DNA of 64,000 nucleotides from Methylomonas subterranea (lineage in GTDB: Bacteria > Pseudomonadota > Gammaproteobacteria > Methylococcales > Methylomonadaceae): NCBI RefSeq assembly GCF_024505185.1, contig NZ_JANIBJ010000001.1, positions 124,001-188,000 on the forward strand, written 5' to 3'. The position numbers and the translations under genes are program-made. The notes under the pieces are model-generated. The model did no database searches and had not been told where the DNA came from. It saw only the letters and a list, made by a program, of their open reading frames with translations. Shown here one piece after another: positions 1 through 64,000 of this stretch. Each line of letters starts with the position of its first letter. Position 1 is the stretch's first letter.

Positions 1-1
1 T

Positions 2-280
2 GAAGAAGTTTGGGAGTCGGAACCAGGGTTGCGCCGCATGATTGCATCGCATCACTTCAGTCAATTGGCTGCCTTGATGGAATTATCCAGCGAACCGCCG
101 TCCTGCGAATTTCGCTTCATCAGCCAAACCTACGGGCTCGGTTTTGCCGAGCAAGTTAGGGGGCAATGTCTGATTGCCTCATGCGATCGGCAGTGGTTGA
201 AACCGGTTTCCGAGCGGCTAAAAGTCTGCCCGCAGGAAGCGCATTCGTCTCGGCCGGCAATGCCGTCGACAAAAACCTGA
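2..280 (+). CDS. C-terminal end of an unidentified gene (partial)
   Basis: This reading frame is open from the left edge of the window to a TGA at 278-280, so it is probably the 3' end of a gene that starts upstream. About 92 codons are visible. The sequence has no motif I recognise; it is mixed polar and hydrophobic with four cysteines. It ends 10 bp before the DUF3300 lipoprotein gene, which would fit the same transcription unit. An internal ATG at 29 exists but has no clear ribosome binding site. Whether this is truly coding cannot be settled without the upstream sequence. Confidence 0.4.
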   Translation, partial: EEVWESEPGLRRMIASHHFSQLAALMELSSEPPSCEFRFISQTYGLGFAEQVRGQCLIASCDRQWLKPVSERLKVCPQEAHSSRPAMPSTKT

Positions 281-290
281 GAGTGGCAAG

Positions 291-1979
291 ATGAAAGCGA
301 TTAACGTTGAGTCCGAGCAAATAAATACTAATTTCCATAGGCATAACGGCGTGCTGTTGCGAGCCATGTTGATAGCCTTGGCTATGTTGCCGGCGGCATG
401 CAACAAGGAAGAGCAGCAAGCCGGCAAAGTGCAGCCGCCTAGCCAGGCGCCGGTCGTACAGAGCGAACTGCTGGCACCGGCGGCAGTCGTCGCGCCACCC
501 GCCAAACCGTTGAGCGATCTGGAATCTCTGGTTGCGCCCATTGCGCTTTATCCGGATCCGCTGCTGGCGGAGCTATTGGTAGCGTCAACCTATCCGTTTG
601 AAGTGGTGCGGGCGGCGAGATGGCTGGAGACCAAGCCCGATCTGGCAACGCTGAGCAGCAAGGATTGGGATGCCAGCATCATGCGACTGGCCAGCGTGCC
701 GCAAGTGATCAAGATGATGGACGATCATCTGGACTGGACCACGCAACTGGGCGATGCCTTTCTGGCCAAGCCTGGAGAGGTCATGGCATCGATACAGGCC
801 TTGCGCAAGCGTGCCAAGGATGCCGGATTCTTGAAAGATACGCCGGAACAGACAGTCAGCACCGATAAGGTTGCAAATAACAACGTTTCGGCGGAAAAGA
901 TCAGCATCAAGCCCGCGAAAGCCGATACGGTTTACGTGCCGCAATATAAACCGGAGGTGGTTTATCAAGCACCGCTGGCGCAACCACCCGCAACAGTGGT
1001 TAATGTCAATGCCGCCGCACCCGCGCCGAGCTACTACCCTAGCTACTATCCGCCGACCACGACAACGACCACCGCCAGTTCCAGCAATGACAGCTGGATG
1101 AACTTTGCGACCGGCGCGGTGGTGGGTGGCTTGTTGACTTGGGGCATCATGGAATGGGCCGACGACGATGATTATTACGTCGGGCATTACTACGGCAATA
1201 CTGTTTGCCACAGTGGCAATTGTTGGCACGGCGGTGGCGGTTATTACGGAGGCGGGGGGTATTACGGCGACCGCGGTAACGTCAATTACAACAAAAATAT
1301 CAATATTTCCGGCAACGAAATCAACATAGACCGTGGCGGTAATTTTAGCCAGAATTATTTGCGGCCTTCCCAACTGCCGGCCGGTTGGCAATCCGACCCT
1401 CGGCATAGACGGGGGCAGCCTTATCCGCCCGCGGCACGGCAACGCTTGGGGCAAATACAACAGCCGGCTTTAGCCGGACAGCGGCTTGGCGCGGCGCAAA
1501 CCTTGCCGGCTTCGGCCCGAGGCTTTGCCGAGACTGGGCCGCGTACATCGGCGACTAATTTGCCCGCCGAGCGGCGGCCTTCCAGTAAGGACATTCAAAG
1601 GCAGCTGGCGCAACAACCTGCCGCCCAGACCAAGGTGGGGCAAAACAAGCCGGCAGCGACGGAAAGGAAAAGTGCCGGCGACAATGCCTTGCAAGGGTTA
1701 AATACCCCGGGACAAATATCTCAACTGCAGAGTCGACGCGGTGCCGCTAGCCTTGGCTCAGCCTCTGGAAGAGGATTGGCCAAATCAGCGCAAATCCAGT
1801 TGCCACGTGCTCGGGAGACCCTGCAAGCGGCCCGGCCGAATGCGTTTGACGCGTCGCGTAACACGCGTGCCACTCTAAGCTTTAGTCAGCGTGGTGCCGC
1901 GAGCATGCAACGCTCGGTGAATGCCGGAAATCAGCGAACCTCGGCTGGTTTTCAAGGTGGAGGCGGCAGGCGTCGATGA
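291..1979 (+). CDS. DUF3300 domain lipoprotein
   Basis: The 562-aa protein has an N-terminal hydrophobic stretch ending in a lipobox-like LPAAC at about residues 34-38, so it is likely an exported lipoprotein. Residues about 75-230 match the DUF3300 family, with the characteristic APIALYPDPLLAELL start and the VPQYKPEVVY segment near its end. A predicted membrane-like segment (residues about 275-285) and a Gly/Tyr/His-rich stretch (residues about 300-330) follow. The C-terminal 200 residues are Gln/Arg/Ala-rich and of low complexity. No biochemical function is established for the family. It is followed by a DUF2950 gene, its usual partner in other genomes, which supports the call. Start at 291 follows a GAGAG-type ribosome binding site. 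Confidence 0.85.
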   Translation: MKAINVESEQINTNFHRHNGVLLRAMLIALAMLPAACNKEEQQAGKVQPPSQAPVVQSELLAPAAVVAPPAKPLSDLESLVAPIALYPDPLLAELLVASTYPFEVVRAARWLETKPDLATLSSKDWDASIMRLASVPQVIKMMDDHLDWTTQLGDAFLAKPGEVMASIQALRKRAKDAGFLKDTPEQTVSTDKVANNNVSAEKISIKPAKADTVYVPQYKPEVVYQAPLAQPPATVVNVNAAAPAPSYYPSYYPPTTTTTTASSSNDSWMNFATGAVVGGLLTWGIMEWADDDDYYVGHYYGNTVCHSGNCWHGGGGYYGGGGYYGDRGNVNYNKNINISGNEINIDRGGNFSQNYLRPSQLPAGWQSDPRHRRGQPYPPAARQRLGQIQQPALAGQRLGAAQTLPASARGFAETGPRTSATNLPAERRPSSKDIQRQLAQQPAAQTKVGQNKPAATERKSAGDNALQGLNTPGQISQLQSRRGAASLGSASGRGLAKSAQIQLPRARETLQAARPNAFDASRNTRATLSFSQRGAASMQRSVNAGNQRTSAGFQGGGGRRR

Positions 1980-2095
1980 TGAATCCATGCACAAGCATTT
2001 TTCATGGGCTGGGTTGTTTGTGGCGTCATTCGTTATGGGTTCCCAAGACAATATCCGCCGATTCCATTCAAGCTTTCCAGATCGAGGTTTTCTCC

Positions 2096-3064
2096 ATGAA
2101 TCGCAAAACCACACACATATTGCTGACGGCCCTTATTTCAGCACCCTCAATGGCTCATGCAGATGCACAGTCGGCCGCGGAGGCTTTACCTGCCGTGGTC
2201 AATACCGTCGCCGCAAAGAATTTTTCCAATCCTGATGACGCTGCCAAAGCTTTACTGGAAGCTCTTGCCAGCAAGGATAACGCTCAGCTGATCGCGTTGT
2301 TCGGCAGCCAGAATGCGGAATTATTATCGTCGGGCGATGACGTTCAAGATGGCAACAATCGCGCGGAATTTGTTGCCTTGGCTCGGGAAAAAACGCGCAT
2401 GGAAACGTCGGGCGAAGACAAAGCCATTGTGCATGTCGGCAACAACGATTGGCCGTTTCCGATTCCACTCGTAAAAACGGACGGACATTGGCACTTCGAT
2501 GCCGAGCAAGGTCGTCAGGAAATTTTGAATCGGCGTATCGGCCGCAACGAGCTCAGCGCGCTAGCAGCGATGCGCGGTTATGTAGAAGCCCAATTCGAGT
2601 ATGCCAATCTGGATAGGGACGGCGACGGTGTGTCCGAGTACGCGCAAAAGCTGCAGAGCGAACCGGGCAAGTTTGATGGCCTGTTTTGGGAAGTCGCGGA
2701 AGGGCAGCCACAAAGTCCGCTTGGACCGCTATTTGCTGAAGCCAAAGCCCACGGTTACAAAGTCAGGGAGGCCGCCGAAGAACCGGTCCCATTCCATGGC
2801 TATTACTACCGCATACTGGCTCGACAAGGTGCCGCTGCGCCAGGCGGTAAGTACGACTACATCATCAACGGCAATATGATTGCCGGCTTTGGCATGGTCG
2901 CCTTTCCGGCCCAATACGCTTCTTCCGGCATCATGACGTTTGTCGTCAACCATCAGGGTAAGGTCTATCAAAAAGATTTGGGGCCTAAAACCGCTGAGCT
3001 TGTCGAGAGCATCAAGGAATATAACCCTGATTCGACCTGGCAGCCATTTCAGGCGCAGGAATAA
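2096..3064 (+). CDS. DUF2950 family exported protein
   Basis: The 322-aa protein has a signal peptide (hydrophobic residues 6-20, likely cut after SMAHA) and then a full-length DUF2950 domain. Recognisable segments are FSNPDDAAKALLEAL near residue 45, the RRIGRNELSAL segment near 145, and the central HGYYYRIL segment before the conserved YIINGNMIAGFGMVAFP-type stretch. Function is unknown. DUF2950 and DUF3300 genes commonly sit side by side, as here. The frame is open further upstream to 1976, but ATG 2096 is the first start that gives a sensible signal peptide and has a GAGG element about 10 bp upstream. Confidence 0.85.
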   Translation: MNRKTTHILLTALISAPSMAHADAQSAAEALPAVVNTVAAKNFSNPDDAAKALLEALASKDNAQLIALFGSQNAELLSSGDDVQDGNNRAEFVALAREKTRMETSGEDKAIVHVGNNDWPFPIPLVKTDGHWHFDAEQGRQEILNRRIGRNELSALAAMRGYVEAQFEYANLDRDGDGVSEYAQKLQSEPGKFDGLFWEVAEGQPQSPLGPLFAEAKAHGYKVREAAEEPVPFHGYYYRILARQGAAAPGGKYDYIINGNMIAGFGMVAFPAQYASSGIMTFVVNHQGKVYQKDLGPKTAELVESIKEYNPDSTWQPFQAQE

Positions 3065-3167
3065 ACCGCTGTGGTCTGGTCATCCATGCCTTGCTGGTAA
3101 GGTGAGGAAACTGTTGGAATCCGGGCCTGACGGTGAATTTAAATTTAAATAGATGAGGAGATATACC

Positions 3168-3599
3168 ATGTTAAATCCAAACTTAATTCGTCTGGGGGTC
3201 GGTGTGTGCGGTATCGCGTTAGCTGGTCTGGCGCAGGCTGAGGTTCCCTATGAGCAGGCTCAAGCCGAGTGTCAGAGTATCGCCCAACAGCAAGCCGGCG
3301 CATCGGCTCCTGCTCAGCAACCGCAAGCCGGTGGCAGGGCTAAGGGAGCCGCGGCCGGAGCTATGGCAGGGGCCGCCAAAGGCATAAGCAAAGCCAACCA
3401 ATATGGCAATGTGCCTGATCAGGTAGCCGAGGAATATACCCGAAATCAGATGCAGGAAGCCGCCAAGATGGGCGCCGCGGCCGGAGCCGCCAAGCAGCGT
3501 CAGCAACGCCGGCAAGAGCAGCAACAACAAAGTAATTCAACTGATGCCTATAACCAAGCATTCAATGCGTGCATGGCTGGGAAAGGGTTTGTTCAGTAA
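3168..3599 (+). CDS. small exported glycine-zipper protein
   Basis: The 143-aa protein has a clear signal peptide, with cleavage likely after GLAQA (residue about 24). The mature part contains Gln-rich stretches on both sides of two Gly/Ala zipper segments (residues about 55-70 and 105-115). It ends in an YNQAF..CMAGKGF tail typical of YMGG-like glycine-zipper proteins. Such proteins are envelope associated; a precise role is not known. A GAGGAG ribosome binding site at 3156-3161 fixes the start at ATG 3168 rather than the in-frame ATG at 3153. The protein at 18947-19414 has the same architecture and the same type of C-terminal tail, so the two are probably paralogues. Confidence 0.75.
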   Translation: MLNPNLIRLGVGVCGIALAGLAQAEVPYEQAQAECQSIAQQQAGASAPAQQPQAGGRAKGAAAGAMAGAAKGISKANQYGNVPDQVAEEYTRNQMQEAAKMGAAAGAAKQRQQRRQEQQQQSNSTDAYNQAFNACMAGKGFVQ

Positions 3600-3605
3600 G
3601 TCTGG

Positions 3606-3842
3606 ATGTTCAAATTTTGGGCAGCAGAAATGGTTCTCGATGGCGAGAGTTTCTCGGGTTTTTGTGGCCTAGTTCCAGCCCCCTGTTATGAACACGAAGC
3701 GAATTCATGCTGGGAAGATGTTTTCGATGCGCTTTCTACTATTTACGCCGATCGTTGGGCCGAACAATTCGTACAGATTGCCAACCGCAAGCCGGGCGAA
3801 GTGGTGACCGATCCGACCCCGTTTACGCTCAGGCCGTTTTAA
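3606..3842 (+). pseudogene. short ORF, possible gene remnant
   Basis: A 78-codon open frame follows the glycine-zipper gene. The second half (residues about 40-78) reads like genuine protein, but there is no ribosome binding site before ATG 3606 or the internal ATG at 3630, and I recognise no family. It may be the surviving C-terminus of a lost gene. It ends just before a strong hairpin at 3851-3878. The 200 bp from 3843 to 4041 holds no other gene that I can see. Confidence 0.25.
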
Positions 3843-3850
3843 TGATGTAT

Positions 3851-3878
3851 GCCACCCCTGCAGCTATGTTGGGGTGGC
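3851..3878 (+). terminator. GC-rich hairpin, possible terminator
   Basis: GCCACCCC at 3851-3858 pairs perfectly with GGGGTGGC at 3871-3878 around a 12-nt loop. It lies in the gap between the short ORF ending at 3842 and the lipoprotein gene at 4042. There is only a TT and no long T-run after it, so it may be a weak terminator or an RNA-stabilising hairpin. Confidence 0.4.
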
Positions 3879-4041
3879 TTGGTGTTGCCTATCCTTGGTG
3901 CTGTAAGGATGTCGCCATGAATACACACGAGTAACTATTCACTGATCCGGCTTACGATAAGGTTTATGCTGCATTTACTGAATCATTACAACCACGATAC
4001 CTGGAAATTCGTTATCCGATTGCTTATTTACCGTAAATGCC

Positions 4042-5976
4042 ATGCTTAAAACAAATCTCCACATTGCGATCGCACATTTACTGACCGGGCCTTTCAGATT
4101 TTCCATATTAGCTTTGCTCGTCTTATTCATTCAGGGGTGCGCTACGCCAGTGGGCATTGAGCCGGTAGATATTCAGACCGGTTATCAATTGAATACCGAA
4201 AGCGCTTTGTCATCGGGGAGTCCTTCCGAAGCTTCAAAAATGGTGCTCAGGCGCAATGGACTGATGGACAGGTTCGAAAATGAACCGGAAAAGGTGCTTG
4301 CCGAACTCCATGCGGAACTTAAACCAACGGGCGACGAGGACAAATTATTCACATTGGCGGAATTGTCGTTGTTACACGCCCAAAAGACGGCTGACCACGC
4401 CTACTTCCTGGCGGCGGCGGTTTATGCGTGGTCGCTATTGTTTCCGGACGACGGTCAAACGATTCAGTTTGAACCTTCAGATCCGCGTTATCGCTTAACC
4501 TATGATCTCTACAATCAAGCGCTTGCGCAAGGCTTGGCAAGTCCGGAAGATGGCGCTACAGAAGAAGTCGAAGTCCAAATCAAGCCGGGGATATATCAAT
4601 TGCCATTCGGCGCGCTGGATTTAAGCCTTGACCGGAATGGGTTATCCTGGGGCGGTTACAATCTCGAACATTTTATCTCGACTGCCTTCCTGGAAATTCG
4701 GGGATTCAGAAATCGTTACCGCAGCCCTGGGTTAGGTTCCACGCTTGCGGCCAGCATTTCTCGTGAGCATTTGGCCGCCAACATAGCGGGGGCTAACCGT
4801 TTGGGTCCTCAAACAAAAGTACCGGTGACCTTGCTTGCGCGTTTCAAGCAGGCTAGGTCTGCCTTGGCGACCGGGCAAATCAAGGGTCAACTCGCGTTGT
4901 ATGCCAATGATCAATCCAAATCTGTTAGCGTTGATGGCCACGTACAGCCGCTGGAGATCGACCCTACCGCTGCTTACGCTTATCGGCTCAACGATAATCC
5001 CTTGTACAGCATGGAGATTCTCAATTTTATCAGGGGAGGCCTGTTTGCGGGCGCCATTCCGGAGGACCGGGCCAAGGATGGCTTGTTCACTATCTATCCT
5101 TATCGTCCCGGCAAAATTCCACTAGTGTTGGTGCATGGCACGGCTTCCAGTCCATTGCGCTGGGCCGAAATGATCAATGAATTAGAAGGGGACCCGCTCA
5201 TCCGCGAAAAGTATCAGCTTTGGGTGTTTCTCTATGACTCTGCCAATCCAATCGCTTATTCAGCTGGCGTGTTACGGGAAGCGTTGGAAAATACCCTTAA
5301 TGAATTCGATCCCGAGCGTAAAGATGCGGCTTTACAGCAGATGGTAGTCATCGGCCATAGCCAAGGCGGCTTGTTGACCAAGCTGACGGCAATTGACAGC
5401 GGCGACCGGTTTTGGAACCTGATTAGCGATACCCCCTTCGATAAGATCAAAGTCAGCCCGGACGTGGAGGCACTGCTAAAGCGCACCCTGTTCTTCAAAC
5501 CCTTGCCATTTGTGAAACGGGTTGTATTCATCGCCACGCCGCAACATGGCGCCATGGCGGCCGCGTCTGAGTGGGTGAGAGGCGTGGTCGCTAAACTGGT
5601 CACGCTACCTCAGACCATGTTGCGTGGTTTAGCGCAAGCGGCCGCAGCCACCGGCGACGAAAAATTGCTGGCCAAATTGCGCAGACCGCCAACAGCGGCT
5701 GACAACATGAACCCCAATAACCCGGGCTTACAGACATTGGCATCGATTCCGGTAACCGCCGTTCCCGCCCATTCGATCATTGCCGTGGACGGTGACGGCC
5801 CGAAGGAAGAGGGGGATGATGGTGTGGTGGCTTATCTGAGTGCCCATATTGATGAGGCTGTATCGGAAAAAGTGGTGCGATGGAATCATTCATGCCAAGG
5901 GCAGCCGGAAGTGGTAGAGGAGGTGCGCAGAGTTTTATTGGAGCACTTGGCGACGCTTTCAATGGCGATCAACTGA
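4042..5976 (+). CDS. alpha/beta-hydrolase (lipase-like) lipoprotein
   Basis: The 644-aa protein starts with a long N-region, a hydrophobic segment (residues 19-31) and a lipobox-like FIQGC, so it is probably a membrane-anchored lipoprotein. The C-terminal half is an alpha/beta-hydrolase fold. The oxyanion-hole region is LVLVHGTASS at about residue 355, and the nucleophile elbow is GHSQGG at about residue 437, giving a catalytic Ser. A DGDGP segment near residue 587 and an H near the C-terminus are candidate acid and base. The N-terminal 300 residues have no recognised domain. The substrate is unknown; a lipase or esterase acting in the envelope is inferred. The ribosome binding site before ATG 4042 is weak. 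Confidence 0.75.
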   Translation: MLKTNLHIAIAHLLTGPFRFSILALLVLFIQGCATPVGIEPVDIQTGYQLNTESALSSGSPSEASKMVLRRNGLMDRFENEPEKVLAELHAELKPTGDEDKLFTLAELSLLHAQKTADHAYFLAAAVYAWSLLFPDDGQTIQFEPSDPRYRLTYDLYNQALAQGLASPEDGATEEVEVQIKPGIYQLPFGALDLSLDRNGLSWGGYNLEHFISTAFLEIRGFRNRYRSPGLGSTLAASISREHLAANIAGANRLGPQTKVPVTLLARFKQARSALATGQIKGQLALYANDQSKSVSVDGHVQPLEIDPTAAYAYRLNDNPLYSMEILNFIRGGLFAGAIPEDRAKDGLFTIYPYRPGKIPLVLVHGTASSPLRWAEMINELEGDPLIREKYQLWVFLYDSANPIAYSAGVLREALENTLNEFDPERKDAALQQMVVIGHSQGGLLTKLTAIDSGDRFWNLISDTPFDKIKVSPDVEALLKRTLFFKPLPFVKRVVFIATPQHGAMAAASEWVRGVVAKLVTLPQTMLRGLAQAAAATGDEKLLAKLRRPPTAADNMNPNNPGLQTLASIPVTAVPAHSIIAVDGDGPKEEGDDGVVAYLSAHIDEAVSEKVVRWNHSCQGQPEVVEEVRRVLLEHLATLSMAIN

Positions 5977-6066
5977 TACTTGCGCCGCTGGGCAAGCATT
6001 ACGGTAGATTCAGTAAAGAGATCGACTAAAGCATTCATCCAATCCCATAAACTCAGGACATCCTTT

Positions 6067-6623
6067 ATGAGCGCAGAAATCATCAGCCATTTTGATGGCA
6101 TTGTAACCGCCAAAATCACGGGTAAATTGACGCAGCCGGAATTAACCACCTTGCAACAAAGCATGCTCGGCATCATAGGGCGGGAAGGAGGTATACGAGC
6201 CTTGACTGTCTGCGAAGATTTTCAGGGTGGGGCAAAAGAAGGCGAACGGGAAGATGTTTCCTTTCAAAACAACAGCGACCCGTATATCAACAAAATGGCG
6301 TTGGTTTGCGACAGAAAATGGGAGGATCTGGCGTTGATTTTTAGCGGGAAAGGCTTTCGGGAGTTTATTTCGAACCGGGCGACATCAATCAAGCACAAGC
6401 TTGGTTACATCAATTTTACTCTGAAAGTAAAAAATCGAGCGGGTACGGTTGCTTGTTGGACAGGCGTCGGCAGCAAGGATGCTGCCGTCGAGCCTACACG
6501 GACGTATTTACGGCGTCCTGTCCGGCGAGGAACCGTACCCAGCTGCACTACTTTCATATGCCGGGGCGATCGCCCGGCCTTCATGAACGTTACTCTGAAA
6601 GTTATGGTAGGAGCGACGCATAG
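6067..6623 (+). pseudogene. SpoIIAA/STAS-like gene, frameshifted and with repeat-invaded 3' end
   Basis: From ATG 6067 about 98 residues read as a SpoIIAA-like (STAS-fold) protein, including KMALVCDRKWEDLAL and FSGKGFRE. The expected C-terminal helix (YFEPGDINQAQAWLHQFY) is present but in another frame, entered at about 6363, which implies a single-base deletion near 6350-6363. The original frame stays open to 6717 but encodes nothing recognisable. The shifted frame runs through the palindromic repeats at 6416-6690 and stops at TAG 6621-6623. The gene is therefore probably inactive, unless the missing base is a sequencing error. The role of intact homologues is not well defined. Confidence 0.6.
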
Positions 6624-6690
6624 TCCCGATTCGCAAGGCCATCATCGCGACTGTGCGTCGCTCCTACGAGACTACCTTTCATTTGCCGGG
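6416..6690. repeat. two tandem palindromic (REP/MITE-like) units
   Basis: Two adjacent units share the same ends. Each begins with TTACTCTGAAAGT (6416-6428 and 6590-6602) and ends with CTTTCATNTGCCGGG (6551-6565 and 6676-6690). Unit 1 contains a 100-bp palindromic core at 6441-6540: GGGTACGGTT pairs with AACCGTACCC, GGACAGG (6458-6464) with CCTGTCC (6517-6523), and CGGCAGC with GCTGCCG at the tip. The core is flanked by AGC on both sides. Unit 2 carries GTAGGAGCGACGCA (6607-6620) pairing with TGCGTCGCTCCTAC (6654-6667), and the arms extend further with one mismatch. This is the pattern of REP/REPIN-type repeats. Confidence 0.75.
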
Positions 6691-6726
6691 ATGACTCACC
6701 TGTTTCATGATCGTTAGGAGATTACT

Positions 6727-7260
6727 ATGCAAACACCATTACGGAGATATTTACTGGCCGGCAGCGTTTTTGTTCTGGCGGCTTGTTCCAGTGTATCCGT
6801 GAAAACGGACTATGATCAATCGGTAGCCTTTGCGCAATACCGCAGTTACACCTTGGCGCCGAGTACTGAAGCGGTAGGCTTGTCGCCATCCAGTGAAGCC
6901 GCGCTATCCGCAACCCTACGCAATCAGCTTGCGGCGCGCGGTGTTGAGGAGGTTGGTGAAAATGGCGATTTGCATATCGTGCGGCATATCTCGACCAAGG
7001 AAAAACTCAGCATCAATCAATCGAGCGCCGGAGGGCCATACCGCTATGGCGCATGGGCTGGCGGGCCGCAATACACCGACGTGTCGCAATATACCGAAGG
7101 CACCTTGATACTTGATTTTGTCGACAGCAAAACCCGTAAATTGGTATTCCGCGGCATAGCCAGCGGAACCGTCGGCGATCCTGAAGCTAATGCCGCCAAG
7201 ATCAAAGAGGCGGTGGAAAAAATTGTCGCAAATTATCCGCATCCGCACACCGGCCAGTAA
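6727..7260 (+). CDS. DUF4136 lipoprotein
   Basis: The 177-aa protein has a signal peptide with lipobox VLAAC at residues 16-20, followed directly by the typical DUF4136 opening (VKTDYDQSVAFAQYRSY). The rest is a single DUF4136 domain including the GTLILDFVDSKTRKLVFRG strand pair and the KIKEAVEKIVANYP C-terminal helix. Members are small envelope lipoproteins without a defined biochemical role. ATG 6727 has a good GGAG ribosome binding site 8 bp upstream. Confidence 0.85.
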   Translation: MQTPLRRYLLAGSVFVLAACSSVSVKTDYDQSVAFAQYRSYTLAPSTEAVGLSPSSEAALSATLRNQLAARGVEEVGENGDLHIVRHISTKEKLSINQSSAGGPYRYGAWAGGPQYTDVSQYTEGTLILDFVDSKTRKLVFRGIASGTVGDPEANAAKIKEAVEKIVANYPHPHTGQ

Positions 7261-7551
7261 CCAATTCAATTGCGCGGGTTTTCGTAATTCCGGGGAAACC
7301 CCGATATTTCGGGGGCTGATCTCGAGGGTGTGCGTGGCCGGCTTTTCTAATTCCACATTAACCATTTGAATAGCAAGGATTAACCCGCCGGGTATAACTA
7401 TCATGGAAAGCGGCATGAATTCTGCGGTTATCTAGCTTTCTGGACTTAGGTTTAGTGTTGGAGCCAGCTGCAAGATTTATCGAAGATACCGGGCGGGATT
7501 TCACCTTTAATCGGTTTCCGGCGTATTTTTAATTAACCAGAGAGTGAAATT
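7261..7551. other. 291-bp intergenic region with small hairpin
   Basis: No gene is visible here. CCCCGA at 7299-7304 pairs with TCGGGG at 7309-7314 around a TATT loop. The GGGG at 7292-7295 could alternatively pair with the same CCCC. No T-run follows. The remainder is unremarkable and presumably carries the promoter of the sulfatase gene; I could not identify a convincing one. Confidence 0.4.
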
Positions 7552-9918
7552 ATGAGACAGCATGTCCTTGCGATTGTCGGTTTGTCGGCTGTGATACTGA
7601 CCGACTGTGAAGTCGCCGTTGCTAAAAGCAAATCCAAGCAAACCGAGGGCATTGATCGGACGGTACTGCCCATCGCTGACCCTCAGCCCAATCCGATAAG
7701 CGAACTCGACGTCCGCAACGCCAAGGCGCCGCCGCGTTTTGAAGTGAAAGCCCCGGCGGGTGCGCCGAATGTGTTACTGGTGTTGCTTGACGACCTCGGT
7801 TTTGCCGGCACCAGCACTTTCGGCGGACCGGTGACCACGCCGACCTTCGAGCAAATCGCCAACGAAGGTGTGCGCTACAACAACTTCCACACCACGGCCG
7901 TGTGTTCGCCGACCCGCTCTGCCATCAAAAGCGGTCGCAATCATCATGTCAACAACATGGGGGCCATCATCGAAACCGGTACCGCGTTTCCCGGCAATAC
8001 CGGCCAGATTCCAAATAACGTCGCGTCGGTCGCCGAAATGTTGCGCTTGAATGGCTACGCTACGGCTGCCTTCGGCAAATGGCACGAAACAGCCGCTTGG
8101 GAAGCCAGCATGGCGGGACCGTTCGATCGCTGGCCAACCCGGCAGGGTTTCGACAAGTTTTACGGTTTTCTGGGCGGCGAAACCAATCAATGGGCACCAT
8201 TCATTTACGATGGCACCAAGCAGGTGGAAGTACCGAACGACTCCAACTATCACTTCATGACCGATATGACCGATCAGGCCGTGTCCTGGATCAAGTACCA
8301 AAAGGCCCTGACGCCCGACAAACCATTCTTCACCTATTTCGCACCTGGCGCCGTGCATGCGCCGCATCACGTGCCCAAGGAATGGATCGCCCGCTGGCGG
8401 GGTAAATTCGATCAAGGCTGGGATAATCTGCGCGAGCAGATTCTAGCTCGGCAGATCGAAAACGGTACGGTTCCCAAGGGTACCGAGTTGGCGCCAAGAC
8501 CAGAGGCGATTCCAGCCTGGGACTCACTGTCGGCTGACGAAAAGCGTCTGTATACCCGGCAGATGGAAGTATTTGCCGCCTTTGTCGAGATGACCGACCA
8601 TGAAATTGGTCGGGTCATCAAGGCCATAGATGAGGTGGGGCAACTCGATAATACCTTGGTGCTATTTGTCTATGGCGACAACGGCACCAGTGCCGAGGGC
8701 GGTCGCAACGGCATGTTCAGCGAGATGACCTACTTCAACGGCGTTCAAGAACAAGTTGCCGACATGCTCAAACATCTGGATCAGTGGGGCGGGCCCGAGA
8801 CCTATCCGCACATGGCGGCGGGTTGGGCGGTGGCGCTGGATACGCCCTATCAATGGACCAAACAGGTGGCCTCCGATCACGGCGGCACCAAGGTCGGCAT
8901 GGCCGTGCGCTGGCCGAAAGGCATCAAGGCCAAGGGCGAGCAACGCACGCAATTTCATCACGTGATCGACATTGCCCCAACCATTCTCGAGGCCGCCGGC
9001 CTGCCGGAACCCAAAAGCGTCAATGGCGTCAAGCAGCGGCCGATGGATGGCGTCAGTATGAGCTACAGCTTCGATGACGCGCAGGCAAAAGACCGGCATA
9101 CCACCCAATACTTCGAGATGTTCGGCAACCGGGCCATCTATCACGAGGGCTGGTTCGCACGCACCATACACCGGGCGCCGTGGGAAATGAAGCCGCGCCG
9201 CCCGTTGAACGAAGATATTTGGGAGCTGTACGACACCCGCAGCGACTTTAGCTTGACGCACGATTTGGCAACGCAGCAACCCAAGAAACTGAAGGAACTG
9301 CAAGCCTTGTTCCTGAAAGAAGCCAAGAAGAACACCGTATTGCCGATCGATGATCGGGTGATCGAGCGTGTCAACGCGGAGCTGGTCGGCCGTCCCGACC
9401 TGATGGCGGGACGCACTTCGCTGACCTTGGCGGAAGGCATGAGCGGCATGAGCGAAAACGTGTTCATCAATATCAAGAACAAGTCCAAAACCATCACCGC
9501 CGAGCTGGATATTCCTGATGGCGGCGCCAATGGGGTAATCATCGCCCAGGGCGGCCGTTTCGGCGGCTGGTGTTTGTACCTGAAGGACGGTAAACCCGCT
9601 TACACCTACAACTTTCTTGGCCTGAACAGCGCTACTATCAGCTCGCCTGAAGTCTTGCCGAAAGGCAAAAGCAAACTGGTGTTTGATTTTGCCTATGACG
9701 GTGGCGGATTAGGTAAGGGTGGCATGGGCACGCTGTCCATCGATGACAAGAAAGTAGCCGAGGGCCGTATCGATAAAACCCAAGCGATGGCCTTCTCCGC
9801 CGACGAAACCGCCGATGTGGGTGTCGATGACGCCACGCCGGTTGTCGCCGGACTCGGTCAGGGTGCGCAGACCCGCTTTACCGGCAAAATAGAGAAAGTC
9901 ACGATCAACGTGAAATAA
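7552..9918 (+). CDS. arylsulfatase (type I, formylglycine)
   Basis: The 788-aa protein has an N-terminal hydrophobic segment and a type I sulfatase domain from about residue 72. The metal-binding DD pair is at 80-81 (LLDDLGF). The signature CSPTRSAIKSGR starts at Cys118, the residue normally converted to formylglycine. A GDNG segment near residue 375 gives further metal ligands. The C-terminal 150 residues form an extra beta-rich region seen in long periplasmic arylsulfatases. It would hydrolyse sulfate esters in the periplasm. No formylglycine-generating enzyme is visible in the window. It is followed by DUF1254 and outer-membrane channel genes, which suggests a shared uptake or modification task (inference). 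Confidence 0.9.
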   Translation: MRQHVLAIVGLSAVILTDCEVAVAKSKSKQTEGIDRTVLPIADPQPNPISELDVRNAKAPPRFEVKAPAGAPNVLLVLLDDLGFAGTSTFGGPVTTPTFEQIANEGVRYNNFHTTAVCSPTRSAIKSGRNHHVNNMGAIIETGTAFPGNTGQIPNNVASVAEMLRLNGYATAAFGKWHETAAWEASMAGPFDRWPTRQGFDKFYGFLGGETNQWAPFIYDGTKQVEVPNDSNYHFMTDMTDQAVSWIKYQKALTPDKPFFTYFAPGAVHAPHHVPKEWIARWRGKFDQGWDNLREQILARQIENGTVPKGTELAPRPEAIPAWDSLSADEKRLYTRQMEVFAAFVEMTDHEIGRVIKAIDEVGQLDNTLVLFVYGDNGTSAEGGRNGMFSEMTYFNGVQEQVADMLKHLDQWGGPETYPHMAAGWAVALDTPYQWTKQVASDHGGTKVGMAVRWPKGIKAKGEQRTQFHHVIDIAPTILEAAGLPEPKSVNGVKQRPMDGVSMSYSFDDAQAKDRHTTQYFEMFGNRAIYHEGWFARTIHRAPWEMKPRRPLNEDIWELYDTRSDFSLTHDLATQQPKKLKELQALFLKEAKKNTVLPIDDRVIERVNAELVGRPDLMAGRTSLTLAEGMSGMSENVFINIKNKSKTITAELDIPDGGANGVIIAQGGRFGGWCLYLKDGKPAYTYNFLGLNSATISSPEVLPKGKSKLVFDFAYDGGGLGKGGMGTLSIDDKKVAEGRIDKTQAMAFSADETADVGVDDATPVVAGLGQGAQTRFTGKIEKVTINVK

Positions 9919-9930
9919 ACACCTCGGAGT

Positions 9931-9950
9931 AGGCGCGTTGGTGCGCGCCT
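9931..9950 (+). other. hairpin between sulfatase and DUF1254 genes
   Basis: AGGCGCG at 9931-9937 pairs perfectly with CGCGCCT at 9944-9950 around a 6-nt loop. With no T-run it is more likely an RNA-stability or partial-termination element than a full terminator. The DUF1254 gene starts 37 bp downstream. Confidence 0.4.
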
Positions 9951-9986
9951 GCCGAAACCGTTGAAAGACTCACGGAGCTTAAGCTA

Positions 9987-11513
9987 ATGATGCAAAAAAC
10001 CAAACTCGCCACGGCGATCGCCGTGATGTGCGGCCTGTTGGCGGGAACCGCGCTTGCCAAACCGGTAAAGCCCGCGCACTACAAAATGACCACGGAAGTT
10101 CCTGAGGGTATCGCGATACCGGATCAGGTCAAAACCCGCTTGGGCACCCTCAAATTTTTCGACGGTTTCCCGGATGATGCCAGCGTTGAAAAACTCTATG
10201 ACAACCTGGATTTTCAGCGCGCGGTACAGGCCTACCTGCTCGGATTGGCACCGGTAAGCCAAGTGGCGAATCGCAAGGGCATACTGGAAGTGGGGCCGGC
10301 CAATACCACCGTGCCGATCTTCGAGCAGATTATGGATGCGAAGTCGTTGTTCCTGACCCCTAACAACAATACCCCTTACACCTGGTTTTGGCTCGACCTC
10401 GGTAAGGGGCCCTTGGTCCTGGAAATTCCGCCCAAGGTTCTCGGTTTGATCGACGATATGTGGTATCACTTCGTCACCGATTTGGGCTTCATGGGCCCCG
10501 ATAAGGGCGAGGGTGGCAAGTTTCTGCTGTTGCCGCCCGGTTACACGGGAAATGTGCCGGAGGGCTACCATGTTGTGCGGCCGGCCACTTTCAACGTCTG
10601 GGTTGCCTGGCGTACTTTCCTGAAGGACGGCGATCCTAAACCGGGGGTGGACAGCGTCAAGCAATTGACGAAAATCTATCCGCTGGGACAGGCCGAAAAC
10701 CCGCCGCAGTTAAATTTTGTTAACGTCTCGGGGCGGGACTTCAACACCGTCGCGCCGGCGGATTACCCCTTCTGGGAGTACCTGAATCAGGTGGTACAAG
10801 AGGAGCCGACCGATTCGGTCGATCCGATTACCCTGGGTTTTTGGGCGTCGGTCGGCATTCAAAAAGGCAAACCTTTTACTCCCGATGCCAGGATGAAGAA
10901 AATTCTCGCCGAGGCGGCCCTGGTCGGCGACGCGACGGCGCGCGCGGTTTCTTATCGTCCTCGCGATACGAGTGCTTATTTCTACCCGGATAGCCAGAGC
11001 GCCTGGGTCAATCCCATGAATGCCAGCGGCTACACCTTTGAGGATAATGGGGTACGTCTGTTGGACATGAATACCTTTTTCTTCTTCTATGCGACAGGCA
11101 TTACCCCGGCCATGGATTCGAAGGTGGTTGGACAGGGCTCGCAGTATATGGGGGCATTCGTCGACGCCAAAGGCAAGCCGCTGGATGGCGGCAAAAACTA
11201 CAAACTGCACCTGCCGCCCAATATCCCGGTGGCAAACTTCTGGTCGGTGATTTTGTACGACAACCAGACCCGCTCCATGCTGCAGACCGACCAGCATTGG
11301 CCGGCGGTCAGCAGTCAGACCCAAGGGCTTCAGGTCAACCCGGACAGCTCGGTGGACATCTATTTCGGGCCGAAGCCGCCGTCAGGCAAGGAAAGCAATT
11401 GGGTGCAGACCATACCCGGCAAGGGTTGGAATACGCTGTTGCGCCTGTATGGTCCGCTCCAGCCCTGGTTCGACAAAACCTGGCGGCCGGGCGAGATTGA
11501 AGCCGTTAAATAA
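9987..11513 (+). CDS. DUF1254/DUF1214 family exported protein
   Basis: The 508-aa protein has a signal peptide (cleavage probably after GTALA, residue about 24). It continues with a DUF1254 domain (residues about 60-200, including the TPNNNTPYTWFWLDL segment) and a DUF1214 domain in the C-terminal third (VILYDNQTRSML, then SVDIYFGP). The family is widespread in environmental bacteria and has no confirmed activity. It lies 68 bp after the arylsulfatase gene, and its stop overlaps the start of the following outer-membrane gene (TAATG), so these genes are probably co-transcribed. Confidence 0.85.
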   Translation: MMQKTKLATAIAVMCGLLAGTALAKPVKPAHYKMTTEVPEGIAIPDQVKTRLGTLKFFDGFPDDASVEKLYDNLDFQRAVQAYLLGLAPVSQVANRKGILEVGPANTTVPIFEQIMDAKSLFLTPNNNTPYTWFWLDLGKGPLVLEIPPKVLGLIDDMWYHFVTDLGFMGPDKGEGGKFLLLPPGYTGNVPEGYHVVRPATFNVWVAWRTFLKDGDPKPGVDSVKQLTKIYPLGQAENPPQLNFVNVSGRDFNTVAPADYPFWEYLNQVVQEEPTDSVDPITLGFWASVGIQKGKPFTPDARMKKILAEAALVGDATARAVSYRPRDTSAYFYPDSQSAWVNPMNASGYTFEDNGVRLLDMNTFFFFYATGITPAMDSKVVGQGSQYMGAFVDAKGKPLDGGKNYKLHLPPNIPVANFWSVILYDNQTRSMLQTDQHWPAVSSQTQGLQVNPDSSVDIYFGPKPPSGKESNWVQTIPGKGWNTLLRLYGPLQPWFDKTWRPGEIEAVK

Positions 11514-12337
11514 TGAGTCATTTCACGGCCTTCAGAATGAGTGTGCTTGCCTCGGCCGTGATGTCGGCTGGGCCTGTCATGGCTATTGAGGCGCCCGCGG
11601 GCGATGCTCGGGCAAAGGCCGCCGAATTGGCCAAGAAGTTACAGAATCCGATTGCCAATCTGATCAGTGTTCCTGTGCAAAACAACTGGGATTTTGCTGT
11701 CGGCCAAGCCGATGCCATGCGTTTTACTGCTAATGTGCAGCCGGTGATTCCGTTTTCAGTTGGCGACAACTGGAATCTGATTACCCGCACCATCATGCCT
11801 GTCATCCATGCCGAATCGTCGATACCGGGCGGAGCCAGCGTGTCGGGTTTAGGCGATGTTGTGCAAAGTTTCTTTTTGTCACCCAAGCAGCCCCTCGGTG
11901 GCTGGATAGTGGGCGGAGGGCCGGTATTTTTGTACCCATCCGCCTCGGAACAGACTCTGGGCGGGCAGAAGTGGGGAGTGGGGCCGACGGCGGTTGCCCT
12001 GAGACAGCAAGACGACCGGACTTATGGCATGTTGGCCAATCATCTGTGGGACTTTGCCGGTAACGCTAATCGAGCCGACATTAACGCTACCTTCATGCAG
12101 CCGTTTGCCGCCTATACCACCAAAACCTACACCACATTCGGCGTAAACACCGAATCAACCTACGATTGGGAAAGTAAGCGCTGGACGGTGCCACTCAATT
12201 TAACGGTTCAACAGTTAGTGAAGTTTGGTTCGCAGCCCGTGGCGTTCACTGGGGGTGGTCGTTACTATGCCGAGAAACCGGAAGGCGGGCCGGATTGGGG
12301 CTTGCGTTTTGCCGTCACCCTGCTGTTTCCGAAATGA
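11513..12337 (+). CDS. outer-membrane beta-barrel, transporter-like family
   Basis: The 274-aa protein has a signal peptide (to about residue 25, MSAGPVMA) and alternating beta strands throughout. It includes the NWDFAVGQ and GLGDVVQSFFLSP segments typical of the proteobacterial transporter family distantly related to the phenol-degradation meta-pathway barrel, and it ends in an aromatic-rich strand. The start codon overlaps the DUF1254 stop (TAATG), which indicates translational coupling. Substrate unknown. Confidence 0.75.
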   Translation: MSHFTAFRMSVLASAVMSAGPVMAIEAPAGDARAKAAELAKKLQNPIANLISVPVQNNWDFAVGQADAMRFTANVQPVIPFSVGDNWNLITRTIMPVIHAESSIPGGASVSGLGDVVQSFFLSPKQPLGGWIVGGGPVFLYPSASEQTLGGQKWGVGPTAVALRQQDDRTYGMLANHLWDFAGNANRADINATFMQPFAAYTTKTYTTFGVNTESTYDWESKRWTVPLNLTVQQLVKFGSQPVAFTGGGRYYAEKPEGGPDWGLRFAVTLLFPK

Positions 12338-12373
12338 ATTAACAGTGGTCTTATGTGCAGGCCAAAGGATTTT

Positions 12374-13780
12374 ATGAATTTCAAATTTAAAACTAGGCGT
12401 ATTTTGCTCGGTTCGATGTTGTGTTTAGGTTTGGGCTCAAACGCTCACGCCATCGGGCCGGTTGAAGTCCCGGAAACCTGGGGTGGCGATTTGGCTTCAC
12501 GCCAGCGTTTAAGCGGCGATTGGGGCGGCGTCAGGGATGAAATGGGCAAAAAAGGCGTGGTATTGGACGCCAAAATGCTTTTATTGCCGGGGGGTATCGC
12601 GACCGGAGGCCGAAATACCGGCGCCGACTTTTGGGGCAGCGTCGATTATTCGTTAAATCTGGATACCGACAAAATGGGACTTTGGCCGGGTGGCTTCTTC
12701 AAATTTCAGGGGATTTCCAGTTTTGGCAATACTTTGTATAACGAAGCTGGCGCAATGGTGCCCACTAATATGTCTTCGCTACATCCCAGCTTCAATCAGC
12801 CAAGCAGCGGTTTGATGCAGGCGTCGTACACACAGTTTTTGAGCGAGCAATTCGGTGTGACGATGGGGAAAATGAACCTGCTGGATTTCACGCCTAACGA
12901 GTTCTACGGCGACTATAACACCCAATTCATGAATACCGGGCTGAACCTGCCCTTGGCCTATGCGACGGTACCGATATCCGCCTATGGCGGTGGCGTTATG
13001 GTTCTGCCGACCAAAGACATCACCTTGATGGCCTTGGCGCTGGATGCCAGCGGTACGCCGGAGGAGAACGACGTCAGCAAAGCCTTCGATGACGGGGTGA
13101 TGCTGGTCAGCTCCGCGAATATCAAAATCAAACCCTTTGGTCTAGTTGGCCACCAGGGAGTTAGCGGTGTTTGGAGCGACAAGTCTCGTTTCTCGCTTAC
13201 TCAAGACCCCGCCAACTTAAGGCAAGCGCTGTTGAATGAGCGTTTTCCCTTCCTGGGCAATCCCGGCCCGATACTGGAGCGGATTCTCAGTGAGCGTTTT
13301 CCAAATTTGCTGCTTCCGATTCAACCAGCCAACCGGAAGGAGAATACCTGGTCGGTGGTCTATAGCTTTGACCAATACTTCTGGCAACCCGACGGCGACT
13401 CGAAACGCGGTGTCGGTGTTTTCTTTAATTTCGGTGCCACCGATGGCAACCCCAATCCGGTTCAATACAGCTTTATGATGGGGATTGGCGGAAAGGGCGT
13501 ATTCGCCGGACGTCCGGACGATAATTTTGGCATAGGCTGGGCGCGCACCCAGTTTAGTGAGCAATTTGTGCCGTTATTACGTGAAAGACTGGGTCTTGGC
13601 CTGAACCATGAAGATGCCATCGAGCTGTATTACTCGGCCGCGGTTATGCCATTGTTGAATGTGAGTCCGCATCTGCAGATCATCAATTCCGGTCTCAATA
13701 AAACACTCGACGACAATAACCAGTTGCGGAATATGAGTACAGCCGTTGAGGCCAGCTTGCGCATGAATATATTGTTTTAA
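12374..13780 (+). CDS. OprB-type carbohydrate-selective porin
   Basis: The 468-aa protein has a signal peptide ending near SNAHA and the family opening LSGDWGGVRDEMGKKGV, followed by a long beta-barrel. The last residues form an amphipathic strand ending in Phe, as expected for outer-membrane insertion. OprB-family porins pass sugars and other small solutes. The start at ATG 12374 is preferred over the in-frame ATG 12353 because AAAGGA lies just before it. It completes the sulfatase, DUF1254, barrel, porin series. The 139 bp that follow hold only the short leader ORF described next. Confidence 0.85.
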   Translation: MNFKFKTRRILLGSMLCLGLGSNAHAIGPVEVPETWGGDLASRQRLSGDWGGVRDEMGKKGVVLDAKMLLLPGGIATGGRNTGADFWGSVDYSLNLDTDKMGLWPGGFFKFQGISSFGNTLYNEAGAMVPTNMSSLHPSFNQPSSGLMQASYTQFLSEQFGVTMGKMNLLDFTPNEFYGDYNTQFMNTGLNLPLAYATVPISAYGGGVMVLPTKDITLMALALDASGTPEENDVSKAFDDGVMLVSSANIKIKPFGLVGHQGVSGVWSDKSRFSLTQDPANLRQALLNERFPFLGNPGPILERILSERFPNLLLPIQPANRKENTWSVVYSFDQYFWQPDGDSKRGVGVFFNFGATDGNPNPVQYSFMMGIGGKGVFAGRPDDNFGIGWARTQFSEQFVPLLRERLGLGLNHEDAIELYYSAAVMPLLNVSPHLQIINSGLNKTLDDNNQLRNMSTAVEASLRMNILF

Positions 13781-13875
13781 TCAGCGGGTGAGCCAGGAGG
13801 GGGCGGGAACACCATGCTGCCCGGATACTATTTACTCTTCCTAGGTTCCCTAAGACCAAGCGGATGGAGGGGGAA

Positions 13876-13923
13876 ATGAAAACGGTATTTTCAATAATGC
13901 ATTCGGGGGCAAACAAGCCATGA
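13876..13923 (+). CDS. possible 15-residue leader peptide
   Basis: A strong GGAGGGGG ribosome binding site stands 2 bp before ATG 13876. The ORF encodes 15 residues, and its TGA overlaps the ATG of the next gene (ATGA), an arrangement typical of translational coupling. The downstream gene also has a possible GGGGG ribosome binding site of its own inside this ORF. The peptide has no recognisable regulatory codon run. It could simply be chance. Confidence 0.3.
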   Translation: MKTVFSIMHSGANKP

Positions 13924-14417
13924 GTCTACTATCAAAGATAAAACATGAGGCTAAGGAAGTAGGCTGGGTGACGCTGTATTTCTTTTTTTGCTTTGGCGTG
14001 ATGTTGACCTTAAAGAAGCTATTACTTTCCGGCTACCAGGTTGACGTTCAGGTTGTTTCCACGGCAGCCATCAGCGCTTTGATTATCGCCAAAATCGTCA
14101 TCATTCTCGATCATACGCCGGCCGGCAATCGCTTCGATAGCCGTCAGCCGCTTTGGGTGGTGGTTATTTACAAGACTCTGGTCTATTTGGGCGTAGCGTT
14201 CATCGTGTTTTTCCTGGAAAAACTGTTTCATGCCTATCGCCAGACTGGCTTGTTCAATCAGGCCGTGTCGGAAGTATGGGAACGCCAAGATTGGAGCCTG
14301 ATGCTGATGAAGCTACTTTGCGTCGGTTTGACCTTTTTGGCGTATCACCTGTATGCGGGATTGGATCATCGTTTGGGTGAAGGTGCGCTGCGGCGCAAGA
14401 TTTTCGAGCGTCCGTAA
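13920..14417 (+). CDS. four-helix membrane protein of unknown function
   Basis: The 165-aa protein has about four hydrophobic helices (residues about 15-35, 45-62, 78-100 and 128-146), with charged loops between them. I do not recognise the family. It is followed 69 bp later by the bestrophin-like gene and preceded by an overlapping short ORF with a strong ribosome binding site, so a small membrane-protein operon is likely. Function is not inferable from sequence. Confidence 0.6.
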   Translation: MSLLSKIKHEAKEVGWVTLYFFFCFGVMLTLKKLLLSGYQVDVQVVSTAAISALIIAKIVIILDHTPAGNRFDSRQPLWVVVIYKTLVYLGVAFIVFFLEKLFHAYRQTGLFNQAVSEVWERQDWSLMLMKLLCVGLTFLAYHLYAGLDHRLGEGALRRKIFERP

Positions 14418-14486
14418 GCATTTCATGGCCCAAGCAGCGCGGGCCAATGAACGATTTTTAAGATAATGGCGCATTGGGGGAATCAA

Positions 14487-15269
14487 ATGTTGGGTATTGC
14501 CGGTCTTGCTGTGTTGTCCTCGCTGGGCTTGTTTGTTGGCATGCTGCTGGCCATAGAAGTCGGCAGGCGGTTAGGCATTCGTAGCCAGGCGGATGAACAA
14601 AAAACCGATAGAGCCGCCGCCGGTTTAATCGACGGCGCCGTTTTCGGCTTGATGGGCTTGTTGATCGCTTTTACTTTCTCCGGGGCGGCCTCGCGCTTGG
14701 ATCATCGCCGGGATTTGGTGATAAGCGAGGCCAATGCGATTGGAACCGCGTATCTGCGCTTGAATTTGCTGCCGGCTGACAAGCAGTCGCCATTGCGGGA
14801 TTTGTTCCGGCAATATCTGGATGCGCGACTGGATGTGTTTCAAAAACTGCCCGACATGGCGGCGGCGGAAGCCGGATTGCTCAGGGCTAATCAACTACAA
14901 AGCCAAATCTGGCCGATGGCGGTCGAGGCCTGTCAGTTATCGGGATCGGTGCCGGCCACCACATTGTTGTTGTCGGCTTTGAATGAAATGTTCGATATGG
15001 CGAACCTGCGCACGACCACTTCGCGAGTTATGCACCCCCCGCCGGTGATCTTCATCATGTTGTTTGTCCTGGCCTTGCTCAGTTCGCTTTTGGCGGGATA
15101 TTCGATGGGTAATAGCCGGGATAACAACCGGTTTCATGTCATCGGTTTTGCCGCCATCATAGCGGTGACGGTGTATGTGATACTCGACATCGAATATCCG
15201 CGCGCGGGCTTGATTCGGGTGGATGCGGTGGATCAGGTGCTGATGGAGCTGCGGAGCAGCATGCAATGA
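14487..15269 (+). CDS. bestrophin-like (DUF4239) membrane protein
   Basis: The 260-aa protein has N-terminal helices (about residues 5-25 and 48-68), a soluble helical middle with the RRDLVISEANAIGTAYLRL segment, and two C-terminal helices. This matches the DUF4239 bestrophin-like family; channel activity is suggested only by distant similarity. ATG 14487 is chosen over ATG 14466 because GGGGGA lies 7 bp upstream of the former and nothing comparable precedes the latter. Confidence 0.7.
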   Translation: MLGIAGLAVLSSLGLFVGMLLAIEVGRRLGIRSQADEQKTDRAAAGLIDGAVFGLMGLLIAFTFSGAASRLDHRRDLVISEANAIGTAYLRLNLLPADKQSPLRDLFRQYLDARLDVFQKLPDMAAAEAGLLRANQLQSQIWPMAVEACQLSGSVPATTLLLSALNEMFDMANLRTTTSRVMHPPPVIFIMLFVLALLSSLLAGYSMGNSRDNNRFHVIGFAAIIAVTVYVILDIEYPRAGLIRVDAVDQVLMELRSSMQ

Positions 15270-15306
15270 AGCTGTCGGTGAACCACGCTTCGCTTTGGAA
15301 TAAGTC

Positions 15307-17553
15307 ATGAAGACATGGGCTAACCGTAAGCATCGGTGGTTCGCCGTCTTGGGCTTGCTGGTGCTGGCAGGGTGGGGCACTTGGTTTTACCTGTTCCCGC
15401 TTGCCGGTCGTTCCACCGTCGCGCCGGTTTCAAATACCTTGCAGGCCGAACAGGCCTACGTCGGCAGAGCCGCATGCGCCGGTTGCCATGCCGAGCAGGA
15501 TAGTCTCTGGCAGGGTTCACATCATGATTTGGCGATGCAGGACGTCAACGAACAGACGGTGCTCGGCGATTTTCAGGACGTTGAATTCAGTAAGGACGGC
15601 GTGGTGTCGCGTTTCTTCCGGCGGGACAGCCGTTTCATGGTCAACACCGATGGCCCGGACGGCACGCTGGCGGATTTTGAAATCAAGTATGTGTTTGGCG
15701 TTACGCCGTTGCAGCAATACCTGATCGAACTGCCCGGCGGCAAGCTGCAAGCGTTGTCGATTGCCTGGGATAGCAGACCGGCAGCCCAGGGCGGACAACG
15801 CTGGTTTCATCTGTATCCGAACGAAAAAATCGACCATACCGACCCATTGCACTGGACCCGGCGCTCGCAAAACTGGAATTTCATGTGCGCTGAATGCCAT
15901 TCCACTAACCTGCAAAAAAATTACGCTGCCGCCAGTCGGACTTACCGCACGACCTGGTCGGAAATCGATGTGTCATGCGAAGCCTGTCATGGTCCCGGTT
16001 CCGGGCATGTGGACTGGGCCAAGCGTGAACCGGGCGCGGCAACGGTGGACAAACAGTCCAAGGGCTTGGCGGTATTGCTGAACGAGCGGCAAGGCGTGGC
16101 TTGGCGCATCGATTCGCATACCGGCAATGCCCAGCGCAATACCCCGCGTCGTGATGATGCAGAAATCGAGGTCTGTGCCCGTTGTCATTCGCGGCGCGCG
16201 CAGTTGCTGGGGGATTACCGTCATGGTCGCTTGATGGACAGCCATTTACCTTCCTTGCTGCGGCAAACCCTGTATCACGCCGATGGGCAGATCGACGGCG
16301 AAGTGTATGAATACGGCTCGTTTTTGCAAAGCAAAATGTATCAGGCCGGCGTGACCTGTAGCGATTGCCACGAACCGCATAGTCTCAAATTGAAGGCCGC
16401 CGATAACGGCACTTGTCTGCAATGCCATGCCGCCGCTAAATATGACGATGCCAGGCACCATTTCCATGCGCCGGATTCCGTTGGCGCTAAATGTGTCAGT
16501 TGCCACATGCCGACCAACACCTATATGGGTGTCGATGTCCGCCGCGATCATGGCTTTCGTATTCCGCGCCCCGATCTAACCGAAAAACTGGGTGCTCCCA
16601 ATGCCTGTAACGCCTGCCATGCCGATAAGCCCGCGCAATGGGCGGCTGACGCAGCCAAACGTTGGTATGGGCATCAGCCCAGGGGCTATCAAAATTATGC
16701 CGCAGCCTTGCATGCCGCGCGTATCGGAACCGCGGATGCAACGGCTCGCTTAACAGCCTTGGTACAAGACAAAAGCCTGCCGGCTATCGCGCGCGCTACA
16801 GCCATCTCGGAAATGGCCGCCCGTCTGACGCCGGAGCAGTTGCCGGTTCTGACCCAGGCCTTGCGGGATGCCGACCCCTTGTTGCGCGCGGCGGCCTTGG
16901 AGGCTTTAGAACAAGTACCACCAGAGCAACGTTGGTCGCTGGCCCACGACCGCCTGCGCGATCCGGTGCGTTCGCCGCGCATCTTGGCCGCGGCGGCATT
17001 GGCTGGCCTAGCGCCGGCAACTATTTCCGCTGCCGAACAGGCCGACTACGCAGCGGCCGGCAGTGAATATTTAAATTCGTTGGATTGGAACGCCGACGAT
17101 CCGGCCGCGCAAGTCAATCGAGGCAATTTTCATACGGCCCGCAATGAATTCGCAGCCGCCGAACGGGCATATCGGGAGGCTCTGCAACTCGATGCCGATT
17201 TTGTGATGGCCTACATCAATTTGGCCGATCTTTTCCGGGTGATGCATCGCGACAGCGAAGGGCTAACCGTGCTTGAACAAGGCTTGGCCAGATTACCGGA
17301 CGCAGCCGAATTGCACCACAGTGTGGGCTTGTTACAGGTCAGGCGGAAAAATACCACGGAGGCGCTGAAGTCTCTGGAACGCGCGGTTAAATTGGCCCCT
17401 GATCAAGCCCGGTTCGGCTATGTCTACGCCATGGCTCTGACCAGTGTCGGACGCACTTTGGATGCGCGGGATGTCGTCCGCTCCGCCCTGAGGATAACGC
17501 CGAACGACCCCGCTTTAAATGCATTAAATAGCCAATTCACCACTGAGGAATAA
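15307..17553 (+). CDS. eight-haem c-type cytochrome fused to HEAT and TPR repeats
   Basis: The 748-aa protein has an N-terminal membrane anchor (residues about 11-31). Eight CXXCH haem-binding motifs follow, at roughly residues 57, 194, 223, 289, 351, 369, 396 and 434. Residues about 480-590 are Ala-rich helical pairs like HEAT repeats. From about 600 to 745 there are TPR repeats (for example AERAYREALQLDADFVMAYI). It should be a periplasmic electron carrier or redox enzyme with a protein-interaction tail; the family has no assigned substrate. It lies 4 bp before the SYLF gene, so both are likely on one transcript. Confidence 0.85.
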   Translation: MKTWANRKHRWFAVLGLLVLAGWGTWFYLFPLAGRSTVAPVSNTLQAEQAYVGRAACAGCHAEQDSLWQGSHHDLAMQDVNEQTVLGDFQDVEFSKDGVVSRFFRRDSRFMVNTDGPDGTLADFEIKYVFGVTPLQQYLIELPGGKLQALSIAWDSRPAAQGGQRWFHLYPNEKIDHTDPLHWTRRSQNWNFMCAECHSTNLQKNYAAASRTYRTTWSEIDVSCEACHGPGSGHVDWAKREPGAATVDKQSKGLAVLLNERQGVAWRIDSHTGNAQRNTPRRDDAEIEVCARCHSRRAQLLGDYRHGRLMDSHLPSLLRQTLYHADGQIDGEVYEYGSFLQSKMYQAGVTCSDCHEPHSLKLKAADNGTCLQCHAAAKYDDARHHFHAPDSVGAKCVSCHMPTNTYMGVDVRRDHGFRIPRPDLTEKLGAPNACNACHADKPAQWAADAAKRWYGHQPRGYQNYAAALHAARIGTADATARLTALVQDKSLPAIARATAISEMAARLTPEQLPVLTQALRDADPLLRAAALEALEQVPPEQRWSLAHDRLRDPVRSPRILAAAALAGLAPATISAAEQADYAAAGSEYLNSLDWNADDPAAQVNRGNFHTARNEFAAAERAYREALQLDADFVMAYINLADLFRVMHRDSEGLTVLEQGLARLPDAAELHHSVGLLQVRRKNTTEALKSLERAVKLAPDQARFGYVYAMALTSVGRTLDARDVVRSALRITPNDPALNALNSQFTTEE

Positions 17554-17556
17554 GTC

Positions 17557-18162
17557 ATGAAAATCGTAAACAAACCCCGTCAAGTCCATGGTCAATTCGG
17601 ATTCAGGCTCATCGCTTGTCTGGTGTTGATCATGTCGGCCATGCTGGCCGGCTGTCAGACCACGGGCGGCTCTCACTCGGACTCGAAAGCCAATGCGGCT
17701 CAAATTGACCGCGAAGTGGATGCGGCTTTGCATAAACTTTACCAAACCACGCCGTCGGCCAGAACGCTGGCGGCAAAAGCCAGAGGTATTCTGGTGTTTC
17801 CTAATGTGGTCAAGGCCGGCTTTATCGGCGGCGCCGAATACGGCAAGGGCGCCATGCGTAGAGGTGGCAAGACTACCGGCTATTACAACATCGTTGCCGG
17901 CTCTTATGGCTTGCAAGCCGGGGTGCAAGCCTTCGCTTACGCCATGTTCTTCATGAACGACGCGGCGATAACCAGCCTGGATAGCGCCAAGGGCCTGGAA
18001 GTGGGCGTCGGGCCCAACATCGTGGTGCTGGATGAAGGCATGGCCAAGAAAGCAACCACCACTACCTTGCGGGACGATGTCTATGCCTATGTGTTTGGCC
18101 AACAAGGTTTGATGGCCGGTCTAGGTATACAGGGCTCAAAAATTACCCGTATCAATCCTTGA
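17557..18162 (+). CDS. SYLF/YSC84-type lipid-binding lipoprotein
   Basis: The 201-aa protein has a signal sequence with lipobox MLAGC and a SYLF domain from about residue 50 to the end. Key segments are AKARGILVFPNVVKAGFIGG and the later DVYAYVFGQQGLMAGLGIQGSKI. SYLF domains bind phosphoinositides in eukaryotes; in bacteria they are envelope proteins of unclear role. Start ATG 17557 has GAGGAA upstream and follows the cytochrome gene by 3 bp. Confidence 0.85.
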   Translation: MKIVNKPRQVHGQFGFRLIACLVLIMSAMLAGCQTTGGSHSDSKANAAQIDREVDAALHKLYQTTPSARTLAAKARGILVFPNVVKAGFIGGAEYGKGAMRRGGKTTGYYNIVAGSYGLQAGVQAFAYAMFFMNDAAITSLDSAKGLEVGVGPNIVVLDEGMAKKATTTTLRDDVYAYVFGQQGLMAGLGIQGSKITRINP

Positions 18163-18198
18163 TTCAAAATCATCATTTTTGCAAAAGGAGATTAAACA

Positions 18199-18903
18199 AT
18201 GACAGCTTACAGTAAGCAAAATCTCGTCGGTATAGTGGGGCTGGGCCTGATGCTGAGCATGCCCGCGTGCACGCCGATCAAGCAGGCGCGTAATGTCGAA
18301 GAATCCGGATTTTTAGGGGATTATTCGGCCTTGCGCGAGGGGCAAAACGGCGAGGCGCTGAAGATTTACCTGAATCCAAATTATCCGCAAATCTGTAATA
18401 ACTATGACAAGGTGTTGATAGAACCTGTCGGTATCTGGGTTGGCAAAAATTCCGATATGGCTACGATTTCGCCAGATGATCGACAAATGTTGGTCAATCA
18501 CTTGCATGGTTCGCTGGTCAACGAATTGGGCAAGCACTATCAAATCGTTAGAACGCCGCAACCCGGCACTTTGCGGATCAGAGCAGCAATTACCGAAGCC
18601 GAAGGCTCCTGGGTGGCGTTGGATACCGTGTCGTCCTTCGTGCCGCAATTGTTGGTAATGTCCAAGCTGAAAGAAATTGCAACCGGTACCGGCAGCTTTG
18701 TCGGCAAGGCGAGCGGGGAAGTGGAAATCACCGATGCCAGCACCGGCGAGCGTTTGGCGGTCGCTGTCGATCGCATGGTCGGCAACAAGTCGGTTACCGG
18801 TGTTACCGGCAAATGGGACGACGTTACCCGGACCTTCGATGACTGGTCGGATCGGATGGCTTACAGGCTGGCGAACTGCGGTGCCAATCGGCCGGAACAA
18901 TAA
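18199..18903 (+). CDS. DUF3313 lipoprotein
   Basis: The 234-aa protein has a signal peptide with a lipobox-like cysteine (SMPAC, residue about 24). It then opens with SGFLGDYSALREG, the usual start of DUF3313. The domain occupies most of the mature protein, ending with the WDDVTRTFDDWSDRMAYRL helix. Function is unknown. An AAGGAG ribosome binding site precedes ATG 18199, and the gene follows SYLF by 36 bp. Confidence 0.85.
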   Translation: MTAYSKQNLVGIVGLGLMLSMPACTPIKQARNVEESGFLGDYSALREGQNGEALKIYLNPNYPQICNNYDKVLIEPVGIWVGKNSDMATISPDDRQMLVNHLHGSLVNELGKHYQIVRTPQPGTLRIRAAITEAEGSWVALDTVSSFVPQLLVMSKLKEIATGTGSFVGKASGEVEITDASTGERLAVAVDRMVGNKSVTGVTGKWDDVTRTFDDWSDRMAYRLANCGANRPEQ

Positions 18904-18946
18904 CGGTTCGACTTTACCCATATCACTCAAACAAACAGGTAAAAAC

Positions 18947-19414
18947 ATGAAGATTAGCTATCGCATATTTCGTAACGCCATGGCCGGAGCGGTTTTATTG
19001 GGCGTGGGAGCCATGAATGCCCAAGCGCAAAATCTGATGATTTATCCCGCCGCCGGACAAAGCCCGCAGCAACAGCAGCAAGACCAGTACAACTGCCACG
19101 GCTGGTCGGTTCAGCAATCCGGCTATGATCCCAGCAACCCTCCGGCGCAGAGTTCCGGCCCAAGTTTTGGCAGTGCGTCCAGGGAAACACTCAGAGGCGG
19201 TTTCCGTGGCGCGGCGGCTGGCGCGGCCATCGGCGCGATTGCCGGCGATGCCGGCAAGGGTGCGGCTATTGGCGCCACCGGCGGTGCCTTGAAACGTGGG
19301 TTTCAGGAGCGTGACAGGCAACAGCAAGCCGCCTCCGCGCCGCCGCCCGGCTTGGATAATTACAATCGGGCCATGAAATCCTGTCTGGGCGCGATGGGAT
19401 ATTCGGTCAATTAG
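18947..19414 (+). CDS. small exported glycine-zipper protein
   Basis: The 155-aa protein has a signal peptide (cut near NAQAQ), a Gln-rich stretch, a CHGW segment, a central Gly/Ala zipper (residues about 88-115, GGFRGAAAGAAIGAIAG) and a YNRAMKSC..AMGYSV tail. It resembles the protein at 3168-3599 in architecture and tail. These are probably envelope proteins; the role is unknown. Start chosen at ATG 18947 because it begins the signal peptide; the frame is open upstream as a shadow of DUF3313. Confidence 0.7.
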   Translation: MKISYRIFRNAMAGAVLLGVGAMNAQAQNLMIYPAAGQSPQQQQQDQYNCHGWSVQQSGYDPSNPPAQSSGPSFGSASRETLRGGFRGAAAGAAIGAIAGDAGKGAAIGATGGALKRGFQERDRQQQAASAPPPGLDNYNRAMKSCLGAMGYSVN

Positions 19415-19439
19415 TCACGTCGATTCGACCAAGGCAGTC

Positions 19440-21869
19440 ATGACTCTCCGACATAGACATTTGCTGTTTCCACCCAGCGGCACGCCGGGTATGCCCTGTC
19501 TCGTGCCGGTGCTGCAATGGTTTGTTTTTGCCGCATTGACGGCGATGCTGTCATTGGCCGCCTTAGCGGTGCGCGCGGAAGGATCGTCCGCGGGCATTCA
19601 GTCAGCGACTGCGCAAGCGGACAGTCAGGATGCCGCTTCGCGGCAAGGAACTGAATCTGAACTGAGGTTACGACTCGATCAAGTTCGTGTCCGCCTGGCC
19701 GCGTCATTGCAAGACGGCGAGGTGGCGCCTGTTGCGGCTACAGCGGCCGAATGGGCCGAATTCACCCGCTTGCTGAATTTGATTGCGAATGACTACGAGC
19801 AGCATCTGGATACCTTGAGCAAGTTTCGTGGGATGGGGCAAACGCGGGAGGATTTTCAAAAAAAAGCCATGGTTTGGACGAATTTTTCCGAGCCTCCGCC
19901 GTATTCGGTGGATTTTATTGACTACCAATGGCAACAGGTGCGCCTGAAAGATCGCGAATTGGAGGCTACTAGACTGGAACAGGCCTTGTTTGATGGTTTG
20001 CTGGAAACGCGGCGGCAGGAATTTCAGGAATCTTCGAAGAATCTGCGGCAGGCGAACGAAGCGCTTGAGGTGGCCCAACCCGAGCAGGCCGAGCGAGCAC
20101 GTTGGTTGCGGGAACTGAATGCGCTCCGCACTCAGCGGGACGAGGCGCGCATTGGCCTTCTGAGTACAAGCAGCGATCTTCGTAACGAACGGTTGGCTCA
20201 TCTAGCCGACGAAAAAGCATTGCTGCTTCGTCAGGCCATGCAGGCCAGTAGTAGTTCACCGTTATCGCAAGTCGATTTGAACAAAAAGCTGGATCAGCTT
20301 ACCGAGCGTCAATTGGAACTGGACGGCGAAATTGCGTCGACCGTCCGAGCGGCCCAAGCCGCTGAAAGCCAGTTACAAAGTACGCGCGAGCGTTTGAAAA
20401 AGCTAAGCGAGAAAATCGCCCTGGAGAGTGGGGGCAAAGTTGAAAACACTACGCCCGAGATTGAAAGCATCCAGCAGATACTGGACGCCGATTCGGTGGA
20501 AAGTCAGGTGCTGTCTTCCAACTTGAGAACCCTGCGTTTGCTCGCGTTGGCGGTGGTGAGTGAGCGACACGCGTGGGAATTGCGTTATCTGGTTGGCCAT
20601 GCCGAGGATCCTGTCGCCTTAAATAAAGCTTCGGTGGATCTAAAGCTGGGTATGGAACGGCTTTCGTTATGGCGTAAGTATCTGAAATCGGAACTGGATA
20701 CGATACAAATCCACTTAGATAACCAGGCAAAAAAGTTGGCGAATTGGCAAAGCGAGTACGGCGAGCAAAAACAGGAGCAGCGTAAAAAAGCCGCCTTCGC
20801 CAGTGCGGAAAAGCTGCTAAGACGCGCACTGACTGAATTGGATGACCTCGAAAGCCGTCTTATCAATATGCTCGATTTGTTGGAGCTAAAACAGGGCAAT
20901 GCATCATTGCTTGAAAAGCTGAAAACTTTCTACGCGGATTCGATGGCGTTGGTAAACGCGTTCAGCGATTTCGAACTTCTCGCCATCGATGACAGCATTA
21001 TCGTCGAAGGGCGGCAGATTAGCGGTAAACGCAGCGTGACGGTGAGCAAGATCGTCAAGTTTATCCTCATACTTGCGCTGGGCTTGTGGTTGGTCAATCG
21101 CGTCGCGGAGCAAGGTTTGCGGCGGGTGAAAAACTGGCAGCCAATCAAGGCGAGTTCGGGATTGTTGTCCTTGAGGTTGTTCAGTCTGGTGGCGGTGGTG
21201 GCCATCATCGTTTTTGCCTTGATTAGCGTGCATATACCGCTAACGGTATTTACTTTTTTCGGCGGCGCCCTGGCGATTGGTGTCGGTTTTGGCGCTCAGA
21301 ACATCATCAACAATTTCATCAGCGGTTTGATTTTATTAGCGGAGCGTTCGATCAGGCTGGGCGATATGGTCGAAATCGAGGGCGTCTTGAGCCGCGTCAT
21401 GCAAATCGGTAGCCGGTGCTGTCAAGTGCATAGGTTTGACGGCATCGATATGTTGATACCGAACAGTCGCTTCCTGGAAAACAACGTCACGAATTTGACC
21501 CTATCCGACCAGCGCCTTCGTTGCACTATTACGCTGGGTACTGCTTATGGCTCGCCGGTGCGCAAGGTATTGGCGTTGGTCGAGAGTGTGGCTATCGAAA
21601 ACCCCCAGGTACTGAAGCATCCCGTGCCCGAAGTTTATCTGCAGGAATTTGCCGACAGTGCCTTGAGCTTGCGTTTGGATTTTTGGGTCGATCTACTGGT
21701 GCAACCCAACCGTATGCGTCTGATGAGCGATGTGCGCCTGCGAATCGAAGAATTGTTCAGCGAAAATGGAATTTTGTTGGCCTTTCCGCAACGCGACGTG
21801 CATTTGGATATCACTCACCCGGTCAAGGTGGAATTGAATACTGCCCTGGCTCAGAGCGGCGAGGCATGA
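19440..21869 (+). CDS. large MscS-family mechanosensitive channel
   Basis: The 809-aa protein has an N-terminal signal or membrane segment (residues about 25-45). A long coiled-coil periplasmic region follows (about 80-500). Membrane helices lie near 535-555, 575-600 and 605-640, and the C-terminal part is an MscS core. The pore-lining helix and following beta domain are recognisable from GVGFGAQNIINNFISGLILL and RLGDMVEIEGVLSRV. The architecture resembles MscK-like or MscM-like channels, which open on hypo-osmotic membrane tension. A gap of 121 bp separates it from the DUF2092 gene. Confidence 0.85.
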   Translation: MTLRHRHLLFPPSGTPGMPCLVPVLQWFVFAALTAMLSLAALAVRAEGSSAGIQSATAQADSQDAASRQGTESELRLRLDQVRVRLAASLQDGEVAPVAATAAEWAEFTRLLNLIANDYEQHLDTLSKFRGMGQTREDFQKKAMVWTNFSEPPPYSVDFIDYQWQQVRLKDRELEATRLEQALFDGLLETRRQEFQESSKNLRQANEALEVAQPEQAERARWLRELNALRTQRDEARIGLLSTSSDLRNERLAHLADEKALLLRQAMQASSSSPLSQVDLNKKLDQLTERQLELDGEIASTVRAAQAAESQLQSTRERLKKLSEKIALESGGKVENTTPEIESIQQILDADSVESQVLSSNLRTLRLLALAVVSERHAWELRYLVGHAEDPVALNKASVDLKLGMERLSLWRKYLKSELDTIQIHLDNQAKKLANWQSEYGEQKQEQRKKAAFASAEKLLRRALTELDDLESRLINMLDLLELKQGNASLLEKLKTFYADSMALVNAFSDFELLAIDDSIIVEGRQISGKRSVTVSKIVKFILILALGLWLVNRVAEQGLRRVKNWQPIKASSGLLSLRLFSLVAVVAIIVFALISVHIPLTVFTFFGGALAIGVGFGAQNIINNFISGLILLAERSIRLGDMVEIEGVLSRVMQIGSRCCQVHRFDGIDMLIPNSRFLENNVTNLTLSDQRLRCTITLGTAYGSPVRKVLALVESVAIENPQVLKHPVPEVYLQEFADSALSLRLDFWVDLLVQPNRMRLMSDVRLRIEELFSENGILLAFPQRDVHLDITHPVKVELNTALAQSGEA

Positions 21870-21990
21870 AAAATCCTTTGCAGTACCGCGTTACTTCGAC
21901 TCAAATCGGTTGGCGCTCCCAGATAGTCATGGTGTTGTCATCAACCGGTGTGTCCATCAAGTCAATCCCATCACCTTAAGGAGGTGAACC

Positions 21991-22851
21991 ATGCAAAAAA
22001 CACTACATTTAGGAACACGCAACGTGCTATGGATGGCTATTCTTATAACACTCGTGGGCTGCGCAGAGCAGCCGACGCTGAAGAATCCATCCTCGGATTG
22101 GGCTTCCCAGGAATCCACTATGCAAGCCGGGCCGGAACCCACGGATGCCAAGGGTATTCTGTTGCGCATGGCGAATTATCTGGCCAAGACGCCGGCCTTC
22201 GCGGTCAATCTCAGCGACAGTTATGACACGGTGCAGCCATCCGGCGCAAAAATCGAATTCGCGGCCACTCGCAAGGTTGTCGTTAGTCGGCCCAATGGTT
22301 TGCGGGTGGAACGCGAGGAAAGCGATGGCGAAAAGCAAATTGTGTTGTATGACGGCAAGGACATCACTGTATTTAGCCCCTCCAATAACGTCTATGCCCA
22401 GACGGCAAAACCCGGCGGCATCGATGAAGCGGTTAAGTATTTCTTGAAGGATCTGAATATGAGACTGCCATTGGCCGTGTTGTTGGTAAGCCAATTACCC
22501 GCCGAGTTGGAGCGCAGAACCGAATCGCTCGATTATGTCGAAAAGACCGCGATTTACGGGCAAACCGCGCATCATCTGGCCGCACGCACCGAGACTGTCG
22601 ATTACCAAGTATGGATTGCCGAAGGACCCAAGCCTTTACCACTGCGTGTGGTGTTGACTTACAAATTGGCGGAAGGTCAACCGCAGTTTAGAGCGCAATT
22701 TTCCGATTGGAATTTGGCCCCGCAAATCGACAATGCGCAGTTTGCCTTTACGCCAGCCGAAGGCGCAAAAAAAATTGCCTTCTTGGCGCAATTGCCTAGC
22801 ATCTTGCCTGGCGCCTCTGAATATCCAGCACATGCGGGAGAAAAACAATGA
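21991..22851 (+). CDS. DUF2092 lipoprotein
   Basis: The 286-aa protein has a signal sequence with lipobox TLVGC and a DUF2092 domain from about residue 48. Typical segments are ILLRMANYLAKTPAFAVNL and VVVSRPNGLRVER. It ends with FAFTPAEGAKKI. The fold is related to outer-membrane lipoprotein carrier proteins, but function is unknown. A very strong AAGGAGGTGA ribosome binding site precedes ATG 21991. Its stop overlaps the start of the next gene (ATGA). Confidence 0.85.
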   Translation: MQKTLHLGTRNVLWMAILITLVGCAEQPTLKNPSSDWASQESTMQAGPEPTDAKGILLRMANYLAKTPAFAVNLSDSYDTVQPSGAKIEFAATRKVVVSRPNGLRVEREESDGEKQIVLYDGKDITVFSPSNNVYAQTAKPGGIDEAVKYFLKDLNMRLPLAVLLVSQLPAELERRTESLDYVEKTAIYGQTAHHLAARTETVDYQVWIAEGPKPLPLRVVLTYKLAEGQPQFRAQFSDWNLAPQIDNAQFAFTPAEGAKKIAFLAQLPSILPGASEYPAHAGEKQ

Positions 22852-23663
22852 ATACAAAACTTAATGCTATCGTGACTGCGATGACTGCCGCCTGTGCCAT
22901 TCTAAGCATCGGTATCGGAGACGCCACGGCTCGTGGAATGGCTGGAGGCGTTGGCGGCGCTGGTGGTTTTTCCCGTGGCGGCGCGGCGGCAAGCGGCAGT
23001 TTTTCGGCGCGTGGCGCGGCTTCGTCCGCATCGATGGCGTCCAGCCGTTCGCAAGCCGCCTCGTCGGTTTCGGCTAATAGAACCGAAGCGGCTTCAACGA
23101 TGTCGAGTAATCGGGCCGCAACAAGGCAATCCATGCAGTCTGCGTCGACCGCCAATCAAGCGCAGCGGCAGGATTCCGTGTCGCAAAACCAAGCGCAACG
23201 CCAAGCTTACTCGAGTGAAAATGTCGATACCCGTCAGCAGGGCGCGACGACACGATCACAAGGCCGGCAACAAGCAGCCCAGAACTATAGTGGCGGCAAC
23301 TATAGGCCACCCGCCGGTGCGTATCCACCACCCGTGGGGTATTATGGAGCGGCGCAAGCGCAGTACGATGATAACCATTGGGACGACGGCGAAGTGGCGG
23401 CCGTAGCTGTCGGCGCCGCGGCGATTGGCGCCATGGCGGGTTATGCGGCTGGTCAATCGAACACCAGCCAAACCACGGCACCGGCACCATCCACCACCGT
23501 GGTGTATACCACTCCGCCGCCCGCCGCCAGCGGAGGCTTGCCCTGCACCCCAAACACCACCGTGGTTCAAGGGGTGACTTATTATCAATGCGGAACGTCT
23601 TGGTATACGCAGGCTTACGGTAGCAACGGCCCAATATATACCCCGGTGCCGGCGCCTAACTAG
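22848..23663 (+). CDS. exported low-complexity Ser/Ala/Gln/Arg-rich protein
   Basis: The 271-aa protein has a signal peptide (to about residue 27, GDATA). Next come a Gly-rich stretch, a long Ser/Ala/Arg/Gln-rich disordered region (residues about 45-150), a Tyr/Pro-rich part and a Gly/Ala membrane-like segment (GAAAIGAMAGYAAG). A short C-terminal folded domain has a cysteine pair (LPCTP and YYQCGTSWY). The family is often found next to DUF2092 genes. It is translationally coupled to DUF2092 by an ATGA overlap. Function is unknown. Confidence 0.65.
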   Translation: MNTKLNAIVTAMTAACAILSIGIGDATARGMAGGVGGAGGFSRGGAAASGSFSARGAASSASMASSRSQAASSVSANRTEAASTMSSNRAATRQSMQSASTANQAQRQDSVSQNQAQRQAYSSENVDTRQQGATTRSQGRQQAAQNYSGGNYRPPAGAYPPPVGYYGAAQAQYDDNHWDDGEVAAVAVGAAAIGAMAGYAAGQSNTSQTTAPAPSTTVVYTTPPPAASGGLPCTPNTTVVQGVTYYQCGTSWYTQAYGSNGPIYTPVPAPN

Positions 23664-23682
23664 CGGGAGGATTTTGTTTTTC

Positions 23683-24612
23683 ATGGCGACGTTTTTTCGT
23701 CGGGGCAGCGCTAAAATCCTGGCATGTTGGGCGGTTACCATGGCTGTTAGCCTTTCCGCCCAAGGCCAGGATTTGGAGCCGCGTACGTATGCCAATACGC
23801 CGGTAGGGCTGAACTTTCTGGTTGCGGGTTATGGCTACACCGCTGGTGGTGTAGCCACCGACCCGGCCTTGCCGATAGAAAATACCCAGATCGAACTGCA
23901 TTCCGGGGTACTGGCTTATGCGCGGGCGGTCGATGTCTATGGTAAATCGGCCAAGTTCGATATGGTGTTGCCCTATGCTTCGCTGCAGGGAAGCGCCACC
24001 GTGGTTGACCAGGAACGGGATAGGGAAGTCTCCGGTTTAATCGATCCCCGTTTTCACTTCTCGATGAACTTTTTCGGCGCACCGGCGCTGACGCTTGAGG
24101 AGTTTGCCAAGTACGAACAGGATACGATTATCGGCGCCACTATCGAGGTGACGGCGCCGGGAGGGCAGTACGATTCCGGCAAATTGGTCAATCTCGGCAC
24201 CAACCGTTGGTCGATTAAGCCGGAGTTAGGGGTTTCCAAGCGCATGGGGCCGGTAACGTTGGAGCTGGCGAGCGGCATTCGCTTCTACACCGACAACGAA
24301 AATTTTTTTGGCGGCAAACTGCGTTCGCAAGACCCGGTTTATTCCGTGCAGGGGCATCTGATTTTTAACTTTGGCTACGGCATTTGGGCGGCGGCGGATG
24401 CCACTTTTTACACCGGAGGACAAAGCCGAGTGGACGGCCACAAAAATGACGACAGCCTGGAAAACTCCCGTGCCGGTGCGACGCTGGCTCTGCCAGTCAA
24501 TCGAGCCAACTCTATCAAGCTGTATTACAGCACGGCGATTTCCGGCCGCAGAGGTAGTGATTTCGATACCACCGGCATAGCGTGGCAATATCGGTTTGGC
24601 GGCGGCTTGTAG
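23683..24612 (+). CDS. outer-membrane beta-barrel, transporter/phenol-meta family
   Basis: The 309-aa protein has a signal peptide (cut near SAQGQ) and a beta-barrel pattern. The segments YANTPVGLNFLVAGYGYTAGG and GLIDPRFHFSMNFFGAPAL are hallmarks of the transporter family related to the phenol-degradation meta-pathway barrel. The last strand ends YRFGGGL. It follows the low-complexity protein by 19 bp and forms a set with it and DUF2092. The ribosome binding site GGGAGG at 23665-23670 sits 3 bp before a TTG (23674) and 12 bp before ATG 23683, so the start is uncertain by three codons. Confidence 0.75.
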   Translation: MATFFRRGSAKILACWAVTMAVSLSAQGQDLEPRTYANTPVGLNFLVAGYGYTAGGVATDPALPIENTQIELHSGVLAYARAVDVYGKSAKFDMVLPYASLQGSATVVDQERDREVSGLIDPRFHFSMNFFGAPALTLEEFAKYEQDTIIGATIEVTAPGGQYDSGKLVNLGTNRWSIKPELGVSKRMGPVTLELASGIRFYTDNENFFGGKLRSQDPVYSVQGHLIFNFGYGIWAAADATFYTGGQSRVDGHKNDDSLENSRAGATLALPVNRANSIKLYYSTAISGRRGSDFDTTGIAWQYRFGGGL

Positions 24613-24640
24613 TCTGTTCGTGGTTTTATGGGTTTTATTT

Positions 24641-24668
24641 TTGCCAATCAAATACTTGACAGTATTAT
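24641..24668 (+). promoter_or_regulatory. possible sigma-70 promoter
   Basis: TTGCCA at 24641-24646 and TATTAT at 24663-24668 are separated by 16 bp in the gap before the META-domain gene (ATG 24716). The match is moderate, and no other evidence is available. Confidence 0.3.
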
Positions 24669-24715
24669 GATGGGAGCCGGTTCTTATCACATTCTACTTC
24701 TTAAGCTGGAGCATC

Positions 24716-25222
24716 ATGCCGACCCTTCGTTCTAAATGCCTGCTTTTGGTCATTGCTGTCTTATTGATGCCGGCTTGCGCCATGCAAAAAACATCGGATG
24801 CTTTCGTGCCGAATAATGCCGGCGACGCCGAAAACCAAGCGCAAGCAATCACTGGCGTGGTCTGGATGTTGAAACGGTTCGACGCTGAGTCCGAACCGGA
24901 TAGTTTTGTGATTGATGATCCCGCTCGTTATACCTTGGCATTAATGCCGAATGATCGTTACAGGGTGACAGCAGATTGTAATCGTATGCAGGGCGGTTAT
25001 TCCGTGGATGGAGATCGCATCAAGCTGGCATCGGGCGCGGCTACCTTGGCCGAATGCGGCCCGTCGTCGCGCTATGCTGATTATTTGCGTCTGCTGGCCG
25101 AAGTCGTGCGATTCGAAGTCATCAATCGGGGCCAACTCAATTTGTTCGCCGACAGCGGCGTGTTGGTGTTTGATAACCAAGCTTTGGAAACAGATCAGCG
25201 GGCACAAAGTTGGGAAAAATGA
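24716..25222 (+). CDS. META-domain lipoprotein
   Basis: The 168-aa protein has a signal sequence with a lipobox-like MPAC (Cys about residue 20) and a META domain (residues about 45-150). The strand TGVVWMLKRF and the ADCNRMQGGYSVDGDRI segment are typical of the HslJ/META family. Members are envelope proteins connected with stress or antibiotic tolerance in other bacteria; no specific role can be read here. It precedes the DUF4105 gene by 40 bp. Confidence 0.8.
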   Translation: MPTLRSKCLLLVIAVLLMPACAMQKTSDAFVPNNAGDAENQAQAITGVVWMLKRFDAESEPDSFVIDDPARYTLALMPNDRYRVTADCNRMQGGYSVDGDRIKLASGAATLAECGPSSRYADYLRLLAEVVRFEVINRGQLNLFADSGVLVFDNQALETDQRAQSWEK

Positions 25223-25262
25223 TGGCTGTGTCCTGTCATCACGCGATAGCGCTTGGTAACTG

Positions 25263-26267
25263 ATGCAAACGCTTAAATATGCCTTGCTGGGCTTCATCAT
25301 CCTGGTAGTCGGCTTATGGGGTAGTTTGGCGCTTTATTTTGGCGATTCGGGTAGCGGAACCAGTCAGCAGGTTTTAGGCTGGCTGTTTGGGTTCTGCGCG
25401 CTGTTGACGCTGTTGGGTTTGTGGCTGCCGGGATGGCGCGGGCCATTGCTTATTGGCTACTTCGCGATATTTTTTGCCGTGCTGGGGTGGTGGTTTGATA
25501 TCAGTCCCAGCAATGGCAGACAATGGCAAGCCGACGCCGAAAAGCTGGCTTTTGCCACCTTGGATGGCGATCGGATTACCGTGTACAACATCCGCAATTT
25601 CGCTTATAAATCCGAATTCGATTACCGGCCGGCTTATTACGATAAGACTTTCGAATTGAATAAACTGGAAGGGATCGATCTGTTTTCCATCTATTGGATG
25701 GGGCCGGCGATTGCGCATACCATCATCAGCTTTCATTTCGGAGGCGCTGATTATCTAGCGATGTCCATCGAGGCGCGCAAGGAACTTAACGAAGGTTATT
25801 CGACGATCAAGGGTTTTTTTCGTCAGTATGAACTGATTTATTTTGTGGCTGACGAGCGGGATGTAATTCGCTTGCGTGCCAATTACCGCAAAAATCCCGA
25901 GGAACAGGTTTATCTGTACCGCTTGCAAGGTTCCAAGGATCAGGCCAGACGGCTTTTTCTGGAGTATGTCAGGCAAATCAATCGGCTCAATCGGCAGCCG
26001 GCTTTTTACAATACCCTGCTGGATAATTGCACTACGGCTATCTGGTTTCGTACCTTGGTCAATCCGGAACACTTGGCCTTTTCCTGGAAAGTTCTGCTCA
26101 GCGGCTATCTGCCGGACTATCTGTATGAAACAGGCCGTCTGGACACTCGCATGCCTTTTCCGCTGTTGCGGGAGCGAGCTTTGATCAATGACCTTGCCCG
26201 GGCCGCCGATCAGTCAGCCGATTTTTCGGTACGCATTCGCGCCCGACTGGAGCCGCTACAGCAATAG
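25263..26267 (+). CDS. DUF4105 membrane protein
   Basis: The 334-aa protein has three N-terminal membrane helices (about residues 5-25, 38-58 and 62-80). The DUF4105 domain covers about residues 105-280, with YNIRNFAYKSEFDY at its start and YNTLLDNCTTAIW containing the conserved Asn-Cys pair near residue 257. DUF4105 has a papain-like fold by family knowledge, and the Cys could be a catalytic residue. Activity is unproven. It is the last member of the codirectional array. Confidence 0.8.
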   Translation: MQTLKYALLGFIILVVGLWGSLALYFGDSGSGTSQQVLGWLFGFCALLTLLGLWLPGWRGPLLIGYFAIFFAVLGWWFDISPSNGRQWQADAEKLAFATLDGDRITVYNIRNFAYKSEFDYRPAYYDKTFELNKLEGIDLFSIYWMGPAIAHTIISFHFGGADYLAMSIEARKELNEGYSTIKGFFRQYELIYFVADERDVIRLRANYRKNPEEQVYLYRLQGSKDQARRLFLEYVRQINRLNRQPAFYNTLLDNCTTAIWFRTLVNPEHLAFSWKVLLSGYLPDYLYETGRLDTRMPFPLLRERALINDLARAADQSADFSVRIRARLEPLQQ

Positions 26268-26556
26268 ATGACAGGGCTCCCGCATCACGCGAGCCTTTCG
26301 TTTTCGATTCGGCTTCTCCGGTTTCCGGGCCGTGGAGAAATCGCCTGTTTCGCATGTTTGGCTGGAAATGTTGTGGTCTGGAGCTGACGGCCTGATTTGG
26401 AGTGGTTTACAAGGAATCCATGCGTTGCGGTAGTCCGAAAAATTCAGCAAGTCAGTGGAAAGTCAGGAAGTTGGTGAAGGAAAAAAGTCGCGCGGATATT
26501 ACGGTTCGACAAGGCGATTTTGAGCCTTTAAACTCCCTCACAAATACGGAGGGAAA
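26268..26556. other. 289-bp intergenic region, no gene seen
   Basis: The stretch between the DUF4105 gene and the c-di-GMP gene carries only a short open frame at 26402-26584 without a ribosome binding site. I saw no riboswitch-like core and no convincing promoter. The strong GGAGGG ribosome binding site of the next gene lies at 26548-26553. Confidence 0.4.
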
Positions 26557-29376
26557 ATGGCCGCTTGGTTGGAAGCTTTACTGAATAGTTCGAAAAACTT
26601 CATGCCTCACGGCGCCTGTTATTTATGGCAGCCATCGGTGTTATGGTTGCATGTCATCAGCGATACGCTGATCGTCTTGTCTTATTACTCCATTCCGTTC
26701 GCCCTGGCGTACTTTGCCTACAAGCGCACGGACCTGATCTACCGCTGGATGTTTGTGTTGTTCGGAGCGTTTATTTTGCTTTGCGGCACCACGCATTTGC
26801 TGAGCATTTGGACGATCTGGCATCCCGATTATTGGCTTGAAGGTTGGGTCAAGCTGTTGACAGCCATGGTTTCGGTTGCTGCGGCCGTTCTGGCCTGGCC
26901 CTTGATACCCAAACTCCTAAAGTTGCCTAGTCCGTTCGCGTTAAAAGCCAGCGAAAGTTATATGCGGGCCATTTTCGATGCCACGCCGGATGCCATGTTG
27001 ATAACGAATCAGGGCGGCATCATCACCATGGTGAATCATCAGTGCGAATCCTTGTTGGGGTATCGGGCGGAAGAGTTGATAGGTCGTTCCATCGAAATTC
27101 TGGTCCCGGAGTCGTTGAGGATAAAGCATGTCGGATTGCGGGAAGCGTTTGCCGCTAATCCCTCGGTAAAATCCATGGGCGCGGGACGGGTGGTAAAGGC
27201 ACAAAAAAAGGATGGCACGGTATTCGATGTCGAAATCAGCCTGAGCCCCATAAGGACAGGCAAGGGTTTGTTTTTCGCCAGCGCGATGCGCGACATCACG
27301 CAGCGCAAGATCATGGAAGACGTGCTGCGAGCCAGCGAAGAGCGATTTAGGCGGATGTCGGATGCCTCGCCGGCCATGATATGGATTACCGATGTAAACG
27401 GTAAGCCCAGCTTCGTCAATCAAACCTGGCTGGATTTTGTCGGCATTGCATTTGATCAAGCCATCAGTTATGAAAACTGGATTCAGTTCATTCATCCGGA
27501 CGACAGGGACAGCGTGTTTGCCGAATACTACAAAAACGTGTTCGATCAAAAACCCATAGTCACCGAATACCGCATGCGGCGCGCCCGAGGCGACTGGCGC
27601 TGGATACTCGATCATGGCGTGCCCATCCATGATGAAAATGGCGCGTTTGCCGGCTACATCGGCTCGGCCTTCGATATCACCGAGCGGAAGCAGGCGGAAG
27701 CCGAATTCCGTATTGCCGCCACTGCCTTCGAGTCGCAGGAAGCCATGGTGATTACCGATGTCAATGCGGTGATTTTGCGCGTCAATAAAACCTTTACCGA
27801 ATCCACCGGCTACTCCGCCGAAGAGGCGGTGGGGCAAAACATCAGCATATTGAAGTCCGGTCGCCACGAGCGGGATTTTTACGCCGACATGTGGCACAGT
27901 TTGACTACCACCGGTACTTGGCAAGGCGAAATTTGGGACAAGCGTAAAAACGGCCAAATTTATCCCAAGTGGCTGACCATTACGGCGGTCAAGGACGAGA
28001 CAGGCGCGGTTACGCATTACGTGGGTACCCACATCGATATCAGCGACCGCAAGGCCGCCGAGGATGAAATCAAAAATCTGGCCTTCTACGACCCGCTGAC
28101 GCAACTGCCGAACCGGCGCCTGTTGCTGGACCGCTTGCAGCAGGCCTTGGCGGCTCATGCCCGTAAACAGCAGTTCGGCGCCTTGTTGTTTTTGGACCTG
28201 GATAACTTTAAAAACCTGAACGATAGCCTGGGACACGAGAAAGGCGATCAGTTGCTGCAACAGGTCGCCAGTCGCTTGAGCTCTTGTGTGCGCGAATACG
28301 ATACCGTGGCCAGACTGGGTGGGGACGAGTTTGTGGTCATGCTGAAGGAGTTGGGCGGCAAGAGCGCCGAGGCCGCCATTCAGGCCGAAATCATCGGCGA
28401 CAAGATTCTGCAAAGCCTTAATCAGGTGTACTTATTCGAAGGTTACGAGCATCGCAGCACCGCCAGCATAGGGGTGACCTTGTTCAACGATCAATCGCTC
28501 GGTATCGACGAACTGCTGAAGCAGGCCGACATTGCCATGTACCAGGCCAAGGCCGCGGGCAGAAACAATATGCGCTTTTTCGACCCGGCCATGCAAGCGT
28601 CCATTGTGGCGCGCGCGGCGCTGGAGCAGGCTCTGCGCGAGGCGCTGGAATCCCGCCAATTCAAGGTGTTCTATCAGCCGCAAGTCGATGCCGGCGGCCG
28701 TATTCACGGGGCCGAGGCCTTGCTACGTTGGGAACACGGCAAACATGGCATGGTGGCTCCCGCCAGCTTTATACCCTTGGCCGAGGAAACCGGCCTGATT
28801 TTGCCGATAGGACTCTATGTGTTGGAAAGCACCTGCCAACAATTGGTGAAATGGTCCGGACAGCCGGGCATGGAGCATTTGACGATAGCCGTCAACGTCA
28901 GTATCCGCCAATTCAGGCAGGAAGACTTTGCCCGTCAGGTGCTGGCGGTGTTGGCCGAAACCGGGGCGAATCCGGCCCGGCTAAAACTGGAGTTGACCGA
29001 AAGTATTCTGGCCTTGGATTTACAGGACATCAAAGCCAAGATGACTAGCTTGAAGAGCCGGGGCGTGCGGTTTTCACTGGATGATTTCGGTACCGGCTAT
29101 TCTTCGCTGGCGTATTTGAAACAGTTACCGCTGGATCAATTGAAAATCGATCAAGGTTTCGTCAGCGACATCCTGGTCGATGCCAATGATGAAGCCATCG
29201 CGAAAATGATCATAGCCTTGGCCGCCAGCATGGGGCTGGAGGTTATCGCGGAAGGGGTGGAAACCGTCATGCAGGAACAAAAGTTACTGCATCTGGGCTG
29301 CCGTAACTATCAGGGTTACTTGTACGGTAAACCGCTGCCGGTCGATCAATTTGAAGCCTTGATCAGGCGCCGTTGA
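26557..29376 (+). CDS. ethylene-receptor-type sensor with PAS x3, GGDEF and EAL
   Basis: The 939-aa protein begins with a three-helix membrane domain (residues about 27-120) that aligns without gaps to the ETR1 ethylene-binding domain at an offset of 11. Asp36, Tyr43, Ile46, Pro47, Ile73, Cys76 and His80 correspond to ETR1 D25, Y32, I35, P36, I62, C65 and H69, where Cys and His bind Cu(I). Three PAS domains follow (about 132-255, 260-385 and 388-505). The GGDEF domain (about 510-675) has an intact GGDEF and an RxxD inhibitory site five residues earlier. The EAL domain (about 690-935) has EALLRW and DDFGTGYSS. It should make or degrade c-di-GMP in response to a ligand. It stands alone, 227 bp before nifH. 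Confidence 0.9.
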   Translation: MAAWLEALLNSSKNFMPHGACYLWQPSVLWLHVISDTLIVLSYYSIPFALAYFAYKRTDLIYRWMFVLFGAFILLCGTTHLLSIWTIWHPDYWLEGWVKLLTAMVSVAAAVLAWPLIPKLLKLPSPFALKASESYMRAIFDATPDAMLITNQGGIITMVNHQCESLLGYRAEELIGRSIEILVPESLRIKHVGLREAFAANPSVKSMGAGRVVKAQKKDGTVFDVEISLSPIRTGKGLFFASAMRDITQRKIMEDVLRASEERFRRMSDASPAMIWITDVNGKPSFVNQTWLDFVGIAFDQAISYENWIQFIHPDDRDSVFAEYYKNVFDQKPIVTEYRMRRARGDWRWILDHGVPIHDENGAFAGYIGSAFDITERKQAEAEFRIAATAFESQEAMVITDVNAVILRVNKTFTESTGYSAEEAVGQNISILKSGRHERDFYADMWHSLTTTGTWQGEIWDKRKNGQIYPKWLTITAVKDETGAVTHYVGTHIDISDRKAAEDEIKNLAFYDPLTQLPNRRLLLDRLQQALAAHARKQQFGALLFLDLDNFKNLNDSLGHEKGDQLLQQVASRLSSCVREYDTVARLGGDEFVVMLKELGGKSAEAAIQAEIIGDKILQSLNQVYLFEGYEHRSTASIGVTLFNDQSLGIDELLKQADIAMYQAKAAGRNNMRFFDPAMQASIVARAALEQALREALESRQFKVFYQPQVDAGGRIHGAEALLRWEHGKHGMVAPASFIPLAEETGLILPIGLYVLESTCQQLVKWSGQPGMEHLTIAVNVSIRQFRQEDFARQVLAVLAETGANPARLKLELTESILALDLQDIKAKMTSLKSRGVRFSLDDFGTGYSSLAYLKQLPLDQLKIDQGFVSDILVDANDEAIAKMIIALAASMGLEVIAEGVETVMQEQKLLHLGCRNYQGYLYGKPLPVDQFEALIRRR

Positions 29377-29429
29377 ATCCGCGAGAGTTTGACACCGCCG
29401 ACATAAATCCGGCAAAACCATATTTTTTC

Positions 29430-29445
29430 TGTTGGTTACATAACA
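29430..29445 (+). promoter_or_regulatory. NifA upstream activating site
   Basis: TGTTGGTTACATAACA matches TGT-N10-ACA exactly and lies about 112 bp upstream of the sigma-54 promoter, a usual distance for NifA. A second, imperfect copy at 29459-29474 repeats TGTTGGTTA and ends in ACT instead of ACA. Confidence 0.8.
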
Positions 29446-29537
29446 TCAACAAACAAATTGTTGGTTATGTCACTAGGCCGGGATGAGGGTTTTCTCTATA
29501 TTTTTCTAATAAAATCAATACATTAATATTGTTTTAA

Positions 29538-30488
<951 letters not shown>

Positions 30489-30500
30489 TACCAAGTACCC

Positions 30501-30530
30501 AGGTTGGGTTGGGCTAAGCCAATCCAACCT
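30501..30530 (+). other. stable hairpin between nifH and nifD
   Basis: The 12-nt arm at 30501-30512 (AGGTTGGGTTGG) pairs with 30519-30530 (CCAATCCAACCT), with one G-U pair and a 6-nt loop. It begins 12 bp after the nifH stop. No T-run follows. In other diazotrophs hairpins at this place raise nifH mRNA relative to nifDK by stabilising the processed 3' end; the same is inferred here. Confidence 0.75.
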
Positions 30531-30592
30531 GCTCTATAGTTCCTAATCGAGGTCTGTTGGGAGATTACCCACGGCCGCTGGAGGATAACATC

Positions 30593-32071
30593 ATGGCTGC
30601 CATGACAAGAGAAGAGACTGAAGCGCTGATCCAAGAAGTGCTGGAAGTCTATCCCGAAAAAGCGAAAAAAGATCGCGCCAAACATTTGGCCGTTAACGAT
30701 CATAGTCTGGAAAAGGCTAACAAATGTATCACTTCAAACCGTAAATCCCTGCCGGGCGTCATGACCATTCGTGGCTGCGCTTACGCCGGTTCCAAGGGTG
30801 TGGTTTGGGGTCCCATCAAGGACATGATCCATATTTCTCACGGTCCCGTCGGCTGCGGACAGTATTCCCGCGCCGGCCGCCGTAACTATTACGTGGGCAC
30901 TACCGGTGTCAACACTTTCGGTACCATGAACTTTACTTCGGACTTCACCGAGAAAGACATCGTATTCGGCGGCGATAAAAAACTGGCCAAGTGCATCGAC
31001 GAAATCGAAACTTTGTTCCCGCTGAACAAAGGTATCTCGATTCAATCCGAGTGCCCAATCGGTCTGATCGGCGACGACATCGAAGCGGTTTCAAAAGTCA
31101 AAAACAAGGAATACGGTAAAACCATCGTGCCCGTACGTTGCGAAGGCTTCCGCGGCGTATCCCAATCCTTGGGCCACCATATCGCCAACGACGCGATTCG
31201 CGACTGGGTATTGGAAAAACGCGACGGTGACGACAGCTTCCCCACCACGCCTTATGACGTTGCCGTAATCGGCGACTACAACATCGGCGGCGATGCCTGG
31301 GCATCCAGAACTTTGTTGGAAGAAATGGGTCTGCGCGTTGTGGCTCAATGGTCCGGCGACGGCACCATTGCCGAGATCGAAAAAACCCCGAAAGTGAAGC
31401 TGAACCTGATTCACTGCTACCGGTCGATGAACTACATCGCGCGGCATATGGAAGAAAAATATTCCATCCCCTGGATCGAATACAACTTCTTCGGCCCGAC
31501 CAAAATCGCCGAAAGCTTGCGCAGAATCGCCGAGCATTTCGACGACACCATCAAGGAAGGCGCGGAACGTGTAATCGCCCGTTACAAAGCCGAATACGAC
31601 GCGGTCATTGCCAAATACCGTCCACGTCTGGAAGGCAAAAAAGTCATGTTGTACATCGGCGGCTTGCGTCCGCGCCACGTCATCGGTGCCTACGAAGACT
31701 TGGGCATGGAAGTGGTCGGTACCGGTTACGAATTCGCGCATAACGACGATTACGACCGCACCATCAAGGAAATGGGCAATGCCACCTTGTTGTACGACGA
31801 CGTCACCGGCTACGAATTCGAAGAGTTCGTCAAGAAAGTCCAACCCGACTTGGTCGGTTCCGGCATCAAGGAAAAATACATTTTCCAAAAAATGGGCGTG
31901 CCTTTCCGCCAAATGCACTCCTGGGATTACTCCGGTCCTTATCACGGTTACGACGGTTTTGCCATCTTCGCCCGCGACATGGACATGACCATCAACAATC
32001 CTTGCTGGAAAAGCTTTAAGGCGCCTTGGAAAACCGAGGCCGCCAGCGAACCGGTTAAGGCGGTCGCGTAA
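30593..32071 (+). CDS. nifD: nitrogenase MoFe protein alpha chain NifD
   Basis: The 492-aa protein has P-cluster cysteines at 62 (RGCAYAG) and 88 (GPVGCGQYS), in the same numbering as Azotobacter NifD. The FeMo-cofactor ligands are visible as the Cys in [11 protein letters not shown] and the His in [15 protein letters not shown]. It forms an alpha2-beta2 tetramer with NifK and reduces N2. The absence of the long insertions of Vnf and Anf types, and the presence of nifK without a delta subunit, indicate the molybdenum enzyme. Start ATG 30593 follows GGAGG. Confidence 0.98.
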
Positions 32072-32252
32072 CGCTTCGGCGTTCCTTATGCCAGAGGCCT
32101 CGTCGGACGCGCATCGCGCATCCGTTCGGGGTCGGACGAAGGGTGCGTGTTACGTGCCCTACCTTTCGAAGGTCGTGCTTCCCTTGAAAAGGCGGCACGG
32201 CAAAATCCAATCAACGCTGGTCCACGGATTAGTGGCGCGTTAGGAGATTATC
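32070..32252. other. nifD-nifK spacer with UUCG hairpin
   Basis: The 181-bp spacer is long for a nifDK pair. AACGC (32070-32074) pairs with GCGTT (32079-32083) around a TTCG tetraloop, overlapping the nifD stop codon. A GC-rich near-palindrome (GGACGCGC / GCGCATCC) follows near 32103. I saw no sigma-54 element here, so nifK is probably expressed by read-through. Confidence 0.5.
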
Positions 32253-33824
32253 ATGAGCCAAGAAGTCGAAAACATTCAACCCAGTTATCCTTTGTTCAGA
32301 ACCGACGAATATAAGGAAAATCTTGCCAATAAACGCGCGATGTACGAAGAACGTCATCCGCAGGATCAGATTGACGAAGTTTTTCAATGGACGACCACGC
32401 AGGAATACCAAGAACTGAACTTCCAGCGGGAAGCCATTACCGTCAATCCCGCCAAGGCCTGCCAACCCCTGGGTGCTGTTTTATGCGCGCTGGGCTTCGA
32501 AAAAACCATGCCTTACGTGCACGGTTCGCAAGGTTGCGTGGCTTACTTCCGTACCTACTTCAACCGTCATTTCAAAGAGCCCATCTCTTGCGTTTCGGAC
32601 TCCATGACGGAAGACGCGGCGGTATTCGGCGGTCAGAAAAACATGTTCGCCGGCCTGGAAAACGCCAAAGCCTTGTACAAACCCACCATGATTGCGGTAT
32701 CGACCACCTGTATGGCGGAAGTTATCGGTGACGACTTGAACGCGTTCATCAACAACGCCAAGAAAGAAGGTCATATCGATCAGGACTATCCTGTTCCATT
32801 CGCCCATACCCCTAGCTTCGTCGGTAGCCATACCACCGGTTGGGATAACATGTTCGAAGGTATTGCGCGCTACTTCACCTTGAACTACATGGAAGGCAAG
32901 GAAGTCGGTTCCAACGGCAAAATCAACTTTGTGCCGGGTTTCGAAACCTACCTGGGTAATTTCCGCGTCATCCACAGAATGATGAAGGAAATGGGCGTCG
33001 ATTACACGCTGTTGAGCGACCCCACCGAAGTGCTGGATACTCCAGCGGACGGTCACTTCAACATGTATGCCGGCGGCACCACCATCGACGAAGTCAAGGA
33101 TGCGCCGAATGCCATTACCACGGTGTTGTTGCAACCTTGGCAATTGGAAAAAACCAAAAAATTCGTCGAAGCCACCTGGAAACAGGATGTGCCTAAACTG
33201 AATATCCCGATGGGTCTGGAATGGACCGACCAACTGTTGATGAAAATCTCGGAACTGACCGGCAAACCGATTCCAAAATCACTGGAAGTGGAACGCGGCC
33301 GGCTGGTTGACATGATGACCGACTCGCACGCCTGGCTGCACGGTAAAAAATTCGCCTTGTACGGCGATGCCGACTTCGCCTTGGGCATGACCAAATTCCT
33401 GCTGGAAATGGGGGCCGAAGTCACCGATGTATTAGTCAACCACGCCAACAAACGTTGGAAAAAAGCTTGCGAAGAAGTTTTGAAAGCCTCGCCCTACGGT
33501 CAAAGCGCTACCGTGCATATCGGCAAGGACTTGTGGCATTTCCGGTCATTGATGTTTACCAATAAACCCGATTTCATGATCGGTAATTCCTACGGTAAAT
33601 TTATCCAACGCGATACCGTGTACAAAGGCGACGAGTTCGAAGTGCCGCTGATTCGTATTGGTTTCCCCATCTTCGATCGCCACCATCTGCATCGGATGAC
33701 GACCCTGGGTTACGAAGGCGCCATGTATATGCTGACGACTCTGGTCAACGCATTGCTGGAGCAACTTGATAAGGAAACCAGAGGCATGGGAACCACCGAC
33801 TACAACTACGATTTGATTCGTTAA
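32253..33824 (+). CDS. nifK: nitrogenase MoFe protein beta chain NifK
   Basis: The 523-aa protein has P-cluster cysteines at 70 (NPAKACQPLG) and 95 (GSQGCVAYF), identical in numbering to Azotobacter NifK, and a third in STTCMAEVIGDD. Full length. It pairs with NifD to form the MoFe protein. A TAGGAG ribosome binding site precedes ATG 32253. The spacer to nifT contains a REP-like hairpin. Confidence 0.98.
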   Translation: MSQEVENIQPSYPLFRTDEYKENLANKRAMYEERHPQDQIDEVFQWTTTQEYQELNFQREAITVNPAKACQPLGAVLCALGFEKTMPYVHGSQGCVAYFRTYFNRHFKEPISCVSDSMTEDAAVFGGQKNMFAGLENAKALYKPTMIAVSTTCMAEVIGDDLNAFINNAKKEGHIDQDYPVPFAHTPSFVGSHTTGWDNMFEGIARYFTLNYMEGKEVGSNGKINFVPGFETYLGNFRVIHRMMKEMGVDYTLLSDPTEVLDTPADGHFNMYAGGTTIDEVKDAPNAITTVLLQPWQLEKTKKFVEATWKQDVPKLNIPMGLEWTDQLLMKISELTGKPIPKSLEVERGRLVDMMTDSHAWLHGKKFALYGDADFALGMTKFLLEMGAEVTDVLVNHANKRWKKACEEVLKASPYGQSATVHIGKDLWHFRSLMFTNKPDFMIGNSYGKFIQRDTVYKGDEFEVPLIRIGFPIFDRHHLHRMTTLGYEGAMYMLTTLVNALLEQLDKETRGMGTTDYNYDLIR

Positions 33825-33875
33825 GGTCGGCTGGATTAGCGCGAATAGCGCAGTCCGATATTCAAAAGCCAACGA

Positions 33876-33904
33876 GTCGGGTTACGGCTAACGCCTAACC
33901 CGAC
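33876..33904. repeat. palindromic repeat between nifK and nifT
   Basis: GTCGGGTTA at 33876-33884 pairs with TAACCCGAC at 33896-33904 around an 11-nt loop. It is preceded by a GATTAGCGCGAATAGCGCA stretch. This combination is common as a dispersed repeat in proteobacterial intergenic regions. It could act as an mRNA stability element within the operon. Confidence 0.6.
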
Positions 33905-33930
33905 CTACGCTATTTTATTTGGAGAATCCC

Positions 33931-34152
33931 ATGCCCAGCGTCATGCTCAGAAAACGCGAAGACGGCAAATTATTGTTCTACGTTGCCAAGAAAGACCTGG
34001 AAGAAACCATCGAGTCCCTGGAGTTTGATAGTCCGGAAAAATGGGGCGGTGAAGTAGTATTGGGCGACGGTTCCAAGTATTATTTCGAACCCATGGAACC
34101 CGCGCCAAAAATCCCCACCACTTTGCAAGCGAAACGTTTATCCGAGGAGTAA
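33931..34152 (+). CDS. nifT: NifT
   Basis: The 73-aa protein matches NifT/FixU: it opens with MPSVMLRK, has the LLFYVAKKDLEE segment and the GGEVVLGDGSKYYFEP strand. NifT is dispensable in studied diazotrophs and has been linked to nitrogenase maturation without a defined activity. ATG 33931 is chosen because GGAGA lies at 33921-33925; the longer frame begins with a poor TTG at 33919. The ferredoxin gene follows 3 bp later. Confidence 0.9.
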   Translation: MPSVMLRKREDGKLLFYVAKKDLEETIESLEFDSPEKWGGEVVLGDGSKYYFEPMEPAPKIPTTLQAKRLSEE

Positions 34153-34155
34153 GCC

Positions 34156-34356
34156 ATGGCCTTATATATCGCTGCCGAAGAATGTATTTCCTGCGGTGAT
34201 TGTAAACCCGTTTGCCCCACCGACTCCATCAAGGAGGGCGCGGTGGTTTTTGAAATCAGCAAGAAAACCTGCACCGAATGCAACGGCGATTACGACGAAC
34301 CGCAATGCGTGAAAGTCTGTCCCATCGATAACTGCATATTACCGTTGGTTGCCTGA
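34156..34356 (+). CDS. 2[4Fe-4S] ferredoxin
   Basis: The 66-aa protein has two cluster motifs: CISCGDCKPVCP at residues 10-21, and CTECNGDYDEPQCVKVCP near the C-terminus. The second has the longer spacing typical of the nif-associated FdxN-type ferredoxins. It is a likely electron donor in nitrogen fixation. It sits directly after nifT in the operon. Confidence 0.9.
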   Translation: MALYIAAEECISCGDCKPVCPTDSIKEGAVVFEISKKTCTECNGDYDEPQCVKVCPIDNCILPLVA

Positions 34357-34367
34357 TTAACGGCGGC

Positions 34368-34394
34368 GCGAAACAGGTCTGTCGCCTGTTTCGC
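34368..34394 (+). terminator. perfect hairpin after the ferredoxin gene
   Basis: GCGAAACAGG at 34368-34377 pairs perfectly with CCTGTTTCGC at 34385-34394 around a 7-nt loop, 11 bp after the ferredoxin stop. There is no T-run, so it may reduce read-through or protect the upstream mRNA rather than terminate fully. Confidence 0.5.
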
Positions 34395-34431
34395 CCAAAA
34401 CTACCCCCCTCAGTCTTAAGGAAGCATCGTC

Positions 34432-34698
34432 ATGATCAGCTCTGAACAATTGCAACGCATCGCCTCCGCCATCCGTAGCCAGACTTTGAACGAAACGGTG
34501 GTAACGGCTCTCAGGGGTGAATATCCCGGTATCCATTTCACCTACTGCATGGACGACGATCTCCCCAATGTGGAACCGGTGCTGGAAGGCGAAAGTTTCA
34601 ATCTTTATCTGGTCGACGGCCGGGAACATTGTCTGTGCCTGACCAACAGCTATGAGCATGCGACCGGCATTGTGATAGCCGAAGTCATAGAAGACTAG
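34432..34698 (+). CDS. small nif-associated protein, DUF6129-like
   Basis: This 88-aa acidic protein has an N-terminal helix followed by alternating strands (VEPVLEGESFNLYLV, HCLCLTN). It resembles the small DUF6129 proteins that accompany nif genes, but I assign the family only tentatively. The role is unknown. An AAGGAAG ribosome binding site precedes the start. The next gene begins 8 bp after its stop. Confidence 0.6.
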   Translation: MISSEQLQRIASAIRSQTLNETVVTALRGEYPGIHFTYCMDDDLPNVEPVLEGESFNLYLVDGREHCLCLTNSYEHATGIVIAEVIED

Positions 34699-34706
34699 GG
34701 TCCAGC

Positions 34707-35471
34707 ATGGCCGAGCCCACCGAGTCCGTTTCCACGCCACTGGCCGATTGCAGTCTGTGCCCTTTTCGAAACAAAACCCTGTTGATGGGGCGCTGCATGC
34801 CGGGCGACACCTGTGTGCTGGCGGAAAGCGGTCGTCAGATCGACCGCTTTTTCCGGGTTAATCCCGCTTACGCGGTTTTATATTTACAGGACAGATTTTG
34901 GGAACGGCGTGCCATTGCCGTGCGCTATGCCCCGCAAAAAGCCCTGCACGCCTTGCTGACCGACGAAGACGAAGTGGTGCGGCGGGCGGTGGCCTATCGT
35001 TTACCTTCCAGTCAATTGCAGCATTTGATCGACGATCCGGATCGGGAAGTACGCATGACCGTGGCCGATCGCATCGATCCGGAATACCTGGAAGCCCTGG
35101 CCGACGACAGGGATTATATCGTGCGGCTGATGGTGGCCAAGCGCCTGCCGGCCGGGCGCTTATTCCGCTTCATCAAGGACGACGATGTGCAGGTGCGTAA
35201 AATCGTGGCCGAGCGTCTGCCGGAGGTGAGCTTGGGCCTGATGGTCAACGATCCGTCCGCCGACGTCCGCCGCATAGTCGCCGAACGCTTGCCGCCGGAA
35301 GATGCGGCGGCCCTGCTTAACGACAGCGATTGGGTGGTGCGCTACACGGTGGCCTTGAAAGCCGACCCGAAACATCTTACCGTATTGATTGACGATCCCG
35401 AACCCGATGTGCGCGAAGTGGCGCTGCGCCGTCTCAATTCAACCCACGCCCCGGATTCCGAACATGACTGA
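34707..35471 (+). CDS. Fe-S-containing leucine-rich-variant (LRV) repeat protein
   Basis: The 254-aa protein has an N-terminal cysteine cluster (C15, C18, C30, C36), the ligand set of the [4Fe-4S] cluster in the Azotobacter LRV protein. About seven 24-residue helical repeats follow, of the form D.D..VR..VA.RLP...L..L. LRV genes are found downstream of nif genes in Azotobacter and several methanotrophs. A molecular function is not established. Its stop overlaps the next start by 8 bp, so the two proteins are probably made together. Confidence 0.85.
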   Translation: MAEPTESVSTPLADCSLCPFRNKTLLMGRCMPGDTCVLAESGRQIDRFFRVNPAYAVLYLQDRFWERRAIAVRYAPQKALHALLTDEDEVVRRAVAYRLPSSQLQHLIDDPDREVRMTVADRIDPEYLEALADDRDYIVRLMVAKRLPAGRLFRFIKDDDVQVRKIVAERLPEVSLGLMVNDPSADVRRIVAERLPPEDAAALLNDSDWVVRYTVALKADPKHLTVLIDDPEPDVREVALRRLNSTHAPDSEHD

Positions 35472-36426
35472 GCCTCGTTTGATGCTTGCCGGACAAGATA
35501 TTACCGAATGCTGTAAAAAAATCATCCCCGGCCAAACCGAAGACTTACTGTTAAGCCAACTGCAAGGTCTGATAGCCGATTATCCGATTCAATTGGCCTT
35601 GGCCGGCGAAGAGTGGTATCGGCTGGGCGGCGTAGTCGATATGGACGGGCAGCGGATAGCCAACGATTTGATCGAATGGGCGGAACGCACCTATCTGGAA
35701 TGCGGGCAAAATCTGCAAACCTTGATCGATTACACCGTCGAACAAAAACTGATTGCCACCAAGCAAACAGGCAAAACCTTGTATTTCGTGGTGCAGACCG
35801 GCGACAGGGCCGAGGATTTCACCCTGATAGAGATCGACAAGACCCACGAAGTCACCGACCGCATGCTGGTTAATCCACTGCAGCCGCCGGAGGATTTGGA
35901 AGAATTCATCGATCCTCTGCAACCCTTTTGCATAGAAAGCTACGGTTTCGGCCATTCGCGCTATACCTATCGCCGCAAAACCGACGTCAAGCTTTTTATG
36001 GACGTCATCAACGAACGCCACCGGGGCGAACATCCGGTGCAGCGTTTCATGGATGATTGGAACAGAAGCAGCGCCGGGCAGAAAAAACGCCTGTCCGACG
36101 AATGGATCATCCGCCCGTACCAGCACACCGGGCGCTTCGGCGAGCAGATCGTCAACGTCGACATCATCAACACCCAACAATACATCTTGCCGCATCTGGA
36201 AGACTTTTCCGGAAAAAAAGGCAATGCCCTCAGCAGTTTGCTGAATCGTTTCGACCGTCAGGCCGGTTATCCCTTTGCCTGGTTTTTCTACATGCTGAAG
36301 GGCAAACAGGTTTCGACCCATTGCGCCGAAGCGGTTTACCGCGACATTGCCGGCGATTTTGCCTACCTGGGCCAGCGCGACGAGGCCGTATTGAGGGATT
36401 GGATCGCCAGTCCGTATAACGTGTGA
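35464..36426 (+). CDS. nif-operon protein of unknown function
   Basis: The 320-aa soluble protein begins at ATG 35464, inside the end of the LRV gene. No signal peptide or membrane segment is visible. It has mixed alpha/beta character, a few scattered cysteines (for example CCKK near residue 14) and no catalytic motif I recognise. The tight overlap with the LRV gene and its place at the end of the nif operon point to a nitrogen-fixation accessory role; this is inference from context only. Confidence 0.7.
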   Translation: MTEPRLMLAGQDITECCKKIIPGQTEDLLLSQLQGLIADYPIQLALAGEEWYRLGGVVDMDGQRIANDLIEWAERTYLECGQNLQTLIDYTVEQKLIATKQTGKTLYFVVQTGDRAEDFTLIEIDKTHEVTDRMLVNPLQPPEDLEEFIDPLQPFCIESYGFGHSRYTYRRKTDVKLFMDVINERHRGEHPVQRFMDDWNRSSAGQKKRLSDEWIIRPYQHTGRFGEQIVNVDIINTQQYILPHLEDFSGKKGNALSSLLNRFDRQAGYPFAWFFYMLKGKQVSTHCAEAVYRDIAGDFAYLGQRDEAVLRDWIASPYNV

Positions 36427-36504
36427 TTTGACACCAGCGGCTTGCCGTGATGTCGACATCCAGCGGGTGAGGCTTTTGCCGGCGGCTGTTTTTTGCCGAA
36501 ATGC

Positions 36505-36534
36505 TTGACAATGATCGGCAACAGGCTCTAGGCT
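36505..36534 (+). promoter_or_regulatory. possible sigma-70 promoter
   Basis: A perfect TTGACA (36505-36510) and TAGGCT (36529-36534) are separated by 18 bp, 31 bp before ATG 36565. This would give the propeller-like gene its own promoter, separate from the nif operon. Confidence 0.4.
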
Positions 36535-36564
36535 CAGTTGACCTTTCCGCCGCAGGAGTACGCC

Positions 36565-38508
36565 ATGAACTTATCAGCAGTTGGTTTTTTAGGTGCCGTC
36601 CTTGCAATTTGCTGGGCCGTCGATGCGCAAGCCGTCAGCATCACGCAACGGGCCGGTAATAACTTCCGCACCGCCGCGAACAATCGCGAGTTCGTTCTGA
36701 ACAAATCCAATGTGAATGCCAACGATTTCGGCCTGCTGCGCATTCACGATTTCAACGCCAAGGTGGAAACTCAGCCGTTGGTAGTCGAAAAAGGCGCCGG
36801 GTCGGATGACTTGGTGATTATCACCACCATGAAAAACGAAGTCATAGGCATCAACGCCCGCACCAATGCCCGGGTCTACGATGTCAAATTGGGGCCGGAA
36901 ATCAGTTCCCAAGACATGGATATGTGGAAACACACCCCCACCTGGGGCATTTCCGCCACGCCGATTATCGATCCGGCTACCGACACCCTGTATGTGGCGG
37001 CCTGGCTGAAAAAAGACGACGACAACCGCTTCCGCGATTATTGGATATTTGCGTTGAATCCCCTGAACGGTAGCCGGAAGGCGGAACCGGTGCGGATTTT
37101 CGGGCAGTCCCAGGAAGGCAACGGCTGCTGGTTTAACGATGCCGGCGCTGTTTACAGACAGAATAATCAAACCAGGCAATACGTTTATCCAAAATTGCGC
37201 GCCGGGCTGGCGCTCACCGAAAATCACGGCTTGGTGCTAGCCTTTGCCGCAAACGGCGAGTCCTTGATGGGCGGGCGGAAAAATCCGCACGGCTTTGTGG
37301 TGGCCTACGATACCCGCGGTTTGCTGGGGCGGGATGGGGTTTCCCGCCAACCCGCCATGTTCTGCGCCACCTCGTTCAACGGCTGGGGCGCCGGCATTTG
37401 GCATGCCGGCGGCGCGCCGGTCACCGAAGGCGACATGATTTACGTAGCCACTTCCAACGGCACCTCCAATAACGGCGATGTCGATCTGGCGGAAAGCATG
37501 ATCAAATTGCGTTTTGTCCCCGGTAGCGGCGGCGCCCGGCCGCTGCTGGAAAAAGTCGATTATTACAAGGCGTTCCTGGACGAGCGCAAGTCCGGCGGCG
37601 GCTGTTTGTGGCGGGATAACAACTCCGAAGTGTCCTGCGGCCGCGGCGGTGTCGGCAGCGCCGCCGCCGACTGGGATTTCGGCGCGGCCGGGCCGATGCT
37701 GGTGCCGGGCTCCAGTCTGCTGCTGCAAGGCACCAAGGACGGCATTATTTATTCGCTGGACAAGTTCAATCTGGGAAAAAATGATCGCTTCAACCAATTG
37801 TTATCCAAGCCGCCGTTGGTGGCCTCTTATTACGGTGGCGACCTCAACCAAAATTGGGACAGGGCCCAGCATTTGAATCGCAGTCTACCGTGTCCGGCCT
37901 CCGGACACAGCGACCATGGCTGGTTTATGCCGTGCGGCGACCCGGAAAACAACAAAATGCATCACATTCATGCGCTGGCACTGGCTCAGCGTAACCAGAC
38001 CGGCGGCATTGTTTATGTCTGGGGCGAAAACTCCCGTTTGAAAAGCTATAACTTTTCCACCCTGGACGGCGAATTGCCGACTTTTAGGGCCGAGGGCGAA
38101 GATATGGCGTCCGTGGGTTACGAATCGCCCGGCGGCATGCCTGGCGGGCTATTGATGTTGTCCGGCAAGCCGTCCGCCAGTTCCACTTTTCCGCATGCGA
38201 TCGATTTCGGTTCGGCAATTCTGTGGTCGGTATATTCCAAGTTCGGCGACGCCAACAAGGAGTTTGCCGAAGGTCAATTGGTGGCTTACGACGCCACCGG
38301 CATAGAGCAGGGTAAGCGCATGAAGCGCCTGTTTCGCACCGGCGACGATAACAACGGCGGGCTGGGGAAAATGTCCAGAATGATCCCGCCGGTGGTAGCC
38401 AACGGCAGGGTCTATGTAATGATTTACCGCGTCAACACCGATGATTGCACGGTACCCGACAATCAGTTGAAGGTGTGCAGTCAGTTGAAAGTGTATGGCT
38501 TGAGATAA
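36565..38508 (+). CDS. exported beta-propeller-like protein
   Basis: The 647-aa protein has a signal peptide (cut near VDAQA, residue about 23). It then shows repeated blades resembling PQQ-type or quinoprotein-like propellers, such as SATPIIDPATDTLYVAAW and DYWIFALNPLNG. Cysteines occur in pairs (CWF, CATS, CLW, SCGRG), perhaps as disulfides. No haem motif is present. The start at ATG 36565 has GGAG upstream. Enzymatic activity cannot be stated. It lies between the nif operon and a phosphate transporter gene, with no clear link to either. Confidence 0.6.
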   Translation: MNLSAVGFLGAVLAICWAVDAQAVSITQRAGNNFRTAANNREFVLNKSNVNANDFGLLRIHDFNAKVETQPLVVEKGAGSDDLVIITTMKNEVIGINARTNARVYDVKLGPEISSQDMDMWKHTPTWGISATPIIDPATDTLYVAAWLKKDDDNRFRDYWIFALNPLNGSRKAEPVRIFGQSQEGNGCWFNDAGAVYRQNNQTRQYVYPKLRAGLALTENHGLVLAFAANGESLMGGRKNPHGFVVAYDTRGLLGRDGVSRQPAMFCATSFNGWGAGIWHAGGAPVTEGDMIYVATSNGTSNNGDVDLAESMIKLRFVPGSGGARPLLEKVDYYKAFLDERKSGGGCLWRDNNSEVSCGRGGVGSAAADWDFGAAGPMLVPGSSLLLQGTKDGIIYSLDKFNLGKNDRFNQLLSKPPLVASYYGGDLNQNWDRAQHLNRSLPCPASGHSDHGWFMPCGDPENNKMHHIHALALAQRNQTGGIVYVWGENSRLKSYNFSTLDGELPTFRAEGEDMASVGYESPGGMPGGLLMLSGKPSASSTFPHAIDFGSAILWSVYSKFGDANKEFAEGQLVAYDATGIEQGKRMKRLFRTGDDNNGGLGKMSRMIPPVVANGRVYVMIYRVNTDDCTVPDNQLKVCSQLKVYGLR

Positions 38509-38784
38509 GCAATTCGCCCCTCGGCTAGCGGATGATTCGGCGAGGAGGAGGCCGATCCCATTGTCGAGCTCCGCCTGTTTCCCGAAATTCCAGCCAGCCC
38601 GCCAAACATTGTTAGAATTGCCTTAGCGTTAGGATTCCGCCCACAATAACTTCCGCATTCTGTTCCCTCTCCCAGCGGGTTAGAGTGAGGGATTAAAGAG
38701 GCAAGTGATCAGGGACGGAATCCTTTACGGTATTGGCTTAAACATGCACGACAGGGAAGTCGCAACAATAATGGGGAAGGCGGA
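38509..38784. other. 276-bp intergenic region, no gene seen
   Basis: The gap holds an imperfect inverted repeat near 38662-38692 (CCCTC / GAGGG) and no coding frame of its own. It presumably includes the promoter of the cotransporter gene, which I could not identify. Confidence 0.4.
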
Positions 38785-40614
38785 ATGGACAACACGATTA
38801 AACACAGCCTGTTTGTTTTGCTGTTCGCTTTGTTGGGTTTGGGTTTTTGGCTCAGCGCGGATTTTAAAACCATAGTCGCCGGCATAGCGGTTTTCGTGTT
38901 TGGCATGTTGTCCCTGCAAAAAGGCTTCAAGTTTTTTACCGGCGGCGTGCTGGAGCGCCTATTGCGCAATGCCACCGACAACATGGTCAAACGCTTGTTG
39001 TTCGGTATTGTCACCACTACCTTGATGCAGTCCAGTTCCTTATTGTCGGTGCTGGTGATCTCCTTTATCAGTGCCGGCTTGTTGGACTTGACCGCTGGCA
39101 TCGGCATCATTTTCGGCGCCAACATAGGCACGACCACCGGCGCTTGGCTGGTGGCGGGTTTCGGACTTAAAGTGAATATTTCCGGCTATGCGATGCCGTT
39201 GCTGGTATTCGGCGTATTGCTGCATTTCGCCAAACGGAAAAGCTATCAGGGCGTGGGACACATTCTGTTGGGGCTGGGTTTTTTATTTCTCGGCATTCAG
39301 TACATGAAAGACGGTTTGGATGCTTTCAAGGGCAATATTGATCTTAGTCAATTCGCGATGACCGGCCTGAGCGGCCTTTTGACCTATGTGCTGCTGGGTA
39401 TCGCGGTGACCGTGGTCATTCAAGCCAGCGGGGCGACCATGGTACTGATCATTGCGGCGCTGGCCAGTCACCAGATCAGCTATGAAAATGCCTTGGCGCT
39501 GGCGGTAGGTTCCAATTTGGGGACTACGATTACGGCGGTTTTAGGCGCATTCGGCGCCAATATCAAGGGTAAGCGCTTGGCTGGGGCTCATGTGCTGTTC
39601 AACCTGTTTACCGGCGTGTTGGCGATTGTTTTTCTGCGGCAATTCATCTGGCTGGTGGATTGGCTTTGCGATTATGCCGGCATAGCGCCGGATGATTACA
39701 CCCTGAAACTGGCGATGTTTCATAGCGTCTTCAATGTAGTTGGCGTCGTCGTCATGTTGCCGCTGTCGGGGCTGTTGGCGAGGCTATTGGAAACCTTCAT
39801 GCGGGAGAAAACAGCCAGCGTCGAACTGCCGCGCTTTCTGACCAAGTCGGCCTTGCAATATCCCGACACTGCAGTCGAGTCCGTGCATCAGGAAACCAGG
39901 CATTTGTACGAAAATGTCACCCATGTCATTTTAAGAGCATTGGGGCTGCACAGGCGGGACGTGTATTCCGGACAGGATTTGACTGAGGTAATCGGCCAAT
40001 ACCCGGAGATTAAGGACTACGATATCGACGACGCCTATGAGCGCAATATCAAGGGCTTATATAGCGCGATCATCGAATTTGTCAGTCAGGCCCGCTTTAC
40101 CTGGGAAATGAAGCAATCGGGACGTTTATATTGGTTGCGCGAGGCCAATTTGAAGTTGGTGGAAGCGGTAAAAGCGGTCAAACATTTACAGAAGAACTTG
40201 TTAAAACACCACCGTTCCTATAACCGCTATCAGGCCGAGGAATACGACCGTATCCGTTTTCAGATAGCCTTCGTGATCCGCGAATTGCGGAAAATCAAGG
40301 ACACGGAGCAGGTCAACGAGTTGCCTCTGTTGACGCTGGACGCCCTTAAGGGACGCATCAAGGAGCAGCGCCAAGCCGCCATCGAGATTATCGAAAACCT
40401 GATTCGCGAGCGCAAAATCAGCGCCGAGGCCGGCACCTCGTTGCTAAATGATAGTTCATATGTTTATGAAATACAGAGTAATCTGATCCGTATGGCGGAA
40501 ACGGTATTCATTAACCACGCGGCCGATTCGGTCAAGGCGGAGAAGGAACTGGCCTTGACCGATCATGAGATGCTGGCGGTGATTCGGCCCACGCAGGCGG
40601 TAGACCATGAATAA
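38785..40614 (+). CDS. Na/Pi cotransporter family protein
   Basis: The 609-aa protein has about nine membrane helices in residues 5-350, containing the duplicated signature of the Na/Pi symporter family. QSSS at about residue 76 comes with GANIGTT in the first half, and QASG at about residue 213 with GSNLGTT in the second. The C-terminal 240 residues are helical and PhoU-like. It should import phosphate with sodium across the inner membrane, or regulate such uptake. The small coiled-coil gene downstream overlaps it by 8 bp. Confidence 0.85.
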   Translation: MDNTIKHSLFVLLFALLGLGFWLSADFKTIVAGIAVFVFGMLSLQKGFKFFTGGVLERLLRNATDNMVKRLLFGIVTTTLMQSSSLLSVLVISFISAGLLDLTAGIGIIFGANIGTTTGAWLVAGFGLKVNISGYAMPLLVFGVLLHFAKRKSYQGVGHILLGLGFLFLGIQYMKDGLDAFKGNIDLSQFAMTGLSGLLTYVLLGIAVTVVIQASGATMVLIIAALASHQISYENALALAVGSNLGTTITAVLGAFGANIKGKRLAGAHVLFNLFTGVLAIVFLRQFIWLVDWLCDYAGIAPDDYTLKLAMFHSVFNVVGVVVMLPLSGLLARLLETFMREKTASVELPRFLTKSALQYPDTAVESVHQETRHLYENVTHVILRALGLHRRDVYSGQDLTEVIGQYPEIKDYDIDDAYERNIKGLYSAIIEFVSQARFTWEMKQSGRLYWLREANLKLVEAVKAVKHLQKNLLKHHRSYNRYQAEEYDRIRFQIAFVIRELRKIKDTEQVNELPLLTLDALKGRIKEQRQAAIEIIENLIRERKISAEAGTSLLNDSSYVYEIQSNLIRMAETVFINHAADSVKAEKELALTDHEMLAVIRPTQAVDHE

Positions 40615-40846
40615 AATCAAACTAATGACCCGGTTGGAGGCTTTTTTCAATTCCGATGTGAAGGAAGAGAAGAAAAAAGTGGAAGAGATCAAAGGTGTAA
40701 TCAAAAAGCTGAAAGCCAAGCAAAACAAAATTAAAAAAATGCTGGAAGTCTGCCCCGATCAGGATATGAAAAATGCGCTGCAATTGGAGGTTAACATCAT
40801 CCAGGCGCAAATCGATAAAGGCGAGGCAGTGTTGAAAAATCTCTAA
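40607..40846 (+). CDS. small coiled-coil protein coupled to the Na/Pi cotransporter
   Basis: This 79-aa, Lys/Glu-rich protein is predicted to be almost entirely helical (VEEIKGVIKKLKAKQNKIKK). Its ATG overlaps the end of the cotransporter gene (ATGAATAA), so it is translationally coupled. Similar short helical proteins occasionally follow PhoU-domain transporters. I do not recognise a named family. Confidence 0.65.
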   Translation: MNKIKLMTRLEAFFNSDVKEEKKKVEEIKGVIKKLKAKQNKIKKMLEVCPDQDMKNALQLEVNIIQAQIDKGEAVLKNL

Positions 40847-40900
40847 AGCTGGTTTCGACTCAGCCAGCCGCCGGAACGGAACTACTGCCGAGCCAGCTTT
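40845..40900. terminator. possible bidirectional terminator
   Basis: AAAGCTGG at 40845-40852 is the inverse of CCAGCTTT at 40893-40900, in the gap between convergent genes. A T precedes the first arm and a T follows the second. The 40-nt loop is long and has internal GC pairing, so confidence is limited. Confidence 0.35.
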
Positions 40901-40920
40901 TGGCGGCCGGCCAGGATGGC

Positions 40921-42294
40921 TTAAACCTGATCCAGTTGGTGGCGGATCAAATCCTGCAGGCCGTGTTTTTCCACCAGACTGTAAAGCGTCGGTCGCGCAA
41001 TGCCCAACAGTCGGGATGTTTCCGAGATGTTGTAGTCACTGTATAGCAGTGCGCGTTTAATGGCCGATAATTCCGCCGCTTCTCTTACTGCCTTTAAATT
41101 CAACGGCATGGCGTTATCGACTTGTTCCGACATTTCCATGTCTTGCAGCGTGATCAGGTTTGAGTCGGATAAAATCACCGCGCGTTTGAGTTTGTTTTCC
41201 AACTCTCGGATATTGCCCGGCCAAGCGTAGTTTTCCAATGCCTGGGCCGTATCCGGCGCAAAACGTTTTTCCTTGCAATTGTTTTGGTTGCAGTAGCGCT
41301 TCAACAGCGCATTGCCGATGGCCAGAATATCCCCTTCGCGTTCACGTAAGGCCGGGATTTCTATGCTGATTTCGCTGAGGCGGTAATACAAGTCAGCTCT
41401 AAACAGGTTTTGCTCAATCAGTTGCTGAATATTGCGATGGGTCGCGCAAATAATCCGTACATCAACAGCTATTTCCTTGCGTCCGCCTAGGCGCTCGATG
41501 ACACGCTCTTGAATGAAGCGCAGTAATTTGGCTTGCAGCGCGAAGGGCAGGTCGCCAATCTCATCCAGAAAAAATGTGCCGCCCTCGGCGTATTCGATCT
41601 TGCCCTTGGTTTGGTTGACCGCGCCGGTAAATGCGCCTTTTTCGTAACCGAATAACTCGCTTTCCAATAAAGTATCCGGGATCGCGGCGCAATTAACCGC
41701 CACGAAGGGCTTTTGCGCGCGCGGGCTTTGCGAGTGTATGGCCTTGGCCAGCAGTTCCTTGCCGGTGCCGCTTTCGCCCAATAACATGACGGTGGCTTGG
41801 GTTGGGGAGATTCTGTCTATCATGCGCATTACAGATAGCATTTGGGGACTGGTAGCGATAATGCCGCTGCTAAATGCTTGTTGCTGCTGAAGATTTCTAA
41901 AGTCGGTTTCCAGCGCATGCAGGTGGAAGGCCCTGGCAATGATCATATTGAGTATGTCAGCATCAACCGGTTTTTGATAAAAATCGTAAGCGCCTTGGGC
42001 AACGGCCTCAATGGCATTGGCGCGGTCGTCGTTTCCGGTGACGACAATAACTTTCGTATGCGGGGCTAATTCCAGTATTTCCTTGAGTGTGGCCAAGCCC
42101 TCGCTGGCATTGGTCGGATCCGGCGGGAGGCCGAGGTCGAGCGTGACAACGCTGGGCATGTGGCGCCTCAGGGCCGCTATGGCTTCCGACCGATTATTGG
42201 CCAGGATGATGTCGTATTGTTCCAGACTCCATTTAAGTTGCTTTTGCAGGCCCGGGTCGTCTTCGACGATTAACAGTTGATTGGATACTGGCAT
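40921..42294 (-). CDS. prsR: PrsR, sigma-54-dependent response regulator
   Basis: The 457-aa protein has a receiver domain (residues about 5-125, phospho-acceptor Asp53 in TLDLGLP). An AAA+ sigma-54 interaction domain follows, with Walker A GESGTGKE and the GAFTGA loop that contacts sigma-54. A Fis-type helix-turn-helix ends the protein (ISETSRLLGIARPTLYSL). This is the architecture of the PEP-CTERM-box regulator PrsR, which pairs with PrsK. It starts 7 bp after prsK, so both are co-transcribed. Its targets usually include PEP-CTERM and exopolysaccharide genes; I found no matching sigma-54 site in this locus. Confidence 0.9.
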   Translation of the reverse strand: MPVSNQLLIVEDDPGLQKQLKWSLEQYDIILANNRSEAIAALRRHMPSVVTLDLGLPPDPTNASEGLATLKEILELAPHTKVIVVTGNDDRANAIEAVAQGAYDFYQKPVDADILNMIIARAFHLHALETDFRNLQQQQAFSSGIIATSPQMLSVMRMIDRISPTQATVMLLGESGTGKELLAKAIHSQSPRAQKPFVAVNCAAIPDTLLESELFGYEKGAFTGAVNQTKGKIEYAEGGTFFLDEIGDLPFALQAKLLRFIQERVIERLGGRKEIAVDVRIICATHRNIQQLIEQNLFRADLYYRLSEISIEIPALREREGDILAIGNALLKRYCNQNNCKEKRFAPDTAQALENYAWPGNIRELENKLKRAVILSDSNLITLQDMEMSEQVDNAMPLNLKAVREAAELSAIKRALLYSDYNISETSRLLGIARPTLYSLVEKHGLQDLIRHQLDQV

Positions 42295-42301
42295 GGTTTT
42301 A

Positions 42302-44362
42302 TTAACTTAAAGGTAGTTGTATGGTGAATGTTGTGCCGTGTCCTGGCTGGCTTTGCACATCCAATTGTCCGGCATTTTTCAAGATGAAGTCCCTGGCTTC
42401 GTAAGCGCCGATTCCCATGCCGGCATTGCCCTTGGTGGTGTCGAAGGGCTTGAATAGTCGTTCGGCAATAAATGACGGTTCCATGCCTATACCGTTGTCC
42501 ATGATTTTGAGTACAGCATAATCGGCTTGTTTGCTTAATACCAATTTTACCCAGCCATCCGGTTTCTGGCTTGCGTCCTGGGCGTTTTGTATCAGATTGG
42601 TGATGACGCTGATGAGTTTAGTCTGATCTGCTTTGATCATGCAGTCTATCAACTCGGTTTCGAATGTGAATGCGGGAGTACCGTTGTGTTGGCGTTCTAT
42701 TTTTGTGATGACGTCGACCAAATTGGTAAGCGTGGCTGAACTACCGGAGGATTTTCCCTGCTTCAGTTGCTCAACGATGTGTTGCATTTTGCTGACAGCG
42801 TGGTTAAGCGTATCAATGGTGTCATCGAAGAAATCCGGATTGTGTTTATGTTTGGCGGCATTTCGTACAACCAGGGACAGTTGGGCCGCAATGTTTTTAA
42901 GGTCGTGAACTAAATAAGCCGACAGCCGGTGATAGGTTTCAAATTGTTTATTATTGGCCAAGGCTTCGCTGGCTCTGTTCAATGCAAGGGCATTGGCGAG
43001 TTGCATGCCGACGGTTTTAAGCAGGTCATGGTCCTCCCAATTTAGTTTTCTGCGCGCTCTCGGTTGCGTCAATACGGCGAATGCTTCCAGGTGATTCAGA
43101 TGAAACAGCGGTACTATCAACCACACTTCGCTATCTTCGTAACACCATGGGGTCAGGTCTATGTCGTCGTAAACCTCCGGGGCGTGGGCTAACTCGTAAA
43201 AATCTATAACCCATTGTTTTTGGCTGAGATAGCGAGGCAATTGAGGGGCTGTTTTCAGGCTTGCCAGTTCTTGCTGAGTGAGGCGCAAATTATGTTCGGC
43301 GGCCAGGAAAAATTGCCCTTGATCGTTTTTAAGCCACAACCCGCCGCCGCTGCTTTCTACCAAGTCCGTCAGGGTGGTGATGATAAAATGCTTCAGTTCA
43401 TCAAGAGACTCGAGTTTCGCCAAGGCTTGGCTGATCTTTAACCATTCCTCGCGATAATCATAACTGTAGTGAAAGAAATGTTTGCCGAAGTAGACCTTGG
43501 CCAACGCCCGAATCTTACCGGAAGTGAATGAAATGACCAGGATAAGGATGGCCAGAAAAACAAAAATGGTTTGTATGGACTCGCCCCACTCGGCATTCAC
43601 TTGTTTTAGATAGAAGCCGGTGGCCGACATCAAGATTAGATAAACGCCGCAGCCAATTAAAATGGTTGTGTAAAAAGTTGTCTTACGCGATATGGAAAAC
43701 GTTGTCTGGTTGGAAATGCTATCGAGCCTGGGTAATGCAAGTGCGAGGACGGGGGCTATCAAAGCGTTAATGATTCCGCGCGATTGCCACAATGGTATGT
43801 CCAAGTTCTTGTAAAGTAATGATTTACTGTAGACGATCAGGTCGATGGCGAATAATGCCCCGGCCCCTAGGCATAGATACTTTAAGTTCCAACGCAGGTT
43901 TAAAGGTGTGTTGCGGTAAAGTTGTTCCGTCAGGATCAGACCGAAGATGGCAAATATTACGTGAGAGTAAAATCGAGGATCGACACCGCTTGATTGTTGA
44001 ATGATTTCCAATAAATCGGGAAAACTCTCTATACTGATAGTAAACAAAATGATCAAGGTGACGGATAAGGCTGACTTGGAGCGAACAATGCGCCAATAAC
44101 CGCCACCATGTAGCAGTTTGTTTAACATCGCGGTGAGTAACAAAAACAATGCTGCATTTCGCAAGGTTTCAAAAACCAATGCGTCGGCCAGAAAAAATTC
44201 ATGTTCCTGGGTTGTTCTTAAAATACTCGCGCTCCAGAGCATTACGAACAACATAGCAACAATGAATGCCCAATTTCGGTTTTTTCTTAGCACGGCATAA
44301 AGAAAAAGCACCGAATAGGCGCACAAGTTGGCCAAGTAGCTAAAATAAATATAATTTTCCAT
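42302..44362 (-). CDS. prsK: PrsK, XrtA-system sensor histidine kinase
   Basis: The 686-aa protein has about eight N-terminal membrane helices (residues about 5-290), a GAF-like domain (about 320-460) and a histidine-kinase core. The phospho-acceptor is in VHDLKN at about residue 486, with ATPase motifs NLIQNAQDAS, DNGIGM and GMGIGAYEARD. This matches PrsK of PEP-CTERM loci. It senses an unknown envelope signal and phosphorylates PrsR. It is divergent from the cyclic-nucleotide-binding gene, with 98 bp between the two starts. Confidence 0.9.
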   Translation of the reverse strand: MENYIYFSYLANLCAYSVLFLYAVLRKNRNWAFIVAMLFVMLWSASILRTTQEHEFFLADALVFETLRNAALFLLLTAMLNKLLHGGGYWRIVRSKSALSVTLIILFTISIESFPDLLEIIQQSSGVDPRFYSHVIFAIFGLILTEQLYRNTPLNLRWNLKYLCLGAGALFAIDLIVYSKSLLYKNLDIPLWQSRGIINALIAPVLALALPRLDSISNQTTFSISRKTTFYTTILIGCGVYLILMSATGFYLKQVNAEWGESIQTIFVFLAILILVISFTSGKIRALAKVYFGKHFFHYSYDYREEWLKISQALAKLESLDELKHFIITTLTDLVESSGGGLWLKNDQGQFFLAAEHNLRLTQQELASLKTAPQLPRYLSQKQWVIDFYELAHAPEVYDDIDLTPWCYEDSEVWLIVPLFHLNHLEAFAVLTQPRARRKLNWEDHDLLKTVGMQLANALALNRASEALANNKQFETYHRLSAYLVHDLKNIAAQLSLVVRNAAKHKHNPDFFDDTIDTLNHAVSKMQHIVEQLKQGKSSGSSATLTNLVDVITKIERQHNGTPAFTFETELIDCMIKADQTKLISVITNLIQNAQDASQKPDGWVKLVLSKQADYAVLKIMDNGIGMEPSFIAERLFKPFDTTKGNAGMGIGAYEARDFILKNAGQLDVQSQPGHGTTFTIQLPLS

Positions 44363-44460
44363 GACTGCTGCCGATTATTAGACCTTTGGGCGGAGATGTA
44401 AAGCGGGTGTCAAGGTACCATGGCTAATGGCTCGAATGTGGATTACGTGTATAGGTAAGT

Positions 44461-44934
44461 ATGAAGCAAATACTCGATGACATATTAAACAGTCCCCAGT
44501 TTGCGGAAGGCAGTGCATGGAAACGCGTGCACTATAAGGCAGGCGATAAAATCATCGAAAAGGGCGAGTTGGGTAGTACCTTGATTCTGGTTGAAGAAGG
44601 CAGTGTGCGCGTTCTTGGTGGAGCGGAGCTGGAAGGCAGGGTCAAAATAACGCCGGGCTTATGCGATCTGGCCGCCGGGGCGATTTTCGGGGATATCTGC
44701 CTGTATGGCTCGCATCGCAGAACGGCTTCCGTAGTAGCTTTAAACGATACCCGAGTATTGGAAATCCGTAGTGATATGTTGAGCGTGTACCTGGATGATC
44801 ACCCAATTGAGGGTTATTTGTTTTTAAAAGCTCTTTTTGAAATCATGGCGACCCGGCTGGAAACGGCCAATGACCGTATCGAAAAGCTTTTGGCCTGGGG
44901 TATAAAAGCGCATGACATCGATAAATACCTTTAG
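44461..44934 (+). CDS. cyclic-nucleotide-binding-domain protein
   Basis: The 157-aa protein is a single cNMP-binding fold: GDKIIEKGELGSTLILVEEGSVRV, then GAIFGDICLYGSHRRTASVVAL, then a C-terminal helix. There is no DNA-binding domain. It opens the plus-strand exopolysaccharide gene set and is divergent from prsK. The canonical RxS cAMP contact is not clear, so its ligand is unknown. It may act on a neighbouring enzyme by direct binding (inference). Confidence 0.8.
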   Translation: MKQILDDILNSPQFAEGSAWKRVHYKAGDKIIEKGELGSTLILVEEGSVRVLGGAELEGRVKITPGLCDLAAGAIFGDICLYGSHRRTASVVALNDTRVLEIRSDMLSVYLDDHPIEGYLFLKALFEIMATRLETANDRIEKLLAWGIKAHDIDKYL

Positions 44935-44958
44935 ACGTGAGTAAATAGGGACTGGCAG

Positions 44959-45696
44959 ATGAATGACAAGTCCGAAGTAACGTTGACAGAGAGTTTTGAG
45001 CGCTATTTCAAGGTAGAATTGGCTGAGTCGGATATTCAAAAGCAGCTGGTTTATGGGGTTAGGTATCGTGTTTATTGCGAGGAATTCAAATACGAAGCGG
45101 TTGATTTGTTTCCCGATGGCTTGGAAACGGACGAATATGACCAAGTGTCTCGGCATTGTTTGGTAATTCATAGAAGAACGGGATTGCCCGCCGGATGTGT
45201 AAGACTGGTTCCCGCCTTGGGGGGACGGGAAGAAATGCCCTTACCACTGGAAAAATTTTGTAGTTCGAGTCTAAATCAGCAACAAATCGAAAAATTGGGT
45301 TTGCCGAGATCAACCGTGTGCGAGATTTCCAGGTTGGCGGTCGATGGAGCGTTTCGGCGCCGAAGTGGTGAGTCCTTGACGCGGTTTGGTGAAATCTCCA
45401 GTCTGCATTTCTCGGATCAGGAACAAAGAAGCTTCTCGTTAATTGCCGTGGCCTGTTTCTTGGCGGCGACAGCCATGACCGAAATGGATAACAGAACCAA
45501 TGTGTTCGCAATGATGGAGCCTTTCCTGCCGCGCTTGATGCATCGCTCCGGAATCGATTTTCAGAGGATAGGCAAGGATATGTATTACCACGGCATCAGA
45601 GCGCCTTATTTTATAACCACGCAATCGGCGCTGGAAAATATGCATCCTGATTTGCTTGAATTGTATGTATGGATTAAAAATGCTCTGATTGAGTAA
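44959..45696 (+). CDS. PEP-CTERM/exosortase A-associated acyltransferase
   Basis: The 245-aa protein belongs to the GNAT-like N-acyl transferase group related to acyl-homoserine-lactone synthases. It has VYGVRYRVYCEEFKYE, the RHCLVIHRRTGLPAGCVRLV strand pair and the CEISRLAV motif with its conserved Glu-Ile-Ser-Arg. Members are found only with XrtA loci. The acyl acceptor is not known. It lies 24 bp after the cNMP-binding gene. Confidence 0.85.
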   Translation: MNDKSEVTLTESFERYFKVELAESDIQKQLVYGVRYRVYCEEFKYEAVDLFPDGLETDEYDQVSRHCLVIHRRTGLPAGCVRLVPALGGREEMPLPLEKFCSSSLNQQQIEKLGLPRSTVCEISRLAVDGAFRRRSGESLTRFGEISSLHFSDQEQRSFSLIAVACFLAATAMTEMDNRTNVFAMMEPFLPRLMHRSGIDFQRIGKDMYYHGIRAPYFITTQSALENMHPDLLELYVWIKNALIE

Positions 45697-45731
45697 TTTT
45701 TTTGATTAAATAAAAACTTTGGGAGTTTATC

Positions 45732-48149
45732 GTGTCATTCAGTCAAGCAAATATAATTAAATTATATTTTCCGATTCTAGTGCTTAGTGCTTTGATGGCA
45801 ACGGCATGTGATTCGCCGGATGAATTAGCGGAAAATCACTTGCAAAAGGGTAAGGAATTGCTCGATAAAGGCGAGTACGATAAAGCGATTCTCGAATTGA
45901 AAACATCAGCCCAAAGTAGCGATCAACGATCGGAAACTTATTACTACATGGCTTTGCTGGATGAAAAATCCAATAATTTTAAATCCATGAGGGAAAACCT
46001 TAAAAAAACTCTGGAGCTCGATCCTGCTAATATTGATGCCAGGCAAAAATTAGGCAAAGTGGATTTGCTTTTCGGCGATTTTGATAGCGCCCTGGAACAC
46101 GCCGATTTTGTTTTAAGGGCAAATCCTGGAAATGAAGAGGCAAAGTTGTTAAGAGCGACTGTTTTAATTAGGCAAAAAAAGAATGAGCAGGCCAGCGAGA
46201 TAATTGATTCAGTGATTGCGGTTAACATGAAAAATACCGATGCATTATCATTGAAAGCGGGCTTGATGTTCGAGGAAAACAAACTGGAACAAGCTCTTGA
46301 GTTAACGGAAAGGGCATTGCAACTGGATGATAAAAATATTCCCCTAAGATTATTTAGAATAAAAATACATGCGAAGCAGAATAATTCTGATGCGGTTGTA
46401 GAAGATTACAAAGGTTTGATTGAATTATATCCGGATGTGGAAAACTTCAAATTGAGTTTGGCTTCCATATATTCCATGAAAGATCAGTTGCAGCCGGCGG
46501 AAACCTTGCTGCGGGAGATGATTGAGAAAAATAAAGCAAAGACGGAGCCGAAAATCATTTTGCTGGAGTTTTTGAATGCTAAAGCCAAGGATAGAGTGGC
46601 AAGCGAGTATCAGTCCATGTTTGATGGCTGGGGAGAGAATCCTTCAGGCAGGTTGGAACTGTCAAAATGGATGCTGGCATCCGGATATTTGGACGAGGCA
46701 GAAAAAGGCCTGGAAAAAATTGTCTCAGTTGAGAAAAATAACCAAACAGGGTTGGCTGCTCAAGCAATACTTGCGGAAATTTTTATTGACAAAAAGCAAT
46801 ATGATAAGGCCGATACGGCTGTTTCCAATATTCTGAGTGAAAACTCTGATTTTGTTGAAGCAAATTTGCTGAAAGCACGGTTGTTTTTGATTAATAATAA
46901 AGTCGATGACGCAATTGAATTGTTGAATAAAGTAGTCTGGACCAAGAATGACTCCGATAACGCATTTATGTTGTTGGGGCAGGCATATAGCACCAAGAAA
47001 GACCCAAAGCAGGCGGAAAAAAATTATAAACAAGCCTTGGAATTGAATCCCGCCAATTTGCAGGCCTTTATACCAGTCTACGGTAAATATTTACAAGCCA
47101 ATCAAAAGGAAAACGCGCGGCAACTTTTGGAAAAGGCCTTGAAAGCCAAACCGAATCAGGCCATGTTCCTGACATATAAGGCGGAATTGGATATCTCCGA
47201 AAAGCGCTGGGATGAGGCCCAGGAGACGGTTCAACGTATTGCTTTGTTTTCGAAAAATAAAACCATTCCAGTATATTTTCAGGCCAATATATTGCAAGGC
47301 AAGGGTCAGTACGCCGATGCGGTAAAGCTTTATGAAAAAATATTGAATGAGTTTCCTGGTCACCTGAATTCCTTGGTTAATTTGATACGGTCATATGATG
47401 GGCTCAAGCAACGCGACAAATCATTGGCTTTTGTTGAAGGGTTGCATCAGAAAAATAAAGAGGATTTAACGATCGTAGGTGTATTAAGTGATTTATACAT
47501 GGCCGATAAGGATTATGTTAAGGTCAAACAGTTACTTGAAAATCAAATTAAGCTGTTGCCTGATAAGTCGGTTCCGCTGTATTTGGCTTTGGCAAAAGTT
47601 GAGGCCGTTTTGAAAAAATCCGCTGATGGCGCCAAACAAGTTTATTTGGCGGGATTGCAGGCCAATCCCGATCAGCCACAGTTGTTGTTGGCCTTAGGTA
47701 GTCTGTATGAGCAACTGAATGATAAAAATGAAGCGCGTAAGGTTTATGAGAAGATAATTGAAAAGACTCCGGATAATATTCTGGCAGTAAATAACTATGC
47801 GGCATTGTTGCTGGAATCCGATCAGGCCGAGGATTTGGCAAAAGGTTTGGAAATGGCTCAGCGGTTTAAGGATTCGGAAAACGTTTCTCTTCAAGATACC
47901 TATGCCTGGGGTTTGGTTAAAAATGATAAAAACCCAGAAGGATTGGCACTTCTCGAGTCTTTGATTGTTAAAGAGCCCAAAATGGCTGAACTTAGATATC
48001 ATTTAGGCGTAGCTCATCTAAAGAATGGCAATAAAGCAACCGCGCTAGTCGAATTAAAGCAATCAATAGACTTGGCGGAAAAGCAACAGCGTGGTTTTGC
48101 CGGTAAGGACGAGGCGCAAAGGCTGATAAAAGAACTTACGGGTCGTTAA
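45732..48149 (+). CDS. prsT: PrsT, TPR lipoprotein of the XrtA system
   Basis: The 805-aa protein has a signal sequence with lipobox-like MATAC (Cys about 26) and then TPR repeats along its whole length (for example YYYMALLDEKSNNFKSMREN and KAEKNYKQALELNPANLQAF types). PrsT proteins are envelope scaffolds in PEP-CTERM exopolysaccharide loci. The start is GTG 45732 with GGGAG before it. The gene is visibly more AT-rich than the nif and exported-protein regions. Confidence 0.85.
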   Translation: MSFSQANIIKLYFPILVLSALMATACDSPDELAENHLQKGKELLDKGEYDKAILELKTSAQSSDQRSETYYYMALLDEKSNNFKSMRENLKKTLELDPANIDARQKLGKVDLLFGDFDSALEHADFVLRANPGNEEAKLLRATVLIRQKKNEQASEIIDSVIAVNMKNTDALSLKAGLMFEENKLEQALELTERALQLDDKNIPLRLFRIKIHAKQNNSDAVVEDYKGLIELYPDVENFKLSLASIYSMKDQLQPAETLLREMIEKNKAKTEPKIILLEFLNAKAKDRVASEYQSMFDGWGENPSGRLELSKWMLASGYLDEAEKGLEKIVSVEKNNQTGLAAQAILAEIFIDKKQYDKADTAVSNILSENSDFVEANLLKARLFLINNKVDDAIELLNKVVWTKNDSDNAFMLLGQAYSTKKDPKQAEKNYKQALELNPANLQAFIPVYGKYLQANQKENARQLLEKALKAKPNQAMFLTYKAELDISEKRWDEAQETVQRIALFSKNKTIPVYFQANILQGKGQYADAVKLYEKILNEFPGHLNSLVNLIRSYDGLKQRDKSLAFVEGLHQKNKEDLTIVGVLSDLYMADKDYVKVKQLLENQIKLLPDKSVPLYLALAKVEAVLKKSADGAKQVYLAGLQANPDQPQLLLALGSLYEQLNDKNEARKVYEKIIEKTPDNILAVNNYAALLLESDQAEDLAKGLEMAQRFKDSENVSLQDTYAWGLVKNDKNPEGLALLESLIVKEPKMAELRYHLGVAHLKNGNKATALVELKQSIDLAEKQQRGFAGKDEAQRLIKELTGR

Positions 48150-48196
48150 AATCGGCAACATTAACTTACTGATTTTTTTTGGTGGATTTTTAGAAA

Positions 48197-48919
48197 ATGA
48201 TAAAGACTAAAGTTTCAGCAGTCTTGCAGACAATGTTTGCGTGCGTTGTTTTACTTTTTTTAAACGGTTGCTCGCAGCCTTTGCTTGAAGATGTTGCACA
48301 ATCCTCGGATTACACCTATCAAATTGGACCGGGCGATAGCGTCAATATTTTCGTGTGGGGTAATCCGGAGTTGTCGACGTCGGCTACGGTCAGGCCGGAT
48401 GGCAAGATCACTGTTCCATTGGTCGAAGAATTGCTCGCGAATGGAAAAACCCCTTTTCAAGTGGCAAGGGATATTGAAGAAGTATTAAAAGTCTATGTCA
48501 AAAGTCCTCAGGTAGTGGTGATGGTTTCGGGATTTAAAGGGGTTAGAGATCAACAGATAAGAGTTATAGGTCGCATTGGTGGTGGCTCTTCCGGCGGAGG
48601 CATGGGCGGAGGCATGGGCGGAGGCATGGGCGGAGGCATGGGCGGAGGCATGGGCGGAGGCATGGGCGGTGGAGGAATAGGTCGTTATCAGGGTAAGTCT
48701 TTGCCTTATGAGCGGGGTATGACTTTATTGGATGTCATTATTCAAATAGGCTTAAATCAATACGCCGATGGAAATAGGGCGAGTGTAATTCGTGCAATAG
48801 ACGGAGAACTGAAATCTTATCGCGTAAGAATTGATGATTTGATCGATGATGCGGATTTGTCAGCCAATGTGCTTATGATGCCGGGTGATATATTAATTAT
48901 ACCGGATGCGTATTTTTAA
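48197..48919 (+). CDS. XrtA-system exopolysaccharide export protein (Wza-like)
   Basis: The 240-aa lipoprotein has lipobox LNGC (Cys about 24), a polysaccharide-export domain (YQIGPGDSVNIFVWGNPELS, then VRPDGKITVPLV) and an SLBB-type domain (YERGMTLLDVIIQIG, then MPGDILIIP). It should form the outer-membrane export channel. Between the two domains is a Gly/Met repeat encoded by a 12-bp tandem repeat (48593-48676), absent from typical homologues. It is followed by the chain-length determinant gene. Confidence 0.9.
   Translation: MIKTKVSAVLQTMFACVVLLFLNGCSQPLLEDVAQSSDYTYQIGPGDSVNIFVWGNPELSTSATVRPDGKITVPLVEELLANGKTPFQVARDIEEVLKVYVKSPQVVVMVSGFKGVRDQQIRVIGRIGGGSSGGGMGGGMGGGMGGGMGGGMGGGMGGGGIGRYQGKSLPYERGMTLLDVIIQIGLNQYADGNRASVIRAIDGELKSYRVRIDDLIDDADLSANVLMMPGDILIIPDAYF
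48593..48676 (+). repeat. 12-bp tandem repeat inside the export gene
   Basis: Six perfect copies of GGCGGAGGCATG (48593-48664) are followed by a degenerate seventh (48665-48676). Each unit encodes Gly-Gly-Gly-Met in the gene frame, so copy-number changes would stay in frame and only alter the linker length. Confidence 0.95.
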
Positions 48920-48960
48920 TATGGGTTTAACTATTTTCTACATACTTTCAAATTCGAACC

Positions 48961-50490
48961 ATGCAACATGAGTTAACCGAAGTTTATTTTTACTTAAAAG
49001 GAACGCTTAAGTACAAACGGGTGGCCTTTATGTTTGCCTTGCTGGTGTGCGTAAGTGGCTGGAGTTTTGTATTTTCCATGCCGGATAAATTCGAGTCGAA
49101 AGCTAAAGTGCATATTGATTCCTCCACAGTCATCAGGCCCTTGATGAGGGGTATGGTAATTGATCCTGATGTATCGGCTTTGATTCGGATCATTCAGCAA
49201 TTGATGTTTACAAGGCCAAATTTAGAGAAAATCATTGAACTGTCTCATATGCAGGCTGATAAATCCGGCGCAATAATCAGTAGCGATTTCATTGAGAAGT
49301 TAAAGAAAGATATTACTATTGAGGGTGCTCGAGACCGGGATATTTTTGATATTGGCTATTCCGCAACCGACCCGGAAACCGCCAAGAGCGTTGTTCAGGC
49401 CGTGCTAACCGTTTTTTCAGAACAGGCTCAAGGGAAGGCATTGGCGGATGCCAGCGATGCCCAGCGTTTTATAGAGCAGCAAATTCGAGATTACGAAATT
49501 AGACTGCAGGAAGCTGAAAAAGCCAAGGAGGATTTTAAACGGGCAAACATGGAATACCTTACCAGCGATTCAGATCAATTCCAATTGCTGAATCAGCTTA
49601 AAGAGCAACTTAACGCGGCAACGGCCGCGCTAGAACAGGCATTGGCTAGAAAGAGTGTGCTGGGAGAGCAGGTAAGAAACATTCAGCAATCGGATGAGGA
49701 CTGGGGTGTAACGAATATTTCAGAAGAGGTTTCGCAAGAGGACTCGCGAATAGCAGCGTTAAATGATAAAAAAACCGAGATGTTAATTAAATATACTGAA
49801 AATCATCCGGAAATTTTAGCGATTGACAGATTGATTGATTCATTGAAGCAACAAAAAGAACGCAATAAAAGTGAAACGAGTTCTGAAATGGATTGGCTCG
49901 GACCACAGAAAATGTCAAATCCTTACGTCCAAACACTGAAAATTGCATATGATAACGCCGACGCGGAAGTGGCGTCTGTCCAGGCACTAATAGGTTCAAT
50001 TAAGGCAAGAATAAATAAAATAGAACAAGGTTTGAATGAGCGACTCGCAATCGAAACCGAGATGAAGAACCTTAATAGGGATTATGAAACCATTAACAGT
50101 AAGTACTCTGAATTATTGGAGCGTAGAGAGCAAGCGCATATTACTGAACGGGTAGATGATCAAACGTCACGGTTAAAATTCAAAATTGCCGATCCACCAA
50201 CCAAGCCTAGTAAGCCATCTTCGCCAAATAGAATTCTATTCTATTCCGCTATTTTGATTGGAGGGATTCTTAGTGGGTTTGGTGTGGCTTTCTTGATTTA
50301 TTTTATCAGGCCGGTTTACATGTCGAGCCGGCAAGTCCGAGTCGTTACTGGGTTACCTTCTTTAGGCAGCGTTTCATTAACTAACCTTGGCATTACCAAA
50401 GCTAAAAGTGTTGATTGGCTTTTGTTAGGTACAATCGCACTGATAGCTATGGGGTATACAGGTATTATGTTATTTGAGATTTTAAAATAA
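48961..50490 (+). CDS. XrtA-system chain-length determinant (Wzz/GumC-like)
   Basis: The 509-aa protein has an N-terminal membrane helix (about 20-38), a large periplasmic coiled-coil region (about 120-400) and membrane helices near 420-445 and 485-505. The Pro-rich ADPPTKPSKPSSPNR segment before the C-terminal helix is typical. With the export protein and the tyrosine kinase it controls polymer length and export. No kinase domain is fused; the kinase is the next gene. Confidence 0.9.
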   Translation: MQHELTEVYFYLKGTLKYKRVAFMFALLVCVSGWSFVFSMPDKFESKAKVHIDSSTVIRPLMRGMVIDPDVSALIRIIQQLMFTRPNLEKIIELSHMQADKSGAIISSDFIEKLKKDITIEGARDRDIFDIGYSATDPETAKSVVQAVLTVFSEQAQGKALADASDAQRFIEQQIRDYEIRLQEAEKAKEDFKRANMEYLTSDSDQFQLLNQLKEQLNAATAALEQALARKSVLGEQVRNIQQSDEDWGVTNISEEVSQEDSRIAALNDKKTEMLIKYTENHPEILAIDRLIDSLKQQKERNKSETSSEMDWLGPQKMSNPYVQTLKIAYDNADAEVASVQALIGSIKARINKIEQGLNERLAIETEMKNLNRDYETINSKYSELLERREQAHITERVDDQTSRLKFKIADPPTKPSKPSSPNRILFYSAILIGGILSGFGVAFLIYFIRPVYMSSRQVRVVTGLPSLGSVSLTNLGITKAKSVDWLLLGTIALIAMGYTGIMLFEILK

Positions 50491-50506
50491 CAACAAGGTA
50501 ACCCTT

Positions 50507-51406
50507 ATGAGTATTATTGAGAACGCTTTAAAAAAAGCTAATAGTCAAAATCTGATTGAAAAAAATAAATCGGAACTGTCATCAAATAAGGAAGAAAAAT
50601 TAAATTCTGTTTTCGTTGATAAGCCAGTGGATATCAAGGTTTCGTCCGATGAGTTTTTTATTCCAAAGGATAATCAAGTCTCTATCAATTGGGCCGCTTT
50701 GGCAGGTGATGGTTTTCTCGATCAGAACGACACTAAGTCTCAATTGGCGGAAGAGTTTCGAGTTATTAAAAGGCCGCTGGTCAACAATATACAGGGCGGC
50801 GAAGTTAATGGTATATCAAGAGCCAATCTTATTTTAATCTGTAGTAGCCTGCCCGGAGAAGGCAAAACATTTGTTTCCATAAATTTGGCACTCAGCATAG
50901 CCAATGAATTGGATAAAAGCGTGTTGCTGATTGATGCGGACGTAGAGAAACCCAGTGTTTCCAAGCAATTAGGGATTAAGCAGTCCCCCGGGCTGATTGA
51001 ATATCTGGAAGATGAAAAAGTGACCTTTTCCGATATTTTGTTGAAGACGGATTTGTCCAATCTTAATGTTATACCGGCGGGTAAGCGACATAAGTATTCG
51101 ACGGAGTTGTTGTCCAGTCAAAGGATGTACTTGTTCGCCGAAGAAGTTAGTCGGCGTTATAAGGATAGAGTTGTTATATTTGACTCACCACCTTTGCTGG
51201 TCGCCACGCAGGCTCAAATTCTTGCTGAATTGGTCGGCCAAGTTGTTTTGGTTATAGCGGCAGAGGAAACTCCTCAGAATATCGTTAATGAGTCCATTTC
51301 AAAATTAAGCAATTGCGATGTGGTAATGACTCTGCTGAATAAAACTAAGAAGGAACTTGATCTGTACGGATATAATTATGGCTACGGCAAGTATGGACAT
51401 TCATAG
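50507..51406 (+). CDS. XrtA-associated tyrosine autokinase
   Basis: The 299-aa protein is a bacterial tyrosine kinase of the CpsD/Wze type. The Walker A is SSLPGEGKT at about residue 118, Walker A' is LLIDADVEKPS, and Walker B is VVIFDSPPLL. It ends with a Tyr-rich tail (LYGYNYGYGKYG) that should be the autophosphorylation cluster. It regulates polymer synthesis by interacting with the chain-length protein encoded 16 bp upstream. The next gene starts within its last codons. Confidence 0.9.
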   Translation: MSIIENALKKANSQNLIEKNKSELSSNKEEKLNSVFVDKPVDIKVSSDEFFIPKDNQVSINWAALAGDGFLDQNDTKSQLAEEFRVIKRPLVNNIQGGEVNGISRANLILICSSLPGEGKTFVSINLALSIANELDKSVLLIDADVEKPSVSKQLGIKQSPGLIEYLEDEKVTFSDILLKTDLSNLNVIPAGKRHKYSTELLSSQRMYLFAEEVSRRYKDRVVIFDSPPLLVATQAQILAELVGQVVLVIAAEETPQNIVNESISKLSNCDVVMTLLNKTKKELDLYGYNYGYGKYGHS

Positions 51407-53003
51407 AAGTAAAATTGTTTTGGATGGTGTAACCGTAAGATATTTTGTGGCTATGGTTTTGTGTGGATTGTCAAGTGCAAGGCATGCTTTTGCTTTTGAC
51501 TGGCAGTTGCTTCCAAACCTGTCGATGAGCGAGGTTTTTTCAGATAATTTAACATTATCCAATGCCGAGAAACAGAGTGGCTTTGTATCGGAAGTCTCGC
51601 CCGGTATCTCCGTTTTCGGCTCGTCGCCTTGGAGTAGTTTTAATTTAAATTACAGGTTGCAGGGGCTTTATAATGCCGGCGGCCGTGATCAAGTTGATAT
51701 CAATCATCAACTTCAGATGAATGGATTATATCAAGCGGTAAGAGATACTCTTTTTTTGCAAACCAGAAGTTCCATCAGTCAGCAGAATATCAGAAATACT
51801 TTTCTTACCACCGATAACCTGAGCGGAAATGATGGTTATCGAGTTGAATCAAAGAACTTCAGTATTTCGCCTTATTGGACGCCTCATTTCGGGCAATATG
51901 CCAGTGGTTTACTCAGGGTTGGATATGAAAAGTCCAGTTTTGATAACACAGGTTTAGTTTCCGGAAATAATAGTTTAGCTATTACCGATTCGGAGACTTT
52001 TTCCAGGCAAGCCGGCTTGTCCAGTGGAAGCAAGTTTAATATAGTCAGATGGAACTTGAATTACTCTTCGCAAGATCAAAACCGAGTCGATGGGAATGAT
52101 GTGCGTTTTGAGCAATATGGTGGCGATGCGCGGTACTATTTTAATAGAAAATACAATGTTTTTGTTCGGGCCGGCTACGAAAACAACGATTATCGGACAG
52201 CTTCAAACAGTATAAACAACGGTTTCTATTACACTTTTGGAGGTCAATGGAGCCCTAGTCAATTTTACTCATTGGAAGCAGGATACGGCAATAACAAAAT
52301 AGTTACTGTTCGTGTCAATCCTGCCGCAAATTTCAATGCATTTGTAACCTATGAAAATAGGGATGTGGGACTTAATACTGGCAATGTGTGGAATGCGCAT
52401 CTAAATTATATTTTAAATCACGGTTCAGTGAATTTTAGTTATTCTCAGGAAACGACCACTGCTCAACAGGTATTGGCGCAGCAGCAAATTTTTACCGATC
52501 CGTTTGGGAATGCTGTTTCAAACACCACGAATCAGACTTTGCTTGCATTTAATCCCAACTTACCTGATTTATCCCTTGGTAACGATGTCATTATCAGTAA
52601 ACAGGCTAATCTATCGTTTAATTTTCAAACCGGTAAGAGTTTCTACAATCTTTCTTTATACAATACTCAGCGTAGTTATGAGCCCAGTCGCGCCCAGGAT
52701 GACGTTTATGGCGCTTCCGGGAGCTGGAATTGGCAGTTTCAGCCACGGCTTGACTTTTATTTTCGTCCCAGTTGGCAATCCATGGACGGTTCCGGGGCAT
52801 CGCGGGCAAATAGTAAGCGCTATGATGTGGCTTTAGGTCTAACCCGCGGTTTTCCCATCAACCTGGGTCGGCCATTGCTGATGAATACCAGTTTGGAATT
52901 TAGACATATTAATCAGCAGTTCGATAATCCTATTGTTAATGGTAGTATTGGTAATGACTACACCGAGAACCGCGCCACCGCCAATTTTGCTGTCCGTTTT
53001 TAA
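51393..53003 (+). CDS. TIGR03016-type outer-membrane protein of the PEP-CTERM system
   Basis: The protein of about 536 aa has a signal peptide (ending near HAFAF) and a beta-barrel pattern throughout, finishing with ATANFAVRF, a classic outer-membrane C-terminus. Early segments such as FSDNLTLSNAEKQSGFVSEVSPGIS are typical of the TIGR03016 family. It is probably an accessory exopolysaccharide secretion barrel. Both ATG 51378 and ATG 51393 overlap the kinase gene; I chose 51393 because it gives the cleaner signal peptide, but neither has a strong ribosome binding site. Confidence 0.8.
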   Translation: MDIHRSKIVLDGVTVRYFVAMVLCGLSSARHAFAFDWQLLPNLSMSEVFSDNLTLSNAEKQSGFVSEVSPGISVFGSSPWSSFNLNYRLQGLYNAGGRDQVDINHQLQMNGLYQAVRDTLFLQTRSSISQQNIRNTFLTTDNLSGNDGYRVESKNFSISPYWTPHFGQYASGLLRVGYEKSSFDNTGLVSGNNSLAITDSETFSRQAGLSSGSKFNIVRWNLNYSSQDQNRVDGNDVRFEQYGGDARYYFNRKYNVFVRAGYENNDYRTASNSINNGFYYTFGGQWSPSQFYSLEAGYGNNKIVTVRVNPAANFNAFVTYENRDVGLNTGNVWNAHLNYILNHGSVNFSYSQETTTAQQVLAQQQIFTDPFGNAVSNTTNQTLLAFNPNLPDLSLGNDVIISKQANLSFNFQTGKSFYNLSLYNTQRSYEPSRAQDDVYGASGSWNWQFQPRLDFYFRPSWQSMDGSGASRANSKRYDVALGLTRGFPINLGRPLLMNTSLEFRHINQQFDNPIVNGSIGNDYTENRATANFAVRF

Positions 53004-53021
53004 TATAGCCAATTCAAATTT

Positions 53022-54047
53022 ATGTACGACGGATTTTACAATTTAAGTCAAAAACCTTTTCAATTAAGCGCGGATCCCGATTTCTTTTTTCAAAGCTCTG
53101 TTCACAAGCGCGCATTGGCATATATGCAATACGGCTTGACACAAGGCGAAGGTTTCGTTTTAGTGACTGGTTCTCCCGGTACGGGTAAAACCATGTTGGT
53201 CAAGAGTTTGGTGAAGAACTTAAATAAAGACAAACTGTTGATCGGGGTTATGATGACCTCTCAGGTAGGCCCTGAAGATACTTTACGTCTGATAGCCTCC
53301 ACCTTTGGTTTTCAATATTTGCATAATGATAAAGCTAGTTTATTAAATAGTTTTGAAAAATTTATTATAGAAAAGGCAAGGGAAGGGCGTCGCTTATTAT
53401 TGATTATCGATGAGGCGCAGAATTTGCCCAAGCAATCCCTAGAGGAATTGCGGATGTTGACCAATCTGGATGTGAACGGCACACCGGTTTTTCAGGTTTT
53501 TCTGGTTGGGCAGCCGGAGTTGAAGCGTACCATTTATGCAGCGGACATGGAGCAGTTAAAGCAGCGTATTGTATCGACCTATCATCTCGATCCACTGGAT
53601 GAGGAAGAAACCAAGGAATATATTTTATTCAGGTTGCAAACGGCCGGCTGGCAAGGGAAACCCGAGTTCGATCCCAGGGTATTTGCCGATATTCACGATT
53701 TTTCCGCCGGAACTCCGAGACGTATCAATTCTCTGTGCGATCGTTTGTTGCTATTCGGTTATTTGGAAGAACTGAGTGTTTTAGATAGTCAGGCGGTAGA
53801 AAAAGTCATTTCGGAAGTGAATGAAGAGATGCAACTTGAAGATCGTGAAGAACAAGTGGCGGCATCATCAATTACAGCCATTCGATATTCCGATGCGGAA
53901 GCAGGGTCATTTGAAGACCGCTTACAGCGTTTGGAAAACGAGGTGCTTAATCTGCATAATATCGCCAGCAAGGAAAAGGCCTTGCTCAGAAAAGCAATTT
54001 TAATTCAGTTGGATATGGAACCGGTTTATGACAGTGGAAAAAAATAA
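53022..54047 (+). CDS. XrtA-associated AAA ATPase (ExeA/GspA-like)
   Basis: The 341-aa protein opens with MYDGFYNLSQKPFQLSADP and has Walker A GSPGTGKT at about residue 46 and Walker B LLLIIDEAQNL at about 127. This is the ExeA-like family found in XrtA loci. The C-terminal part is helical without a peptidoglycan-binding domain. It is probably involved in assembling the export apparatus. Its end overlaps the epimerase start by 20 bp. Confidence 0.9.
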   Translation: MYDGFYNLSQKPFQLSADPDFFFQSSVHKRALAYMQYGLTQGEGFVLVTGSPGTGKTMLVKSLVKNLNKDKLLIGVMMTSQVGPEDTLRLIASTFGFQYLHNDKASLLNSFEKFIIEKAREGRRLLLIIDEAQNLPKQSLEELRMLTNLDVNGTPVFQVFLVGQPELKRTIYAADMEQLKQRIVSTYHLDPLDEEETKEYILFRLQTAGWQGKPEFDPRVFADIHDFSAGTPRRINSLCDRLLLFGYLEELSVLDSQAVEKVISEVNEEMQLEDREEQVAASSITAIRYSDAEAGSFEDRLQRLENEVLNLHNIASKEKALLRKAILIQLDMEPVYDSGKK

Positions 54048-55179
54048 TTCCGTGCAACCCGGGGTCCTGGTTTGCGTGGTTGGCGCCCGACCCAATTTCA
54101 TGAAAATGGCGCCCATCTTTAAAGCGTTACAAGAGGTCAAGCATTTAATAAAGCCGTATCTGGTTCATACCGGCCAGCATTACGATCAGGCCATGAAGGA
54201 CACTTTTTTTCAGCAATTGGGTATTCCCGAGCCGGACACCGATTTGGGAGTTGGCTCCGGGACTCATGCGGTACAAACCGCCAATATCATGTTGAAATTC
54301 GAACCGGTGCTCGATGAAGTCAAACCGTTTGCGGTATTGGTGGTCGGCGATGTCAATTCGACCATTGCTTGCGGCTTGGTAGCCGTGAAAAAGCAGATAC
54401 CGCTGATACATGTCGAGGCCGGTCTGCGCAGTTACGACCGTGAAATGCCGGAAGAAATAAATCGTATCCTGACCGATCAGCTATCCGATTTATTACTGAC
54501 TACCGAACGCTCCGCCGCGGACAATTTACTAAAAGAAGGTATTTCCGAGCAGCGCATTTGTTTTGCCGGCAATGTAATGATTGATAGCTTGTTACACAAT
54601 TGTAAGCAAGCCTCCTCGTTTACCGAGACTCTTCGTAATTACGGTCGCAGTCAAAAAGTAGCGGAGCGGAACTATGCCTTGTTGACACTGCACAGGCCTT
54701 CGAATGTCGATGACCCAGTCACTCTCGAGCGTCTGATCAAAGTGGTGTCGGAAGTGAGCGAAAAATTGCCGGTGATTTTTCCGGTACATCCTAGAACCCA
54801 GCAAAAGATTAGTCAGGCTGGTTTGTTGTCCGTGTTGTCCGAAGAAAGGGTGATCATGTTGCCGCCAGTCAGCTATCTGGAAATGTTGGGATTGATGCAG
54901 ACAGCTAAACTGGTATTAACCGATTCGGGCGGCTTGCAGGAAGAAACCACCGCGCTGGGCGTGCCGTGTATTACTCTGCGGGAAAATACCGAACGACCGA
55001 TCACGGTTACCGAGGGTACCAATACGATAGTCGGAACCGATCCCGCCAAAATCATGCAGTGTGTTGAAGAAGTGCTGATTAACGGCGGTAAAAGCGGGCG
55101 GGTGCCCGAGTATTGGGATGGCATGGCCGCGCAACGTATCGTTGCGGAAATCATTGGTCGTTATCTTACGGATAATTGA
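54028..55179 (+). CDS. wecB: UDP-N-acetylglucosamine 2-epimerase (non-hydrolysing)
   Basis: The 383-aa protein shows the family motifs VVGARPNFMKMAPI, HTGQHYD, HVEAGLRSYD and the DSGGLQEE UDP-binding segment near residue 303. It interconverts UDP-GlcNAc and UDP-ManNAc, giving a precursor for the polymer. A copy of this gene is a standard member of XrtA loci. Start ATG 54028 lies within the ATPase gene. Confidence 0.9.
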   Translation: MTVEKNNSVQPGVLVCVVGARPNFMKMAPIFKALQEVKHLIKPYLVHTGQHYDQAMKDTFFQQLGIPEPDTDLGVGSGTHAVQTANIMLKFEPVLDEVKPFAVLVVGDVNSTIACGLVAVKKQIPLIHVEAGLRSYDREMPEEINRILTDQLSDLLLTTERSAADNLLKEGISEQRICFAGNVMIDSLLHNCKQASSFTETLRNYGRSQKVAERNYALLTLHRPSNVDDPVTLERLIKVVSEVSEKLPVIFPVHPRTQQKISQAGLLSVLSEERVIMLPPVSYLEMLGLMQTAKLVLTDSGGLQEETTALGVPCITLRENTERPITVTEGTNTIVGTDPAKIMQCVEEVLINGGKSGRVPEYWDGMAAQRIVAEIIGRYLTDN

Positions 55180-55184
55180 GATTT

Positions 55185-56051
55185 ATGGCGCCCCCCGCAA
55201 TCACCAATGCGATGACGGTCGATGTCGAGGATTATTTCCAGGTATCGGCATTTGAGCAGCATATCGATAAATCCGGCTGGGATTCCTTGCCGCACCGGGT
55301 TGTCGAAAATACCCATCGCATTCTGGATTTATTTGCTAAACATCAGGTGAAAGCGACTTTTTTTACGCTGGGCTGGGTGGCCGAGCGTTACCCGGCGTTG
55401 GTGAGACGGATTGTTGCCGAGGGTCATGAGTTGGCGTCGCACGGATACGAGCATGTGCGTGTGACGCAGCAAACACCGCAGCAATTTCGCGCGGATATCA
55501 AAAAAACCAAACAGTTACTTGAACAGACTGCCGGGAAAGCGGTTATCGGCTATCGCGCGGCCAGCTATTCAATTGGCGCCAACAATCTTTGGGCTTTGCA
55601 AATTTTGGAAGAAGAGGGGCATCTATATAGCTCCAGCATTTATCCGGTCAAGCATGATTTATATGGCATGCCTTCGGCGCCGCGATTTGCGTTTCAACCG
55701 GATAACACGCAAAACTTGCTTGAACTGCCGATTACCACGCTAAAAATTTTAAATAAGAACCTGCCCTGTGGGGGCGGCGGGTTTTTTCGCTTGTACCCCT
55801 ATCTGTTTTCCAAGGCGGCCTATCAATATCTGAACTCGGTGGAACGGCAGGCAGGTATTTTTTATTTCCACCCGTGGGAAATTGATCCGGATCAGCCCAG
55901 ACAGCACAACCTGCCGTTCAAATCGCGCTTCAGACATTATTTGAATTTAAACCGGGTAGAAAGCCGCCTCGATAACTTATTAAATGATTTTGTCTGGGAT
56001 ACCATGCAAAATGTTTTTTTAAGCACACCTCTTGCCAAAACGCCATCATGA
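55185..56051 (+). CDS. polysaccharide deacetylase, DUF3473 type
   Basis: The 288-aa protein opens with AMTVDVEDYFQVSAFE, typical of the XrtA-associated deacetylase. The NodB core follows: ATFFTLGWVAERYP, then the metal-binding His pair in ELASHGYEHV. A C-terminal DUF3473 segment contains YFHPWEIDPDQPR. It removes acetyl groups from the exopolysaccharide or its precursor. ATG 55185 is preferred to the TTG at 55176. The stop overlaps the next start (ATGA). Confidence 0.9.
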   Translation: MAPPAITNAMTVDVEDYFQVSAFEQHIDKSGWDSLPHRVVENTHRILDLFAKHQVKATFFTLGWVAERYPALVRRIVAEGHELASHGYEHVRVTQQTPQQFRADIKKTKQLLEQTAGKAVIGYRAASYSIGANNLWALQILEEEGHLYSSSIYPVKHDLYGMPSAPRFAFQPDNTQNLLELPITTLKILNKNLPCGGGGFFRLYPYLFSKAAYQYLNSVERQAGIFYFHPWEIDPDQPRQHNLPFKSRFRHYLNLNRVESRLDNLLNDFVWDTMQNVFLSTPLAKTPS

Positions 56052-57067
56052 TCAAACTACTTGAACCGGCTGATTATCAGCGTTGGGACAACTATGTCAG
56101 CGCATCCGATTCCGCCAGCTTTTTTCATCTTTCCGGTTGGCAGCGGGTCGTGCAACAGGCTTTTTCGCATAAGACTTATTACTACTTTGCCGAGCAAGAC
56201 GGTCAAATCACCGGGATTCTGCCGTTGGTGCACATCAATAGTTTGCTGTTCGGCAATGCCCTAATTTCCAATGCGTTTTGCGTCTACGGCGGCATAGTTG
56301 CCAGCAATGATCAGGCGTTTGCCGCCTTGCAAAACCATGCGCAACAATTGGCGCGGGAATTGGGCGTGGACCATCTGGAAATGCGCAATCGGCGGCAACA
56401 GCATCCGGATTGGCCGCATAAGCAACTCTATGTGACTTTCCGAAAAGGTCTGGATAGCGACCATGAGAAAAATATGGCGGCAATCCCGCGCAAACAACGC
56501 GCCATGGTCAGGGCGGGTATCAAGGCTGGCTTGAGCGGCACGGTCGACAACTCAATCGAACGTTTTTATCAAGCTTACTCGGAAAGCGTCCGAAACTTGG
56601 GTACGCCGGTTTTCCCCAAACGTTATTTTGCAGCCTTAAAGCAAGTTTTTGCCGATGATTGCGAGATTTTGGTCATCGAACATGAGGGCCGATTGGTCGC
56701 CGGCGTCATGAGCTTTTATTTCAAGGATGAAGTATTGCCTTACTACGGCGGTGGTACCGATCTGGCCCGGGATCTGAAAGGCAACGATTTCATGTATTGG
56801 GAAGTCATGCGCAGGGCGGTGGATAAAGGTTGCAAAATATTCGATTATGGTCGCAGCAAGGAAGGTACCGGCTCTTATCGGTTTAAAAAGCATTGGGGCT
56901 TCGAGCCCGAGCCGTTGTTCTACGAAATCGATCTGGTTAAGGCGCAACAAATTCCCGATATCAATCCACTGAATCCCAAGTATCAATTGTTTATTGCCGC
57001 CTGGAAGCGCTTGCCATTGCCGGTCAGTCAGTGGGTGGGCCCATGGTTGGCCAAGGATTTGGGCTGA
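56048..57067 (+). CDS. FemAB-like protein of the XrtA/PEP-CTERM system
   Basis: The 339-aa protein is a FemAB/GNAT-fold family member: FHLSGWQRVVQQAF near the start, the IPRKQRAMVRAG segment near residue 145 and FDYGRSKEGTGSYRFKKHWGFEP near 275. FemAB enzymes transfer amino acids or acyl groups; the role in this locus is not defined. It is translationally coupled to the deacetylase gene. Confidence 0.9.
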   Translation: MIKLLEPADYQRWDNYVSASDSASFFHLSGWQRVVQQAFSHKTYYYFAEQDGQITGILPLVHINSLLFGNALISNAFCVYGGIVASNDQAFAALQNHAQQLARELGVDHLEMRNRRQQHPDWPHKQLYVTFRKGLDSDHEKNMAAIPRKQRAMVRAGIKAGLSGTVDNSIERFYQAYSESVRNLGTPVFPKRYFAALKQVFADDCEILVIEHEGRLVAGVMSFYFKDEVLPYYGGGTDLARDLKGNDFMYWEVMRRAVDKGCKIFDYGRSKEGTGSYRFKKHWGFEPEPLFYEIDLVKAQQIPDINPLNPKYQLFIAAWKRLPLPVSQWVGPWLAKDLG

Positions 57068-57074
57068 GCTGCTC

Positions 57075-58274
57075 ATGACCAAATTACTCTATTTGGTGCA
57101 TCGAATTCCGTATCCGCCGAATAAAGGCGACAAGATACGTTCGTTTCACTTCCTGAAAGCCTTGGCGGAACAATACGAGGTTTATCTGGGAACCTTTATC
57201 GACGACCCGGATGATAAACAGTATGTCGATGCCTTGAAACCTTATTGCAAAGACAGTTTTTGCGTTGATTTACAGCCCAAATTAGCAAAGCTGATGAGCT
57301 TGCGCGGTTTTCTGACCGGCGAGGCGTTGAGTTTGTCCTACTATCGCAATGCCGCATTGCAGGCCTGGGTAGACAAAACCGTTGCGGAACACAATATTCA
57401 GCACGCGCAGATTTTTTCCTCGCCGATGGCGCAGTACCTGGAAAATCACTCCGCGGTGAGTTTGGTGGCCGATTTTGTGGATGTTGACTCCGATAAATGG
57501 CGGCAATACGCCGGCAGTAAAAGTTGGCCGGCCAGTTGGGTGTACCGGCGCGAGGCGGAAAAACTGCTGGATTTCGAAACCCATATTGCCGGTTTGGCTA
57601 AAACCACCTTGTTTGTATCGGAACGGGAAGCGGAGTTATTCAGGCAATTATCGCCAAAGCACGCGGATAAAGTCAGTTTTGTAAATAATGGCGTCGATAC
57701 CGACTTTTTCGACCCTGCTTTAAGCTTCGATTCGCCATTTGCGCCAACTGAAAAAAACATGGTTTTTACCGGAGCCATGGATTATTGGGCCAATGTTGAT
57801 GCCGTGGTTTGGTTTGCCCGGCAGGTTTTTCCGTTGGTCAAGCAGCAAATCCCGGAGGCGCGTTTTTATATTGTCGGTTCAAAACCCTCCGGGGCTGTGC
57901 TGCAGCTGGCGGACGAAGACAGCTCGGTAATCGTCACCGGGCGCGTCGATGATGTCAGGAACTACGTTTTTCACGCCGGTCTGGTGGTGGCGCCTTTGCG
58001 AATTGCCCGCGGCATACAAAACAAAGTGCTCGAAGCCATGGCCATGGCCAAGCCCATCGTGGCAACTTCCGCCGCAATGGAAGGCATTCCAGGTAATTCG
58101 TCGTTACAAATTGCGCTAGCCGATGAGCCTAACGAGTTTGCCGGAAAAGTCGTCGATATTCTGCGGCAAGCCGTCAGGGTTGTGCCGGAGCATCGCGGTT
58201 ACGTGCGGAGCGATTTCGGTTGGGAGCATAACGGGCAACGCCTATGCGGCATCATTTCCGGTCGGGAACGTTAA
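57075..58274 (+). CDS. TIGR03087-type glycosyltransferase
   Basis: The 399-aa protein is a GT4-like glycosyltransferase with N-terminal LVHRIPYPPNKGDKIRSFH and C-terminal GRVDDVRNYVFHAGLVVAPLRIARGIQNKVLEA. The opening is the signature of the TIGR03087 family, which occurs in PEP-CTERM/XrtA loci. ATG 57075 is the correct start; the frame extends upstream inside the FemAB gene. The next gene begins 4 bp after its stop, leaving no room for the exosortase gene that often follows this family. Confidence 0.9.
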   Translation: MTKLLYLVHRIPYPPNKGDKIRSFHFLKALAEQYEVYLGTFIDDPDDKQYVDALKPYCKDSFCVDLQPKLAKLMSLRGFLTGEALSLSYYRNAALQAWVDKTVAEHNIQHAQIFSSPMAQYLENHSAVSLVADFVDVDSDKWRQYAGSKSWPASWVYRREAEKLLDFETHIAGLAKTTLFVSEREAELFRQLSPKHADKVSFVNNGVDTDFFDPALSFDSPFAPTEKNMVFTGAMDYWANVDAVVWFARQVFPLVKQQIPEARFYIVGSKPSGAVLQLADEDSSVIVTGRVDDVRNYVFHAGLVVAPLRIARGIQNKVLEAMAMAKPIVATSAAMEGIPGNSSLQIALADEPNEFAGKVVDILRQAVRVVPEHRGYVRSDFGWEHNGQRLCGIISGRER

Positions 58275-58278
58275 CCCC

Positions 58279-59412
58279 ATGTCCGAATTGCCGCCGTTGA
58301 TCGTGCATATCATTTACCGTCTGGACGTGGGTGGGCTGGAAAACGGTTTGGTCAACCTGATCAATCGCATGCCAAGTGAAAAATATCGGCATGCAATTAT
58401 CTGTTTGACCGACAGTACCGATTTCAGCAAGCGTATCCAGCGGCCGGATGTGGCCATATTTGAAATACATAAAAAGCCGGGCCAGGATGGCGGGTCATTT
58501 TTAAAAGTTTACAAATTGCTCAAACAACTTGAGCCCGAGATTGTGCATACCCGCAATTTGGCCGCCATCGAATATCAACTGTGTGCCTTTTTGGCCGGCG
58601 TGCCTTTCAGGGTACAGGGCGAGCATGGTTGGGATGTATTCGATCCGGAGGGTAATAATGTCAAATATCGCTGGTTACGCTTTTCGTTGGGTTTTTTGAT
58701 TCAGCGCTTTATTCCACTTTCCAGGCAGTTGGAAGATTATTTGCAGTACAAAGTGGGTATTTCCGCCCAAAAAATTACCCGGATTTGTAACGGTGTTGAC
58801 ACGGAGAGGTTTTATCCTGCTCAAGGACAGCGACAAACCTTGGTAGACTGTCCGCTGGATTTGCAGAATAAGTTACTGATCGGCACCGTCGGGCGCATGC
58901 ATGGGGTAAAAGATCAATTAACCCTGGTCAAGGCCTATATTCTAGCTTGTCAGCAGTCGGCAAGCTTTGCCGGCAAAGCCTGTCTGGCGTTGATCGGCGA
59001 TGGGCCATTACGGGAATTGGCTGTCAATCTGCTTCAGCAGCATGGCTTGGACGACAAGGCCTGGCTGCCCGGAGAACGCCAAGATGTTGCCCAAATCATG
59101 CGCGGTTTCGATGTCTTTGTATTGCCGTCCAAGGCGGAGGGCATTTCAAATACCATTCTGGAAGCCATGGCTTCTGGCTTGCCGGTCATCGCAACCCGGG
59201 TGGGGGGTAATCCGGAGTTGGTGCTCAACGAAACAACCGGTCTGCTGGTGGAAAAGGAAAACGTCCCGGCCATGGCCGCCGCATTGCAAAGTCTGGTCGG
59301 TGACGATGGTAAACGGCGGCAATTTGCCGAAGCGGCATGGCGGCGGGCGCAACAGGAATTTTCAATGGATAGCATGGTGGCACGCTATCTGGCGGTTTAT
59401 GACAGGCATTAA
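58279..59412 (+). CDS. TIGR03088-type glycosyltransferase
   Basis: The 377-aa protein is a GT4 glycosyltransferase with VHIIYRLDVGGLENGLVNLI at the start, RICNGVDTERF in the linker and LPSKAEGISNTILEAMASGLP carrying the nucleotide-sugar-binding Glu residues. It belongs to the XrtA-associated TIGR03088 family. The frame is open further upstream, but only as a shadow of the preceding gene. It adds a sugar in exopolysaccharide repeat assembly. Confidence 0.9.
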   Translation: MSELPPLIVHIIYRLDVGGLENGLVNLINRMPSEKYRHAIICLTDSTDFSKRIQRPDVAIFEIHKKPGQDGGSFLKVYKLLKQLEPEIVHTRNLAAIEYQLCAFLAGVPFRVQGEHGWDVFDPEGNNVKYRWLRFSLGFLIQRFIPLSRQLEDYLQYKVGISAQKITRICNGVDTERFYPAQGQRQTLVDCPLDLQNKLLIGTVGRMHGVKDQLTLVKAYILACQQSASFAGKACLALIGDGPLRELAVNLLQQHGLDDKAWLPGERQDVAQIMRGFDVFVLPSKAEGISNTILEAMASGLPVIATRVGGNPELVLNETTGLLVEKENVPAMAAALQSLVGDDGKRRQFAEAAWRRAQQEFSMDSMVARYLAVYDRH

Positions 59413-59433
59413 TCACAGCCCTGGGGAGCTAAC

Positions 59434-61320
59434 ATGTGCGGCATAGTGGGTATCTTTGACATTCATGAAAAAACCGAAATCGATCGGGATTTGCTGTCGA
59501 GGATGAACGAATCGCAATTTCATCGCGGACCCGACGAGGGCGGTTTGCATACCGAGCCGGGTTTGGGTTTCGGGCATCGCCGTTTGTCGATTATCGACCT
59601 GTCCAGCGGCCAGCAGCCCATGCATAGCCAGGATGGTAATGTGGTGCTGACCTATAACGGCGAGGTGTATAACTTTCCGGAGCTGCGGGAAGAGTTGCAA
59701 GCCTTGGGCTACGGTTTTAGAACCCATTGCGATACCGAAGTGATTCTCTATGCTTGGCAAGCCTGGGGGGAAGCGTGCGTCGAGCGCTTGCGCGGCATGT
59801 TTGCCTTCGCGATTTGGGACAGGGCGCAACAATCCTTGTTTCTGGCGCGCGACCGTTTGGGTATCAAACCGCTGTTTTATGCCCACTTACCGAATGATCA
59901 GCTGATATTCGGTTCCGAACTCAAGGCATTGAAACAGCATCCGCTATTGCCTAAAACAATCGATCCAACCGCCATCGAAGATTATTTCGGTTTCGGCTAT
60001 ATTCCCGATCCCAAGACTATTTATCAGGGCGTTTATAAGCTGGAGCCAGGCTATTTCTTAACCATCAAAAAAGGCCAACGGCAATGGCAGCCCAGGCAAT
60101 ATTGGGACGTAAAATTTCAGCCGGGCCTAAACCGGGATGCGGCGGAAGTCGGTGAGGAATTGATCGAGCGCCTGCGCCAAGCAGTCAAGATTCGCATGGT
60201 AGCCGATGTGCCGTTGGGAGCTTTTCTGTCCGGCGGCGTGGATTCCAGCGCCGTGGTGGCCATGATGGCCGGATTATCGAACGATCCGGTAAATACCTGT
60301 TCCATTTCCTTTGGCGATCCCAAATTCAATGAATCCCAGTTCGCCGCGCAAGTGGCCGAGCGTTATCATACCGCGCATAGAGTGGAGCAGGTCGATCCGG
60401 ACGATTTCAGTTTGATCGATCAATTGTCCGGATTATACGATGAACCTTACGCGGACAGTTCTGCCTTGCCGACTTACCGGGTTTGCGAGTTGGCCAAGAA
60501 ACAGGTTACCGTGGTGCTATCCGGTGACGGTGGCGACGAAAACCTGGCAGGCTACCGCCGGCACCGTTGGCATACCTATGAAGACAGAATGCGGGCATTG
60601 TTGCCGGACGCAGTACGGGTGCCGCTGTTTTCGACCCTGGGCCGGATTTATCCCAAACTGGATTGGGCGCCCAAGTTTTTGCGGGCGAAATCGACTTTGG
60701 AATCCATTGGCCGCGATTCCATGGCCGGTTATTTTCATAGCGTTTCCATCATGTCCAACGAGATGCGGGAGCAGTTGTTCAGCAACCAGCTAAAAAGCCA
60801 ATTGCAAGGTTATCAGGCCATAGAGGTATTCAGGCGATATAAAAATCTGGCGCCGAGCGATCCGTTGTCCATGGTGCAATACCTGGACTTGAAAACCTAT
60901 TTGCCGGGCGATATCCTGACCAAAGTCGATAGAGCCAGCATGGCGCATGCGTTGGAAGTGCGGGTGCCGTTGTTGGATCACAAGCTGGTGGAATGGATGG
61001 CGACCCTGCCGCCGGAATTGAAATTGCATGGCCGGGAAGGCAAATACGTGTTCAAAAAAGCCTTGGAAACTTATTTACCCAACGATATTCTGTATCGGCC
61101 CAAAATGGGTTTTGCGGTACCCTTGGCAAGCTGGTTTAAAGGTCCATTAAAACAACGGGTGCGGGAAGCGTTGTTAGGGGATACACTTAAACAAACCGGC
61201 TGGTTCAATCAGGCGTTTTTAGAGCATATGGTCACGCAGCATCAGGCCGGATTACGCGATTACAGCGCGCCGATTTGGTCGTTATTGATGTTTGAAGCTT
61301 TTCTGAGAAACTCCCTTTAG
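59434..61320 (+). CDS. XrtA-system amidotransferase (asparagine synthase-like)
   Basis: The 628-aa protein has a class II glutamine amidotransferase domain with catalytic Cys2 (MCGIVGIFD). It is followed by an asparagine-synthase ATP-pyrophosphatase domain with PP-loop LSGGVDSS at about residue 264 and the LSGDGGDENLAGY segment near 367. Both active sites look intact. It is the XrtA/PEP-CTERM amidotransferase family, thought to amidate a sugar acid or similar group on the polymer rather than make asparagine. A GGGGAG ribosome binding site precedes it. Confidence 0.9.
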   Translation: MCGIVGIFDIHEKTEIDRDLLSRMNESQFHRGPDEGGLHTEPGLGFGHRRLSIIDLSSGQQPMHSQDGNVVLTYNGEVYNFPELREELQALGYGFRTHCDTEVILYAWQAWGEACVERLRGMFAFAIWDRAQQSLFLARDRLGIKPLFYAHLPNDQLIFGSELKALKQHPLLPKTIDPTAIEDYFGFGYIPDPKTIYQGVYKLEPGYFLTIKKGQRQWQPRQYWDVKFQPGLNRDAAEVGEELIERLRQAVKIRMVADVPLGAFLSGGVDSSAVVAMMAGLSNDPVNTCSISFGDPKFNESQFAAQVAERYHTAHRVEQVDPDDFSLIDQLSGLYDEPYADSSALPTYRVCELAKKQVTVVLSGDGGDENLAGYRRHRWHTYEDRMRALLPDAVRVPLFSTLGRIYPKLDWAPKFLRAKSTLESIGRDSMAGYFHSVSIMSNEMREQLFSNQLKSQLQGYQAIEVFRRYKNLAPSDPLSMVQYLDLKTYLPGDILTKVDRASMAHALEVRVPLLDHKLVEWMATLPPELKLHGREGKYVFKKALETYLPNDILYRPKMGFAVPLASWFKGPLKQRVREALLGDTLKQTGWFNQAFLEHMVTQHQAGLRDYSAPIWSLLMFEAFLRNSL

Positions 61321-61425
61321 TGCGTTAAATTTTTAAGTTAAAAATTGCCCACTTGTTCAATGGACATGCGCTGAGCGTTTTGTTAGAGTGTGAACCAGTT
61401 CAAATTTATTTAGAGGTAATCTGAA

Positions 61426-62079
61426 ATGAAATCCGAAGACCAAAACCAAAAAGCGGAAATTGGCGGGCATGAACCTCCCTATACTGTAGATAACTCCCGC
61501 CGTTCGTTTTCGAAGAGAGGGTTGGTTGCTCTGCCTCTGCTCACATTGGCAAACCGGTCTGCTTGGGCGAACTACTGCGTTGCCAGTGGATTCCAGTCTT
61601 TTGCAATAGCTGCAAGATTGGGACAGAATTTATCTCACGGCACATTCACCCCTCCTAGTGGTTCGGGATGGAAAAGCGCGGCAGGTTGGCTGTCACAGGT
61701 AACCTCCGTTCCTGGAACGGCTTGGCCCAGCAATTATTTACCTACCCGGATAAAGGTCAACGGCGGGGGGCCTATTAGATACGAAATTCGTAATTTGTCA
61801 ACCGGGCTTTGGAGTGGGAATTATTTGGCTACCGATCCAGCTATTGCAAAAGGATTCGTGTCCAGCCTGGTACCCGGTTCTTCAGATGGTCGCACAATTT
61901 ATACAGTATTATTGGCGAATTCAGCTGCTGACAAAATATTGCTTTATAAAATTGCAACGGAATTTAATAAATTGATAAGCACTTCTGCAATACCTTTCCC
62001 AAATTTGACTGGAGAAGTATTTAACATTAATGGCGTAGCCATGTCAGATTACGAAATATTTTATTCTAGTTGCATTTGA
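61426..62079 (+). CDS. twin-arginine-signal protein upstream of the PqqD/HprK cassette
   Basis: The 217-aa protein has a twin-arginine motif SRRSFSK at about residues 24-30. A hydrophobic stretch follows, with a likely cleavage site after SAWA (residue about 44), which suggests folded export by the Tat system. The mature part of about 170 residues is rich in Ser, Thr, Gly and Asn, with a Cys near its start (NYC) and another near its end (SSCI). I recognise no enzyme family. Its place directly before the PqqD-like gene makes it the candidate substrate or partner of the cassette. Its codon use is AT-richer than its upstream neighbour. Confidence 0.65.
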   Translation: MKSEDQNQKAEIGGHEPPYTVDNSRRSFSKRGLVALPLLTLANRSAWANYCVASGFQSFAIAARLGQNLSHGTFTPPSGSGWKSAAGWLSQVTSVPGTAWPSNYLPTRIKVNGGGPIRYEIRNLSTGLWSGNYLATDPAIAKGFVSSLVPGSSDGRTIYTVLLANSAADKILLYKIATEFNKLISTSAIPFPNLTGEVFNINGVAMSDYEIFYSSCI

Positions 62080-62089
62080 TGCTCGAGTT

Positions 62090-62371
62090 GTGATTGCAAG
62101 GTTTATAAAAATTGCCCAAATATTAGTTGCCAAATGGGATGACGAGTTAGTTGTTTATAACCCTAGAAGCGGGGATACCCATTTGTTTCCAGTCGTGCTT
62201 GAACCCGTAATCCGTTATTGTTCCAAGTATGATGATATTTCACTTTCCGAGCTCTTATCCGATATTGATGTCAGTTTTCCCCGTTCTTCGAATGAATCTG
62301 AAAGAATTGTGGTTGAGGTTATCAAGCAACTTGTTAATATAGGTTTTTTGCAACCTGTTACCAGTGACTAA
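62090..62371 (+). CDS. PqqD-like protein, HPr-rel-A system
   Basis: The 93-aa protein resembles PqqD: WDDELVVYNPRSGDTHLFPVVLEPVIRYC, followed by a helix pair and a final VIKQLVNIGFLQPV segment. PqqD-like domains bind precursor peptides for modifying enzymes. It begins with GTG 62090, 10 bp after the Tat-signal gene, and its stop overlaps the kinase start by 8 bp. This is the PqqD-family member of the HPr-rel-A gene set. Confidence 0.75.
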   Translation: MIARFIKIAQILVAKWDDELVVYNPRSGDTHLFPVVLEPVIRYCSKYDDISLSELLSDIDVSFPRSSNESERIVVEVIKQLVNIGFLQPVTSD

Positions 62372-63269
62372 TTTTTCTTTCGAAAAGCATCTGGCGCATG
62401 GTCTAGTAATTTGCACAGGTCCATTCAATTTCTTGATCAGAAGCTCGTTGGCGAATGTTGGATATAATTTAGAAAGACTTTATCAAGATTTTCCGGTCGA
62501 TTTATATGGCGAAAATAGCTTTTGTGATTTTCATGTCAATCTAAGGGCACCCCGGTTGATCAGAAGCCTGATTCATCCACAAGCTCAGTTCTACGTAGAC
62601 GACAGGGTTGTATTTAACCCATTCCCGATGATTCACGCCACCGCCATGCTCGAATGGGGCATGAATTGGTGCATATCCACGCAAATTCATACCTATCTGA
62701 TTATTCATGCCGCGGTGATGGAAAAGAACGGTTTTGCCGCTGTATTGCCTGCACCGCCCGGTTCGGGTAAAAGCACCTTATGTGCTAGTTTGGTGCAGGA
62801 AGGTTGGCGCCTGTTGTCCGATGAATTGACCTTGATCAATCTCATTACTGCCGGCGTGGTACCGGTGCCGCGGCCAATTGGATTAAAAAACCGTTCCATT
62901 GACATTATAAGACAGCGTTATCCGCAAGCTGTGCTTGGGGTTTTATCGTCCGATACTTTGAAAGGCAGCGTTTGCCATCTGAAACCGCCAACCGAAAGCG
63001 TGCAAAAACAATTCGTCGAATGTCCGATTGGCTGGATTATTTTTCCAAAATATGAAGCCGGCGCCATCACTGAATTACTGTCAAAGCCGAAGGGACAGGC
63101 ATTCATGGAAGTTGCCAATAACGCCTTCAATTACAGTGCGTTGGGTGTGAAGGGCTTTGAGGTTTTAAAGCAGGTTGTTGATCGAGCGGATTGTTTTAGT
63201 TTTAAATACAGCAATTTGGACGAGGCGATTGTCGTTTTTTCTCAATTGGAACCGCCACATGAGAACTAG
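62364..63269 (+). CDS. HprK-related kinase A
   Basis: The 301-aa protein has a P-loop at residues about 129-138 (PAPPGSGKST). It also has a His in IIHAAVME just before it and an Asp in LLSDELTLI near 153, the layout of HPr kinase/phosphorylase C-terminal domains. The N-terminal HprK domain is replaced by an unrelated region. It starts with GTG 62364, and its end overlaps the nucleotidyltransferase start. The phosphorylated target is unknown; family knowledge places it in the HPr-rel-A system. Confidence 0.85.
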   Translation: MTNFSFEKHLAHGLVICTGPFNFLIRSSLANVGYNLERLYQDFPVDLYGENSFCDFHVNLRAPRLIRSLIHPQAQFYVDDRVVFNPFPMIHATAMLEWGMNWCISTQIHTYLIIHAAVMEKNGFAAVLPAPPGSGKSTLCASLVQEGWRLLSDELTLINLITAGVVPVPRPIGLKNRSIDIIRQRYPQAVLGVLSSDTLKGSVCHLKPPTESVQKQFVECPIGWIIFPKYEAGAITELLSKPKGQAFMEVANNAFNYSALGVKGFEVLKQVVDRADCFSFKYSNLDEAIVVFSQLEPPHEN

Positions 63270-64000
63270 CTGGCCTCTGTTGGTTGCGGTGCTTCGTAAA
63301 GAACGGGCTTTTAAAGAGTTAAACGCGGCCGAGTGGGATTTACTAATTCGTCAGGCGCGAAGATCTCAATTGTTAGGGCATTTATATTATTTGGTTGATG
63401 CGCAAGCTTTGTTGCCGTTATTGCCTAATGGTGCATTTCGACACTTGGACTCCGCACGTGTTCAAACCGAAAAGCAACAGCGCGATTTTTTGTGGGAAAT
63501 TGGTAAACTGCGCCAGGCGTTTACTGGTGCGAGTTGTTCATTAATTGTTTTAAAAGGTGGCGCTTATACACTGGCCTGTTTGGCGCCGCATAGAGGACGT
63601 TCATTCTCCGATATTGACTTATTGGTACCATTCGAGGCGCTGGTTGATGTCGAGAAGCGCTTGATGATACATGGCTGGTTGCCGGAAAACAAAGACGATT
63701 ACGACCAGCAATACTACCGGCGCTGGATGCATGAAATTCCACCTCTTAGGCATGTCAAACGCGGTAGCGTGGTTGATTTGCATCATAATATTCTGCCCAG
63801 AACCGCCAAAGCCTGCCCGGATGCGCAGTTGTTGCTTGAGGCTGCCGTCGAGTTGACGGGCGAGCATCAGGGAATCAAGGTACTATCGCCTCTTGATAGA
63901 TTCATTCACAGCGCCACGCATTTATTTTACGAAGGTGAGTTGGACAAGGGCTTGCGCGATCTGGTGGATTTGGCTGGGCTGATCGCTGAATTGGATGCCG
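63259..64000 (+). CDS. nucleotidyltransferase family protein (partial, runs off the window)
   Basis: Starting at ATG 63259, inside the end of the kinase gene, the frame stays open to the window edge (247 codons visible). LKGGAYTLACL precedes GRSFSDIDLLV at about residues 113-123, the GS/R-x-D-x-D metal-binding motif of the nucleotidyltransferase fold. VVDLHH near residue 173 supplies a likely third carboxylate. It probably transfers a nucleotide or phosphate group to a peptide or small substrate. The gene completes the PqqD, HprK, nucleotidyltransferase series. Confidence 0.8.
   Translation, partial: MRTSWPLLVAVLRKERAFKELNAAEWDLLIRQARRSQLLGHLYYLVDAQALLPLLPNGAFRHLDSARVQTEKQQRDFLWEIGKLRQAFTGASCSLIVLKGGAYTLACLAPHRGRSFSDIDLLVPFEALVDVEKRLMIHGWLPENKDDYDQQYYRRWMHEIPPLRHVKRGSVVDLHHNILPRTAKACPDAQLLLEAAVELTGEHQGIKVLSPLDRFIHSATHLFYEGELDKGLRDLVDLAGLIAELDA

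Follow-up and report, generated by a model that had tools for sequence, protein, structure and literature searches.

Does a membrane protein encoded just ahead of the nitrogenase genes of a methane oxidizer perceive ethylene, and does it pass that signal to c-di-GMP? The question is raised by an open reading frame with an ATG start in a 64,000-nt stretch of Methylomonas subterranea contig NZ_JANIBJ010000001.1 (hereafter the window), preceded by a ribosome-site-like GGAGGG stretch (our own reading). A first-pass annotation of this DNA had described a sensor of the ethylene-receptor type with three PAS domains and a GGDEF-EAL output instead of a histidine kinase, in an organism that may oxidize methane. 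Pfam searches bear out this architecture: ETR1_N (PF25487) matches residues 28–123 with 135.6 bits against a cut-off of 27, three PAS stretches are found, GGDEF spans residues 509–671 and EAL residues 691–926. Since GGDEF-EAL stands where a histidine-kinase-type output would be, and the latter is absent, the protein is not a canonical two-component ethylene receptor. The host is indeed a Methylomonas with pMMO, and its genome encodes a second ethylene-receptor-like protein. Five same-genus genomes carry full-length orthologues (73–83% identity over 929–948 aa), to which the membrane domain is 78–84% and the other domains are 61–94% identical.

Table 1. Features of the ethylene-receptor-like gene and its downstream context (window coordinates).
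Feature	Position	Strand	Basis
Gene for ethylene-receptor-like PAS-PAS-PAS-GGDEF-EAL protein, 939 aa	26557..29376	+	ORF; Pfam; full-length orthologues
Ethylene-binding-type membrane domain, aa 26–123	26632..26925	+	Pfam PF25487, 7.5e-40; residue map; three modelled helices
PAS1, aa 132–252, candidate FixL-like haem PAS; His191, Arg211	26950..27312	+	PDB 1d06 (FixL); Foldseek
PAS2, aa 262–378	27340..27690	+	Pfam; best PDB match 3mr0, 3.6e-9
PAS3, aa 386–500, MmoS/NifL-like, FAD-type candidate	27712..28056	+	PDB 3ewk (MmoS), 5e-22; 2gj3 (NifL), 2e-17
GGDEF domain; GGDEF motif aa 588–592, RxxD I-site from aa 579	28072..28572	+	Pfam; residue check
EAL phosphodiesterase domain with all catalytic signature residues	28615..29352	+	Pfam; residue check; MorA 4rnh, 1e-115 for GGDEF-EAL
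Exact-match sigma-54 (-24/-12) site ahead of nifH, listed for context and separate from the sensor	29542..29556	+	Of 81 hits across the window, the only one without mismatches

Aligned to the N-terminus of Arabidopsis ETR1, the membrane domain scores 191 (46% identity, 90 aligned residues); the best of 200 shuffles reached 55. The alignment had been described as free of gaps; this holds through TM1 and TM2, but three residues are gapped ahead of TM3. The residue map agrees with the claim that ETR1 D25, Y32, I35, P36, I62, C65 and H69 are all conserved at an offset of 11: the seven ligand-site residues appear as D36, Y43, I46, P47, I73, C76 and H80, and K99 is the bacterial counterpart of ETR1 K91. 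Structure prediction, suggested as a check, models the N-terminal part as a bundle of three helices (residues 26–56, 63–88 and 92–113) followed by a PAS fold, with a mean pLDDT of 84.3 and values below 50 at residues 14–20. Ethylene binding is on record for ETR1, SynEtr1 and AzoEtr1. PMC11819568 describes it for residues 1–130 of AzoEtr1 and states that it is lost when the corresponding Asp or Cys is altered in AtETR1, or when the Cys is altered in SynEtr1. From its residues we infer that the 939-aa protein would bind Cu(I) and ethylene.

The manner in which homologues were gathered determines what their conservation means. Relatives and phylum sets were collected by Pfam profile; a further 80 named loci were picked by peptide patterns that include Cys, His and Pro, and residue conservation among these 80 is therefore partly a product of selection. 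The Pfam search of relatives involved no such selection: its 40 GGDEF-EAL ORFs (the window genome's own two counted) all have the Asp, Cys and His, and the loss of the Cys/His pair, which the first-pass annotation had held up as the outcome that would count against it, is thus seen in none of them. Thirteen of the 40 deviate at one or more of the seven positions, 12 of them through replacement of Pro36 with Ala or Ser; the window protein keeps all seven. The ligand site is conserved in Methylomonas and Methylobacter relatives. Losses do exist elsewhere (His to Arg in L209 and L210, a missing Cys in L212), so the residue-conservation test was able to fail. Conservation of the site does not separate ethylene from a similar ligand.

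The PAS domains differ in their closest matches. The best PDB sequence match to PAS1 is FixL (1d06, 6e-20), FixL is first by fold too, and rows 1–21 of the Foldseek results are all haem PAS domains; for PAS2, which served as a control, FixL ranks tenth among PDB sequence matches at only 7.8e-4. When PAS1 sequences of 56% identity or more are compared, its own among them, His191 at the haem-ligand position is present in 19/19 and Arg211 at the O2-site position in 16/19. Remoter PAS1 domains carry Gln-Glu at these positions in eight GGDEF-EAL proteins and Glu-Arg in 12 kinases, and His occurs there in kinases as well. PAS1 probably carries haem, as sequence and fold predict, which would give an oxygen input. 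PAS3 resembles MmoS, which has a role in copper-dependent methane oxidation, and NifL; by this sequence nearness it is a candidate FAD-type domain.

At the output end, the GGDEF motif, the I-site and the EAL residues are intact in the window protein, whose catalytic signatures are thus complete. The regular expression used for these motifs is over-strict: all motifs were passed by 25 of 40 (the window's included) and by 4 of 19 GGDEF-EAL proteins, and its outcome is used here for the window protein only, being too strict to inform on the 58 others. Enzymes of this class with intact sequences can have one inactive domain. The protein may act as cyclase, phosphodiesterase or both, and its signatures are consistent with a c-di-GMP change in either direction.

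How widespread is this arrangement? With the host's own genome counted each time, ETR1_N exceeds its cut-off in 117/201 genomes of the host's family, 10/274 of the class and 28/398 across the phylum: the domain is enriched in the family, and the pattern follows lineage. It is nevertheless absent from 10 of 37 same-genus genomes (two of them less than 90% complete) and was found in 0/18 genomes that represent six further families of the order, 13 of these genomes carrying an AMO/pMMO gene. The idea that the domain is a trait of methanotrophs in general was therefore rejected, and an ethylene alarm could at most be one lineage's solution.

Nor is the fusion unique, an idea that was likewise rejected. 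In the relatives sampled, the most frequent output is GGDEF (41/68 ORFs; 35/54 in the genus and 6/14 in a second family), in a set drawn mostly from one genus (54 of 67 hits). In the phylum sample GGDEF is the output of 0/29 ORFs and 28/29 are kinases; these 29 were classified from 33 rows, after omission of the window genome's two, a short fragment and a row that fell below the cut-off. A quick tree of 110 columns places the window protein in a 16-row set, all GGDEF-EAL (SH-aLRT 98). Nine changes between GGDEF and kinase outputs are needed overall, and well supported branches force at least three for GGDEF-EAL; given these several changes, protein counts are not independent events. Titles and abstract starts among the literature matches listed contain neither a fusion of an ethylene-binding domain to GGDEF/EAL nor a methanotroph ethylene receptor, but the architecture may already be in print. 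Of the link from copper or ethylene to c-di-GMP that had been proposed, the domain, its intact site, the output and the methanotroph host are supported; the combination is not a one-off, and a tie to nif or to the XrtA locus is not supported (see below).

We consider it likely, from sequence, that the protein is a membrane-bound, Cu(I)-dependent ethylene receptor that acts directly on c-di-GMP and is perhaps gated by oxygen. On this model the protein would be a dimer in which Cys76 and His80 of helix 2 hold Cu(I), Asp36 of helix 1 positions it, and the metal binds ethylene. From there the signal would reach the GGDEF-EAL unit by way of helix 3 (Lys99) and the stacked PAS domains, shifting c-di-GMP directly, without a phosphorelay, while haem in PAS1 would add an oxygen input. 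The most likely purpose would be a warning of ethylene upon which the cell would alter attachment, matrix or movement. Such a warning would be useful because methane monooxygenase co-oxidizes ethylene to toxic epoxyethane. Ethylene is toxic to methanotrophs (PMC11507031); the toxicity data come from another genus.

A broader version, which we put forward tentatively, makes the protein a coincidence detector of gases: ethylene at the membrane Cu(I), O2 or CO/NO at the FixL-like haem of PAS1 and redox state at the MmoS-like PAS3 would all converge on one c-di-GMP enzyme. It would then serve Methylomonas, Methylobacter and their kin as their system for perceiving ethylene, allowing cells to move away or to encase themselves wherever ethylene coincides with oxygen and pMMO would yield epoxyethane.

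The membrane domain might instead sense another small pi-ligand (acetylene, CO or propylene), or be an inert anchor, with the signal entering through the PAS domains. Plant ethylene receptors bind other olefins and CO too, and PAS1 and PAS3 match sensor PAS domains by themselves. An inert anchor, however, would be expected to lose its ligand site; the retention of Asp, Cys and His throughout the GGDEF-EAL ORFs of relatives therefore argues against it, as does the close identity of the membrane domain to its orthologues. We regard this pair of readings as unlikely. It is also unlikely that the domain reports the loading of the membrane with Cu(I), and so couples the copper supply of pMMO, rather than ethylene, to c-di-GMP. 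Conservation of the Asp/Cys/His Cu(I) site, the presence in the host of pMMO, a copper enzyme, and the nearness of PAS3 to MmoS would all suit a copper sensor, but the residues that ETR1 needs for ethylene beyond the metal shell (Y32, I35, P36 and I62) are kept as well. Moreover, domain and enzyme occur apart: the 13 genomes of other families noted above have AMO but not the domain, and none of the 27 other ETR1_N genomes of the phylum sample is among its AMO-family matches, of which, besides the host, only G162 and G247 are strong.

The position of the gene is a separate matter. It does lie beside the nitrogenase genes, with nifH, nifD and nifK following on the same strand, but the implied functional link was rejected on orthologue context, nifH positions and promoters. 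No gene of window 14–50 kb was found in the fetched flanks of the five orthologues; instead, the four with enough flank have parC and/or a dus-folE-hemH run within about 5 kb. The nifH gene lies 0.94 Mb from the orthologue in G009, 0.45 Mb away in G014 and on another contig in G008, and G027 offers only a weak match (25% identity, 1.2e-7). The window genome has folE on a different contig and parC on the gene's own contig, 35 kb upstream; the location of the gene therefore differs from that in G027, G009 and G014. The sigma-54 site ahead of nifH points to a nif operon regulated on its own; no such site was found between the upstream gene and the sensor gene. The position beside nif is incidental. 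It is thus very improbable that the protein is a nitrogen-fixation sensor that ties c-di-GMP to the activity of nitrogenase or to its gases. In favour one might cite this adjacency and two findings from Azospirillum: ethylene reduces the nifH transcript, and Azoetr1 is expressed more strongly during nitrogen fixation (PMC11819568). Similarly, orthologue context lends no support to the proposed link with exopolysaccharide of the nearby XrtA locus. The locus itself is real; its first part, which is what the 14–50 kb comparison covered, is absent beside the orthologues bar a weak match to a TPR protein (~22% identity).

If ethylene is the signal, the protein is a candidate for the means by which organisms that ethylene poisons become aware of it, and it would link a gas of plants and wetlands to the attachment of methanotrophs and, through this, perhaps to methane emission. 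In this family of methane oxidizers the sensor is present in more than half of the sampled genomes and is often wired directly to c-di-GMP.

Several known systems invite comparison. With Arabidopsis ETR1 it shares the membrane domain and the seven ligand-site residues, apart from the gap before helix 3, but the output of ETR1 is GAF-histidine-kinase-receiver. Its GGDEF-EAL region is like that of MorA-type proteins, which are not known to carry an ethylene-binding domain. PAS1 has its best sequence and fold matches in the haem PAS domains of FixL and DosP, with His191 and Arg211 at the places of the haem-ligand His and pocket Arg, which vary in remoter PAS1 domains; DosP is likewise a PAS-GGDEF-EAL enzyme; these two are oxygen sensors without an ethylene-binding domain, and haem in PAS1 of the window protein is predicted. 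SynEtr1 (slr1212) of Synechocystis, a bacterial ethylene receptor, likewise has a further sensor domain behind its membrane domain, but this is a GAF photosensor joined to a histidine kinase that signals to slr1213 (PMC7700396). GeiEtr2 of Geitlerinema, a putative ethylene receptor, also has a connection to c-di-GMP: a gene with a diguanylate-cyclase domain is grouped with it, as a separate gene and not a fusion, in the description of PMC6682694. The likeness to AzoEtr1 of Azospirillum brasilense (PMC11819568) includes a bacterial three-helix ethylene-binding domain followed by PAS, the Asp, Cys and His of the site, and a helix-3 Lys at the same spacing of 19 residues from the His. AzoEtr1 differs in having one PAS domain, a putative sigma-54 promoter and nitrogen-linked expression; and whereas it and SynEtr1, the studied bacterial ethylene receptors considered here, are histidine kinases, the former with a response regulator, the same sensor is here mounted on a c-di-GMP enzyme.

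The gene encodes an ethylene-receptor-type membrane domain (ETR1_N, Pfam PF25487) followed by three PAS domains, GGDEF and EAL, an organization that bears out the observation of the first-pass annotation that such a domain is here joined to a c-di-GMP-type output. All seven residues that AtETR1 requires to bind ethylene are present at an offset of 11 (D36, Y43, I46, P47, I73, C76 and H80), and Lys99 lies 19 residues past the His, as in AzoEtr1 (Lys98 and His79, numbering as in an excerpt of PMC11819568). Alignment to the ETR1 N-terminus gave 46% identity over 90 residues and a score of 191, compared to 55 or less in 200 shuffles; the alignment had been described as free of gaps, which holds for helices 1 and 2, but a three-residue gap precedes helix 3. 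AlphaFold2, using a 21-sequence alignment, predicts three helices (residues 26-56, 63-88 and 92-113) and a PAS fold with a mean pLDDT of 84.3; no solved structure matched the membrane domain by sequence at a limit of E = 1.

The ethylene-receptor-like gene and the domains of its product
Feature	Position	Strand	Basis
Ethylene-receptor-like GGDEF-EAL gene	window 26557-29376	+	ORF, 939 aa
ETR1_N domain	aa 28-123		Pfam, 7.5e-40
PAS domains	three places		Pfam, far above cut-off
GGDEF domain	aa 509-671		Pfam, far above cut-off
EAL domain	aa 691-926		Pfam, far above cut-off

Counted above cut-off and with the host's own genome included, ETR1_N occurs in 117 of 201 genomes of the host's family, in 10 of 274 of the class (three being the window's own and two kin), in 28 of 398 of the phylum and in none of 14 control genomes. 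Of 61 genomes drawn from the genus (37) and from elsewhere in the order (24), 32 have it: 27 of the 37 from the genus and five of six from a second family of the order (f4). It was found in none of the 18 genomes from six other families, though 13 of these have an AMO-family match. These counts show strong enrichment of the domain in the host's family and its occurrence in one further family, and the 13 AMO-positive genomes rule it out as a mark of methanotrophy itself.

The genome of the host, a Methylomonas (4.41 Mb, 99.9% complete), contains two AMO/pMMO-family genes and a second ethylene-receptor-like gene (L033:8659-11268; G000:C2, about 106.7-109.3 kb). The second product comprises an ethylene-binding domain, two PAS stretches, GGDEF and EAL; its membrane domain shares 53% identity with that of the window protein. 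It adjoins what we take from its sequence to be a queA-like gene. Some methanotroph-family genomes hold five or six ethylene-binding-domain matches (five in G060, six in G818).

Every ETR1_N ORF was classed by output in three sets, the counts being of related proteins. The relatives (67 matches including the window genome's two, and 68 ORFs because one is split over two frames) comprise 40 GGDEF-EAL proteins, one GGDEF protein, 24 histidine kinases and three unassigned; GGDEF output accounts for 35 of 54 ORFs from Methylomonas and 6 of 14 from f4. None of the 29 ORFs classed in the phylum sample (four rows were left out) has a GGDEF output: 26 are kinases and three are unassigned, two of the latter being HWE kinases by Pfam. 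The named set, the best 80 loci to the query's profile, yields 81 ORFs, with 19 GGDEF-EAL proteins, 56 kinases and six unassigned. Fourteen of the 19 are from Methylobacter, Methylomonas or other Methylococcaceae; the others are from two deltaproteobacterial MAGs, a cyanobacterial MAG, Methylovorus menthalis and a Paucimonas MAG. A quick tree from a short alignment places the window protein in a 16-row set consisting entirely of GGDEF-EAL proteins (SH-aLRT 98). We conclude that this coupling of sensor and output is genuine and conserved, and that it characterizes a single methanotroph lineage.

In Methylobacter another GGDEF-EAL ORF follows the gene, with frame ends 34-284 bases apart, at six of the 19 named GGDEF-EAL loci (L041, L042, L048, L049, L057 and L060), and the four scanned are all MASE1-PAS-GGDEF-EAL; downstream sequence is shorter than 400 bases in three of the other 13.

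According to the excerpt of PMC11819568, residues 1-130 of AzoEtr1 bind ethylene, and a change of either Asp25 or Cys65 in AtETR1 abolishes binding, as does a change of the corresponding Cys in SynEtr1. Asp, Cys and His of the ligand site are present in all 19 named-set GGDEF-EAL ORFs, partly through selection, and in all 40 from relatives, among which the Cys/His loss that the first-pass annotation held would count against a receptor is therefore not seen. All seven residues are kept in 19 of 19 and 27 of 40, respectively; in 12 of the 13 relatives' ORFs that depart, Ala or Ser replaces Pro36. Just three of the 24 kinases of relatives keep all seven, mainly because Ile35 differs, and some phylum-sample members have lost His or Cys. 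Five same-genus orthologues share 78-84% identity with the window protein in the membrane domain.

Upstream in the window are genes for Lnb_N, META-domain and Phenol_MetA_deg proteins, and downstream are nifH, nifD and nifK, so the reported position beside nitrogenase is correct. The orthologues (L034-L038; 73-83% identity across 929-948 aa) tell of no such association: comparison of their fetched flanks with window 14-50 kb revealed a common neighbor in none of five, the remaining matches being overlapping frames or generic GGDEF/TPR proteins. Four of the five flanks are mutually comparable (the contig of L038 measures 9.6 kb). Genomes G027, G009 (one gene intervening) and G014 have a dus-folE-hemH run downstream of the gene, and parC lies upstream, at about 5 kb or less, in G027, G014 and G008. 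The distance to nifH is 0.94 Mb in G009 and 0.45 Mb in G014; in G008 it is on a separate contig, and G027 has a weak match only (1.2e-7, 25% identity). The window's nifH is preceded by a separate sigma-54 site (TGGCAC-N5-TTGC, 29542-29556), the sole perfect one; allowing up to two mismatches there are 81 hits in the window versus 81.9 by chance, with none between the upstream gene and the ethylene-receptor-like gene. With no common neighbors, nifH remote in relatives and a site of its own before nifH, a nitrogenase link is not supported. The XrtA/PEP-CTERM exopolysaccharide locus is real (40921-56051, or 40.9-56 kb, with a PrsK/PrsR two-component pair on the opposite strand); nothing was found to tie it to the gene, and the suggested connection is thus unsupported.

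An LRV FeS-cluster repeat protein (34707-35471) lies between nifK and two ORFs with TTG starts, 35389-36426 (no NCBIfam match) and 36538-38508 (no Pfam or NCBIfam match), which may be mis-started, spurious or new. Beside the G009 orthologue is a 1470-aa frame (L035:4708-9120) with NMT1, SBP_bac_3, GAF, PAS, GGDEF, EAL and CZB zinc-binding domains.

For PAS1, the FixL haem PAS ranks first by sequence (1d06, 6e-20), and by fold rows 1-21 are all haem PAS (FixL, FG214, DOS); the adjacent PAS2, as control, finds FixL at only 7.8e-4, rank 10. His191 and Arg211 stand at what we take to be the places of the FixL haem-binding His and Arg220, and occur in 19 and 16, respectively, of the 19 PAS1 sequences with 56% identity or more (window's own included). 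Because the pair varies among more distant first PAS matches (Gln-Glu in eight GGDEF-EAL proteins, Glu-Arg in 12 kinases, His-Arg in eight kinases), PAS1 is a candidate FixL-type haem PAS, which these residues suggest but do not prove. For PAS3 the nearest match is 3ewk (5e-22; "Sensor protein"), then 2gj3 (2e-17; "Nitrogen fixation regulatory protein"), presumably MmoS and NifL, which are both FAD proteins. The GGDEF-EAL region matches MorA ("Motility regulator", 4rnh) at 1e-115 and carries GGDEF, an RxxD I-site, EAL, NVS, ELTES, DDFGTG, KID, AEGVE and QGY; given the roles we assume for these motifs, it could be a cyclase, a phosphodiesterase or both. Among the 25 NCBIfam families listed no equivalog reached cut-off, the nearest being DibA (629 of 980 bits).

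Methane monooxygenases co-oxidise ethylene to epoxyethane, ethylene is often toxic to methanotrophs, soil-gas ethylene can reach 1-15 ppmv and is usually highest in waterlogged soil, and exposure switches on detoxification genes in Methylohalobius (excerpts of PMC11507031, in whose main text the word "receptor" was not found). A putative ethylene receptor acting on c-di-GMP would allow methanotroph cells to alter attachment or movement, and we infer that such a change upon ethylene is its purpose. The c-di-GMP connection of ethylene receptors has a precedent in Geitlerinema: there, as an excerpt of PMC6682694 describes, the gene for a putative ethylene receptor is grouped with one that encodes a diguanylate cyclase domain, whereas in the window protein GGDEF-EAL is part of the same polypeptide.
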